NCBI GenBank assembly: GCA_005656395.1 | Contig: SRSI01000035.1 | Location: forward strand, 310,001-374,000 | DNA length: 64,000 nt | Direction: 5' to 3' | From: Strongyloides papillosus | Taxonomy: Eukaryota > Nematoda > Chromadorea > Rhabditida > Strongyloididae | Shown here: positions 1 to 64,000 of the stretch, piece after piece | Layout: each line of letters starts with the position of its first letter | How positions within the stretch are numbered: position 1 is the stretch's first letter | Notes under the pieces: generated by a model | What the model saw: the letters and a program-made list of their open reading frames with translations, nothing else | The model's database searches: none | What the model was told of the DNA's origin: nothing | Made by a program: the position numbers and the translations under genes

Positions 1-993
1 CACTTTTTGAGAAGCGTCCTCAACCCAAAACTTTCCCGTTGATGTTATCCCTGTAAAATTGGCATTTTCATTGAATGGTGTTACTAATCCCATCTTAGTT
101 AAGATACTTTTCATGTTATGTGTTGACTCAACTCTGAATTTTGGCATTGAAAATATTACTTCTTCACAACAATTAGCTGATTTAATAAGTTTTAAAAGAC
201 CTTTTCCATCCATTTTCTTAAGAAGGGAATGTAAATTGTTCCTTTCTTTTGGGAGTATTAAAATGAATTTATTATCATAATTCCAGTATGACTTTTGAAC
301 TACATGAAAATCATTATCACCTCCATAAGAGAATAGTGATGTTATATTCATCATTTTGACAATTTTTTTCTCATTACTTGTGATATAGAATTCCTCATCA
401 GTAGTAAGTGATTCATCAAATAATAATTTCCATTGACTTTTAAAATATAAAGCATTTATTAGAATTGATTTTGTATTCATTGAAATAGAATTTGGTTTAA
501 CTAAGTCTTTAATTTCATGATTAGTAGCATTACTTATAAAATCATTAATTATCTATAAAATGATTTCAAGTTATTAATTTCTTTGACATACCTTTGCAGA
601 TTTCTCAGGGTCACTAAAATTTGTGCTCTCAAATGTAGCAGTTAAATATATTCTAATATCGTCTTTAAACTTCTCCTTAATAATATAACCATTTTTTATA
701 AATATCCCATTTGCAATATAAATGCTTCTAGATTCATTTGAATCATGTAAAATATCATCAATAGAATTTTCCAAGATTCTACAGTACTCCTCTTTTTTTG
801 TATATGGAGACAAAAGATTTTTATATTCAGCTTCTGTTCTTCCACGTGCTCCAATGTAACCAATAGCCATAGATAAAATTAAAGAGTACGGAGAGAAAAC
901 TACTGCATCCTTTGGTGTAAGTATATATTTTAAAGCGTCAATTGTAAAATTTGCTTGAGCTTCTAAAGTATCATTTTGTTCCGTTGACGGCAT
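1..993 (-). CDS. Serpin, first of a tandem pair (3' end cut by window)
   Basis: Serine protease inhibitor of the serpin fold. Exon 1 runs 993-592 (134 codons, ATG at 993) and exon 2 starts at 552; the 39-nt intron (591-553) has a GTATGT donor and TTTTATAG acceptor and is phase 0. Visible family landmarks are the helix-A/B region with FSPYSL, the NALYFKSQWK motif in exon 2, and the stretch ending NANFTGIT near the left window edge. The hinge and reactive loop lie beyond position 1, so inhibitory status and target cannot be judged. No signal peptide is seen at the N-terminus (MPSTEQND...), as in many intracellular nematode serpins. The protein closely matches the neighbouring serpin at 1567-2744 in exon structure and sequence, so the two arose by tandem duplication. 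Confidence 0.93.
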
Positions 994-1566
994 TATAGTA
1001 GTAAATAATAGCCAATACAGAGATTATTAATGTAACAGTTAATTAACTACCTAAAACAAAAAGATACTATTAGTTTGCAACTGATAAAATATAAATACTA
1101 ATTCAAAAAAGACTGTCACTCCACAGCCAATTGTTATCTTTCTTAGATATGATTAAAAATCTTATTTCGTAACTTCTTAAAACACAGGTTATAATGGAAG
1201 TCAAAAACGAAAACAAAAATGATTATCAACTAAAGCTTTTTCCTCCTTTTTGTGTTTTCTATTTTCCAATGTTTCATATGCATCTATTAATCTTTAAAAG
1301 CATAAATATTTTAGTAACTATTATTTCCGCATTGATCTTTCTAAACAGGAATATATCGAGAATATTCCTTTACACTATATAATTGTAATAACTTTTTTAT
1401 CTGTATACGACAGTCAAATTAAAGTATTCTCGAGGAGTGATAAAAAACATACACAAATATTTTAAATCATAACATGTTATGAACATAATTTTATCTAAAT
1501 ATTTTTATTAAAAAATCTCTTCAATATATTTTCATACATTTAGCAAATAAAAATGAATCATTAGAA

Positions 1567-2744
1567 TTACTGATAAACACCACTAAATAAAATCTTTTCA
1601 TTATCAAGAATGATATACAAAAACGGATGATCAGCCTTAACAATAATCTCATCATTCTTAGAAACTGGAGCTGAATACCCTACCATAAATATAGCAGTTG
1701 CAGCAGCAGCTTCCGTCCCTTCCTCATTAACATCAACAAAAACCTTATGAATAACATCATCAATTTTAATCTTATCCGTTGATGTCATTCCGGTAAAGTT
1801 TGCATTTTCATTGAAAGGTGTCACTAATCCCATCTTTGTCAAGACTTTTTTCATGCTATATGATGACTCAACTTTAAACTTCGGCATTGTTAATATTACA
1901 TCTTTGTAATAATATGTTGATTCAATAAGTTTTAAGAGACTTTTTCCATCCATTTTTTTGAGAAGAGAATGTAATTTGTTCCTTTCTTTTGGAAGTATTA
2001 GAATGAATTCACTACCGCTATGTGTGTATGGAATTTTAACTATATGAAAGTTTTTATTACCTCCGTAGAGTAGTGATGTCGCTTTACTCATCATTTTGAC
2101 AATTTTTTTCTCGTTATTTGTGATGTAGAATTCGTCGTCAATAGTCAAGAATTCATTAAACTTTTTTTTCCATTGACTTTTAAAGTATAAAGCATTTGTT
2201 ATGATGGCTTTCGTATCCATTGAAATAGAATTTGATTTTATTAGGTCTTTTATTTTTTGATGTGTAGCATTACTAATAAAATTATTAATTGTCTATAAAA
2301 CAATTTTTTAAAGACAGTTTTATTTTGACATACCTCTGCAGATACAACAGGATCACTAAAATTAACATTCTCAAATGTAGCCGATAAATAATTCTCAATA
2401 TCGTTCTTGAACTTCTCTTTAACAACATAATCATTTTGAATAAACAACCTATTTGCAATATAAATATTACTAACCCCATCTGAGTCATTATAAACATTAC
2501 CAATAGAATTTTTTAACATTTTACAGTATTCAACTTTCTCTATAAATGGTGATAAAAGATTTTTAAACTCAATTTCCGTATTTCCGCACGTTCCAATGTA
2601 GCACATAGCTAAAGCCAATGTCAAAGAGTATGGTGAGAAGGCTACTCCATCACTTGATGTAAATATTTGATTCAAAATATTAATGGTAAAATTTGCCTGA
2701 GCTTCTAGAATATTATCATGTTCCATTGACATGATATATAGCAA
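1567..2744 (-). CDS. Serpin with inhibitory-type hinge
   Basis: Complete serpin of about 378 aa. Exon 1 is 2744-2334, intron 2333-2293 (41 nt, GTATGT...TATAG), exon 2 is 2292-1567. In-frame ATGs lie at 2744, 2732 and 2726; alignment with the neighbour favours 2732. The C-terminal part shows the hinge EEGTEAAAAT followed by AIFMVGYSAP and then the conserved HPFLYIILD strand. Small residues at P12-P9 are the signature of inhibitory serpins. Counting from the conserved P15 Gly places Tyr-Ser at P1-P1', which suggests a chymotrypsin-like protease target; that assignment is inference. There is no signal peptide, so the product is probably cytosolic or unconventionally released. It is a tandem paralogue of the serpin at 1-993 with the intron at the same site. 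Confidence 0.95.
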
Positions 2745-3314
2745 TTATTAAAATATATTTTTTAATAAATGTTGTTTTTCAAAAATGTTACTTGTTATAT
2801 AGATTGTATTTGATTGATTGAAGAAAAAGGTCAAATAGAAAAAATTGGAAGATTGTTTGCTATCATTTTTTTATATAATCTAACTAATAAGTTAGTTTAT
2901 GATATTTATATTTTTTAAAATTTTTTATCACTAGTAATTTTTTTAGTGTATTTTTTTTCCGAATTACAAGCTATATTAATAGGAATATATTATATAAGCT
3001 GATATTGTGACCATTAACTGCATTACAATAATTAAAATTTTCAATTAGCTTCACTATTCATAAATAATGACTAAAAAATATTTTTGCAAAGTAATTATTT
3101 AAATTAAAAAAAAACTTTAAACATAAAATATCTTCTATTACATCAAACCGCAACGTAAAAGGCAATTATCTTTTATTAAAAATTTTATGATAAATATTTT
3201 GAAATATTATATTTTAATAAAATCAATAAAAATGAAGCAAAGTATTAAAAACTCTGAATGCGTCAAAATTTCATGGGTTATTTCAAGGATAACCAGATTT
3301 ATAATATTTTTTTA
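2745..3314. other. AT-rich intergenic region
   Basis: About 570 bp between the serpin pair and the small membrane protein gene. I see no coding signal, RNA gene or repeat; it should hold the promoter of the serpin at 1567-2744. Confidence 0.5.
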
Positions 3315-3817
3315 CTATGATGAGATGGTACTAAGATTAATTTTCGGTATTGACGTTCCTGTCGTTGATGGGGAATGTTTCGTTGCTGGTTTGATTGGCT
3401 CATTTCGCCCTACATAATACACATTGTTGGAACGTGGGGAATTTCCATGACTTCTTATAATACGTCTTGACTGTCTACCACATCCATTGTACCTTCTAAG
3501 ACTAATTTTCTTTTTATTTCCTAAGTTATGTAATGTGTATAGAAATTTCTCAAACCGATTGAAGAATGACTAAAAAAAGCGGAAACAGATTAAGATTAAC
3601 GGTTTTAAATATCATGATTATAACATACATCACATGGGCAACTTCCACGGCAATATTTTATTATTAATAAAGGTGATATAGCAATAATAGCAAGTATAAC
3701 AAATAAAATACATAATGTAACCCATATCCATAGATCATCATTACTATACCTTGATTCACCAGTCCATTTATTTCTCCAAGCCCATGGATCTCTAGGATCG
3801 TTAATATTTATATACAT
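3315..3817 (-). CDS. Small single-pass membrane protein, two exons
   Basis: Predicted 147-aa protein of unknown function. Exon 1 is 3817-3629 (63 codons) and exon 2 is 3569-3315 (84 codons plus stop), joined across a 59-nt intron with GTATGT donor and TTTTTTTAG acceptor. The N-terminus is hydrophilic and Trp-rich (DPWAWRNKW). A hydrophobic segment follows at about residues 31-55 and then a Cys cluster, CRGSCPCD, right at the exon junction. Exon 2 is basic and Ser/Thr/Pro-rich (for example GCGRQSRR and KHSPSTTGTS). The topology is that of a short extracellular N-terminus, one span and a basic, probably cytoplasmic tail; the Cys cluster next to the span could be palmitoylated (inference). Exon 2 lacks its own ATG, so it is easily missed; its good codon content and clean splice sites are the support for it. 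No family is recognised. Confidence 0.6.
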
Positions 3818-4673
3818 ATCTCATATATAAATATATTTAAAAATATATACATCTAAATATTATAAAACGGCAAAAGTTCTACTCAAAAAGGAGTTGATGG
3901 TAGTGAATAAAAGAGTGTAGGATAAAGTTGTTGTTTGCATCAATACACCTGCTTATCAATCCCATGTGCATACTATAAATAGTATTTAAGGACAGTAAAC
4001 TTATTCATCCTTTACTATATGGGGACTCTCATTAATAGACTATAGAATGAGGAAAAGAGGGAAATAACAATGAGTATGCCATTTAAATACTTAACTACAA
4101 TTTAAAATATTATTTAAAATGTTAATTTATTTTTTTTATATATACCAAAATAAATATGACCTTTAGAAAAGTGTTTATGTTTATTTCTTCGTTTTGTGCT
4201 ATCGGGAAAGAAATCACATTTTTTTTATCATACAAATTTAAAGTTTAACAAATTAGTTATAGATTAAAGATGATAGCGTGACTAAACTTGGTGGACACTA
4301 AAAGTCATACCCATAAATTTTTTTCATCTCTACCTAAACTTGCACATACTGGTAAAGATAATAAAAATATCATATCATTGAAATAATCAAGTTAATTTAA
4401 CTAAAAATCAGGATTTGAAATGTTAATGTTGGAAGATAAATTATTGAAATTAGTCAAACTTTTTACAGTATAGAAATTTTAATTAAATTATACTTTTTAT
4501 ATGAAAATAATTGTCCTTCTTTTATGGAGGGTGGATGATGTAATTTATTATAAGAAGGTATTTAATGAATATATTTTATCATAATAATTAACATATATAT
4601 TTCTTAAGTTTACTTGCACCCTTCATTTGATAATTTTATCTTACATATATATTTTATTAATTAACATCAAAAA
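3818..4673. other. AT-rich intergenic region
   Basis: About 850 bp between two divergently transcribed genes (membrane protein on -, histidine ammonia-lyase on +). It presumably holds both promoters. I see no repeat or RNA gene. Confidence 0.5.
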
Positions 4674-6483
4674 ATGGAAGGTAATTTTAAGTATTCGAAC
4701 TATAATATTGATTATGCTACTGAAAGAGCCTCTGAACTATCAATAAAAAATAATAATAGTATATTGATGTCACAACAAACTGTTACAGGAGATTGTGTTA
4801 TGTAAGTATTTCTTTAAGTTATTTATTATCATAATAATATCATGGTATTTAAAAATTTTTAGGGTAGAAAAGCCAATAACACTTGTTATTGATGGTAATA
4901 GTTTAACACCTAAAGATTTATCCATGTGTGGTGATATGAATGTAAAATTGGCATTAAGTAAAGAATGTAAAGAAAAGGTAAATAAAGCAAGAAAATTTTT
5001 AGAAAAAATTGTTGACGAAAATAAGACGGTATATGGGATAACAACAGGATTTGGTACTTTTAGCAATGTTCAGATATCACCAAAGGAGATTGAGCAATTA
5101 CAAGTTAATTTAATACGTTCACATTCAACTGGGTATGGTAGTCCATTACCACCACCACGTGCTAGAATGCTACTTGCATTGAGAATTAATGTCCTTGCTA
5201 AAGGTCATAGTGGTATTTCATTGGAAAATATCGAAAAGTTAATTAAAGCATTTAATGCTTTTTGTGTATCTTTTGTTCCACAACAAGGTACTGTAGGATG
5301 TTCTGGGGATTTGTGTCCTTTGGCTCATCTGGCATTAGGAATGTTAGGTGAAGGACAAATGTGGTCACCAAGAACTGGTTGGGATGATGCACATAAAGTG
5401 TTAAAGGCAAATAATCTTGAAGCAATAAAATTAGGACCAAAAGAGGGTTTAGCATTAATTAATGGTACACAAATGGTGACATCACTAGGTGCACTTGCTG
5501 TGACAAAAGCATTTAACTTAGCCAGACAAGCTGATATTATTGCAGCATTATCTTTGGATGTTCTTAAAGGTACAACACGTGCTTATGACTTTGATGTCCA
5601 TAGAGTAAGACCACACAGAGGCCAAGGTATATCAGCTAGGAGATTAAGAGCATTACTACATTCCGATAATAATCCAAGTGAAATTGCTGAAAGTCATAGG
5701 AATTGTGGTAAAGTTCAAGATGCGTATACATTAAGATGTGTCCCACAGGTACATGGTGTCGTACACGATACAATATCATTCGTTCACGGTATCATACAAA
5801 TTGAGATGAACTCAGCAACCGACAATCCTTTAATATTTGCAGATAGAGAAGAGATAATTTCAGGTGGTAATTTCCATGGAGAATACCCTGCTAAAGCTCT
5901 TGATTTCTTAGCAATCTCAGTTCAAGAGTTAGCACAAATAAGTGAAAGACGTCTGGAGAGACTTGTTAATACAGAATTATCGGGTCTCCCGACATTTTTA
6001 ACACCAAATGGTGGTTTAAATTCAGGTTTCATGACAGTCCAATTATGTGCAGCTTCATTGGTATCAGAGAACAAAGTATTATGTCACCCGGCGTCAGCTG
6101 ACTCCATACCAACATCATGTAACCAGGAAGATCATGTATCAATGGGTGGATTTAGTGCACGTAAAGCATTAACAGTTGTTGAACACGTTGAAGCAGTATT
6201 AGCGATGGAGTTACTTGCAGCCTGTCAGGCGATGGAATTTTTGAAACCACTAAAAAGTACAGAACCATTACAAAAAGTATATGAATTAGTTAGGACAATT
6301 TCACCACCATTAGAGAATGATAGATACATGTACCCAGAGATTCAGCATGTAATAAAGTTAATAAGAGAAAATAAAATTTATGAAGTTGTTGAGGAAAGAT
6401 TAATTGAGATAAGAGATCTAGAGGAGATAAATCCTAATGCCATGAGAATGAATGCTGGAAGCCCAACAGGAATATTTATGTAA
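4674..6483 (+). CDS. Histidine ammonia-lyase (histidase)
   Basis: Deaminates L-histidine to urocanate and ammonia, the first step of histidine breakdown, in the cytosol. Exon 1 is 4674-4801 and exon 2 is 4863-6483, with a 61-nt intron (GTAAGT...TTTTTAG); the protein is 582 aa. Family motifs are clear: YGITTGFGTF near residues 108-117, GTVGCSGDL around 185-193, NGTQMVTSLGA, QDAYTLRCVPQVHG, GGNFHGEYPAKALDF and DHVSMGGFSARKAL. The catalytic MIO cofactor forms from a tripeptide that is Ala-Ser-Gly in most members; here it is Cys189-Ser-Gly. The start at 4674 was chosen because it gives an open first exon with an A-rich ATG context and a clean phase-2 splice. The N-terminal extension is shorter than that of vertebrate histidases. 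Confidence 0.95.
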
Positions 6484-8105
6484 CGTGGAAATTCTTTTTT
6501 TTTAATTAAAGGATAGATTTCATAAAAATAATATAGAATAAAATGTTTATACATAGATTTGTTTGTTTGTATGTAATTAAATTAATTATATACAATTTAA
6601 GACTAATAGCTAGATGAATTGCTTTAAAAATCCATACAATTAATTTGCTGAATCTATATGTAAGGAAGAATAAGCAATTTAACTATCCTTTTTTGAAGAA
6701 CATGAAAAAAAGAGTATTTAAAAAGATTATTATTTATTGAAAAAGCAAATTAATTCTAAATATAATTTTTTATATTTGAATCTTACATATTTATCATTAA
6801 ATCTATTTATTTCTATCTTTAGTATTTATTCATATATTACCTTAGTGCTTTATTTATACATAGTGTGAGGCAAATAAATTAAATTTATTATTTATGTTCT
6901 ATTCATTATAGGCTATTATTTTCTTGAAAATTGGACTTAAATAGTTTAATGATATGTATAAGAACTTAGTTATAAGAATTCAGTAACAACATCATTATAA
7001 CTAAAATATTAATTTAATTTACTCTTTAGTTAATTATTCCTTTAAAGAATTCTGTTTCCTTTTTGCATATGTGTAAAAAATGAGAATTAAATTTAATGAT
7101 ACATATAGCTATTTATATTTTTATAGAATTCTTCACATTGTTTCTATCATTTTCATAATACATTTCTTCGTATTACATAATTTCCCACAACATTTTCAAC
7201 TATATTTGAAAAGAAAAACTAAAAATGATTTTTAAGTATAATTTTGGTCTTCATGACCTGAATATTTTGAAAAATAGAATTTTCGTGCGAAAAGAACTTT
7301 GAAAGATTAAACCAGAAATAAATGTTAAATTACTCATAAAGAATATTAGCTTAAATTTCTGATGTTCTCCTAACCTATAAAATAATTTCTATTATTCAAT
7401 TTATTATTTTATTATTTGCTAGATTAAAATTTGTTTAGATTAACGGGAAATGAAAGTTCATTTCGAGTATAAAAAGATTAAATCTATATCCTTTAAATAA
7501 CAGGAAATAATAGATTATAAAAAAAGCTGCGAAAAATATTTTAAATTATCATGTACATGTGTTTTCTATAAGGATTTCTTTGTTATACATTGATAAAAGC
7601 ACTTTGATTAAAGTATAATCTCTTGAGACTTTATCACTGAGTTATTGTTACATATCCTATTTATTATCAAATTCTTTATATTTTGAATCTTTGAATATCC
7701 CATAGAGTACGGAAAATTGATAAAAAACAATCTTTACTTGTTGAACTTTATAACAAAAATAATTAGTATAAAATATAAAATAGACTAAACATGGTAATTG
7801 TTTTCATAATAACACATTGAATACAAAAATTTATCATAATAAAAATTGTTTTAAAAAATAATAATAATTTTAAATTTTTTATTATGATGTGATTGTGTTT
7901 TATAAATACATTAACCATTATTTTTTACAACTTATATAGGTTTAATGGTAAAATTTTGAATTATTAATTAAAATTAAATATTTAATTATTTCTACTACTA
8001 CTTTATTTACGTTTAAAAAGATTTTTTTTATTATTTATTTTAGGATAACTGAAGATTGAAAGTTTTTCATGAACTAAATTATAATCATGTTGGGTTTATC
8101 TTACT
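6484..8105. other. AT-rich region without recognised genes
   Basis: About 1.6 kb downstream of the lyase gene and upstream of the first MITE copy. No ORF of note, RNA gene or repeat array was seen. The missing N-terminal exons of the 7TM gene at 9221 would be expected here, but I could not find them. Confidence 0.45.
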
Positions 8106-9066
8106 CACACAAAAAATAAAAAGGACAAATTTTGACAAATCTATCTATAATGCAAAAAAATGTCCCACCATTTTAAAAAATTGAATATTATTCAAATTTT
8201 ATAAATATCAAGCGGCAGCAAAAATTTTAAAACGATGCAAAATATTAGGTTGTCGCATACATTTTGCCGTTTTTTTACAAAAATATATATGTATGACTTT
8301 TTAAATTAACGTGGCTTTTTTTAATTTTGATATTTTTTATGGCATTATGCTCATTTTAGATCCCAACTTGTTTTTTTTCTTTATTTTATAGAAAACGCTA
8401 TTAAAGTTAATTTTGCTTGAAGTTATAAATATTTAATTAAAAATCACTAATTTAAACAGTTTATTAACAACAATAAGTTTAGAAATTTTGAAAATTTTAT
8501 AACAATAATAATGAAAAGTAATAATTATTTAAACACACAAAAGATTATTAATCAAAAATATTATTTTAGTTTTCGTCTTATTTTAAATTAAAATATGTAA
8601 AAGTTTTTTTTACTATAAATAAAAATCTATATTATTTATAACTTTTCATAAGTTTAATTGTAAAAGATGATCTTAAAGACATTATAAAAAAATTTAGACT
8701 ATCAAATATGAAAATTTCATATAAAAATATAATTTATAATTGCTCAAACTATTGAAACATAGAAAAAATGTACTGTAATATACTAAAAATGTTTTTTTTT
8801 TATGAAAGTGTTTGTAATTTTACTTAAAATTCAATTCAAACCTTGCATTTTAAAATTTATTGTAGAAAACAACTTAAGTTTTAAAATAAAAAAAATTTAC
8901 TAAAAAATAAAAATTTATTTTAACAATCCTCTAATTACTGTTTTAATTTTTAAATACGAAATAGTTGAGAAAAAATTAGTCGCAAATTAAGAAAATTCAA
9001 ATTTTTTTAGGTGGGACAAATTTGTTACATTTTATGCAAACCTGTGTCCTTTTTATTTTTTGTGTG
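8106..9066 (-). mobile_element. MITE copy 1 (CACA-tipped family, about 0.95 kb)
   Basis: Non-coding element with terminal inverted repeats that start CACACAAAAAATAAAAAGG at both ends (left at 8106; right end reads the same on the other strand, ending at 9066). Inside, a stretch near 8200-8280 is the reverse complement of the GCGACAACCT...TGCTGTCGCTTG region of copy 2 (31499-32444) and copy 3 (55034-55980), so this copy is inverted relative to them. Immediate flanks are CT on both sides rather than TA. No transposase ORF is present. Confidence 0.8.
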
Positions 9067-9220
9067 CTGTTTTGTTGTTTTATTCTTGATCTCAAGCATT
9101 TTTATTTTTTTTGCAATATATAAAGTTTATAAAAGCAATATTTTTCATATTAATGTAAAGTCAATTGTATTTGTAAGTTTTTGAATTTTTTTTTGCAAAA
9201 TAACAATGTAATTTTTGTAG

Positions 9221-10041
9221 TTTATATTATTGCTTAGTATATCAACAAGTATTGGAGTTATAGGCCTCCTAATTCTGGAAGAACACTACCATATGAATCT
9301 CACTTCCACAATGTACAAAGTATTTTTCTGTTTTTATGTCTGTGGTAATAATGTAGCAACATTAAATTGTGCATTACTTATATTTGAGAGATTCTTTGCC
9401 GTCATCCTAAGCAAACAGTACGAATCTTTTAATGCAAAAAAATTTGTAGTAGCCTTCAATATTGCAGCATATATAACAATATTTATTGTTATTTTTGATT
9501 TCCCAACCAGTTTAGTTCCTCTTTTCACAGACCAATGTATCTTAGTAATTGCCACTCTATCATTTCCAATACAATATCATTTACATAGGGTAGCCATTAA
9601 TAAATCACGTAATAAATTTAAAGAAGATGCAGTTTTTTCATTATCACAACAATATCAATATGTTGAAAATTCAAAAATAGCTAATAAGATGATACCTTTT
9701 ATCTTGTGTTATGCTGCATGTTGCTTTCTTAATGCTATGTGTGCAATACTTAAACGTGAAATAAAAGATGTAACACTTTTGGAGGTAGCAAAAACAACAA
9801 CAAATGTTATCCTCGTAGCTAGGAGCATCTTTACAGGTATCATGTTATTAAATGTAAGTATATTAAACTTTATTTTTATTAGAAATTCTATTAATTATAG
9901 TTTACAATGAAAAAATCCATCTTCAGTTGTATACGTTTATTACTTCGAGGAAATACTGTCTCCCAAGACACTACAAAAGATAATAATTTGGATAAAGAAG
10001 TCGATGTGTACTTTAAGCAACTAAAAGAGGCTTGGATATAA
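9221..10041 (+). CDS. 7TM chemoreceptor of the Sra/Sre type, N-terminus missing
   Basis: Nematode serpentine receptor fragment. Exon 9221-9853 follows a TTTTTGTAG acceptor; a 47-nt intron (9854-9900) leads to exon 9901-10041, giving 257 residues. The segment NCALLIFERFFAVILSKQYES resembles the ERxFA...YE motif after TM3 in Sre/Sra-class receptors, and four to five more hydrophobic spans follow. The last exon encodes a short charged tail ending LKEAWI. A full receptor of this type needs about 80 more residues (TM1-TM2), and no matching exon is visible upstream, where a MITE occupies 8106-9066. The gene may therefore be a pseudogene or have a distant first exon. The exact family (sre, sra or srab) is uncertain. 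Confidence 0.6.
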
Positions 10042-10218
10042 AAAAAACACTATTTATTGAAATACTTTTTTTAACTATATAATAAATGTTACTTTATCTT
10101 GGTAAATTATTAATTATTGTAAAAAAATTATTAAATATTAGATTATTAATAATTAAACTGAGTTATTGAAAGACCATATTAGTTATTTTAACTTCAAAAA
10201 AATATCGTTTTTTAATGA

Positions 10219-11542
10219 TTATAGTGAGGAGTAAGCAAATGTTGCCGAGCATGTCTTTGGGCACATTCTTTCCATTAGATTTTTATATCCTTTATGATTG
10301 CAAAGTGCCTGTTTGGCTACACAATCAATTGCTTTATCAACAACTGCCGCTGTTGATGATGTATCGGTCTCTTCTGCTCCACGACTACCGTATCTACCAG
10401 ATAAGATATTGGTGTATGGATTTTTATTTCTTGGTAATGTCTGTGATGTAACTTTTTTTGTTATCGTTTTTCTACCAAATGTATTTTTATTATTATTCAT
10501 ATTCCTAGTTTGGTTTCTCATATGTTGCATAGTAATGATAACTGGTTTAGGTGTTGTATTTCTACTTTCTTTCCATTTTGAGTAAAAATCGGTACCCTTT
10601 ACTCTAGTTCTATTAGATTTTGAGGTTAATGACATATAGGTGCTTGAGGAGATTGAAACTGGTTTACAGATACCACACGTTTTTCTACAAACTTTCTTTA
10701 CAATAGGACCATATTTAGCATCAACACAGAGATTTTTACGCTCCTCACAATCAGTGGCGTCATCAACGCAACGTCTCTTATTCTCATTTTCTATGCGTTT
10801 TAAAAGTTCAGCAGCTGTTTTAGATTTTGGTTTTGGTGTTGTTGTTGTTCTTGGTTTTTTAGTAAACATTTTTTCTGGTAATGGTCTGAACTTATTAAAT
10901 TGTCCAAATGGTTTGGGCTTGATTTTATTGACTGGAACTTCATGGACTTCTTCTTCTTCCTCCTCCTCTACGTCAGGTAAAGGTTGTGATTCTTTATTGT
11001 TTTCAGCTGATTGTTCAGTTAAAGTCTCCTCTTCTTCTTCAACTTTTTTTGGTTCCTCCTCAACTTCTTCTTCCTCAACAATATTTTCAATATCTGTTAC
11101 TTCTGGTCCCTGGGTTGTCTCAGAAACTTCTTCAACCTCTTTCAATGTTGCTTCACTCTCCTCACCACCATTATCAGATTCCTCATTATCTTCATCAACC
11201 TCTCCTTCGGTTGATCCACCGCCATGTGTCCATGGTAATTGTTTGTTCTCATTCTCTTCTTCAACTTCCATTTCTTCAATCATTTTATTAACTTCATCGC
11301 AAGCATCACATGTTTTAGCACACTTCAAAATCATTACTGCTCTATATGCTTCATGATCACAAAATATTTTTCTAGATGGACAATCTGGATCCAAATCTAA
11401 ATTTAAAAATATTACATTATCATCGATAATTAATAAAAATAAACAAACCTTTACATATAACTTCATCACTTAGTGGATCTGTTAATGTGAATCCATCAAT
11501 TGATATCAACAATAATAATAGAGCATAAATATTTTTGAACAT
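10219..11542 (-). CDS. Secreted ShK-domain protein with long acidic linker
   Basis: Secreted protein of 423 aa. Exon 1 is 11542-11449 and encodes a signal peptide (MFKNIYALLLLLISIDG); after a 52-nt intron, exon 2 is 11396-10219. ShK domain 1 (about residues 30-64) and domain 2 (about 241-275) each keep all six cysteines with the C-x3-TC-x2-C ending. The C-terminal third domain (about 390-420) has only four, lacking the first and last Cys. Between domains 1 and 2 lies a Glu-rich linker with runs of Glu, then a basic Pro/Thr-rich part (KPRTTTTPKPK). ShK modules are very common in nematode secreted proteins, often as binding or protease-associated modules; nothing here points to a specific activity. 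The strongly purine-biased linker creates long antisense ORFs that are not genes. Confidence 0.9.
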
Positions 11543-13470
11543 TATAATTTTTTTAATAGAAATAATTATAATAATAATTTAATGAATAAATAATTTAAGA
11601 AATTAAAAATATTCTAAAGAAATAATAGAATGATAAAAATCAAATTGATAGCGTAAATTATAAATTGAAAATATTATGAGAAATTTAATCTCCTTTACTA
11701 ATTAAACCACCCCAAAAATTAAAAATGTATAAACGAATTTTTATAAAATATTATTTTAGAAGGTTAGAATGATTTTGAGTTTAAAGGTGATGAAATAAGC
11801 CTTATTTAGGTGGTAAAGTTCGTGTCTGTAAGCTTATCACTCTAAGATTAACAGGTTACTGAATGTGAATGGTATTAAAAAGAAATATATAATAAATATA
11901 TATTAGAGAATTATATATATATAGAATACATATATATTAGTTTATTGAGATAATATTGTAAAAATTTTGAGATACGATTTGTAATAAAGAAACTAATAAC
12001 TTTTGAAAAAGTAATTCTACATTAACTTTGGATAATTTTGAAGAAGGAGGGAATATATTATATTATGTAAATGGAAATATCAAATCATCTGATGATATGC
12101 TTCTGTTGTTAATCATTTAAAATATAAGAATATACTTATTTTTATCTGGGCACGTAAAAGAATGGTAGTGAAGCGAGAATATATTAAATTTTGTGAATTC
12201 TTTTTCTGTATGGTAGTGGTATAAAAATGTATTTACAGAAGTGGTCATCTTATAAGTATACTTCACTAGCTATATGTACACTTAAAGGTTAACACTAATA
12301 TTTGTTTTCCAAATGTAAAACATTTTGTAACTGAGATTCTTTTCTTCATACATCTTTACTTTCTACCAAATATTAACTTACGTTACTTTAACATCTTCAT
12401 TCAAATATGTTATAATTATTAAGTTATTATGAAATAAAATAATTTAAAATATAATAGGGTGATATTAGCAAACCACTTCTCTTTTAAATTATGTTTTAAA
12501 GATATCTAATGGTAATAAGTATTAAAAGTAAATTAGTAAATGATAAATTATTAAGGATTGTTAAAGATAAAAAATATTAATAAAACGGTATGTAATAACG
12601 ATATCTTATAAATGTCATTTAGTCTGATGTCAATATTATATTCTTCAAAGTGGAACGTGAGTATGAAATTGTCAAAAAAAATGTTTCTTTCATTACATTG
12701 TTTTCTATTTATTTTTAATATTAAAATTTTACTTTACATACTTATATCAATGAATTGTTCTTTATTGTATAAACCACCTCACATATTATTTTTTGAAATA
12801 TTTTTACAAAAAGTTTGAAGATATATGCATATTATATACATTTCATTAAGTATCTTTTATTATTTACGATTATTAAACTTCCAGATGATAACTGTCTACT
12901 ATTTCATTTTTTTTTTGTATTTGAAATCAAGTGACCCAAGAAACAGGTTTTGGACAGGTTAATTGAATCATATCTAATACCATTTTTAATAATAAAGATG
13001 AGTAACTTTTCCAAGTATTTGAAATATTTTTAATACTATTATACTTATTAAAGATATCGTAAAAGTTTTAATACGAATACCACTCAAATTGAAAGCGATT
13101 ATACTTAATGAGAAAAAAATTAAAAATTAATTGACATTAAAATGAAAAAATTCTTTTTCATAACTGTTCAATAATTACTGGAAAATATGGAAGCTTATAA
13201 TATCATTGAAATAAACAGTTTTCAAGTGTAATTATGATTAATTATAAAATTTTGAATTAAAAAAAGAGTAAAAAAACACTATAAAATAAAATAAGTAATA
13301 TAATATTGCCGTTTAAAATATAATTAAAAGTATCCATAAATCAATTTTCTATTTGAAAATAATGGATGCCTAAAATTTATATATAAACATAATTTGTCTA
13401 TGAAAAAAGCATTTAAAAAATTTTAATATATTTTATTTTTGTAAAAACAATCCTATTATTTATATACAAA
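11543..13470. other. AT-rich intergenic region
   Basis: About 1.9 kb between the ShK gene (-) and the first of two 7TM genes (+). Only short, low-quality ORFs occur, and I see no RNA gene or repeat array. Confidence 0.5.
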
Positions 13471-14402
13471 ATGAATGGGTCTAGTGGTTTTGAAAAATAT
13501 TATACTCCTACTGAGAATAACTTATTTTACCACATAATTTTTGGGGCATTTCAAATATATATTCTTGCATGCAATGTATATGTACTCTTAAGGGCATTAT
13601 TATCAATTTATCTGTTAAAAATGCCTTTATTGCGTATTAATATTCTTATATTAACAATTGCCTTCTCCGTACAATCAGTTCTTCAAGGTGCCCCATCGTT
13701 TATCTATATTTTTTCTTTCCTCCTAAATCGAAAAATAGATATTGACATATGTTCAGCTATAAGATTATTCGGTACCACAATCCATGGTGTTGTTGATTTT
13801 ATACCATTTAGTCTTGCTGTCATAAGGTATAACTTAATTTTTGGCAAAAGAAATAAGAAAATGTGGTTGTTTTGGATATCACAGGTAGCCTTGGTACTGA
13901 TACGCCTCACAAATGGTATCTATCCATCAATTGCAAGTAGCTCTTTTTATGTTAAACATTCATCTTGTGGATATGTTAAAGCAAATAATGATCCTTTTAT
14001 GTTAGGTTTACAAATTTTTTCTGTAACTTCAGAGGTTGTATTTCCAATAGTTGCATTTACTATAAATATCGTCATATTACGAAAAGTTTTGGTTAATCTT
14101 AGGGTACCAGCTAAAGAAAATGAGAAGAATGAACAGAAACAATTATTTTGGAGCATGATGATACAAATTTTAATGCCATTCTTTTTTCACGTTCCATCTA
14201 TTAATTTACAAATTCTAAGAATGACTGGTAAGTTCATTAAACTATTTCTAATAAATCGAATATTTTTCTAGGTTTTAAAAGTAATGTTTATCAAGTAATA
14301 GCCGTTGATACCCTAAATACAATTGCCTACTCATCGTCAGTATTTTTATCAATTATATTTATAAAAAAATTAAGATCAAATCTTTTTAATATATCTTGTT
14401 AA
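13471..14402 (+). CDS. 7TM chemoreceptor (Str-superfamily-like), tandem copy 1
   Basis: Predicted 295-aa serpentine receptor. Exon 1 is 13471-14227, intron 14228-14271 (44 nt, GTAAGT...TTCTAG), exon 2 is 14272-14402. Six to seven hydrophobic segments are visible. The motif KQLFWSMMIQILMPFFFHVPS before TM6 resembles the Q-x-L-x-P...P pattern of the nematode str/srd/srj-type receptors. HGVVDFIPFSLAVIRYN occupies the TM3 end, where a DRY-like signature would sit. The next gene (14895-15874) is a clear paralogue with its intron at the same position, so the pair is a tandem duplication. It probably acts in the plasma membrane or cilia of chemosensory neurons; the ligand is unknown. Family placement is tentative. 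Confidence 0.82.
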
Positions 14403-14894
14403 TGACCATATACCGAATATAATATTTAATAAGTTTATATATTGATAATTGTATTTTTATTAACTATTTTTCTTTGTAATGCAATCGTTGTTTACTCATA
14501 AACTTTATTCTGTTATACACTTTCTTTTATACGCTTTGTAATCATAAACAAACGATAATTTTATTTTTATACTTTTTTTTTATAAATAAAAAAGTTCGTT
14601 AATTAAGTTTATTGAATTTAAATAATAAAATTTTTAAAATTCCATAATAATATTAAATAAGTTCAATAATTTTTAAAGGATTTCAATATTTTGTTTAACT
14701 CGATAAAAGTCAAACTGTGTAAACAATTTTTACAAAATATTTTTTAATTGGTAATTTTTATAATGTTAAGTAATTATTTTTCAAAAAATGATAAGTATCA
14801 TCCGGTTAATTATGTAAATATTGCAAAACAAATTATTATAAAGCTTTCTAAATTACCATAACAATATTCATTCTTCATTTTTTGTTTTTTTAAA
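14403..14894. other. AT-rich spacer between the two 7TM genes
   Basis: About 490 bp with no coding signal; it must hold the promoter of the second receptor. Confidence 0.5.
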
Positions 14895-15874
14895 ATGAAT
14901 AACTCAACAGTAGAAACTACGACTATTAATATTAGTTCAATAGATAGGGAATATCTTGTATATAATTCGCAAGCCGGTGTCTATCAATTATTAATATTTG
15001 TATGTAATTCTATTATATTAATAAGAGTGGTCTTGAATCCAAGTTTAAAAAAAATGCCACTAATAAGGATTAACATTGAAGCATTGACAATAAGTTATAT
15101 ATTTCAATCAATCTTCAAAATAATTCCAATATTATTGTACCTTCGTTCTTATATATGGGGAGATTCTATCAATGAAAATATTTGTTCTTTCTTTCAAAAC
15201 TTTGCCAATTCAGTACACGGTGTCGTTGATTTAATACCCTTCACTCTTTCAATAGTAAGATATAATATAATAATCATGAAAAGTACCAAACATTTCTGGT
15301 TTTTTTGGATATTTCTTTTTCAAATTGTGTTAATAAAAATAATGAGTGGAATCTATCCATCAATCTCCTCAAACTCATTTGACCAAAAAAATTATTCATG
15401 TCCTTATGTTAAGAATATAAATGATGAATTTATGAATTTTTTAAGATATTTTGTTGTAGTAACGGAATTTTTATTTCCCGTATTAGGTTTTATAGTTAAT
15501 ATTTTAATTTTATATAAAACATTACGTATATATGAAAAGATGAATCGGGTGGAGGAAAAGAAGGAACAGAAACAATTATTTTGGAGTATGACAATACAAA
15601 TTTTGATGCCAGTTATATTACATTTACCCTCAATATATGTTATTATATTAAGAGTATCAGGTATATTAAGTATAAACTTTGTTAATACTTTTTTTTAGGA
15701 ATCGAACCTGATATTTCATTCATTACAATCTGTGATATATTAAATACCTTTTCCTACTCAACATCTGTCTTTTTTTCAATAATATTTATAACTAAATTAA
15801 GAAATATATTTTTTGGAGGCTTCTATGTCATAGCACTAAAGAACGATAGAACATTAACAAGAAAATCATTTTAG
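14895..15874 (+). CDS. 7TM chemoreceptor (Str-superfamily-like), tandem copy 2
   Basis: Predicted 313-aa receptor, paralogue of the gene at 13471-14402. Exon 1 is 14895-15660, intron 15661-15698 (38 nt), exon 2 is 15699-15874. It shares KKMPLIRINI after TM1, NSVHGVVDLIPFTLSIVRYN in TM3, SGIYPSISSNSF in the second half, and EQKQLFWSMTIQILMPV before TM6. The N-terminus carries possible N-glycosylation sites (NNST, NISS), consistent with an outside N-terminus. The tail is longer than in copy 1 and ends TLTRKSF. Same strand and spacing of about 490 bp indicate tandem duplication, not an operon. Confidence 0.85.
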
Positions 15875-17105
15875 ATATAATTTTTTTAAACATTTAATAA
15901 TTGTATTATGTTATTACCAGTCGTTAAAAGTATATATTGTTCAAGATGATTTGATATTCAATTTCAATATTAAAACAATAATGTTAAAAAAAAACTTTTA
16001 AAAGATTATTTATTTAATTTAAAGAGATACAATAAGAGATGTGACCATCGAGTTTGATATCAAATTATAATGAATAGGATTGTAAAATTTATTTAATCTT
16101 TTCTTTTTTTTTATATCAAAAAACACAAATACGAAATTGTTATAAGACAATAAGCACGAGATTCAAGCTACCTTTTGAGAGTGCAATTATAATAGGTGGT
16201 ACGTGATAAGAGTTAATGGAAATAAAAAATGTTATAAATAAATATAACTATAATTAAACTATTAATAGATTGCTATAGATTATTTTGAATATTTTAAATA
16301 GAGATGTTTTGGAATGAAAAAAAATTATATAAATAGGAGAAATATTTGAATATACTGGAAAAGGGTCATCTATCAGTGAAGGACATTAATATGACAATAA
16401 ATATATCACCTACGTAATTAATTATTTTCTTTATATTATAAAAAGAAAAAAGTTATAATTTATAGTTTAATGTATTTACATGAATGATAAAGTTTTGGTA
16501 TGAAATATAGCATAGTTAAAATAAATTTTTTAGTAATATCAAATACTACACATAAAACAACAAAAAAGCACAAAAAAATTGCAAAAATAAATATTTTAAT
16601 AAATTAATTACCACATGTACGTGAAAATATAAACTTTAAAGTGTTAAAATAATTATCTTTTAAAAATCACTTAAATTAAGATAAATTTCACCTTCCTATA
16701 ACACTTAAACTTTTTTCATTTCTATCAAAAACACTAAAAATAATCCGTTTGTTTTAATCCTTATTAATCAAATTGTTTATCACCACAAACTTGTTATTCC
16801 CATTGATTTTTCTTACATTAAATAGATCTAGAAAGTATATATGTTATATATATATATCTTACAAAACATATCATGACATTTTAAACTTCAACCAATAGTT
16901 TATTCATAATTATTTATATTTAATAACTGTAATTTTAAAAATAGTACATATGATGTATTATAAAGTTTAATTGTCTGAAATAATTATAGGAATAAAATTG
17001 TTAAATATAGCGTTTCATATATTTTATAGATCATTCTCTTTTTAGATCTTCGTTTTGTAGTTTTGTAGAAATTTTTATTTTACTAATAAATCATTTTATC
17101 AGAGA
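15875..17105. other. AT-rich intergenic region
   Basis: About 1.2 kb with no recognisable gene or repeat. The last few hundred bases should include the promoter of the esterase at 17106. Confidence 0.5.
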
Positions 17106-18333
17106 ATGGTATTGAGTATTTTTCGTTCTGTTAATTTACCGGATGATGTTGCTGATAGGGAGAAGATAAGGAAATATGAGATGCTTGTTAGGATTGCTTA
17201 TGAATATCCTGTACGTTTTTGTTGTTATTATTTTTTTAAAAACTTTTTAGGCAAAATTATTAGAACCTATATTTAATTTTTCAATAAATTACAAAATTCT
17301 ACGTTTCATCTCAATATTTGGTAAAGTTAAAAGTAAGGAAAATTTTAAAAACATCCTGATAAGTAATGATAAGATTGGGAATGTTAATTGTAGAGTTTAT
17401 CAGAAGAAAGAACAATCTGAAAATGCAATTCTTTACATCCATGGAGGAGGCTTTGTAGCCCTTAGACCAGAATATTTTGATATTACATGTCTAGAGTTGG
17501 CAGAAAAATCAAATTCCACCGTATTTTCTATTGATTATTCATTAAGTCCCGAAGCACCATTAAATACAGCTCTCGATGAATGCTTTACGGTTATTGAAAC
17601 ACTTTATGAAACATCATATAAAATGTATAATTTTAATAGAAACAAAATTATAATTTTCGGAGAATCAGCAGGTGGAAATTTAGCTGCTGCACTATCTATA
17701 CGTCTTATCAAAAGAAATAAAAAGAATTACTTTTGTAAACAGATATTGGTTAATCCACTTTTATCATATATCAATTACTCATCACCATCACATCAAATTT
17801 ATAGAAATAATTTCAATGGTTCATCTTTTTTAAGTCCACGGTTTAAGACTCTTATGTTAATGTATTATGCGAATATTAAGTTAACGGAAAATGAGATTTG
17901 CAAGATAGTGGATAATTGTCATGTACCAAAAGAGGTAAGGTTACTCAAATATTTATCTACTGATAATTTACCTGATGAATGGAGAAATAATATTGAGAAT
18001 AACAATAATAATAACAATGGAATTTATGATGATAAAGAAGACATTGATATTAAATTAGTTGAAAAATTAAAAAATATAGTTACAAATCCAGAAATCTCAC
18101 CAATCTTGAGTGATGAAAAAGATTTATCACAATTGCCATCATCAATGATTGTAACATGTGGTATAGATATACTACGTGATGAAGGATATTTATATAAAAA
18201 AAGATTAGAAATGGCTGGTGTTCCGACAACATGGAAGCACTACAACAACACTATTCATGGAATAATTAGTATGTATGATTTTGATATGAGAAAAACTGTA
18301 ATGGATAACATTTTTGATTTTATTAAAAATTAA
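17106..18333 (+). CDS. Alpha/beta-hydrolase, hormone-sensitive lipase / AADAC-like
   Basis: Predicted 395-aa carboxylesterase or lipid esterase. Exon 1 is 17106-17210 (35 codons), intron 17211-17250 (40 nt), exon 2 is 17251-18333. The family signature is complete: oxyanion-hole HGGG in LYIHGGGF, nucleophile Ser in GESAGG, the acid Asp in CGIDILRDEG, and the catalytic His in TIHGI near the C-terminus. Arylacetamide deacetylases usually carry an N-terminal membrane anchor, but the N-terminus here is charged (MVLSIFRSVNLPDD), so this form may be soluble or peripherally bound. A low-complexity Asn run occurs before the last third of the protein. It is convergent with the RGC-A pseudogene, with only 51 bp between the two stops. 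Substrate is unknown. Confidence 0.92.
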
Positions 18334-18384
18334 CATGATAATACTTTTAAAAAGATAAAAATTTATTTATACTTCATGCACTGA

Positions 18385-20936
18385 TTACTCACGGTAATGT
18401 CCATTTAACCAATATGTTGTCATGACACCTTTCCCTTTAATAATAACTTCACCTCTGCACTCTAGATTATATTTATGAGTCTCATCCAAAAGATCATATG
18501 AACTTTGACTTATATGTATTCTACCTGGCTTACCGTTACTTTCCATTCTTGATGCAGTATTAACTGTATCTCCAAATAGACAATATCTAGGCATTGATAA
18601 ACCAACTACACCAGCAACACATGGTCCTGTATTACAACCTATACGTAGTGATAATTTGTATCCTGGTAAATGTGGTAAAGTAAATTTTTCACAAATATCC
18701 ATGAAATTTAAGGCTAGATCTGCTATCTCCTCGACATGTTTTGTGCCATTTCTGATTGGAAGTCCCGATACACATAAATATCCATCACCAATTGTCTCGA
18801 CTTTATAAACATTTAAATTTTCAATAACACCATCAAACAAACTATACAAATCATTAACTAAAGTTATTATTTGTATTGGTGAACATTTCAAGGATAGATC
18901 AGTAAATTTAACAATATCAGCAAAGAAAATTGTTACTGAATCAAAATTTTCTGGTTCAACAATTTTACCAAGTTTCAATTTTCTTGCTACAGCTTGTGGT
19001 AACATTCTTTCAAGTAACAAGTCACTTTTCTTTTGTTCCTCCTTTAATTCTTTTGATCTTTCTTCTATCTCTAGACGTAATGTTGAAGCATAGTCTTCTA
19101 GGATACCAAAAACATGATCCATTAAGTTTTTTGCACCACTTTCTTTTAATGTTTCCATTATATTTTTAATTTGTTTAATCGTTGGTCTTTTTTCAATTTC
19201 TTCACTCCAACTATCTTTGATAATTGTTACATAAGTCATATTTATTTCTATATTTGGTGGTATTTCAATATCAGGTCTTAAAAGATTATGTCCACCTCTT
19301 TTAACAAGATATATTATCTCTTCAACACTCTCTTTTCTATTATTATAATCAAATGGAAATTTTTTTGTAAGGATCTCCTGAACATATTATAGCAAAACTA
19401 TAAATATCACCCTCCTGTGATCCAGTTAAATTATCATTCCTCAATATTTCTGGCGCTGTCCACTAATTTATCTTTAGTTTTCATTTTCTGACAAGCTTCG
19501 ATAACTAAATAAGTTAAAATCACTAATTTTCAACTGCCATCTATCACTTATAAGACAGTTTTTTGAAGTTAACCTTCCATGATAATGTAAAAAACTATTG
19601 TGAATAAAATGTAAACCCTCAACAAGATCTTTTATTAAAGAAACTAAGAAAAATGCATCAAAAATTGAGTTGTCTGATTGAAGGATATCCTATAAAAAGA
19701 ATGTAATCAAAAAATTAATAAATTAAAACCTACAAAAAGGCTTCCTCTCTTACAATACTTCCACAAAGAGAGAGGGTAGTTTAGCGTCTAATGACATTCC
19801 ATAAAATTTATTAATATTATCATGCTCCCATGATAAAAGTTTACTTAATTCAATTTTCTGTTCTTTCGATGGTTCAAAAATTAATGAATGTTTCTCTCCT
19901 GCTACGGCTTCTCCCCCAAGATAAACAAACATAAATTTACCAGTTTCTCGTTTAGTATTTAATATATTCTTACTAGATTGTGATGGAACAGATGAAGTAA
20001 ATGAATTTAAACTCTTTTCAATTTCATTTTTAGCAGGTATACGTTTCTCTAGCTTAATATATGGTACTATCCAGCGTGTCAATTCTTCATTTTTTTTACG
20101 ATTAGTTTTTAATAAAACATATATGACAAGAATTGCAAAAAATAATATAAGTATTATAATTATTACACCAACAATAATCACTTCTTTGAGGTGATTTTTG
20201 AAAATATCAATAGGACATGAATTTGATTTATAACCACAAGTTGGAACGTTTAATGGAATTTTGTTTCCCCAATTAGCAAACATTCTTTTCGCAAAATCAT
20301 CAACTTTCAATTCTTTATTATAAAGCAAAACACTTGAAAAATTATATATAAAGTATACTGATGAAGATTCTGAATCATCCAAACCACGTAATTGTAAATA
20401 AGCTGTTCTAATACAATTTCTTTCATAATTCATGTCACCAGTCTTACCAGAATATGTTCCAGGACAGTGTTGACGTAATAAACTATAATTAGTAAATACC
20501 TCATCACCATATAATGGTAGTGTTTTGTTAAGTAATGATGCCCATAAGTAAATAGCATCATTTAAATACCAAACATATCTAGATAATGTTGTTAAATTAG
20601 ATACATCACAATCACTACAATAAAATGGCCATTTTTTAATGTTTTCTAAGATCTCTTTATCATCAATTAGTGATGTCGATTGTCTTCTCATTAAATCTAT
20701 ACTAAACATTTTTTTAGCCATCTGAAAAGCATCGTCACTCCTTCCATCTGGTGTGCTGTTATAAATATCTTTATAGAAAAGATAATATTCTCCTGATGAA
20801 TTTTTTACGTTAGTATAAAAACCAAAGTTTTTATATTCCATATTTATATGGACCCATTCGTCATTATTAAGACCATTATCAAACATACTGATTAAAAATT
20901 TTCTCTTATACATATCATCGTCAAAACATGATAATA
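18385..20936 (-). pseudogene. Receptor guanylate cyclase RGC-A, C-terminal half
   Basis: Carries the rest of the ligand-binding domain, the membrane span (VGVIIIILILFF), the pseudokinase domain and the cyclase domain of a receptor-type guanylate cyclase. It aligns base by base with intact RGC-B (49057-52319). The reading frame is broken: relative to RGC-B there are single-base gains near 19763 (LPLSLW region), 19491, 19465 and 19380, and the last codons diverge. The cyclase part alone stays open (19239-18385) and keeps FFADIVKF, YKVETIGDGY and CLFGDTVNTASRMES. Its 5' end stops at a TA next to the giant insertion; the missing N-terminal half lies 16.6 kb away at 37530-38220, same strand. It is a non-functional split copy. 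Confidence 0.9.
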
Positions 20937-21010
20937 CACAGAAAAAAAAAACGTGCATTTTCCGTCCTCTAAAAATTTGAATAATAATGAACAGTTCATT
21001 TTTCGTCCAC
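20937..21010 (+). repeat. Left terminal inverted repeat of the giant insertion
   Basis: Starts CACAG plus ten A, then CGTGCATTTTCCGTCC, followed at about 20997 by GTTCATTTTTCGTCCAC. Pairs with the right end at 37455-37527. Confidence 0.88.
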
Positions 21011-21520
21011 TGAATTTTTTATATTCATTTTTTATTCAATTTTTTTGACGCATAATTTGTTGTTAAATGTTGTCGCACATTATCATCTCCTGCGAATTTT
21101 TTTAAGAGTAACTTATTTTAACATTCTTAAGATAAACATGATACTTTTTCTGTATAATTTTTTTAATGTAGGTGTATAATTAATAATTTTTTTATAGTAC
21201 ATTCTACATTGCTCAAGTTCTGTTGTTTTTAAAGGTTGGTTTAAAATGTTGGTCAATTAATTCTGAAACATGTATAGTTTTTTAATATTTTTTTTATAAA
21301 TACTACAATAATTATTTAATCATACAAAGTTGAACTACCAGATTATTAGAATCTAACATTCGATGTTTTTAAAATGAATTAAATGAAACTTTTAATGAGA
21401 GTTGGCAAAAAATAATACAATTATATTATATGATATAAAATATTTAGATTTATAAATGAGAATAAAAATTGTTTTACACTATTTTCAAAAATTAAATTTA
21501 ATCAAATTATTTTGAAATAA

Positions 21521-21801
21521 TAAAGCTTTATCTATGTTTTTATGCAATGACACATGTTTCAAAATTCGTTCTATCTGATGCCTTCATAATAGATAGTGTA
21601 ACGGAAAATAAAATAAATGAATTTGATTTTGTTGCTTTTAAAAATACTGATGAAAGTAAAGTTTTAATTATTTTAAATAAGAATGAAGGAGATTTAAACA
21701 TTAAAATTAATTCTATAAATTCTAATGCTGTGAATATTGGAATTGTTAGAGTAGAAAAATATTCATTTAAGGCAATTGTTGATATTTTAAACACCAGATA
21801 A
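21521..21801 (+). pseudogene. Glucosylceramidase (GH30) C-terminal fragment
   Basis: An open stretch encodes the last part of a lysosomal glucosylceramidase. The segment FYAMTHVSKFV matches the FY-x2-GHFSKFI region of GBA-type enzymes, and NEFDFVAF...VLIILNKNEGDLNIKI matches the C-terminal beta-sandwich (NDLDAVAL...VVVLN). The reading frame ends at a natural-looking stop at 21799-21801. Upstream, an in-frame TAA (21517-21519) and the lack of other family exons show that the catalytic barrel is absent. A possible acceptor AAAG lies just before 21524. It sits about 600 bp inside the giant insertion, so it looks like a captured last exon with no function of its own. Confidence 0.7.
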
Positions 21802-22348
21802 TTTCATTTTTTTTATAGTTTGTGATATTTACTTTAAACTTCTTTATTATTAATATTGTTTTCTATGTATCCCTTTTTATTGTGAAATAAAATATATACT
21901 TATTTATCATTATGGTATTGAATTTAAATTTTATAAAATAAAAAAACATTAGACTTTCTCAATAAATTTTGAAATAGACACATAGCAAAACTTTTTTTAA
22001 TGATCACATTTAAAACACTTCACTTTCTCATTAAATTTTTAAAAGTACATAGGAAACATTTTATGGTATCTATGTGATGAGAGTAACAAAAACTTTGTAC
22101 CGTTTTTAACATATCGCGGTTTTTTTACCACATTTTGGTATCATATAAAAAAAGAGAGACATCGTACAAAAAAAAGTTAATTGACAAAAGATTTTTTATT
22201 GTATACTTTTTATTTCTTATACCGCTAATTTCATTTTATTTTAAAACATCTATTGAATCGCTGTGCGGAAAATTTTTTTTTAATTACTGAAGATTTTATT
22301 ATTTTTTATTAACATTTAATTACTTTCAGAATTTATCGTTCGGATATC

Positions 22349-24090
22349 ATGGGAGCAAAAAAATCTGAAGATACTCCCCCACCAACAACTGTGGAAGATG
22401 CAGAAGGAGGAAACAAAAATTATATTCATAGCTTTCCATCTAACCAAAGAGCTCCAGGAGGTAATTTTAAATTATTTAGTCTATTTTGATATTTTATTTA
22501 CAGGTAACATTTTTCAAAGACCTATGGGTACAGCAATAGTTCGTGGCAATGTCAATAAAGTTTCTTTCAATGTAAGACAACCACTAACTTTAGCTCCAAA
22601 TAATACCACGCATCGTACGGGTTATACAGGGTGGGCTAAAAGTCACATCACAGTTGCAATAAAACACTTTATAACAATTTTTTAGACGATATATTTCTAT
22701 GGTATTGCACGCATTTTGTAGAGGATGTGCTAGAGAATAATATATAACAAGATTGTTCTCAAGAATGAACTTAAAAAAAGTTACACAATTTCTTAATATT
22801 TGACATTTAAAAGAAATATTTTTCTTAATTTAAACCTATTTTAGAGTTTAAAATGCATAAATAACTTTCGTAGTAAGTCAATATTTTATACAATTATGTA
22901 TGGAAAATGATATCTTTTAGATGACCACCACCTGATTTTTTGCACAAACGTGCTCTTTCTAGAGCATTATTTATTACTACTTTTAAAATGGTTTCATCTG
23001 ATTTTTTGAAATTGTTTACCATATATAATATTGCACGTTTTGATACAGCTTGGATCACATTGAAGGGGATCCCGATTAATTCTAGGTTTAGCAATAGAAC
23101 ATTTGTTGGTATAATAATAACGAACTATTCTTAACCTTTCCTCAATAAAATATTTTCTTACTAAGGTAGCAACAATAGAAAATATATGAAAAAAAGTAAT
23201 ATTGTAAAAATGGTACATTTTATGAAGAAATACGCTTTAAACTAGCTCTATTAACATCAAGCATCTATTTTTTAATTAATTAAAATAGTATAAGATATAT
23301 CTTTAAAACAAAAATTTATACATTTTGATTTAACTTGATGTAATTTTTCGGTAAGATCATTCTTGAGAACGATCTTGTGGTATATTATTCTATAAATTAT
23401 TCCCTACAAAACGCATTTAAAATTATAACAATATGCTAACTGCAAAAAAAAGTTATAACGGTTATAAAGTGTTTCATGCAACTGTGATATGACTTTTGGC
23501 CCACCCTGTAGAACTTCTCTTCAACCTTCCTCAAATGCAAAACAAAACACCATGAGAAGTTTAGAAAGAATGTCAAATAGACTTTCAAGAAGTAATTTTA
23601 AAAATGGATTTAAAAAACCTCTGATGAAAAATTATATTCCTATTGACCGTCCATGTGACGTTATTTTTGAGGAAGATAGAAAATTGGCCGTGGACTATAG
23701 CCGTCCTGAAGAGATTGACGATGAGATTATTGTCAGTGGAGCAGGCAATGTGCCTAAATGTTATAAAACATGGGAAGAGGCCAACTTTTACCCAGCTTTG
23801 CAAAATACAATAAAAAATTCTGGATATGCTAAACCAAGAAAAATCCAGGCCTTTGCAATCCCCATAATTGCAAATGGTTTTGATTTAATCTGTCAATCTG
23901 AAGCTGCTTCTGGAAAAACAGTAGCATACTTGTTACCGATAATTGATGAAATGTTAAAAAGATAGTGGAAATCGAAAAATAAACCAAAAAGGCCATATGC
24001 TATGATAATCGCTCCAACACGTGAATTGGTCATTCAAATTAGTGAGTACACACAAAAACGATTTCTGACATTTTGGTATGTACACTGCAA
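22349..24090 (+). pseudogene. DEAD-box RNA helicase (DDX3/Vasa-like) pseudogene, N-terminal part
   Basis: Begins with ATG at 22349, has an ordinary 43-nt intron (22461-22503) and resumes in frame. It is interrupted by an 882-bp transposon at 22627-23508, and coding continues at 23511. The helicase core starts with the Q-motif region (NSGYAKPRKIQAFAIP), then motif I as SEAASGKT where A-x-TGSGKT is expected, then a premature TAG at 23963. After the stop, motif Ia is still readable (APTRELVIQ), and similarity fades by about 24090, so the DEAD box and the C-terminal RecA domain are missing. The retained intron shows this was copied as genomic DNA, not through mRNA. It lies inside the giant insertion. 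Confidence 0.85.
22627..23508. mobile_element. Mariner/Tc1-type element with long inverted repeats
   Basis: 882 bp bounded by CAGGGTGGGC[T/C]AAAAGTCA in inverted orientation and flanked by TA (22625-22626, 23509-23510). The inverted repeats extend about 160 bp, including TTGTAG...GAATAATATA and GTTCTCAAGAATGA blocks. A short minus-strand reading frame at 22894-23094 has a possible transposase C-terminal remnant (RLCKKSGGGHLKDI), so the element is a dead internal-deletion derivative. It disrupts the DEAD-box pseudogene; removing it with one TA rejoins that gene's frame. Confidence 0.88.
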
Positions 24091-24322
24091 AAATAACATT
24101 GTTACAATATATTTTTTAAAACGTCTCTCCAAATGAAAATTTACAATAATTACCGAAATTTTTAATCATAAGAGAGCATGGTTAATAAGTAAATTTATTG
24201 AATAATAAGTATAATGTAACAATAATTAACATTATTAATAACATGATAAAAATAAACTAGTTTTCAAGTAAAAAAATGTATTTTTCGAAAAGAAATTTGA
24301 TATATTATTGTATTTTTTCCTA

Positions 24323-24940
24323 ATGAATAGTAACTTTTTCAACTTATCATCAATATCATCTGTGGTAGATTCAGATGTTGCTCCCAAGTTTTGCCAAAAA
24401 ACAACAATTTACATACTTAAAATGTTAAATAAACTTTATAACACAAGAAAATTGGTTTCTTCTTTTCTTTTACTTGATGAAGTATGTTCGTCACTAAAAT
24501 TTGGAGAAAATTTTGATGAAAAAGAACTTATAAATATTCTTCAAAACATAGTTTGGATTACTAAAATAAAAATAGAAGAAAATGATGTTTCTGCTTTGAA
24601 GTTAATCGCATCAAGGTTGCTTAAAGTAAATAAACATTCTGTTGGAGAATCTTTTAATGATGAAAAGTATAATATCTTCTCCATAAAGAATAAAAATTTT
24701 ATTGGTGAATCTGATGGTGATTATATAACAACAAAGACTTCTGCAAATACATCAGCTCCAATTAAAAATAGTATTAGCTTAAGTTCCAATAAGCCTTCTA
24801 GTACTATTTCATCTAATCCAATTGATTCTAATTTACAATGTTCTACTACTATGCTTCCTTTAACTAACTCGAACAATTTTGATAAAAGTGAATTAAAAAA
24901 TAATAGTGCTTACAAAGAATTTTTTAACGATAATGAATAG
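24323..24940 (+). CDS. Unidentified 205-aa ORF inside the giant insertion
   Basis: Uninterrupted ORF starting at ATG 24323. The first 110 residues alternate charged and hydrophobic residues in a pattern that looks helical (for example FDEKELINILQNIVWITKIK). The rest is a Ser/Asn/Thr-rich low-complexity tail ending EFFNDNE. It has no signal peptide or membrane span, and I recognise no family. Codon use (GAA, AAA, GAT) looks like that of real genes here, and 205 codons without a stop is long for this base composition, so it may be a real gene or a recent fragment. It could be cargo of the element or one exon of something larger. Confidence 0.4.
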   Translation: MNSNFFNLSSISSVVDSDVAPKFCQKTTIYILKMLNKLYNTRKLVSSFLLLDEVCSSLKFGENFDEKELINILQNIVWITKIKIEENDVSALKLIASRLLKVNKHSVGESFNDEKYNIFSIKNKNFIGESDGDYITTKTSANTSAPIKNSISLSSNKPSSTISSNPIDSNLQCSTTMLPLTNSNNFDKSELKNNSAYKEFFNDNE

Positions 24941-27080
24941 AAAGAAAGAATGTTATATTTATTTATCTTAAAGCGAATTATAAAATTTGATGAAATTAAA
25001 AAAGGTGTTAAAAAGAGGGACGGATTAGTAGATTTTTAGTTAGATTATTAATTTTTGTTAGTAGATTTTTGGCGCTTTGTAATATTTCCCTAAGAAGTCG
25101 TCCAAATAAACTTTATAGAAAAATCATATTTTTTAAAAATTTTATCTGAATATTAAATATTTATAGATTTTTCACAAAAAACTAAAATTGTTTTATTTGA
25201 TTTTTTTCTTCAATAATGTGTTAGAAATAATATCTACAATAATGTAACTTACTGACACATGCTTTGTAATTTTGTTTTTTGCAATTTCCTTTAAAATCTA
25301 ACATAACATTAAATATTTTATAATAACAACAATTATCAGCCATTGGTAAATTCACAGAAACAGTGCGTTTGGTTTATCTTTAAAAAGTTGACCTACCACA
25401 AATATTTGTAGCAAAATTACCATTTTTAGTGTTTCATTATTATATTTAATAGAAAGAGAGATGGAAGAAAAGCTTATAATGAAAAATATGGTTAGCGATA
25501 TTTAGATTGATTTTTATATCAAAAGTAAAATTTTATATAATAAGAATAATAAAAGTTTTATTGGTGCCAATTTTTCCAGTAATGAACAAAATAACTAGAC
25601 AATAAAATAGGACAATAATAGTTATTAGTGACAGTTCTACAATAGACAATTATAAACAACACAAATATAAAAGTATAAAAAGATCTTTCACTTAACATTT
25701 TAGAGTCTTATATAATATAAAGTCATTAAATTTTTACTTTAATAAAGAAGAATCTAGATATTTACAGATCTTTTACTCAACACACAGAGATAATCTCATC
25801 ATTTTTTTCCCAATTCAATCATTTTTTTCTCTAAAAAATTAAATTTTTAATATAATTAATTTAAAATTTTTTCTATATAGTAGTTTGAATATTATTTCTA
25901 TTGTATAATATTTTTTAATTAGTAAATAAATAGTCAGTTAACTTATCTAATTTTAGAAATAATATATTGTATTTATATTTTTATTGTGGTTATATGAATA
26001 CTTACGACTTCTGAAATATGCAAGACCTCTTATTTAAATCTCTCTAACCTTATTTATAGTCACTCTATTTTATACGATTTATCATAACACTACTTTTTTA
26101 ATTTTTATATATGAGAAGATTTTATAAATATAACAAGGTAGTACTTCATATCCATTTAATTATAAATCTATTTGAAACAGTTATATTCCATGTGGATATA
26201 TAATTTACAAATAAATTATTTGAGCATTTAAATTATCAAATACTAGGTAAAGAACATCATCTTAACATTAAAATGATTAAAATTCTAATTGGCTTACAAC
26301 ATTTTTGAGGATTAAAATTTCTTTAGTGTTTTTTCAATCAAAGGCTCCATATACCATGATGGACATACATACCAAAGATGGAAGCTATTGGACAAGTTTG
26401 AAGTTTATAAAACAAGTCCGGATTTTCATTTCCTGAATTTCATGAAATCCATAGACACTAATTTCTAAAGAACAACTTCAAGAAGTCTAAAAAACTTCTA
26501 TATATGTATATTTGAGTTCATATAAGACAAAATTGAATTATTTTAGAAAAATATATTTGGCCAACAATTATCGAAAATTGGACCTCAAGATTTAGACCCC
26601 AAAATATCCCATTGAATTTGCCGTATTCAATTGCATATACCCGAAAATATTTATTCCTGTGAAGTAAATACTTCTTGATATTGAAACATCTATTTTTAAG
26701 ATTATCAATTTCTAAAAGCGAATTTTGTTATATATGTATTCGGGCATTTTTGCCCATTGCAAACATTAGGATTGAAACTTTGCCTAATATTGTCGATTCA
26801 ATTTTATTAGATTTAAAAATTAAAAAAACATTTTTCCAATTTTTGCAATTAAACAATAATTGCATTGTAAATAAATAGCTCAATGCATTGCAATAGGTAT
26901 TAAAAAAACCATGAAAATGTCCGAATTTGTTTTTGTGTGTATGGAAGAAAATTGTGTGAAGGAACAAAACTTTGCTGTGCAATGTTGTATGGTCAAAAAA
27001 CAAAAGATTTTTTCAAACACATAAAATCAAATTCTTCGTCTACTATACATATGATGAGGGTTTAAATAATATATATATAG
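24941..27080. other. AT-rich non-coding interior of the giant insertion
   Basis: About 2.1 kb between the unidentified ORF and the LTR element. I see no convincing gene; a 67-aa frame at 26675-26878 has no recognisable features. Confidence 0.45.
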
Positions 27081-27299
27081 TGAAGGTGTTGTGATAAAAG
27101 GAATAAATAAATTCCAAATAGGAGAACAACAGTATGATAATACCATCAAAGCCATTCAATTTATAAAGTATAGATATTGTTTTGTTTAGTGATTGTTATT
27201 AATATTAAGTGTTAATTTTTATATATGTTAATTGTTAATTATGATTGTTGTTAATATGTTATTTGTAGGCGAGACTACACAAATAAAAATATTTTACTT
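27081..27299 (+). repeat. 5' LTR
   Basis: 219-bp direct repeat starting TGAAGGTGTTGTGATAAAAG and ending AAATATTTTACTT; matches 29387-29605 at a constant offset of 2306 bp. Confidence 0.88.
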
Positions 27300-27363
27300 C
27301 TGTATCAACGTGTATTGGACCTTATATTTTACTTGGGGAAAAGAAGGTCAATACTGGGGGTTG

Positions 27364-29400
27364 ATGAAGACAGAAGAGATAGATTTGTGTGAGACTATTT
27401 TAAACGGAATCCTAGAGATCTTTGGAGTGAAAAAGGAGAATCTAGGTGAAGGTGTTTACGAGGAAGTAGTAAAGGTTCTGAAAGAAGATCTTTTAACGCG
27501 TAAACCGGAGGTTGTAGCCAAGAAGACCTTGAAACTGTTGAGAGAGAAGGATATACTCACTCAGGAACAGACAGAGGAGGCTTTAAAGACGCTTGAAGAA
27601 GAAGTTGAAAAACAAGTTAAGGTTAAAGAAGATTCGGGAGAAAAGATGGCTGAAGCGGTTCAAAGGATGGCAACTTCGCCTAAGTTAATGACAGTTATGC
27701 AAAAGTTGGAACCCAGAGCTGGTAACCCAAGGTTGGTAAATCAATGGTTTGAGGAATTTGAGGATAGATGGACCCTCAGTTATACAGCCGAGGAAAGAAA
27801 CCAACAGGAGAATGCAGAGTTAAAGCTGGTCCACTTACGTATCTTGTATGGTATGAAGGTTCGTACGTTTATGGATGGTAAAGCAAACGAACTTAAGGAT
27901 ACGTACGATAAGGCTAAGAATCTGATCTTGAAAAGATTTGGATCGGACAGTAGAGAGAATGACATTGATAAATTGGTAAACTTCAAGATAAGGACGGAGG
28001 ATCCAGAACAGTTCAATGAAGACGCCCAAAGGTACAGAGATCTCATAGAGAAAGCCTATGGAGATGTTAGGGAGAAAGAACTGCTGAACCGTCTTGGAAG
28101 TATGTTGAGAGGAGATTTGCAGACCATGTTCTTTACGTATATGGCAAGTATTGAGGACTATGATGACATGGTAGCAAAATTGATTCAGTATATGAACATC
28201 AAAGGATCAATGAGGGAAAAGAAATTTAAAAGTAACGATAAGGAAATGTTACAGAAGAATGGAAGTTTTAAGGAGAATGAAACTTCTCTGGAAAAGAAGA
28301 AATGTTATTCATGTGGAGAGCTAGGTCACTTAAAAGTTCTATGTCCACAAAGAAAAATGAAAGAAGAAGTAAAAACCACAGAAAGTGCTAGCAAAATTAC
28401 GGAAGATGCTAAGGACAGGAGAATAGAAGAATTGACAGCAATGGTCAACCGCCTATCAAAAATGGTAAATGAAGAAGAAAATACAACCAGAGTTTGTAGA
28501 AGGGTAGATGTAACTGTTGAAAAGAAAAATAAAGATGAGAAAAAGAAATTTAAAGAATTTTACGTTATGGGATCAATATGGCATAAAAATAAGAAAAAGG
28601 ATGAGATAACTGAGGTACCAGTTATATGTTTGGTGGATACTGGTTCAACAAGAACTATTATTACTGAATCAGTTTATCGTGTGGCAACTAAGAAAAATTC
28701 ATGTAATTTGAAACCAGTTATTTTCAATTTAGCAGATGGTAGTGTATGGCCTTTGAAAGGAGTTGCAGAAATATCTTTGAAATTTGGAAGTGTAAAAGTA
28801 AATGTAGAAGTTGGTATATGTCGTGATGAAGACTTTAATTTTGGTAAAAATCAAACAAGATATTCGGTAATGTTAGGATCTGATGTACTGACAGCGGCTA
28901 ATGCAAACTTAAATTATGGAACAAATGAAGTTATGTTTGAAAATATCTTGGTACCATCGTTTATGGAAATAAGGAACCTAAAGAAAAAGGAAATTAGAAA
29001 TGTCTTCAGAATAACAAGTGAAGGAAAGAATTTCAGAAAAGGAAACAAACCACCTAACAAAACTAGTTGGGGGGATGTACAAGAAAAAGTTTTCTTGAAG
29101 ACTAAGAAAAATTTAAAAGGTTTATGTGATTTACACGTAGGAATTCGGAAAAATGGTCGTTGCAACCAACGTGGTGAAGTAATTTCAGTAGGAGACTCTG
29201 AAAAGGAAAAATTTAAGAAGCATAAGTCTTATGTAGCATGGAAAGGAGAATATGTTATGAAAAGAAGATTTCACGATAACAGTATTTGTAAAGTTAGTAA
29301 AGGAGATGAAATACGATATTTGGTCCAAAACCATAACCATCTGAAGATTGAAGAAGGAGGAAGTAAAGCTTCAAAGAAGGGGGAAGTGAAGGTGTTGTGA
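27364..29400 (+). CDS. Gag-protease polyprotein of LTR element
   Basis: Single 678-aa ORF from the first ATG after the 5' LTR; an upstream in-frame ATG lies inside the LTR. Residues 1 to about 300 form a charged, helical Gag-like part. A CCHC zinc knuckle (CYSCGELGHLKVLC, C-x2-C-x4-H-x4-C) starts near residue 314. A retropepsin-type aspartic protease follows with VDTGST at about residue 424 and a closing MLGSDVL motif near 500. The last 150 residues are strongly basic and match no domain I know. The stop codon lies 14 nt inside the 3' LTR, and the polypurine tract is translated. The uninterrupted frame suggests recent activity. It lacks polymerase domains, which separates it from complete Gypsy or BEL elements. 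Confidence 0.85.
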   Translation: MKTEEIDLCETILNGILEIFGVKKENLGEGVYEEVVKVLKEDLLTRKPEVVAKKTLKLLREKDILTQEQTEEALKTLEEEVEKQVKVKEDSGEKMAEAVQRMATSPKLMTVMQKLEPRAGNPRLVNQWFEEFEDRWTLSYTAEERNQQENAELKLVHLRILYGMKVRTFMDGKANELKDTYDKAKNLILKRFGSDSRENDIDKLVNFKIRTEDPEQFNEDAQRYRDLIEKAYGDVREKELLNRLGSMLRGDLQTMFFTYMASIEDYDDMVAKLIQYMNIKGSMREKKFKSNDKEMLQKNGSFKENETSLEKKKCYSCGELGHLKVLCPQRKMKEEVKTTESASKITEDAKDRRIEELTAMVNRLSKMVNEEENTTRVCRRVDVTVEKKNKDEKKKFKEFYVMGSIWHKNKKKDEITEVPVICLVDTGSTRTIITESVYRVATKKNSCNLKPVIFNLADGSVWPLKGVAEISLKFGSVKVNVEVGICRDEDFNFGKNQTRYSVMLGSDVLTAANANLNYGTNEVMFENILVPSFMEIRNLKKKEIRNVFRITSEGKNFRKGNKPPNKTSWGDVQEKVFLKTKKNLKGLCDLHVGIRKNGRCNQRGEVISVGDSEKEKFKKHKSYVAWKGEYVMKRRFHDNSICKVSKGDEIRYLVQNHNHLKIEEGGSKASKKGEVKVL

Positions 29401-29605
29401 TAAAAGGAATAAATAAATTCCAAATAGGAGAACAACAGTATGATAATACCATCAAAGCCATTCAATTTATAAAGTATAGATATTGTTTTGTTTAGTGATT
29501 GTTATTAATATTAAGTGTTAATTTTTATATATGTTAATTGTTAATTATGATTGTTGTTAATATGTTATTTGTAGGCGAGACTACACAAATAAAAATATTT
29601 TACTT
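29387..29605 (+). repeat. 3' LTR
   Basis: 219-bp repeat identical to the 5' LTR as far as I can compare; supplies the stop codon of the Gag-protease ORF. Confidence 0.88.
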
Positions 29606-30164
29606 ATTTTTAATAATTTGATAGCACTTTTATTGTTGTTTACATGGGCAAAAAATTTAGAAATAATTAATTTTTTAGGTTAAAAGATTAATGAAAAAAA
29701 TAACAAAATACTATGATTGTTTCTCAAAGTAAAACACATAAAACTAAACAAAAAATGTATTCAATAATAAAGAAAAAAAACCCTCAAAATCATAAGAAAT
29801 GTTAATTTTTTTCTTACAAAAACGCATTATTTCTATATTTAACAAGTATTATTTTATTGAAAAAATACAATGTTTTAATAATCAAAATAATGATAAATTA
29901 GCATATAAAATACATACAATTCTCTTTTATTTGTTATGTATAATTTAAAAAAAATTGAATACTAAAATTTACAAAAAGCATAACGTTTTTTTGTTATTAC
30001 ATATTATAATAAAAAACGAAGGAATAAATAGTAAAAAAATATAAGTGGTTTGGCTAATAGATTTATTTTATTGGCGAACACACATAAAAAAAATAAAACG
30101 GCACAACACAAAAAAACTATAAAGTAATTAACACATAGACAATTATTAAAGAATTATGATGACT

Positions 30165-30240
30165 TACCCAAGGTCGGCTCCTTGGTTCCTATAACAGCCA
30201 GAGAATGACCGAATAGGTGAAACATCATCTATTTATACTA
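30165..30240 (-). promoter_or_regulatory. GC-richer island with TATA box and 5' splice donor
   Basis: On the minus strand a TATAAATA (30237-30230) is followed by about 55 bp of unusually GC-rich sequence and then GGTAAGTCATC at about 30170. It contains the hairpin CCAAGG-TCGGCT-CCTTGG. A short frame (ATG at 30225, about 20 codons) reads into the donor. It looks like a promoter plus first exon, or a retroelement leader, whose body is missing downstream. Confidence 0.3.
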
Positions 30241-30715
30241 TAAAAAACAATGACATAGGAACGCGTCATTTTTTACTAAATATTTTATGATTATTTGACA
30301 GGTGACCCTTCGTTTTGAAAAATAAAACTAAACCTTTTTTTCTTCAAAACATGGAATTTTATTTAATCAAAGTAACCAACGCAGTTGATAAATTCAATGA
30401 AATGTACTGTTATTAAAGAATATTATAATTTCTGGAGAAGTTTTTATGACGTAAATAGAAGTTGGGTAAGAATATTTAGTATAATTGATTATTATATAGC
30501 TAATCAGGATAAAATAAATTCTTTTAAATGACAAGACAATTGGGGTAATCCAGATATTGTAAGTTTTATATCTCAAGAAATAGCTTTTTAATTTCATTTT
30601 TTACTAATTAAATATAACTGAAGTTGTGAAAAATAAACAAACATATTCTCTGAAAGTTGTCTATCGTCCGGTTAAGTTTAAAGATTTTTAAGTTTTAAGT
30701 AAAAATGTTTTAGAA

Positions 30716-31151
30716 TGTACAAATATCATTTGAGTATTGTGAGTATAGTAGAAAAAATTATTCTATACAATCAATTCAAACGCTTTTAAAAGATGTAGAA
30801 GGAATTGTGATAACAGATAATGATGTACCTGAGAAAAATAGGCATCATAAACATGGAGGTATAAGAATTAAGTGTTGCTGTGGATGAACCAAAAACAGTT
30901 ATACTTAGAGAGCTTCAGGAGAAACAAATAAATAAAAAACAACTGTTAAAAATCTTAGTACTTATAAAATTGATTTTAAAGTAGCAATAAAATTTTTTTC
31001 ATCCAAGTTAGTCTGTTTTAGTAGTGTAACAGGAGCCGATAAAATTGCTATTCAGGGAGATGTTGTTGATGAGTTATCTGATGTTATTCCAGGCAAATGG
31101 CTCTACATCACTGAAGATGACACAGATGAAATTGAAGATAAAAAAAAGTAA
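30716..31151 (+). pseudogene. DENR (density-regulated protein) pseudogene, intronless
   Basis: Similarity spans nearly the whole of DENR, the translation re-initiation factor that works with MCTS1. In order: Cys-rich start (FEYCEY), a basic GGIRIK-like linker, then the SUI1-type domain with STYKIDFKVAIKFF and SVTGADKIAIQGDVVDEL, and the acidic DEIED tail with a lysine end. The copy has several frameshifts and in-frame stops (around 30727, 30870-30890 and 30925-30950) and no introns, so it may derive from mRNA. The last 70 or so codons are nearly intact, ending at a natural stop (31149-31151). It lies within the giant insertion. Confidence 0.78.
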
Positions 31152-31268
31152 AATCTTTAATTCTATTTGTGATACATTCATCTGTTAAAATATATATAAC
31201 CTTACTGCATTATTTTAAGTCAAAAAAATACATTTATTGAAGATTAAAAGAAAATAATAGTAAGAATT

Positions 31269-31472
31269 TTGAGAGAATTGAAAACAAAAATTAAGTCAAA
31301 CAAAAAAGTAGACTTTTTTTATTTTGAGGGCCAAGAAACTAGTGAAGATATTAAAATGACCGAGTGTGATGAAAGTAAAACTTTACAAATTTTGGGAATG
31401 GTAGAGTATCTCTTTATTGTTAAAAATGATTATATTATTATTTATTTTATCATTGATTTTTTGTCTATATAA
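31269..31472 (+). pseudogene. Small protein fragment, possibly ubiquitin/SUMO-like
   Basis: A 67-codon open frame without an ATG start contains FFYFEGQETSED and LGMVEYLFIV, vaguely like the last two strands of SUMO-type folds (F-x-F-DGQ...LGMED-x-I). The match is weak. If real it is a broken fragment like its neighbours. Confidence 0.18.
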
Positions 31473-31498
31473 TAAGTTTGTTAATAAATATACTTATA

Positions 31499-32444
31499 CA
31501 CAGAAAAAAAATGGGAAACATTTTTTTGTAAAATGTAATGAATTTTTCCCACCTAACAAAATTTGAATTTTCTAATTTGCGACTAATTTTAACGCAATTA
31601 TATCGTACATAAAAATTAAACAATAATTAAGTAGTTATTAAAATAAGTTTCTATTTTTTATTATATTATTGTTATTTTAAAATTTAGATTTTCTTCTACA
31701 ATACTTTTTTAAATATAAGATTAGAATTTAATTTTATGTAAGATTACATATGCTTTCATAAAGAGCTTTCTTTAACATATCACAATATTTTTGTTAATAA
31801 GTTTAAGTAGTTTGAATTATTATAAATTTTACTTTTTTATGAAGTTACACTCTTCTGAAGGCGGAATTTTTTTTGGTACTTTAAAGGTCTCATTTAAAAA
31901 TCAAATCTATGAAAAGTTATAAAATTATATGGATTTTTATCTATAGTAAAAAATATCTTCTACATATTTAAAGTTAATATATGAACAAGTACTAAAATAA
32001 TATTTTTAATTATTAATGCTTTGTGTGGTTAAATAATAATTTTTAGCTTTTTGTTATTATTATTATAAATTTTTATATTTATTGTTACTAGTAAATTGTT
32101 TAAGATAATGATTTTTGTTAAAACTTAACAACTTTACACGAAATTGAGTTTTAACAACGTATTTCATGTATATTAGAAAAAAAAAACTAGATCCTAAGAT
32201 TAGAATTATATTAAAAACATTAAGATTAAATAAAAGTTACATTATTTAAAATATAAAACAATTATAATTTTGTAAAAAAAACAGCAAAGTTTTGCGACAA
32301 CCTCGTATTTTTCATCATTTAAAACATTTTTGCTGTCGCTTGATAATTTTAAAATTTGAATAAATGTTGGTTTTTTTAACAGGTGAGAATTTTTATTGCA
32401 TTTTATGTAATAATGTCAAAATTTTTCCCATTTTTTTCTGTGTG
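31499..32444 (+). mobile_element. MITE copy 2 (CACA-tipped family)
   Basis: 946 bp flanked by TA on both sides (31497-31498, 32445-32446). Ends read CACAGAAAAAAAATGGGAAA (left) and CACACAGAAAAAAATGGGAA (right, other strand). Interior shared with copy 3 over its whole length and with copy 1 in reverse. No ORF. It sits directly against the start of the satellite array. Confidence 0.87.
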
Positions 32445-32449
32445 TACTT

Positions 32450-34905
32450 AAATATGTTGATTAGAATATGCTTAAACACATATATAAAAATTATGAGAAA
32501 GTAATGTATAGTTTTGAAAATATTGCCATATTTATTCATTATACTTTATAAATATATGATAAATAGAAATGTATGAAAATCGTTTTTTCAAATGCTACAG
32601 ATAGTAAATACGAGTTTTTGGAAACAATCAAAATACCTAGATATGTTAATTAGAATGTGCTTAATCATATATATAAAAATTTTGAGAAAGTAATGTTTCG
32701 TTTTAAAGAAATTGTCATTTTCATAGCTATACGTTACTAAGATATTATATACATAGATGTATGAAAATTGTTTTTTCAAATCCCATAGATGGTAAATTTG
32801 ATTTTTTAGAAACAATCAAAATACCTAGATATGTTAATTAGAATGTGCTTAATCACATATATAAAAATTTTGAGAAAGTAATGTTTCGTTTTTAAGAAAT
32901 TATCATTTTCACTAAAATACGTTACTAAGATATTATATATATAGATGTATGAAAATTGTTTTTTCAAATGCCATAGATGGTAAATTTGATTTTTTAGAAA
33001 CAATCAAAATACTTAGATATGTTAATTAGAATGTGCTTAATCACATATATAAAAATTTTGAGAAAGTAATGTTTCGTTTTTAAGATATTGTCATTTTCAC
33101 AACTTTATGTTACTAAGATATTATATATATAGATGTATGGGAATTGTTTTCCAAAAGCCATAGATGGTAAATTTGATTTTTTAGAAACAATCAAATTACT
33201 TAGATATGTTAATTAGAATGTGCTTAACCACATATATCAAAATTGTAGGAAAGTTATGTTTCATTTTTAAGTTTTGTTATTTTAATGATCATGCTTTATT
33301 TTATATTCGTATATAGATGATGTATGGGAATTCTTTTTCAAAAGCCATATATGATAAAAATGATTTTTTAGAAACAATCAAAATATATAGATATGTTGAT
33401 TAGAATGTTCTTAATCACATATATCAAAATTGTAGGAAAGTTATGTTTCATTTTTAAGTTTTGTTATTTTAATGATCATGCTTTATTTTATATTCGTATA
33501 TAGATGATGTATGGGAATTGTTTTTCCAAAAGTCATAGATGATAAAAATGATTTTTTAGAAACAAATGGAATATTCAAATATGTTGATTAGAATGTGCTT
33601 AACCACATATATCAAAATTGTAGGAAAGTTATGTTTCATTTTTAAGTTTTGTTATTTTAATGATCATGCTTTATTTTATATTCGTATATATATGATGTAT
33701 GGGAATTGTTTTTCCAAAAGTCATAGATGATAAAAATGATTTTTTAGAAACAATCAAAATATATAGATATGTTGATTAGAATGTTCTTAATCACATATAT
33801 CAAAATTGTAGGAAAGTTATGTTTCATTTTTAAGTTTTGTTATTTTAATGATCATGTTTTATTAATATATCGTATATAGATGATGTATGGGAATTGTTTT
33901 TCCAAAAGTCATAGATGATAAAAATGATTTTTTAGAAACAATCAAAATATATAGATATGTTGATTAGAATGTGCTTAATCACATATATCAAAATTGTAGG
34001 AAAGTTATGTTTCATTTTTAAGTTTTGTTATTTTAATGATCATGCTTTATTTTATATTCGTATATATATGATGTATGGGAATTGTTTTCCAAAAGCCATA
34101 GATGGTAAATTTGATTTTTTAGAAACAAATGGAACATTCAAATATGTTGATTAGAATGTTCTTAATCACATATATCAATATTGTAGGAAAGTTATGTTTC
34201 ATTTTTAAGTTTTGTTATTTTAATGATCATGCTTTATTTTATATTCGTATATATATGATGTATGGGAATTGTTTTCCAAAAGCCATAGATGGTAAATTTG
34301 ATTTTTTAGAAACAATCAAATTACTTAGATATGTTAATTAGAATGTGCTTAACCACATATATCAAAATTGTAGGAAAGTTATGTTTCATTTTTAAGTTTT
34401 GTTATTTTAATGATCATGCTTTATTTTATATTCGTATATAGATGATGTATGGGAATTGTTTTTCCAAAAGTCATAGATGGTAAATATGAGTTTTTAGAAA
34501 CAAATGGAATATATAAGTATGTTGATTAGAATGTGCTTAATCACATGTATAAAAATTATGAGAAAGTAATGTTTCGTTTTCAAAATATTGCCATTTTTAT
34601 GCATCATACCTTACTGATATGTAGTATATATAAATGTATGAATATTGTTGTTTCAAATGCCATAGATGGTAAATTTGAGTTTTTAGAAACAATCAAAATA
34701 CCTAGATATGTTGATTAGAATGTACTTAATCACATATATAAAAATTATGAGAAAGTAATGTTTCGTTCTTAAGATATTGTTATATTTATTTATTATATTT
34801 TACTTATTTATGACATATATAAATGTATGGAAATTATTTTTTAAATGCTATAAGTGGTAAATATGAATTTTAAGAAAAAAATATCTTAAAATGTTGATAA
34901 AAATG
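32450..34905 (+). repeat. Satellite array, about 187-bp period, 13-14 units
   Basis: The anchor TGTTRATTAGAATGTGCTTAA recurs at about 32456, 32643, 32831, 33017, 33207, 33396, 33582, 33774, 33957, 34144, 34329, 34518, 34707 and, degraded, 34891. Two subtypes exist. Outer units carry GAGAAAGTAATGTTTCG; central units carry GGAAAGTTATGTTTCATTTT plus GATCATGCTTTATTTTATA. Open frames of 65-75 codons inside it on both strands are artefacts of the repeat; 187 is not a multiple of three, so frames shift from unit to unit. Confidence 0.92.
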
Positions 34906-37454
34906 ATCTTAATAACATTATCAAAAAATTTAAACGCTGATTTACTTATTTCTAAAGATTTTGTCTTTTAGAGTTTCTAGCATATTGAAATCCGGATTTC
35001 CAAATGTCAAATGATAAAGATATATTTTAAACAAAATATAGTACTCAAGATTACAATTGTTTTAATTAAAAAACAGTTAAACTGACATTATGGATGTGAT
35101 AGTGTTTACAAATTTATAAAATTTCTCTATTTTAGTATTAATTACTGTTATAAAACTGTAACTAACTCAAGATAATTGATAAAGCAAAACAGCATTTTTT
35201 CTAAATGTTAATAAAATTTTTGTTACTTATTTTATTTTATGTTTGGAATCAAACACAACGCATACATATTATTTATTATTATAATTTTTTTATTATCTTT
35301 GGTAACTATTTTTTGATTAAAACAATTTTAATTTAGAATATTAAATTTTATCTAAAATAATTTTTATCTTTTGCAATTTGTAAAAGTCGAGTTTTAATTT
35401 ACTATAAATTTTAACAAAATAAAATTTATAATGATAATTAAATCAACATTTTCAATTATTCATATTTCAATTTATTAATATTCCAATATATTAATACTTC
35501 AATTTATTAATACTTCAAGTTTCTAATATGTTTTAGATAGCTAATAATAACAAACTTTTGTAATATTAACTCAAATAAACAATTGCTAGTTTAGTTATTT
35601 TCATCGTATAACCTTTTAATCAAGTTAATAAATTTATAGACTGTACTTCTAATGCAATAGATCAAATTAGTATGTAAATATACTGATTAGTTTAGATAAA
35701 TCAGGATTTGAAAGTTTCTCAAAATTTTAAGGATTATAAATATACTATATAAATTAATTTGTTTAATTAAAATAAAAATCTAGTACTAATAATACTTTTA
35801 ACTATCTTAGTTTATTAGTAAAGTAATTTTTAAAATTTTTCAATTCTTTATAATTTTGACTTCTTAATTTGTTAATTTCTTTAAATATATTATTAAGGTG
35901 CCAATTTTTTATTATCTTATAAATATTAAACCAGGGAGTAGGTAGATTATGTGTAATGTTATTAAAGATGGAATAATTAATAGGCGATGAAAAAGAAAAA
36001 TTGTAAAAATAATATGCTACTTTGCTAAGTTGATTTTTGGATATAAAGCATTATTTTAATATTTGTATATACAAAGTTTTAGTGAAAGATAATTTGTTTG
36101 CAAATCTTATAACATGCATTTGCACTTAGATTTAGTGCACAATTTAAATTAAAAAGTTAAGAAAATATTTATAAAATCTTCTATCTTTATAAATAATATA
36201 AATTCCAAAAACACGCGAAATAAAAAAATTTATCAAATTTAAATGTATTCAATATTTTAAAAAACTAAGTAAATTTTACTATTTTTTTCATGTCCATTAT
36301 TAGACAAAATACATTATGTAAAAAAAATGAAAGGAATGTTTCCGCTCATCATTTTTTGTTTAGTGATTTTAAAAACGAAGGGTATATGCATTTAATAATA
36401 TTTGACATAAGCATATTATTTTAAAATAGTTATCTATCATATTAACTGTATATACAAAAAAACAAAATGTATTTTATTTTGTGAAATTTTGTATATGCAA
36501 AAATGAGGCATACGAAAGTATATGCACAAAAAAAATTGTTTTACATAACAGCCTTCGTGAGAGAAGAATTTGATTTTATGTGAATCAGGCTTTAACTTAT
36601 TTTTAAAGTATTTCGAAAAATTGTTATGCACAACTCAAATTTTACAGCAATCGTCTTTATAAGTTTAAAAATCCAAAGACGCATAATGACTATTTAAAAA
36701 CATTATCTATTCTTTAAATACAAGCATATGATTTTCTAAACCAATAACAAGAATTTAATTGTTTCGAACTACAGCAAAGCATGTTAACAATCATGATAAT
36801 AAATGGTCTATATTTTAAATTTCCTTAATTTTCTAACAATATATATATAAAATAAAGTTAATAAATATTAAATATTTCTTAGCACACCTCACGAATTACA
36901 AACATTCTCTTAAGATATGTAAAAATCACTGTCTTTATTAGAAGTATATTTTAAAGTTTTTTTTTTACACTTTAAAGATAGAAAAATTTACACCTTTAGG
37001 AAATCTAAATTAAATATTTTGTGTTTTTTTAAAAGACAGCGATAGATTTATAATACTATAAAAATAAAGTCAATAAAACATTAGAAGTATACGATATCTG
37101 GTATAGCAAGAAAAATTCAGTTTACTAAAAAAATTAGGTCGTTTATATAAAAATGAAAGAAAGTTAAGTATAATTCCTCAAAAAAAAAGTAATTTTAACA
37201 TCCAAATTTGATTTATTAAATATCATATACTGATATAGATATTCTGACCTTGTAAACAAGTAGCCATCAAACAAAGCGAATAGAGCTGCTTGTAATTTTA
37301 ATGATAAAAGATTCAATTTCAATTATACTCAAAATTTACACCATATAAATTTCGCTTATTTTTGTGTAATTTTGGCGGAAAAATTTAACTAGCTTTGCGG
37401 TAGCGATCAAAATTAATTTTTAAAATTATCTAAAAATTTAAATATAATTTTTTT
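34906..37454. other. AT-rich non-coding right flank of the giant insertion
   Basis: About 2.5 kb between the satellite and the right inverted end. Only short unsupported ORFs occur. I see no gene, RNA or array. Confidence 0.45.
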
Positions 37455-37527
37455 CATAGGACAGAAAATGAACTGTGGACGAAAAATGATCCTTTAGGAC
37501 GGAAAATGCACGTTTTTTTTTTGTGTG
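37455..37527 (-). repeat. Right terminal inverted repeat of the giant insertion
   Basis: Read on the minus strand it starts CACAC plus ten A, then CGTGCATTTTCCGTCC, followed by two more CATTTTTCGTCC-like motifs (ending near 37459). Mirrors 20937-21010. Confidence 0.88.
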
Positions 37528-37529
37528 TA

Positions 37530-38220
37530 TAACTCTTGTTTTATCACTTATTTCCTTTAAAAATTTCCCAAATTCTTCGTATGTTGGATCGAAGGAAGTT
37601 TTGAAAGATTGTACAATTTGAACATGAGAATTTGTGTAACCCAATACTCTCTCAAAGTCAATAAACATTTTTTGACACCTTTCAAAATAATTAGTGGTAT
37701 AGATGAATGCTACACTCGTCCAATTGAAATGTTCTAATACATCAACAGTAGCTACTCCTAATGAAAAAAATATAGCATAAGTAGAAAAAATATTTGGTAA
37801 TCTATTAAGATCAGCAACATCTGATGTTGATACAGCACCCCATATAAATGTTGGTACACTGTAAAATTTTGCCATTATTGTCGACCTTATTGCTGCTGAA
37901 TTACAAGTACTTCCAAAAATAACATCGACTTTATGATTGTGAATTAATTCAAAAGCTCCAGAACTAGCATTAGGACCAAGACAATCATCATAGAATGTAT
38001 GAAATGTATAGTTATAATTAGGTAATAAATTTTCATTTTTTATTTGATTTAATGCTGATGTTACCACTCCAGCAGACTGGAGATATCCAGAGGTTGCCAT
38101 GAGTAATGGGGAGTTTCGGACAAATAAAAATCCCAAATTTATTTGTTTTTTAGTATAGCAATTAATAACAAAATATAATTGTACAATAATAAAAATATGT
38201 ATTAAGTTATTAAACATCAT
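37530..38220 (-). pseudogene. Receptor guanylate cyclase RGC-A, N-terminal half
   Basis: Encodes the signal peptide (MMFNNLIHIFIIVQLYFVIN) and the first 210 or so residues of the ANF-receptor-type extracellular ligand-binding domain, for example VDVIFGSTCNSAAIRS and FNWTSVAFIYTTNYF. It aligns with RGC-B without gaps up to EKTRVI-like residues, then runs directly into the inverted end of the giant insertion at TA 37528-37529. The remaining domains are at 18385-20936 on the same strand. This half keeps an open frame, unlike the C-terminal half. A readable tail after the junction is transposon sequence, not protein. Confidence 0.9.
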
Positions 38221-38491
38221 AATGTGTTCTTAATATTTTTAATAATTATAAATTTATATTTATAAAAATGAAATAAAATTATTAAAAGTATATTATTTAT
38301 TTATTTATACAAGGATTAAATTTTATAAAAATTTGAAAAGATTAATATTTGAGATTTCTTGTCATAAGATATTTCTGTAGATGATAAATATTTAGTGTTT
38401 AATGTATATATTATTTGTCAATATAGAAATATACAAATTTATTTTTTTTTGTTGTTGTTTATAAAATGGAAAAAATGACATGGATAAGAAA

Positions 38492-39540
38492 TTAAAAAAA
38501 TAAAAACATTAATGAAGTTGGATAAACTTTATTAATAAAATATCGATAGAATCTCCTTACTTTATTACCATTATTTTCAAATTGGATTTTAATTATCATA
38601 CTTTCCATCATATTAACAGTGGAACTTATTATTGAATACGTTTGGTATATCAACGGCTTAAAAGTAGCAAAAACATAATTCGTATCAGTTGATTTTTTGA
38701 AAATAATAAATATAAAGAAATAGTTGGATTTAATGAGCAAAAAGCAAGTGAAATTATCGAGATTCATAAATGATACATTGTTCTGATGACTTTATCATTT
38801 CCTCCCTCTTTTTTTATGTTGTCTTAGTTTTTTTTCTAACGGTATTGCGTACCAAAATATCATAATGAAAATTGTTATAACTAAATTTATACCACCAAAC
38901 GAAATACATTAGAATAAAAGAATTTTTTAAAGACATTCTCGGATCGCATAATGTTAATAAATGAGAAGTGTTTGAAAACAATCTTCAAACTTTATCAACC
39001 TTTAAAAAATTGAAGCAACAATATTATCTTTTAAATAATATAAACTTACGTATTTATAGTAATTTTGTAATATTCTTCTTTGAGAAAAAGTAGGTGAGCG
39101 AGAGACAATGCCGTAGCTGATATAATAAACAAACTAAGAGCAGTTCAAATTTTTCAAACTTTGTAAAATAGAATGTTTGTTTATCAAGGTAAAGAATTGT
39201 AATGGAACATGAATGATAATTTTCTTATAACATTATTTGTTGTTATGGTTATAAGAGAAAGCAATAATTATTTAATTGAATAACATTAAACTTTGAAGCC
39301 AAACACAAACTCTTGATGAAACATTTTAAGTAAAGGATTATAAATTTACTAAATTTGTCATAACTCCGGTTGACGGAGGTAATATTATTTCTACCATTCT
39401 TGTTCATTTTAATAATAAAGAATAACTGTTATTGTTGATTAATTTTATATAATTAAATAGTACAAATGCTAGATGATTTAATAGTATACCAATACAACTT
39501 TAAATAAAAATTTTACCTTTTAAAATTGCTTTTTTACTTT
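38492..39540 (-). pseudogene. 7TM receptor pseudogene A (upstream of RGC-A)
   Basis: Decayed copy of the receptor gene also found upstream of RGC-B (52571-54884). Recognisable pieces on the minus strand are the TM1-TM3 part (39540-39240), a block near 39160 matching LINxHSILQS, and the TM7 part at 38767-38492 (TDTNYVFATFKPLIYQTYS). Stops and frameshifts interrupt the first part. Same order and spacing relative to RGC-A as in the RGC-B copy, so the two loci are a segmental duplication. Confidence 0.6.
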
Positions 39541-40255
39541 TAAAACTAAATCAAATATTCAAAAATGAACTGTATCATCTGTTACAAAAGTTTCTATGGT
39601 GTATAAAGTTAATTATGCTTGAAAAGTACCAAGTAAAGTGAAACTTTCTGCCGTTACAGAAAGAAAAGTCATTTTCCGTCGTGTTGGTTATAAGATTTTA
39701 AATTAAATATTTTAAAAATGATAAAAATAAAGATTAAAATTTTACCTTAATTAAAAAAATTTTCACATCAAAAATAATCGTTTTAAAATTTTAATTGCAA
39801 TTTTTTAAAAAATGAATATGAAGAGTCATTATTTATAATATTTCAAAAATATTTTTTTACTAGAACTATTGTTTAATAAGATTTAATATGTGAATTTAAA
39901 CGCTTAAATTGCAACTTGATTTTGCTCAAAATTTATAATATTTATAAAAAATCGTATATTACAAAACTAGATAACGAAAAAGATTTTTTTCTGTGTTTAG
40001 AATACTAGAAAATATTGACCATATACCTTATATGTAAGCAAAAGAGAAGTGTAGTAAAAAACTTATTTGCTTGATTATTAGAAACTTTAAATATTTTGTG
40101 CATAAAATCGTTTAACATAAGGTTAATAAAATAATTATGATAAATGTTCACAAGTTTCTTGTTTACATAATTTTAATAAAACTGTATAAATATACTAAAT
40201 AAAAATTATATAAAATACCAATAGTATAAATTTTATATATTTTTTATTATAAATA
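39541..40255. other. AT-rich intergenic region
   Basis: About 700 bp. Its left part (to about 39700) still aligns with 54960-56080 minus the third MITE copy, so it belongs to the duplicated segment and gives the empty site for that MITE. Confidence 0.5.
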
Positions 40256-41496
40256 ATGAAACAGATTAAGATAATATTACTTATAATACTAGTATGCATT
40301 ACAATTGCAAACAACGTATGTTCCACTTTAATTTAATTTTATTCATTATTTAGAATGTTATTGGCAAAAAAAGTAAAAAGAAATTACCAAAAACAACGTC
40401 AAAAAGACCACATACGACTACACCTGTTTCTGATTCTTTCATATTTAATAGAACAATTATGTATGCTATAGATGCAAATCTAAGTTCATATAATCATTAT
40501 ATGATAAAATCCGCTCTTCAGCTAATGGAACAAAAAACATGTTTTAATTTTTCTATAACAAACAATATTTCATCACATAATACATTAGTTTTTAAATGGA
40601 ATACTTGGACTAATTATTGTGCGGCTATGGCGGAATATAAGGATCGTTATATAATATATAAAATTTTGGTTAGTAAAGATTGCATTAGAAGAAGAGATAG
40701 ACTTCAGAAATTGATGTACTGGAGTCTTGAAATGAGATATCAGATGGAGCAATGTCTTCAAAATAAGACGAATGGTCCTGGTCAAGGAAATATTACAGAC
40801 CGATTAATGCCGGATGTTTTGAGAAAGTACAGGTGTAATGCTGCTCATTTAAATGAGACATCTCATTTCTTAGAACCATATTCATTTGGATATTATCCTA
40901 AAAAAGTTCCAAAAACAGATAATATAGAGCCTAAAAATTTGGAACAAAAAGATTATTCTGCTGAATTTTCATTTACTAATCTCAAAACTTTAAATAGCAG
41001 AATGTGTAATGATAAATGCCAAAACGATTCTTCAAAATATTGTAAAAATAAAGCATTAAGAAGCCCAAGAAATTGTGATGAATGTTTGTGCCCATTTTTC
41101 TACAAAGGAAAAAAATGTTTTGAATTTGAAAAATCCAAATATTGTGGAGATCAAAAGTTAAAAGCTATTTCAAAACAAAAAAATAAATTTTTAGATTTTA
41201 AATCAGATTGTTATTACATTATTAAACCTAAAGGAAAGTCAAAAAAAGTTTTATTAAAATTTCAAGCAATTGGTGATGCTTATTGGGCATGTGATGAAGA
41301 CAAACTTATTGAAATTAGGTATTCGAGAGATAAATCAATAGAAGGGGTAATTCCATGTGGACATATAAGAAATTTTACTGTAAAAGGATATAAAGGTGTG
41401 AGTATTTTAGTGTATACATCTGAATTGGCATATGAATTTTCTAAAATGGCATATGAATTTAAATTAAAAATGGAATATAGAGAAGTTAGAGCTTAG
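40256..41496 (+). CDS. Astacin-family protein lacking the zinc site, copy 1
   Basis: Secreted 400-aa protein with astacin architecture. Exon 1 (40256-40315) encodes a signal peptide (MKQIKIILLIILVCITIA); after a 38-nt intron, exon 2 is 40354-41496. The astacin domain start is recognisable (EQKTCFNF). At residues about 140-154, where HExxHxxGxxH should be, the sequence is LMYWSLEMRYQMEQC: none of the three zinc-binding His nor the base Glu in HE is in place, so it cannot act as a metalloprotease. An EGF-like module (six Cys, ending CLCPFFYKGKKC) and a CUB-like domain follow. No propeptide of usual length is seen, only a Lys/Thr-rich linker. It is a tandem paralogue of 43586-44799. Confidence 0.88.
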
Positions 41497-42068
41497 AAAT
41501 TTTAATGTTGATTAAAAAAACACTTCAATTTTTTAAACAATAAATAAAATTAACCTTGAGCATATAAATTAACACGAGTTTCAAAATATTTTTAATATAT
41601 GCTTTTTAATAGTAAAAGATTACAAAAAATCTTTTATACTGTGTGTCAAACTTTACTTTAAAATTTTCACATTAAACTTCAATTAAAATACTAATGATTT
41701 CATATTCTTCAAAAATAAAGAACTTTATAATGTGTGTAACGATTTATGCAAATATGTCCTGAATATAAGCAATTAAAAATTGTTTATTTGTGGATAATTT
41801 CTTAGATCTCATTTTGTAGATTAATTTGGTAATGCTTTTGGATCTTTAATCATTTTGAAAATATAATATCTCTGCTAATGTTATCTTTTTTTTCCAATGA
41901 ATGGTTTTTAATGTTGTAGATATTGTTGTCATTTCTCTTTGTGACCATGCAATTTTTAATTATATGGATTTTTGATGATATTTATTTTGTTGACTGATAT
42001 TAAATATATTGTTTTTGTAAAATAGTCTGATTTTGTCTCCATTTAAAAGATTTTTAAATTTAATATAC
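41497..42068. other. AT-rich intergenic region
   Basis: About 570 bp downstream of the first astacin-like gene; nothing recognised. Confidence 0.5.
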
Positions 42069-42578
42069 AGTAAAGTAAAATATGACAGTTTGGGAAACTG
42101 TTTGGAAAATTCGAGAACATTGTTTTTGTTATTATATAAGGTGGCAAGAGTCATCAAATTATTCATTTTATTAACTTAGGTAATAGTTGTAGTCGTTTTT
42201 TATGTAATCAAAATTTTATATGTATGACGTGTTATATTGTAATGTTATTAATTATCTTAATTATATTATAATTTTAATATTTTGTATTTGTAGACCACTA
42301 GGGGTTTCATAGACGGTTGAGGGAGATCTCAGGAATTGTTAAGAGATCGAAGGATAAGTATAAGTAAGTATAATTTTGTAATTTATAAATGTTATCCCTA
42401 GGTGGCCACTATACTTTATTTTGTGTAATCTTATCTTTGTGAGTAATATTGTAAAGTTTGGGTCAATAAAAGTTGATATTGGTAAAGGTTTAAAAGTCAG
42501 TCGGAGATTCAGAGGGCATTGGGAACTGTCTGAAAAGGAGGACACCAAAAACTATATCTTATAAATATATTTTCTGTA
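42069..42578 (+). mobile_element. Probable solo LTR, copy 1
   Basis: About 510 bp repeated in inverse orientation at 57305-57825. It contains TATATAAGG near 42134, a conserved GC-richer block (CACTAGGGGTTTCATAGACG), and AATAAA near 42456, the layout of a retroelement LTR promoter and polyadenylation signal. No coding interior or second LTR is adjacent. The LTR interpretation is inference; the shared repeat itself is certain. Confidence 0.55.
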
Positions 42579-43585
42579 ACAAAGAAAAAGAAATTGAAAA
42601 GATTTGGGTCTGTTTTTTTATCTAATGGTTGTATAAATAATAGATAAATATTAAATTTATATCAGTAATAGGATTCTTAAAATAAGCGATTTTTATTATT
42701 GAAACAAATGATGCTATTAAAAACATTAACAATAGAAAAATTTTTTTTGCAAAATCTTTATCTTCTGAAAATTTGTCGTTGTTAATATTCGTAAAAAGAT
42801 GATCTACAATGATTAAAATTTAATAAAAAAAATAAAATCATTTTAAAAAGTAATAATGATTTTATTTCGCAAGCAAATGTTTCATACTATTATATTTATT
42901 TTTCATGAAATTTTTTTTAAACATAAATCACATTAAATAAACTTTATTATAAAAGTGATCAAAATTTTATTATTTAAACAATCTCAAAGCAAAATTTATT
43001 ATGTTTATTTTTTCATTTTACTAAGCAACGACATACTGTGCGACTTTTAATTTTGAATTATGCAAATGACTACTTGAAGATATAACTGAAAAAATGTCAA
43101 CCAAACTAATCATAACATACTTTTTTTAATATCATAAATAATAAACTATAAGTTTCTAAGAAATAACAAAAATATTAAAATCTTTGTGATACAGATATAA
43201 ACTATTAAATGAATAAGTGCAATCTTATAAAATCTAAATTTATTATTCCGTACTATATTTGTTCAATAGTGTTTTAAATAATTTGAGAACATTTATATAT
43301 CATTAAAAATAAGATTCTAAGAAACTTTAACAATTAATTAATTTATTATAAATAGTGTTTTTGTTAGATTAAAAAAAATTTGAAAAAAAGTCCTGTGATA
43401 TGTTTATAATAGATTTCTTTATTTTACATGCAAAATCAATCAAAAACTGTTTGATAAAATATTTATTGATCAATTTTGCAATTTTTTTAGTTATACGAGT
43501 ATTTAAATAAACTTGTATCAGTATATAAATTAATATTTATATAAAGTCTTTTATCATACAATTTTTATATTTTTTTATACAAGTA
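42579..43585. other. AT-rich intergenic region
   Basis: About 1 kb upstream of the second astacin-like gene; no gene, RNA or repeat recognised. Confidence 0.5.
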
Positions 43586-44799
43586 ATGAAAAATATAAAG
43601 TTATTATCTACAATTATTTTAGTATACTATACGATAACTGGCAATGTAAGTGTTCAGTTTTACTATAATTTTAATACATAACTTAGAATGTTTTTGGCAA
43701 AAAAAATAATGAAAAAACAACAAAAAAATCATCTACAACTACATCTGCACCCATTACTGATTCTTTCAAAATGAATACTACAATCGCATACTCTATGTTT
43801 GAAGATATTATATCTATATATGATAAAAATATTGATTATGCAATTGAATTAATTCAAAGTGAAACATGTCTTAACTTTATTAAAATAAACCATGCAACGT
43901 CTACAGACGTAATATATTTTAGATTTGGGTATGGATGTTTTAGTTCGATAATCTTAGATAAGAATAACATATATTTTCAAATCGACATAAATCAGGATTG
44001 TTCATCAATTGACAAAATTCGAAAATTAGTCTACTGGGTTCTTGAAATGAAGTACGAAATGGATAAATGTTTTCAAAATAATATGCATGATTATAAACAA
44101 GGCCCTCTTAAAGGAAACAATATAACTGAGGTTCTAAAAAATTATAAATGTGACATTAGGCACTTAAGTGATGAATCATACTTTTTAGATCCAGAATTCA
44201 TTGGCTATCGCAGTTATAAAGTTTTAAAAACAAATGGTATAGAACCTAAAAATATGGAACAAATAAATTATTCCTCAGAATTTTCATTTCTGGATCTTAA
44301 AGCTTTAAATAACAAAATGTGTAAAGATTACTGTAAAAATGAATCACCTAAATATTGTAGTAATAATGGATTAAGACAACCAAAAAATTGTGCTAAGTGT
44401 TTATGTCCATCTTTTTATACTGGAAAACAGTGTCAATATTTGGAACAACCAAAAAATCCAAAAGACTGCGGATCTCAATCAATAACAGCATACTCAAAAG
44501 GAAAAACTAAAACTTTAGATTTCAATAATGAGTGCTATTATAATATTAAACCTATGTCAGCGAAAAAAAAAGTTCTTTTAAAGTTTACACCTCTTAGTTC
44601 TGTCTATTGGGATTGCGATAGATATAAAATTATTGAAATTAAGTATTTAAGTGATAAATCAAAAGATGGGGTAATTCCATGTGGAGATTTAAGAAATTTC
44701 ACCGTAAAAGGAGATAAAGGTACAAAGGTTTTTATGTATACTTCTAAAATACATTTGGAATTTAAACTAAAAATGGAATATAAAGAAGTTGTAAATTAA
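43586..44799 (+). CDS. Astacin-family protein lacking the zinc site, copy 2
   Basis: Secreted 390-aa paralogue of 40256-41496. Exon 1 (43586-43645) is a 20-codon signal peptide; intron 43646-43686 (41 nt); exon 2 43687-44799. The would-be active site at residues about 134-148 reads LVYWVLEMKYEMDKC, again without HExxH. The pattern L-x-YW-x-LEM-x-Y-x-M-x2-C is shared with copy 1, so the altered site is conserved, not randomly decayed. The EGF-like module (CKDYCKNESPKYC...CLCPSFYTGKQC) and CUB-like end (VIPCGDLRNFTVKGDKG) are intact. A non-enzymatic role such as binding or decoy is likely but unproven. Confidence 0.88.
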
Positions 44800-45492
44800 A
44801 ATTTTTAAAAAATAAGGGAATAAAATTTCTTCATTGTAAAAAAATTTATTTTTACTAACTATAATGTCAAATAGTAAAAATTAACTTTGTTCGACTTTTT
44901 TTCGTGATTCAACGATAATTATTTCTGAATTACTTTGTGTAGGATATTTCTTTCAATAAATAAGCAAAATTACAAATTCACTTTTGTTCTAATTTATTAA
45001 TAAAGAATTTAAAAATAAATTTTGATAATAGCATATACGTTCCTAATTATATAAAGATTTAGCGCACAATAAGAAAACAAAATAAAATTTCATTATTATG
45101 CAATTGATTTTATATATCTAAAAGTTACGTTGTTTTAAGCATTTAGTTGTTTTCATTATAACCATAGTAGAAAATATCTCATAACTGACTTAGAAAATTT
45201 ACAATAATGTAACATTTTTTATATTTTATGTTGTTTTTGTATCGTTTAATGAATTCTAACAAGTGATCTTACTACTTATTTTCAAATAATTTTATTATTT
45301 CATTAAAATGTTGTTAATATTGTCTTATTATTTTTATTATATGTGTTGTTTTTTATAGATTAGACTTAATTTAAATAATTTGTTTCTGTTGTAAAAAAGA
45401 TCTGACTTTAGATGATTATTAGATCAAGTACTCTTTCAATGATAAAAAGTTGGTATTGTATTAAAAAGTATTTCAAAATTTTTCTTCAAGTA
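44800..45492. other. AT-rich intergenic region
   Basis: About 690 bp between the second astacin-like gene and the foldback element; nothing recognised. Confidence 0.5.
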
Positions 45493-46262
45493 CACAAAAA
45501 TAAAATTCAGGAAAATTTTTCTTGTAATTTACAAGAAATCTCACGGATTGTGCAATTAGAGGAAAACTTTTCTTGCATAGCAGGAAATTATTTATTAAAT
45601 ATTGCGGGAAACATTTTGCTTCAAATTTGAGGGAAATAGGTTTTTAAATTACTGTAATTTGTAGAAAAAATATTCTTGTAAATACAGGAAAAAATTTCGG
45701 TAAAAAACTTAGGAATAATATTACTGTAAATGAATAGAAAAATATTCCTGTAAAAACTCAAGAGAAATATTCCTGTAAATGGATGAAAAAAAATTCTTGT
45801 AAAAATGAAGGAAGAATATTCCTGTAAATGTAAGAAAAACATTCTTGTAAATGTAGGAAGAGCATTCTTGTAAATGCAAGAAAAGTAATCCCGTAAAAGT
45901 GAAGGAATAGTATTCTTGTAAATGCAAGAAAAGTAATCCTACAAAAGTGAAGGAAAAACATTCTTGTAAACGCAAGAAAAACATTCTTGTAAATGTAGGA
46001 ATAGCATTCTTGTAAATGCAAGAAAAGTAATCCTACAAAAGTGAAGGAAAAACATTCCTGTAAACGCAAGAAAAACATTCTTGTAAATGTAGGAATAGCA
46101 TTCTTGTAAATGCAAGAAAAGTAATCCTACAAAAGTGAAGGAAAAACATTCCTGTAAATGTAAGAAAAACATTCTTGTAAATGTAGGAATAGCATTCTTG
46201 TAAATGCAAGAAAAGTAATCCTACAAAAGTGAAGGAAAAACATTCCTGTAAATGGGTAAAAA
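45493..46262 (+). repeat. Left subterminal array, 31-bp monomer, 94-bp higher-order unit
   Basis: The phrase AAGTAATCCTACAAAAGTGA recurs at 45931, 46025, 46119 and 46213, exactly 94 bp apart. Each 94-bp unit contains three about 31-bp monomers with ATTCTTGTAAATG. The outer part of the array is more diverged. Minus-strand frames with repeated FLHLQEC are by-products. Confidence 0.88.
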
Positions 46263-46394
46263 AACTTATTACAACATTACTTAAGATAATTGTAAATAAA
46301 TACTAAAATTAAAAATATAAAACAACTTTAAGATTTTATTTATTTAAATTCTCATTAACAACAATAATTAAAGATATTTATAAAAAAAAAACAA

Positions 46395-47030
46395 TATGAT
46401 TGCTCCAGATTGACCGCTTTTCCCCCTTGCAATCCATGAAAGATCCCACCTGTAAACTGTGACAATTCCATTAAAATAATAAAACATAGATGATAAAACT
46501 TACCTGTGACTGAAGGCATCTGTAGCCTACAACCTCCAGATTGACTGCCCTTCCTCCTTGTAATCCAAAAAAGATCCACACCTGTGAACTACGACAATCG
46601 TATTAAAATAATAAAACATAGATGATAAAACTTACCTGTGACTGAAGGCATCTGTAGCCTACAACCTCCAAGATGACTGCCCTTCTTGTAATCCAAAAAA
46701 GATCCAAACCTGCAAATAACATTAATTCCATACTACAAAAACTCACCTTCTGACCAAAGGCATACCTGTAGCCTACAAATCTCCAGATTGACCGCCCTTC
46801 CCCTTGCAATCCATGGAAGATCCCACCTGTAAACTGTGACAATCATATTAAAATAATAAAACATAGATGATAAAACTTACCTGTAACTGAAGGCATCTGT
46901 AGCCTACAACCTCCAAGATGACTGCCCTTCCCCCTTGTAATCCAAAAAAGATCCACACCTGCAAATAACATTAATTTCATACTACAAAAACTCACCTTCT
47001 GACCAAAGGCATACCTGTAGCCTACAAATA
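46395..47030 (-). repeat. Tandem exon-like modules with splice signals
   Basis: On the minus strand, five modules of about 78-80 nt, related to each other (GGATCTTTTTTGGATTACAAG...GGCTACAG), alternate with short AT-rich spacers. One spacer type, about 54 nt, starts GTAAGTTTTATCATC and ends TTTACAG; the other, 37 nt, starts GTGAGTTTTTGTAG and ends TTTGCAG. Every module is thus bounded by a good acceptor and donor. Reading frames differ between modules and some contain stops, so it is unclear whether protein is made. Confidence 0.6.
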
Positions 47031-47321
47031 AATAATTAAATAGCAAAAAAAAATGATAAAACCTACACTTAACTAATTAATAAATGCATTTAAAAAATAC
47101 GCAAAATAACAATTACATTTTGATGAAAAAACAAGCGCCATGTGTAAGGATTCCACTCCAATATTCTGGATAGGATATTCGACCCGCGCTATAACACAAA
47201 TAAGGACTGCTATTAGTATATCATATATATGACTCATTTAGTTGGAATTTTTGACAAATCAAATCATGTCGTTTAATTTTAAAGAGTATTTAATATATTA
47301 ATTTTAATAAATTAATTTGGA

Positions 47322-47506
47322 AATCAGACTTCAGCGAGTTACGAAATTATATATAGTGATAATCAACCAGGAGAATATATTCAACAAAATTTTAAAGATG
47401 TACATAAACATTTTTTAAAAGAAATTTTAAAATTTCTAAAAAAAAACAATTCAAATTTAGTAATTGAAAATAACTTTATTAAATGCAAGATGCACGTTAC
47501 CTGTTA
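47322..47506 (+). other. Coding-like fragment inside the foldback element
   Basis: An open stretch of about 60 codons with ordinary codon use (YSDNQPGEYIQQNFKDVHKH, then HFLKEILKFLKKNN) ends at a TAA at 47504-47506. No ATG start and no known family. A second such fragment (RSRKSPEHCDVLNDKIDYAF) lies at about 48294-48413, just outside the right tip. They may be exons of one gene broken by the element, or element remnants. Confidence 0.3.
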
Positions 47507-47589
47507 AATATACAACAAGTCCTACAAAGATTTTTTACTATATTTTTTATCATATTTTTTATCATATTATATAATATTTAAAGATTAAT

Positions 47590-48174
47590 TCCCAAATCCA
47601 TTTTTCATGCATTCCAAAAATCCTGTAGTTCATTTTCCTGCATTCAAAAATCCCCCACTCCATTTTTCTTGCATTCCAAAAATCCTGTAGTCCATTTTCT
47701 TGCATTTAAAAATCCCCCAATCCATTTTCCCTCGTTTAAAAATCCCCCACTCCATTTTTCTTGCATTTAAAAATCCTGTAGTCCATTTACTGCATTCAAA
47801 ATTCCCCCAGTCCATTTTCCTTCATTTAAAAATCCTGTAATCAACTTTTCCTGCACTTGAAACTCCTGAAATTTGCCTTTCTTGCATTTGAAATTCCTTC
47901 AATTTATTTTCCTTCATTGAAAAATCCTGTAATATATTTTTCTTGCATTTAAAAATCCTGCAATCCATTTTATCGCATTTAAAAATCCTGTGATCTACAT
48001 TTACTGTATTTTTTTTTCTTAGATTAGAATTTCCCGCAAAAAAAAATCCTGCAATTATTTTTCTTGCATTTTAATTTCGCTCAAAAGAAATTCTTGCAAT
48101 TATTTTTCCTGCAATTAAGAAAATTCCTTCAAAATTTTTTCTGGCTTTTAAAATTCTGGGAATTTTTTTGTGTG
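47590..48174 (-). repeat. Right subterminal array, about 30-bp monomer
   Basis: About 18 diverged copies of a monomer that on the minus strand reads AAATGCAAGAAAAATGGA followed by CTACAGGATTTTT or GGGGGATTTTT. Inverted counterpart of the array at 45493-46262. Confidence 0.82.
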
Positions 48175-49056
48175 ATATCAAAGAAAAATTTAGATGATAA
48201 AAAGAAATATTTACTAACAAACTCAAAGAACTGCCCTTGATACTATTACGATAAAAGTTCTATTTAGTAAGTTTGAAATAAAAAAAAACGCTAACAAAAG
48301 AAGTAGGAAAAGTCCAGAACATTGTGATGTGTTAAATGATAAAATTGATTATGCATTTGATAAATTGAGAAGTAAATTACTTATTGGAGTAGTTCTAAAG
48401 AAAAAAAAATTATAAAATGTAGATTGAATGTCTAACTGATTATCAACAAAATTAAAACTTTATTTTGCATAAAAAATTATTATTTTGTTTATTTATTATT
48501 AATACTTTTAATAATATTTTATATATGTTTGCTTATTTGGAATTACAATACAATTTTTACTTATTTTTTAATGTATTATTTTATATATCTCAATTTTTGT
48601 TCATCGAATATGTATAGAACTAGGACGCGGAAAACGTGATATTTTAATATTGTTGATTAATATTTAATTGATAAAAATATACCTATGAAATTAACTTAAA
48701 TCTAATTGTTAAGTAGCTCAAATTTAAAGTATAATTTTAAACTAGTATTTTGAAAAATGAATGTATATTTTTATTTGGAAATATATCAAAATAAATAATT
48801 GAATTTAAATTACATTCATTGATTTTGAAATTAATCATTAGAAAAAATTACTTGTTCTCCGCTAAATATAGATAAATTTCATAAATATTATTCTTGATTG
48901 TAAGAACATGTAAAGCAAATTTGTAGTTAAATTATAGGTGAAACATTAAAAAATCTACTAAAAAATTTCACACAAATTCAAAAAGTATAATTTTTTTATG
49001 ATAACAAATTATTCTTTGAACCATCAACTTTCATTTTTTTCAATCATCTCATCGTA
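48175..49056. other. AT-rich 3' flank of RGC-B
   Basis: About 880 bp. From about 48840 to 49056 it aligns with 58190-58400 beyond RGC-C, showing common descent of the two 3' ends. It includes the former coding end of RGC-B. Confidence 0.6.
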
Positions 49057-52000
49057 TTAATGAGAGTTACCAAAATATTCTGATTCTCCAATGGTTCCAT
49101 TAAGCCAATATGTTGTCATGACACCTTTCCCTTTAATAATAACTTCACCTCTACACTCCAGATTATATTTATGGGTCTCATTCAAAAGATTATATGTACT
49201 TTGAGTAATGTGTATTCTACCTGGCTTACCGTTACTTTCCATTCTTGATGCAGTATTAACTGTATCTCCAAATAGACAATATCTAGGCATTGATAAACCA
49301 ACTACACCAGCAACACATGGTCCTGTATTACAACCTATACGTAGTGATACTTTGTATCCTGGTAAATGTGGTAAAGTAAATTTTTCACAAATATCCATGA
49401 AATTTAAGGCTAAATTTGCTATCTCCTCGACATGTTTTGTACCATTTCTGATTGGAAGTCCCGATACACATAAATATCCATCACCAATTGTCTCGACTTT
49501 ATAAATATTTAAATTCTCAATAACACCATCAAACAAACTATACAAATCATTAACTAATGTTATTATTTGTATTGGTGAACATTTCAAGGATAGATCAGTA
49601 AATTTAACAATATCAGCAAAGAAAATTGTTACTGAATCAAAATTTTCTGGTTCAATAATTTTACCGAGTTTCAATTTTCTTGCTACAGCTTGTGGTAACA
49701 TTCTTTCAAGTAATAAGTCACTTCTTTTTTGTTCCTCCTTTAATTCTTTTGATCTTTCCTCTATCTCTAGACGTAATGTTGAGGCATAGTCTTCTAGAAT
49801 ACCAAAAACATGATCCATTAAATTTTTTGCACCAGTCTCTTTTAATGTTCCTATTATATGTTTAATTTGTTTAATCGTCGGTCTTTTTTCAATTTCTTCA
49901 CTCCAACTATCTTTGATAATTGTTACATAAGTCATATTTATTTCTATATTTGGTGGTATTTCAATATCAGGTCTTAAATGATTATGTCCACCTCTTTTAA
50001 CAAGATATATGATCTCTTCAACACTCTCTTTTCTATTATTATAATCATATGGAAATTTTTTTGTGAGAATCTCCGAACATATTATAGCAAAACTATAAAT
50101 ATCACCTTCCTGTGATCCAGTCAAATTATCATTTCTTAATATTTCTGGTGCAGTCCAGAACTTATCTTTAGTTTTCATTTTTTGACAACTTCGATAACTA
50201 AATAAATTAAAATCACTAATTTTTAACTGCCATCTATCACTTATAAGACAGTTTTTTGAAGTTAACCTTCCATGATAATGTAAAAAACTATTGTGAATAA
50301 AATGTAAACCTTCAACGAGATCTTTTATTAAAGAAACTAAGAAAAATGCATCAAAAATTGAGTTGTCTGATTGAAGGATATCCTACAAAAAGAATGTAAT
50401 CAAAAAATTAATAAATTAAAACCTACAAAAAGGCTTCCTCTCTTACAATATTTCCATAAAGAGAGGGGGAGTTTAGCGTCTAGTGACATTCCATAAAATT
50501 TATTAATATTATCATGCTCCCATGATAAAAGTTTACTTAATTCAATTTTCTGTTCTTTCGATGGTTCAAAAATTAATGAATGTTTCTCTCCTGCTACGGC
50601 TTCACCATCAAGATAAACAAACATAAATTTAGCAGTATCTCGTTTAGTATTTAACATATTCTTACTAGATTGTGATGGAACAGATGAGATAAATGAGTTT
50701 AAACTCTTATCAATCTCATTTTTTGCAGGCATAGGCTTCTCCAGCTTTATGTATGGTATTATCCAGCGTGTTAACTCTTCATTCTTTTTACGATTAATTT
50801 TTAATAAAACATATGTAATAAAAACTACAAAAAGTAATATAAGTATTATAATTATCACACCAACAATAATTACTTCATTTAAATGGTTTTTGAAAATATC
50901 AATAGGACATAATTTTCCTTTATATCCACAAATTGGAACGTTTAATGGAATTTTATTTCCCCAATTAGCGAACATGGTTTTTGTAAAATCGTCAACTTCT
51001 ATTTGTCTTTTATAATCTGTAATACTTGAAAAATTATATGTCAGATATAATGTTGAAGATTCTAATTCGTTCAAACCACGTAATTGTAAATAAGCTGTCC
51101 TAATACAATTTACACCATAAGTCATTTCACCAGTCTTGCCAAAATACTTTCCAGGACAATGTTTACGTAATAAACTATAATTAGTAAATGCCTCATCACC
51201 ATATAATGATAGAGTTTTATTAAGTAATGATGCCCAAAAATAGATAGCATCATTTAAATACCAAACATATCTTGATAATGTTGTTAAATTGGACACATCA
51301 CAATCACTACAATAAAATGGCCATTTTTTAATGTTTCCTAAGATCTCTTTATCATCAATTAGTGACGTTATCTGTCTTCTCGTTAAATCTATACTGAACA
51401 TTTTTTTAGCCATCTGAAAAGCATCGTCACTCCTTCCATCTGGTGTGCTGTTATAAATATCTTTATAGAAAAGATAATATTCTCCTGATGGATTTTTTAC
51501 GTTAGTATAAAAACCAAAGTTTTTATATTCCATATTTATATGGACCCATTCGTCATTATTAAGACCATTATCAAACATGCTTATTAAAAATTTTCTCTTA
51601 TACATATCATCTTCAAAACATGACAATATAACTCTTGTTTTTTCATTTGCAGTCTTTAAAAAATATCCAAATTCTTCGTACGATGGATCAAAAGATGTTT
51701 TGAAGGATTGTACAATGTGGACACGAGAACCCATGTAATTCAATGCTCTCTCAAAATCAATAAACATGTTTTGACATCTTTGAAAATAATTAGTGGTATA
51801 GATAAATGCTACAGTAGTCCAATTGAATTGTTCTAATACATCAATAGTAGCAATACCTAATGAAAAAAATACAGAATAAGTAGAAAAAACGTTTGGTAAT
51901 CTATTAAAATTAGCAATATCTGTTGTTGATACAGCACCCCATACAAATGTTGGTACACTATAAAATTTTGCCATTAAAGTCGCTCTTATTGCCGCTAAGT

Positions 52001-52319
52001 TACAGGTACTTCCAAAAATAACATCGACGTTATTGTTGTGAATTAATTCATACGCTCCGGAACTTGCTCTGGGGACAAGGCAATCATCGTAGAAAATGTG
52101 AAATGTATAATTGTAATCAGGCAATAGCTTTTCATTTTTTATTTGATCTAAAGCTAATGTTACCACTCCAGCAGATTGAAGATATCCGGAGGATGCCAAG
52201 AGAAGTGGCGAATTTCTAACAAATAAAAATCCTAAGTTAACTTGTTTTTTAGTATAACCATTAATAACAAAATATAGTTGTATAATAATAAAGATATATA
52301 TTAAATTATTAAGCATCAT
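49057..52319 (-). CDS. Receptor-type guanylate cyclase RGC-B
   Basis: Single-pass membrane enzyme converting GTP to cGMP, 1072 aa. Exon 1 is 52319-50427 and exon 2 is 50382-49057, intron 44 nt (GTAGGT...TTTGTAG). Order: signal peptide (1-21), ANF-receptor ligand-binding domain with paired Cys, membrane span about 482-506, kinase-homology domain with HGRLTSKNC in place of a catalytic HRD loop (pseudokinase), a coiled linker, then the cyclase domain about 875-1060. Metal-binding Asp residues stand in FFADIVKF (D888) and TIGDGY (D932). Guanine selectors Glu (YKVETIGDGY) and Cys (RYCLFGDTVN) are present, so GTP is the substrate. It belongs to the sensory gcy-type expansion of nematodes and is the intact paralogue of RGC-A. 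The stop at 49057 is about 19 codons earlier than the end implied by RGC-C. Confidence 0.95.
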
Positions 52320-53018
52320 ACTTTATTCATAAAATTTCAAATGAGAATAATCTTTTTATTTATTTACAGGGATTTAATTTTATAGAAATTTGAAAAGATT
52401 AATATTTGAGATTTCTTGTCATAAGGTATTTCTGTAGGTGATAAATATTTAGTGTTTCAATATATATATATATTATTTGTCAACATAAAAATATACTAAT
52501 TGATATTTTTGTTATTGTTTATAAAATGCAAAAAACTCATGGATAAAAATTTAAAAAATTATAACATTAATCAAGTTAGATAAATTTTATTAATAAACCA
52601 TTGATAAAATTTCCCCACTTTATTACCATTATTTCTTAATCTGATTTTAATTAACCTTCCTTCAACCATAATAACAATAGGATTTATTATTGAATAAGTG
52701 TGGTATATTAACGGCTTAAAAGTAGTAAAAACATAATTCGTATCAGTTGATTTATTGAAAATAATAAATATAAAGAAATAGTTGGAATTAATGAACAAAA
52801 AATAGGTAAAATTATTAAGATTCTTAAATAAAATATTGTTCTAATAATTCTACTATTGTTATAATTTCTCCCCTCTTTTTTACAATGTCTCAGTTTTTTT
52901 TCTAACAGTATTACGTATTAAAATATCGTTATGAAAACTGTTATAATTAAATTTATACCACCAACAATATACATAAGAAATAGAGAATTTTTTTAATTCC
53001 ATCTAGTATCGTTTAATA

Positions 53019-54302
<1,284 letters not shown>

Positions 54303-55033
54303 TATTACTATATAAGACGTATTTGGATAAAATTCTAAAATTTCATCTATCTTAAAAAATTAGAGTAAAAATACTATTTTTTCTAATAATACAAATCTAC
54401 ATTTTTATAATAACTTATGTATTCATCTTTTTTTAGAGGAAACGTGTGAGCGAGAGACAATGCTGCAGCTGGTATAATAATCAATCCAAAAGCAGTGAAG
54501 AATTTTTCAAAACTTTGTAAAATAGAATGTTGGTTTATCAATGACAAAGACATTGCAGCGGAGCAAGTATGATAACTTTCTTATGACATTATTTATTGTC
54601 GATTGTAGGAGATATATAATAATCATGTAATTACATAATATTGGACTTTGAAGCCCAAAACAAACTTCTGATGAGGCCATTCCATTAAGTGGTGATAAAT
54701 GGATAAAATTTGTCATAAGTCCAGCGGATAGAGGTAACATTACGTCTACTAATCTTGTCCATTTTAAGAATAAGAAATATTTATTATCATTAATTATATT
54801 TTTAAATTTAAATAGGGTAAATGCTAACAGATTTAATAGTATACCAATGCAACTTTCAATAAATATTATTTTTTCAATAAACATTTCGATAAAAAGATTT
54901 TTAAGAAAGTTGTTAGTGCTTTATAGATATACTAACATTTTATTTTTTAAAATTAACTTAGCACCTTTCAAACTGAATCAACAATTTAAAAAATAATCTG
55001 TATCATCTGTTTGTAAAATTTCCCATGAATATA

Positions 55034-55980
55034 CGGACAAAAAAAAGTGAGAAGCATTTTTGCGTAAAATGTAATGAATTTTTCCTACCTATTAAAATTT
55101 GAATTTTCTTGAATTGCGACTAATTTTATCGCAACTATATCGTACTTAAAAATTAAAGCAATAATAAAATAATTATCGAAATAAGTTTCAACTTTTTACT
55201 ATATTATTGTTATTTTAAAACATAGATTGTCTTATACAATACTTTTTTAAATATTTAATTAGAATTTAATTTTATGTAAGATTATAAATGCTTTTATAAA
55301 AAGCAATTCTGAACATACGAAAATATTTTTATAAGTTTTAATAGTTTGAGTTATTAATAATTACATTTTTTACTATAAAATTACACCCTTCTGAAGGCCG
55401 AAAAGTTTTTGTATGACTTTAATGGTTCTATTTAGAAAATTAAATCTATGAAAAGCTATGATATTATATGGATTTTTATCCATAGTTAAAAATATCTTCT
55501 ACATATTTAAACTTAATATGAAAACAAATACTAAAATAATATTTTTAATTATTAATGCTTTGTGTGGTTAAATAATAATTTTTGGCTTTTTGTTATTATT
55601 ATTACGAATTTTTTATATTTATTGTTGCCAGTGAATTGTTTAGGACAATGATTTTTGTTCAAACTTAACAACTTTACACGAAATTGAGTTCTAATAACAT
55701 GTTTAATGTATATTAGAAAAGAAATTAGATCCTAAGACTAGCATTATATCAAAAACATTAAGATTAAATAAAAGTTACATTATTTAAAATATAAAACATA
55801 TATAATTTTGTAGAAAAAACAGCAAAATTCTGCGACAACAAATATTTTTCATCGTTTAAAACATTTTTACTGTTGCTCGATAATTTTAAAATTTGAATAA
55901 ATGTTGATTTTTTTATAGGTGGGAAATTTTTTTGAATTTCAGATAGATTTGTCAAAATTTTCCCATTTTTTTTTTCTGTG
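55034..55980 (+). mobile_element. MITE copy 3 (CACA-tipped family)
   Basis: 947 bp flanked by TA (55032-55033, 55981-55982). The right tip reads CACAGAAAAAAAAAATGGG on the other strand; the left tip is mutated (CGGACAAAAAAAAGTGAG). It is collinear with copy 2 throughout. The related segment at about 39590-39620 is the uninterrupted site (TGTATAAAGTTAATT), confirming insertion after the segmental duplication. Confidence 0.87.
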
Positions 55981-56138
55981 TATAAAGTTAATTTTGTATA
56001 AAAAGGACAAGTAAAGGTAAAACTTTGTGTCATTATAAGATTTTTAAAATATATTTGTAAATTAAAGTTTCTAATTTTAAATAGAAAATTTGGCAGCATG
56101 ATAGATATAATGAAATATTTTATCGATTTTTAAAATTA

Positions 56139-57265
56139 TTGGGGTGGTGCATAATTATTGTGTCATTTTTTCTCGACGTTTTAATTTTTTTAAAAATTTA
56201 TATTTTTTAAATTTTTTATATAAAAATAATCCTCTCACATTTAAATTAGTGAATCGCACATCACAAATTATATTCATGTTCGACATATTATGCTCCACCA
56301 CTTCGAAAAAGATTGGAATCGTTGTGTAGTGGTATTAAAGTTTAAATAGAAATAAGAGTACAAAGGAAAACATTTTATTATAATCGTACAATTATAAACA
56401 CCAAAAACATCTTAAAAACTGAGGATCATAAATAATGAATGAATATTAAGATAAGTCAGACATTTATATAAAAAAAAAGTGGATGTATGTTTTTAGGTAA
56501 AGAGAGGTGGTATGCATTACGGAATGCAGAACAGCTATTCAGCGATCCCAACAAACTTTTTGCGAAGGAATAATCAGGCAAAACCAAGTTGAAATGTTGT
56601 TTAAGAAGTTCAAATTTGGTAATTCAAACTAAATTACCTTTCAATTTGGCTTTTGTCAATTGTTCTTCGATCAAAAAGTTTGTTGAGATCGTGAAATGAC
56701 TGTGCTGCTTTATAACCTTTCGCGAAATGGTGGAGCATGGAATCCCGAATATGAATATGATTTTCAATATACATTTCCACCAACTGAAGAGAGAGGTATA
56801 TTTTTTTGAAAAAAAAAAATAAAAATGCTAATTTATAAAGAAAAAAAAATTCGCGAAGAAAGCCGCAATAATTATGCTCTATGACTTCGAGAAAGATTGA
56901 AAGGTAGCACAGCCATTTCACAATCTCAACAAACTTTTTGACGAAGAAACAATCGGCTAAAGCTAAATTAAAAGATGATTTAGTTTGAATTACCAAATTT
57001 GAACTTCTTGAACAATCTTTCAACTTGGTTTTTTCTGATTATTTCTTTGCAAAAGATTCACTGAAATCGCTGAATAGCTTTTCTACACCCCAATTTTTTT
57101 CGAAGTGGTAGAGCATGATATGTTAAACATGAATATAATTTGTGATATGCATTTCACTAATTTAAATGTGAGGATTACTTTTATAAAAAAAAATTTTTAA
57201 AATACAAATTTTTTAAAAAGTAAAACGTCGAGGAAAAATGCCGCAATAATTATGCACCAACCCAA
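56139..57265. mobile_element. Mariner-tipped 1.13-kb palindromic element
   Basis: Ends read TTGGG[G/T]TGGTGCATAATTATTG in inverted orientation, resembling the TTAGGTTGGTGC start of mariner elements, with TA on both sides (56137-56138, 57266-57267). Much of the interior is also inverted-repeat: the segment around 56545-56640 pairs with 56975-57080, and 56640-56740 pairs with about 56870-56965. The whole could fold into a long imperfect hairpin. A minus-strand open frame at 56634-57023 is not a gene. Confidence 0.78.
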
Positions 57266-57304
57266 TAAATTAATAAGAACAATACTAAAATTATAATAAT
57301 TATA

Positions 57305-57825
57305 TCTACAGAAAATATATTTATAGGAATATAGTTTTTGGCGTCCCCCTTTCAAACAATTCCCAATGCCCTCTGAATTACCAACCGACTTCAGACCTTT
57401 ATTACAATCAACTTTTATTGACCCAAACTTTACAATATTACTCACAAAGATAAGATTACACAAAATAAAGTATAGTAAAGTAAAGTGGCCACCTAGGGAT
57501 AACATTTATTAATTACAAAATTAAACTTACTTATACTTATCCTTCGATCTCTTAACAATTCCTGAGATCTCCCTCAACCGTCTATGAAACCCCTAGTGGT
57601 CTACAAATACAAAATATTAGAAATACATTACAATATAATTAAGATAATTAATGACATTACAATATAACACGTCATACATATAAAATTTTGATTACATAAA
57701 AAACTACAACTATTACCTAAGTTAATAAAATGAATAATTTGATGACTCTCGCCACCTTTTATAATAACAAAAACAATGTTCTCGAATTTTCCAAACAGTT
57801 TCCCAACTGTCATATTTTACTCTAC
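57305..57825 (-). mobile_element. Probable solo LTR, copy 2
   Basis: Inverse-oriented copy of 42069-42578, about 90 percent alike by eye, including the CACTAGGGGTTTCATAGACG block, TATAAAAGG and CAATAAAAG. No paired LTR nearby. Confidence 0.55.
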
Positions 57826-58343
57826 AATAAAGACTTTTTATAACTTTTCTAAATTCCCTTCAGCTATCATTCTGAATTTTTATTCAATTGTTCTTCAATT
57901 CAAATGATTAATTGATATCTAAAAAACCAATGACTTTGCTTATGACTTCTTCGGTCATTTAAAATCCTTTTAATAATATGGTTATTTTTTTTATTCTTTT
58001 ATCTAACAGACTTAACTTTAATAATTTACTAATAAAACTTTTATCTTAAATCCAATCTACAAGTAGCTAAAATTTAACAAAAAATTTTACATTATTATTT
58101 GAAAAAATATGAATTTTTTTGTAAATATTAAAAAATAAGCTATTGTAGATAAATTACATTCATTTATATAGAAATTCGTCATTATAAATAAATTACTTGT
58201 TCTCTGCTAAATATAAATAAATTTCTCATAAATAATATTATTTATTGTAGGGCTATGTAAAAGCAAATTTTTATTTTAAACCATAGATGAAACATTAAAA
58301 AATGTACAAAGAAATTTATACTTAATGAAAAAATATAATTTTT
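57826..58343. other. AT-rich 3' flank of RGC-C
   Basis: About 520 bp; the part next to RGC-C aligns with the 3' flank of RGC-B. No gene seen. Confidence 0.5.
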
Positions 58344-61300
58344 TTATGATATCAAATTATTCTTTGAACCATCACTTTCTATTTTTTCAATAACATCATC
58401 ATCTTGGTAAATGTTATCAAAATTTTCGGGATCTCCAATGATTCCATTAAGCCAATATGTTGTCATAACACCTTTCCCTTTTATAATAACACTTCCTCTC
58501 TCTTTCATATCAAATCCTCCTAGTTGTGTCAACAATTTATAGTATGATTCTGTTGTATGTATTCTTCCTGGTTTACCATTACTTTCCATTCTTGAAGCAG
58601 TATTAATCGTATCACCAAATAAACAGTATCTTGGCATAGATAGACCGACAACGCCAGCTACACAAGGTCCTGAATTACAACCAACTCTAACAGTTATCTT
58701 TTCATCGGGTAATGAGGCAATCTTAAATTTATTACAAGCATTTATAAATCCTAAAGCTAATAATGCAATTTCTTTGGCATGTTTCATACCATTTGGTATT
58801 GGGAGTCCCGAAACACATAAGTATCCATCACCGATAGTTTCAACTTTGTAGACATCCAATGATTCAATTATATTATCAAAGGTTGTAAAAAGATCATTAA
58901 CGAAACCAATAACTTGTAGTGGAGAACATTTTGAAGACAATATTGTAAATTTAACAACATCAGCAAAGAATACTGTAACAGAATCAAAATTTTCAGGTTC
59001 AATAGCCTTTCCTAATTTTAGTTTTTCTGCTACTGTACTTGGCAACATTCTTTTTAATAACAAATCACTTTTCTTTTGTTCCTCAATTATTTCACTTGTT
59101 CTAGATTGAACTTCTTCACTTAAAGTACCAGCATAAGTTTCTAAAATTGAAAAAGCATGGTCCATTAAATTTTTCTTTTTCTTATCGCTAATAGCTGTCA
59201 TAACTTTTTTAATATCTTTTATATTTGGTCTATTTTGTGGTAATTCATTCCAACAATCTTTGATGAGAAGTAATAAAGCTGAATTTATCTCAATACCCTC
59301 GTATGGGACAAGTTCCGGTCTTTTGGGTGGTAATGAATTTCTTTTAACAAAATACACTGTTTCATCAATAGAATCATCTTCCATTTCAATATTGAATGGA
59401 GTTGTTTTACAAATAATTTCACTACATATGATAGCAAAACTATAAATGTCACCTTCAGAACTTCCTAAAGAACCATCATCTCTCAAATGTTCCGGAGCCA
59501 TCCATAATTTTCTTTCATTACTAACTTTCTCTCTGATTCTCATACTTTTTAAATCGAAATTACTAATTTTAACCTCCCATCTATCATTAACAAGACAATT
59601 TTTTGACGTTAATTGTCCGTGAAACTTGATGAAGCCTTTGTGAATGAAATGAAGACCTTCAACGATATCTTTTATCAGACACATAAGGAAAAAAGAATCA
59701 AATAATGAGGTATCGGTTTGGAGGATATCCTAAAAAATAATTTTTTAAAAAATAAAATAAACATGTACAAATAAATGAAGACATACAAAGATACTTCCAC
59801 GTTTACAATATCTCCATACAGATAAAGGAAAACTTCCATCAACAGACATTCCATAAAACTTATTAATATTTGAATGATTTGATAAAAATATCTCCGATAA
59901 CTCCTTTAAGTCTTCCTTATTTTCAACATACATTACTGTATGTCTCTCAGCAACGACTAGATCAGTTTCATAATTGACATACATAAATCTATTACTATCC
60001 TCCTTGGTAGTAATATTTCTACTAGATTTAGAAGTTCTCCCAGAATGAAATGAATAACTTGATTGATTTATCTGAGAATCATTGTTTTCACGTTTTGTTA
60101 GTTTATTATTTGGTATCTTCCAGTTTGATAATTCTTCAAGTGCTTTTCTACGATACCTGATTACTGCATAAACTGTTGATAAAATTGAGATAATTATTAA
60201 AATTATAATTACTACAATAATAATAATAGCTAATTCTCGATATTCTTTAAAGAAATCTATTGGACAATTCTTTCCACTGTATCCACATAATGGTCTATTC
60301 AACGGCACACTATTATCCCAATTTTCAAACATTGTACTATTTGACCCCACATCACTCATTGTTTTATTAAAAGATAAAACACCATCAAATGAATAATTAA
60401 CATGAATTACTTCTTCACCGAATCTATTAATTCTTTTTACTTGAAATATTGCTAAACGATTACATTCGCTATCAAATATTACAGTTCCTACAACTCCTTC
60501 AATTGTTCTATTACAACCAAATTTAAGAAGTGAAAAATTGTTAAATACTGCTTCTTCACCATACTTTTCAGTAGATATATTCAAAAAAGTTGCCCAAAAA
60601 TAAACAGCATCATAAAGATAACTAGCATATAATGATAGTTGAGTTGTATTGTTTATAACGCAATCACTACAATAAAATGGCCAATCTTTAATTTTATTTA
60701 ATGTTTCTTTTATAAATTCTGATGATAATTTTCTACTAGCACTTGAATCTATAATAAACATATGCTTAGCCATTTTAAATGCATCATCATTACGTTTATC
60801 ATTCAAACCATATACATCTTTATAAAAAAGCTGTTGTTCGTTGTTTTCATCATAATTACTTGAGGGAAAACCTAATCTTCTAATTTCCAAATTAATATGA
60901 ACCCATTCATTATTAGTAAAATTATTATCATACATGTATAGTAAAAAATCTCTTTTCCATACGTCCATATCAAAACAGGATACAATAATTCTTGAAAATG
61001 GCTTTGTTGAATCGAAAAAATAGTCAAAATCAGTTTTTCTTGGTGGTGTTTCGGTAATTAACGAACTTTTTAAATTTAAACTAGGATAGAAATTATCCAT
61101 TATAGTTTGAAAATCAGTAAACATTCTATTACAACGTTTTTCAACTGATGGAGTAGAGAGGAAAGCAATATCCGTCCAATTGTTTGATTCAATAAAATCA
61201 AGTGCGGCATAAGATAAAGAATAAAATGTAGCTGTTGAAGAATAGACATTTGGATATTTTTTATGATTTAACATTTTTGACGAACTAACAATTCCCCAGA

Positions 61301-61673
61301 CAAATAGTTGTGTATTGAACATTTGTGTTGAAAATGAAGCTCTTTTTACAGATTCTGTACACGAAGGGCCAAATATAACATGAACTTTATCAATATATGA
61401 TAAATTATAACTTAATGCACTCGCATTACTTTCATTACAGTTTTCGAATTTATAATAAACTGTTATATTAGTGATATTTGAAAGTAATTGTTCATCTCGA
61501 ATCCTTTTTAAAGCCATAGCTGCCATTCCTGCTGATCTTGTAAAACCTATCTTATCATCATAGTAACCACTTAAATTGTTAAATAAAAATCCAATTTTTA
61601 CTACTCTTTCATTAGTTTTTATTATAACATAGGAAACGAAAAAAATAAAGATAACAAAAAACGAGAATCTCAT
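58344..61673 (-). CDS. Receptor-type guanylate cyclase RGC-C
   Basis: Intact 1090-aa paralogue of RGC-B. Exon 1 is 61673-59787, intron 59786-59730 (57 nt, GTATGT...TTTTTTAG), exon 2 is 59729-58344; the intron position is the same as in RGC-B. Signal peptide (MRFSFFVIFIFFVSYVII), ANF-receptor domain with many N-glycosylation sites, membrane span (AIIIIVVIIILIIISILST), pseudokinase domain (HGQLTSKNCL in place of an HRD loop, NFD in place of DFG), and a cyclase domain with FFADVVKF, YKVETIGDGY and RYCLFGDTINTASRMES. Metal and guanine-binding residues are complete. An acidic C-terminal tail (YQDDDVIEKIESDGSKNNL) extends past the cyclase domain. The extracellular part differs much more from RGC-B than the cyclase part, as expected for receptors with different ligands. 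Confidence 0.95.
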
Positions 61674-62239
61674 TATGATGTTGATAAATAGTTTTTATGC
61701 ATTTTTATAGAAACAGTATGAAACCAATGTCTATAAAAAAATATGGTTTCTATTTAAAAACTTCTAACAATAAATATTTTTACAAAAAAACATATTTTCT
61801 TGTAAAAAATTTCTACGACATCCCTATTGATACCTTTTATTTAGAATTTAAAATTATAAACAGCATCTTTTAATGTTTTCTCTAATTGTATGATTAAAGT
61901 TTTTTCAAATTTTTTTTTCAAGTTCATTGAAAGTATTATTTTTTTACTCACAGGGAGATTTTTTTATATACTGATTAGAATTATCAAGATGACAGGAAAG
62001 AATTTTTTGTTTTTTTAAAAATCTTTTTATATTTTTATTTTCAATTTTGTGTTATAATATGTATATCAATGATTTATTATAAAATAAAATATGAAAAATA
62101 TTATAAAACTATTAAAGAAGGATATTCACAACTATTATTAGGTAATTAGTATCTTTAAAAATTAGAGGTTGAATTTTCATTTTTTCTAGGAATTGTTCTT
62201 TAACAACTATAAATTTAACATAAGTAAATATCTTATCTG
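61674..62239. other. AT-rich upstream region of RGC-C
   Basis: About 570 bp; should hold the RGC-C promoter. No repeat or RNA recognised. Confidence 0.5.
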
Positions 62240-62335
62240 CACACAAAAGATTTTTTCCTCAAAACAAGGACCAATTATCAAAATAAGGACCACTTTATCA
62301 AAAGAAAGACCACTCCATCATTTTTCGGACTAATT
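62240..62335 (+). mobile_element. Isolated CACA-type transposon end
   Basis: Starts CACACAAAAGATTTTTTCC, then has AAGGACCA-type motifs at about 62264, 62284 and 62306 and CATTTTTCGGAC near 62318. This is the same layout of tip plus subterminal repeats seen at the ends of the giant insertion. No inverted partner was found in the window. Confidence 0.35.
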
Positions 62336-62570
62336 TTTTTAAATTTGAATAATTCTACTAGTAACATGATAGAGTTGAACCATCTTATAACGAAAAGAAT
62401 TTTGATAACTTATTAAATATAAATAGCATATTTTCATTATATTATTTCATTGTAATTTTATTGTCATATTGTATCTCGTTTGCCTGTTAATTAAGAAAGG
62501 TAAAAGAATATATTAATTAGTAAGTTAATAATTAATATATATAATTTTCCGATTTTAAGGTGGCCACTAA

Positions 62571-63327
62571 TTATTTAAAACACGTTTTGTGAGTCAATCA
62601 GACATTAGAGGTACAACTGAAAAATTTTACCCCCCATTTTTATTTCATTAATAGAAAGAGCAACTAAAATAATGTATGATGGCAAATTCATTCGGCCTGA
62701 AACTTTGAGATACAGAAGCTACAGTGATTCAAAGTCGGAAAAATTGATTTTTATAAGTTCCCGGTAAATAAGTTTTTTCAAAAATAAATATTGCTTCTAG
62801 GAGTAATTCTTTATAAGGAAACGAATGAGAATACTTTCGGATACGTAAATTTCCGTCTTTATTGTCTTTTGAAATTTTTTTATAGTTTTTTTCATTTTTT
62901 GAGTGCAAAAATCAAAGAAGCGCATGTTCTCACTATGCTTATTCGATTTTTCATGTAATTTTACATCTAGATTCAACAAATAATAAAAAATAAAAAGTGT
63001 AACACAATATGTTTTTGAGTATGAGTACAAAAATGAAAAAGACACATGTTTTCACTTTGTTCATTCGTTTTTTCATGAAAAATTACACCTAGAAACAATA
63101 TTTATTTTGAAAAAAATCTACTTACCGGAAACTTGTAAAAATAAATTTTTCCGACCCTGTATTACTGCAGCTCCTGTATCTCAAAGTTTCAGACTGAATA
63201 AATCTGCCAACATACATTATTTTAGTTGCTCTTTTTATTAATAAAATAAAAATGGGGGGTTACAAACTTGTGCTGTATCAAATTTTTAAAAAATGTTCGA
63301 CTGACTCAAAAAACGTGATTTAAATAA
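62571..63327. repeat. 757-bp imperfect palindrome
   Basis: The arms begin TTATTTAAA[A/T]CACGTTTT[G/T]TGAGTCA and match in inverted orientation for about 240 bp, including GGGG-containing blocks (CCCCCCATTTTTATT / AATAAAAATGGGGGG), GCAACTAAAATAATGTATG and CTTTGAGATACAG. The centre (about 62820-63090) holds two further diverged inverted copies of a CATGAAAAA/TTTTTCATG segment. Likely a foldback-type non-autonomous transposon; no ORF is supported. Confidence 0.75.
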
Positions 63328-64000
63328 ATATAGACATAAAAAATTATTATTTACTAAATTTTTACTATTTAATTGTTTTTTTGTATTAAACATTATCTAA
63401 TAAAGTTTTTTTATTTTATTTGTGTGTTTTTTTTAAAAGGAACAAAAAATGAATTACATAAAAATTTAATAAGAATATTTTTACTTATTTGTTAAAAAAG
63501 TTTTTTTATCTAATTATTTTGATTGGAAGTAAAAAAAATATATTATAATAATATTTTATTATATAAAAAGGTACAAGATATAGAAATATCAACTTCAAAA
63601 TGATAATTATAGAATATCCGTGTTGAATTATAAAGCATTAATCTTGATAACATTAAAATAAAAATTTATATTTTATTGTGTTAAAACTATCTTAAATTTA
63701 AAATTTAATAGTTTTCGAACTAATTTATTCTAGTGATTTTTACAAACGTTTAAAATTTTTTTAATTGTAAAAAATAATCTTTTGAACTAGGCTTCGGGTA
63801 GTTTCACCCGTTGAATAAACTCTGTCCCAATTGTTTTTTAGCAAACAAATGACTATGAAAGATTTGTTATAAAGTAATAGACGAGTTTTTTTTTTAAAAA
63901 ATATGTTAAAGTAGAAATTAGAAATCTTACTTAGTAAATAGTCAAATTATTTTATAAAACGTTTATTTTTTCATTTTAAAAGGGTAGGGGCCACATTTTA
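63328..64000. other. AT-rich window end
   Basis: About 670 bp with no gene or repeat recognised. Confidence 0.45.

Follow-up and report, generated by a model that had tools for sequence, protein, structure and literature searches.

A 16.6-kb TIR-bounded insertion carrying host-gene fragments in a receptor guanylate cyclase gene of Strongyloides papillosus

The insertion in RGC-A and its empty site

The window analysed here (the whole 64-kb stretch of DNA) contains the receptor guanylate cyclase genes RGC-A and RGC-B. RGC-A is split by a TIR-bounded, TA-flanked insertion of 16,591 bp, and RGC-B is an uninterrupted paralogue. The locus comprises the following features (feature, coordinates in the window, strand where assigned):

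19750–20934, minus strand: downstream half of RGC-A, resuming after the insertion
20935–20936: left TA target-site duplication (from the sequence, and from the empty site in the RGC-B frame)
20937–37527, plus strand: the whole insertion (from its ends, and from a second copy on contig C7)
20937–20967, plus strand: left TIR
20937–21110, plus strand: left (L-type) subterminal region, common to short relatives, with two CATTTTYYGTCC motifs
37290–37527, minus strand: right (R-type) subterminal region, common to short relatives, with three CATTTTYYGTCC motifs
37497–37527, minus strand: right TIR
37528–37529: right TA target-site duplication (from the sequence)
37530–38229, minus strand: upstream half of RGC-A, with the break in the ligand-binding region
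50400–52322, minus strand: RGC-B, the empty-site control, with an ANF_receptor domain

The left end (CACAGAAAAAAAAAACGTGCATTTTCCGTCC, from 20937) and the right end (CACACAAAAAAAAAACGTGCATTTTCCGTCC, inward from 37527) are equal at 30 of 31 positions, and an inverted-repeat search extends the pairing to 35 nt at 97%. Under a model of base composition alone, which takes no account of base order, about 3e-6 such end pairs are expected by chance in 18.5 kb. The five CATTTTYYGTCC motifs listed above are the only ones in the window. When the insertion was removed in silico, keeping one TA and joining 120 bp from each side, an open frame ran through the junction; the joined flanks match RGC-B (51509–51748) over 240 bp at 87.5% identity, without gaps. 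The insertion, its TA duplication and the use of RGC-B as the uninterrupted site, all proposed in an initial annotation of this DNA, are thus borne out. Rfam (at gathering scores) and ARAGORN searches of the window found nothing.

Short relatives, a second copy and nested elements

The end motif was used to search the genome (58.2 Mb in 79 contigs) for other copies and their lengths, allowing up to 2 mismatches and taking the reversed pattern as control. There were 18 matches, seven of them exact and two belonging to the window itself; the control gave 2. Of the 18, 14 have a clean CACA tip, and TA flanks 10 of these clean ends (TA frequency 0.116; binomial 3e-7 if ends are taken as independent, which is untrue of the two two-ended copies). 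The four clean ends that lack TA are those on C27 and C42 (both AA) and on C35 and C19 (both AT).

Several relatives are short (0.35–0.95 kb). These include (i) a 729-bp element at C1:991566–992294, which has TIRs and is flanked by TA on either side, (ii) an element on C43 that is 75% alike over positions 1–716 of a 738-base query, (iii) one on C15 with R and L arms inside about 0.35 kb, and (iv) one at locus L048 with both arms inside 0.95 kb. Because these relatives repeat the right...left layout of the window unit, and because the 729-bp relative is TA-flanked with TIRs, the two ends in the window are read as those of one element.

A second complete copy, of 9,905 bp and with its own TA on both sides, lies on C7 and is collinear with the window copy; these two are the only complete, TA-flanked large copies known in the genome. 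Three blocks of the window copy, 6,306 bp in total, are absent from C7. The remaining 10.3 kb is 97–100% identical between the copies outside a 188-bp tandem array, indicating that this core predates their separation. The three inserted blocks, together with two repeats of the interior, are:

22627–23508: nested, putatively Tc1-like element with CAGGGTGGGC tips and a TA duplication, absent from C7
24049–26939: nested TA/TIR element with CACACAAAAACG ends and a duplicated TA, not in the C7 copy
27080–29605, plus strand: nested LTR retroelement, absent from C7 and C27
31496–32449: older interspersed TIR element with CACAGAAAAAAA ends, also in the C7 copy
32445–34926: the 188-bp tandem array, 13.2 units

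The label of the first nested element is provisional, and draws on its tips, which we take to be Tc1-like, and on a single weak helix-turn-helix match under the Pfam cut-off (DUF4817, E 0.017). The retroelement matches a gag zinc knuckle and a protease at scores just under the Pfam cut-offs, and its two 220-bp LTRs are identical to each other. The initial annotation had offered two alternatives, namely that a very large element moved as one or that a small element was later filled by nesting. The C7 copy, which lacks the three inserts, makes each of them right in part: a unit of ~10 kb moved, and nesting added the rest.

Similarity between sister copies shifts abruptly along the element. The window copy is 97.4–98.1% identical to C7 over 29593–31495 but 100% identical over 34930–36000; it is closer to C27 than to C7 over the first of these intervals (98.0–99.1%), and only 90.7% identical to C27 in 35560–36000. 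These shifts suggest that copies have exchanged segments. The right junction of the nested element at 24049–26939 is also present in the C27 copy, and movement of a ~13-kb unit already containing this insert was considered. It was not adopted: the C27 left flank differs and the identity is mosaic, so the insert could have entered the window copy by exchange. A related 14.4-kb unit on C35 carries P5A-ATPase, Ski2-like helicase and receptor-kinase fragments. Since its flanks do not match, TA on one side and AT on the other, it is treated as chimeric rather than as a clean third copy. C14 and C35 have in common a related right arm with the Ski2-like helicase fragment (98.4% over 4.08 kb).

Host-gene fragments in the core and the search for a transposase

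The ~10-kb core carries sequences recognisable as fragments of three host genes, encoding a GH30 glycosidase, a DEAD-box helicase and DENR. These were absent from the initial annotation and are the most informative part of the element:

21538–21836, plus strand: 3' portion of a glucosylceramidase-like GH30 glycosidase gene, comprising the coding end, the stop and about 50 bp more
22320–22626, plus strand: DEAD-box helicase fragment, 5' part
23509–24048, plus strand: DEAD-box helicase fragment, continuing beyond the first nested element
30936–31148, plus strand: C-terminal fragment of DENR (density-regulated protein), SUI1 domain (PF01253, 6.7e-9)

The GH30 piece (PF17189, 2.7e-9; C7 version scanned) is the one fragment whose source was compared at the DNA level. 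Its likely source is C41:135671, a 584-aa open frame that matches it at 83% in amino acids and at 89% in DNA over 299 bp. The piece begins inside the coding sequence and extends beyond the stop, which favours a DNA template over RNA. The sources of the other two fragments are less certain. The DENR fragment matches residues 129–197 of Density-regulated protein in the PDB (2.8e-13), and its likely gene is C1:4317023, 67% alike in protein. The DEAD-box fragment (PF00270, 7.6e-16; C7 version scanned) is part of a wider multi-copy family with 48 genome matches, ordinary helicase genes among them, so that its date of capture is not fixed.

No transposase domain was found by Pfam in the 11 core ORFs of at least 70 aa (two scanned as the C7 version), in agreement with the initial annotation. 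Genome-wide, PF02992 (CMC transposase) gave 0 matches, its control being silent. The search for IS630-type transposases covered PF13358 and PF03184. The best candidates listed comprise at least 53 PF13358 (Tc1-type DDE_3) and at least 17 PF03184 (pogo-type DDE_1) places; among them, the closest to any of 52 end-like places lie at 12.9 kb and 93 kb, respectively. A protein with DUF1280, encoded 3.7 kb away from the right end on C19, was considered as the family's transposase and set aside: its relative at L057, an intact 632-aa frame between long inverted repeats of its own, belongs to another element. C19 and L057 match across the DUF1280 stretch without the ends of the present family, the tips of that other element being only partly resolved.

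Origin of the element and its relation to known systems

The insertion is, with good probability, a very large, multi-copy, Pack-TIR-like non-autonomous DNA transposon mobilised in trans. As in Pack-TIRs, (i) both TIR ends and a target duplication are present, in the window and on C7, (ii) there are family members without captured sequence, (iii) one internal piece leads to a source locus, and (iv) no transposase of its own is seen in core ORFs of at least 70 aa, a scope that stops short of smaller or very diverged pieces. The ancestor would have been a short TIR family of this worm, of about 0.7 kb, with CACA tips, TA duplications and asymmetric left and right subterminal regions bearing CATTTTYYGTCC boxes. 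Captured DNA, including the GH30, DEAD-box and DENR pieces, would have replaced the interior by gap repair or template switching. With both ends retained, the ~10-kb product could be moved into TA sites by a transposase encoded elsewhere, presumably by cut-and-paste. A single copy would have entered RGC-A, and the Tc1-like, TA/TIR and LTR elements sit inside that copy and not inside the one on C7.

One alternative differs from this Pack-TIR-like reading in superfamily only, and we consider it rather unlikely: a giant true Tc1/mariner (IS630-type) element with cargo, moved by a Tc1/mariner transposase in trans. It accounts for the TA duplication, and the genome holds the DDE_3 and DDE_1 matches counted above; however, among those listed none lies near the ends, and the tips are CACA, which to our knowledge differ from Tc1 and mariner tips. 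TA target duplication is common to several superfamilies, and repeated subterminal boxes with asymmetric arms, as found here, are more CACTA-like than Tc1/mariner-like. CACTA (CMC) elements are defined by CAC-initial tips, repeated subterminal boxes and 2–3 bp duplications; the CACA tips, the 2 + 3 CATTTTYYGTCC boxes and the TA duplication recall this definition, as a resemblance only. Of the Tc1/mariner framing in the initial annotation, the target duplication stands and the membership is not established, the tips, size and boxes being unlike and none of the transposase places listed being tied to the ends.

The remaining alternatives are much less probable. Two separate short TIR elements moving jointly around host DNA might be imagined from the likeness of either end by itself to short-element ends, and from further CACA-tipped elements in the window. 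Such a composite is improbable in the extreme, as the L-type and the R-type end each occur once in the window, related as in the short R...L relatives, the end motif is absent from the rest of the window, and C7 repeats the arrangement. Equally improbable is enlargement of a short element to 16.6 kb by nesting after it had entered RGC-A. The three insertions not in C7, one with identical LTRs, are what this account would predict, and for them it is correct; for the core it is refuted by the C7 copy, which has the gene fragments, the 188-bp array and the older TIR element in common with the window. Least credible of all is an assembly artefact joining unrelated sequence within RGC-A: the junctions are those of the assembly, but the TA duplication is exact, the empty site restores the frame, and C7 has TA flanks of its own.

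In plants it is well known that TIR transposons capture genes, and the Pack-MULE and Pack-CACTA elements found there are non-autonomous and carry captured gene fragments; the repeated subterminal boxes liken the present element to Pack-CACTA, although the hosts differ and the superfamily likeness is by ends only. Animal Pack-TIRs have been surveyed (Tan et al. 2021, PMC8277862). In that survey these are likewise TIR elements with duplicated host sequence and an identifiable source copy, multicopy forms being located elsewhere than the source; TcMariner accounts for 115 of the 370, and a figure legend includes at least one from a worm. Most are short and single-copy, with duplicated regions of median 224 bp and only four (1.4%) multicopy, whereas the present element has a ~10-kb core, three recognised gene fragments, and two complete copies besides the partial ones. 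The nematode C. elegans has a DNA transposon, Turmoil-1, that likewise took up two fragments of host coding sequence (Sela et al. 2008, PMC2572040). This transposon is 5,024 bp long, with a Harbinger transposase and the host fragments inside 760-bp inverted repeats, and Harbinger duplications are usually 3-bp; here, in contrast, there are TA duplications, 31-bp TIRs and no transposase in the core ORFs scanned. Comparable size is reported for red-algal En/Spm (CACTA) families that are enlarged to 16–20 kb and harbour 4–5 ORFs (PMC6431247), the core here differing in its host-gene fragments and in showing no transposase in the ORFs scanned.

Gene-carrying transposons are thus already known, but among animals a multi-copy example of such size is unusual. 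Among the matches listed from open-licence literature (titles and abstract openings), no earlier report of the RGC-A element was found. This ~10-kb, multi-copy, multi-gene element of a parasitic nematode offers a system for tracing capture, nested growth and inter-copy exchange back to known source genes. Caution is also advised, as some annotated Strongyloides genes may be transposon cargo: one publicly available helicase record of S. papillosus (P0006) is, over most of its length, 95% alike to the DEAD-box fragment carried by the C35 unit. More broadly, and with a little under even confidence, we propose a lineage of gene-collecting TIR transposons, in which a short TA-targeting element repeatedly gains fragments of mutually unrelated host genes, as in the window and C35 units, grows to 10–14 kb and amplifies, its copies exchanging segments as they are repaired. 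If such a lineage exists, new gene chimeras would arise from it, and genes such as RGC-A would occasionally be broken.

The insertion in RGC-A and the genomic distribution of its ends

The TIR-bounded insertion with a TA duplication described in the initial annotation is borne out in RGC-A, a receptor guanylate cyclase gene: the inverted ends (20937 and 37527) match in 30 of their 31 positions (a separate comparison gave 35 nt at 97%), TA lies directly outside both, and the insertion is 16,591 bp long. From base composition alone, ~3e-6 such end pairs are expected in 18.5 kb. When the flanks are fused with a single TA, the reading frame stays open through the junction, and the fused sequence matches the intact paralogue RGC-B (51509–51748) over 240 bp, gap-free, at 87.5%; RGC-B is, as proposed, the uninterrupted version of the site. 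Elsewhere, the window carries serpin ORFs (inside 574–2744), an aromatic amino acid lyase ORF (4768–6483; 571 aa; PF00221, 3.2e-182), two related astacin-like ORFs (40354–44799; one slightly under the Pfam cut-off), and several minisatellite arrays of CCTGTAAATG- and CCTGC-type units (45666–48113).

Further copies, for which a genome search had been proposed, were sought in the 58.2 Mb assembly (79 contigs), where the window is C21:310001–374000. The end motif gave 18 matches at two or fewer mismatches (seven exact), against two for a reversed-pattern control. The left 404 bp gave 19 matches (four full-length at ≥95%), and the right 529 bp gave 37, of which seven are at ≥92% across most of the length and three are left ends reached via the TIR. 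Exclusion of loci that are not end-like (L015, L018) or have decayed tips (L014, L016) left 14 motif matches; TA adjoins ten and is absent at four (L005, L006, L011, L017). The binomial tail for this enrichment is 3e-7 (TA frequency 0.116), with ends taken as independent, although the window and C7 copies each contribute two.

Could the two ends belong to separate short elements? Short relatives rule this out, since they carry the right (R) and left (L) subterminal arms in the same convergent layout as the window element. C1:991566–992294 (729 bp) reads TA, TIR, R arm, L arm, TIR, TA; a C43 relative shows 75% identity across 1–716 of a 738-base query; and both arms lie inside ~0.35 kb at C15:210770–211119 and inside 0.95 kb at L048 (outer left tip decayed).

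A mobile unit of about 10 kb

The second complete copy, on contig C7, spans 9,905 bp between its flanking TAs and is collinear with that in the window. It has no counterpart of the first three features below.

Features of the window insertion
22627–23508: nested block, 882 bp; TA duplicated; adds 884 bp including duplication
24049–26939: nested block, 2,891 bp; TA duplicated; adds 2,893 bp including duplication
27080–29605: LTR retroelement, identical 220-bp LTRs; adds 2,529 bp including duplication
32445–34926: 188-bp tandem array; 13.2 units in the window contig (C21), 11.2 in C7, 7.2 in C27, 5.4 in C42

At the site of the 2,891-bp block, C7 reads GAGTATGG. The three blocks and their duplications total 6,306 bp, leaving ~10.3 kb. 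Because the C7 copy runs from TA to TA without them, a unit of ~10 kb was mobile, and nesting accounts for the remaining length. The initial alternatives, movement as one or filling by nesting, each hold in part.

An ORF in the second block (24272–24940) has a 93% match in the S. papillosus entry titled "ATPase_AAA_core domain-containing protein"; two of its three database relatives are named S. papillosus, and a Pfam scan gave no matches. In C27:311001–331000 (L023/L024), this nested element has the same right junction as in the window, while its left end adjoins TA on other flanking DNA, possibly an alternative-end event. At 31496–32449 lies an older TIR element, tipped by CACAGAAAAAAA, whose relatives at several of the other loci examined are ~70–87% identical. 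GC skew is positive across the retroelement and array (27001–35000). The tandem-repeat comparison returned no array for C35:1–9000.

Identity between copies changes along the element (gaps not counted). C7 matches the window copy at 97.4–98.1% (29593–31495), 100% (34930–36000) and 97.2% (36000–36580); C27 is closer over 29593–31495 (98.0–99.1%) and distant over 35560–36000 (90.7%). Such a pattern fits template switching or exchange among the copies; uneven constraint may also account for it.

Captured host-gene fragments

Pfam scans of the core (the element minus its nested insertions) identified a GH30 C-terminal domain (PF17189, 2.7e-9), a DEAD-box domain (PF00270, 7.6e-16) and a SUI1 domain (PF01253, 6.7e-9), the first two in the C7 version; the SUI1 domain matches density-regulated protein (DENR) in PDB. 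For the GH30 piece, PDB gave a weak match to a bacterial chain of GH30 type (2.1e-5). The GH30 peptide has five genome matches. Four are element copies (C7, C36, C21, C35); the fifth, C41:135671, lies in a 584-aa open frame and is 89% identical at DNA level across 299 bp, a stretch that begins inside coding sequence and extends beyond the stop. Of the 21 matches to the DENR peptide, C1:4317023 (67%, within a 181-aa frame) is probably the gene itself, and several others at 80–90% suggest that the fragment was amplified earlier. The DEAD-box peptide has 48, ordinary helicase genes among them and several at 56–79% with stops; the five best database relatives of its ORF are from S. papillosus (four) and S. 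venezuelensis (one).

On C35, a related unit spans ~14.4 kb between an R-type end (87% variant) and one of L type; within it, the GH30 piece recurs, along with a DEAD-box fragment that is longer here. This unit also holds a P5A-ATPase piece (PDB, 1.8e-90) in three consecutive ORFs separated by single in-frame stops, with a source-like match at C29:359919 (96–97%); a receptor-kinase piece most like the IGF-1 receptor; and a Ski2-like helicase piece (PDB, 5.6e-11; no matches in a Pfam scan). Its right arm, including the helicase piece, is common to C14 (98.4% over 4.08 kb). We do not count the unit as a clean insertion, because it is flanked by TA at one end and AT at the other.

Classification and relation to known elements

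Among the matches listed, transposase domains occur at 53 (PF13358) and 17 (PF03184) places in the genome. Comparison with 52 end-like places from the motif, left-arm and right-arm searches tied none to the ends, the nearest listed being 12.9 kb (PF13358) and 93 kb (PF03184) away. PF02992 gave no places, and its control was silent. A C19 DUF1280 protein 3.7 kb from an end was rejected as the transposase, as it appears to be part of another element. A DUF1280 protein with a 632-aa open frame (L057:1952–3847) lies between long inverted repeats, and its gene resembles the transposase-type gene of a different element family. The window element is a TIR DNA transposon, assigned to that level only.

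Gene-capturing TIR elements are already known. The account of Tan et al. (2021; PMC8277862) gives 370 animal Pack-TIRs, with a median duplicated size of 224 bp and four multicopy; C. elegans Turmoil-1 is reported with two captured fragments (Sela et al. 2008; PMC2572040); a review of giant transposons mentions red-algal En/Spm (CACTA) families enlarged to 16–20 kb that harbour 4–5 ORFs (PMC6431247); and DNA transposons named in an S. ratti small-RNA study include TcMar-Mariner and Merlin (PMC9203780). In light of this literature, the present element is a large, multi-copy form of such elements.
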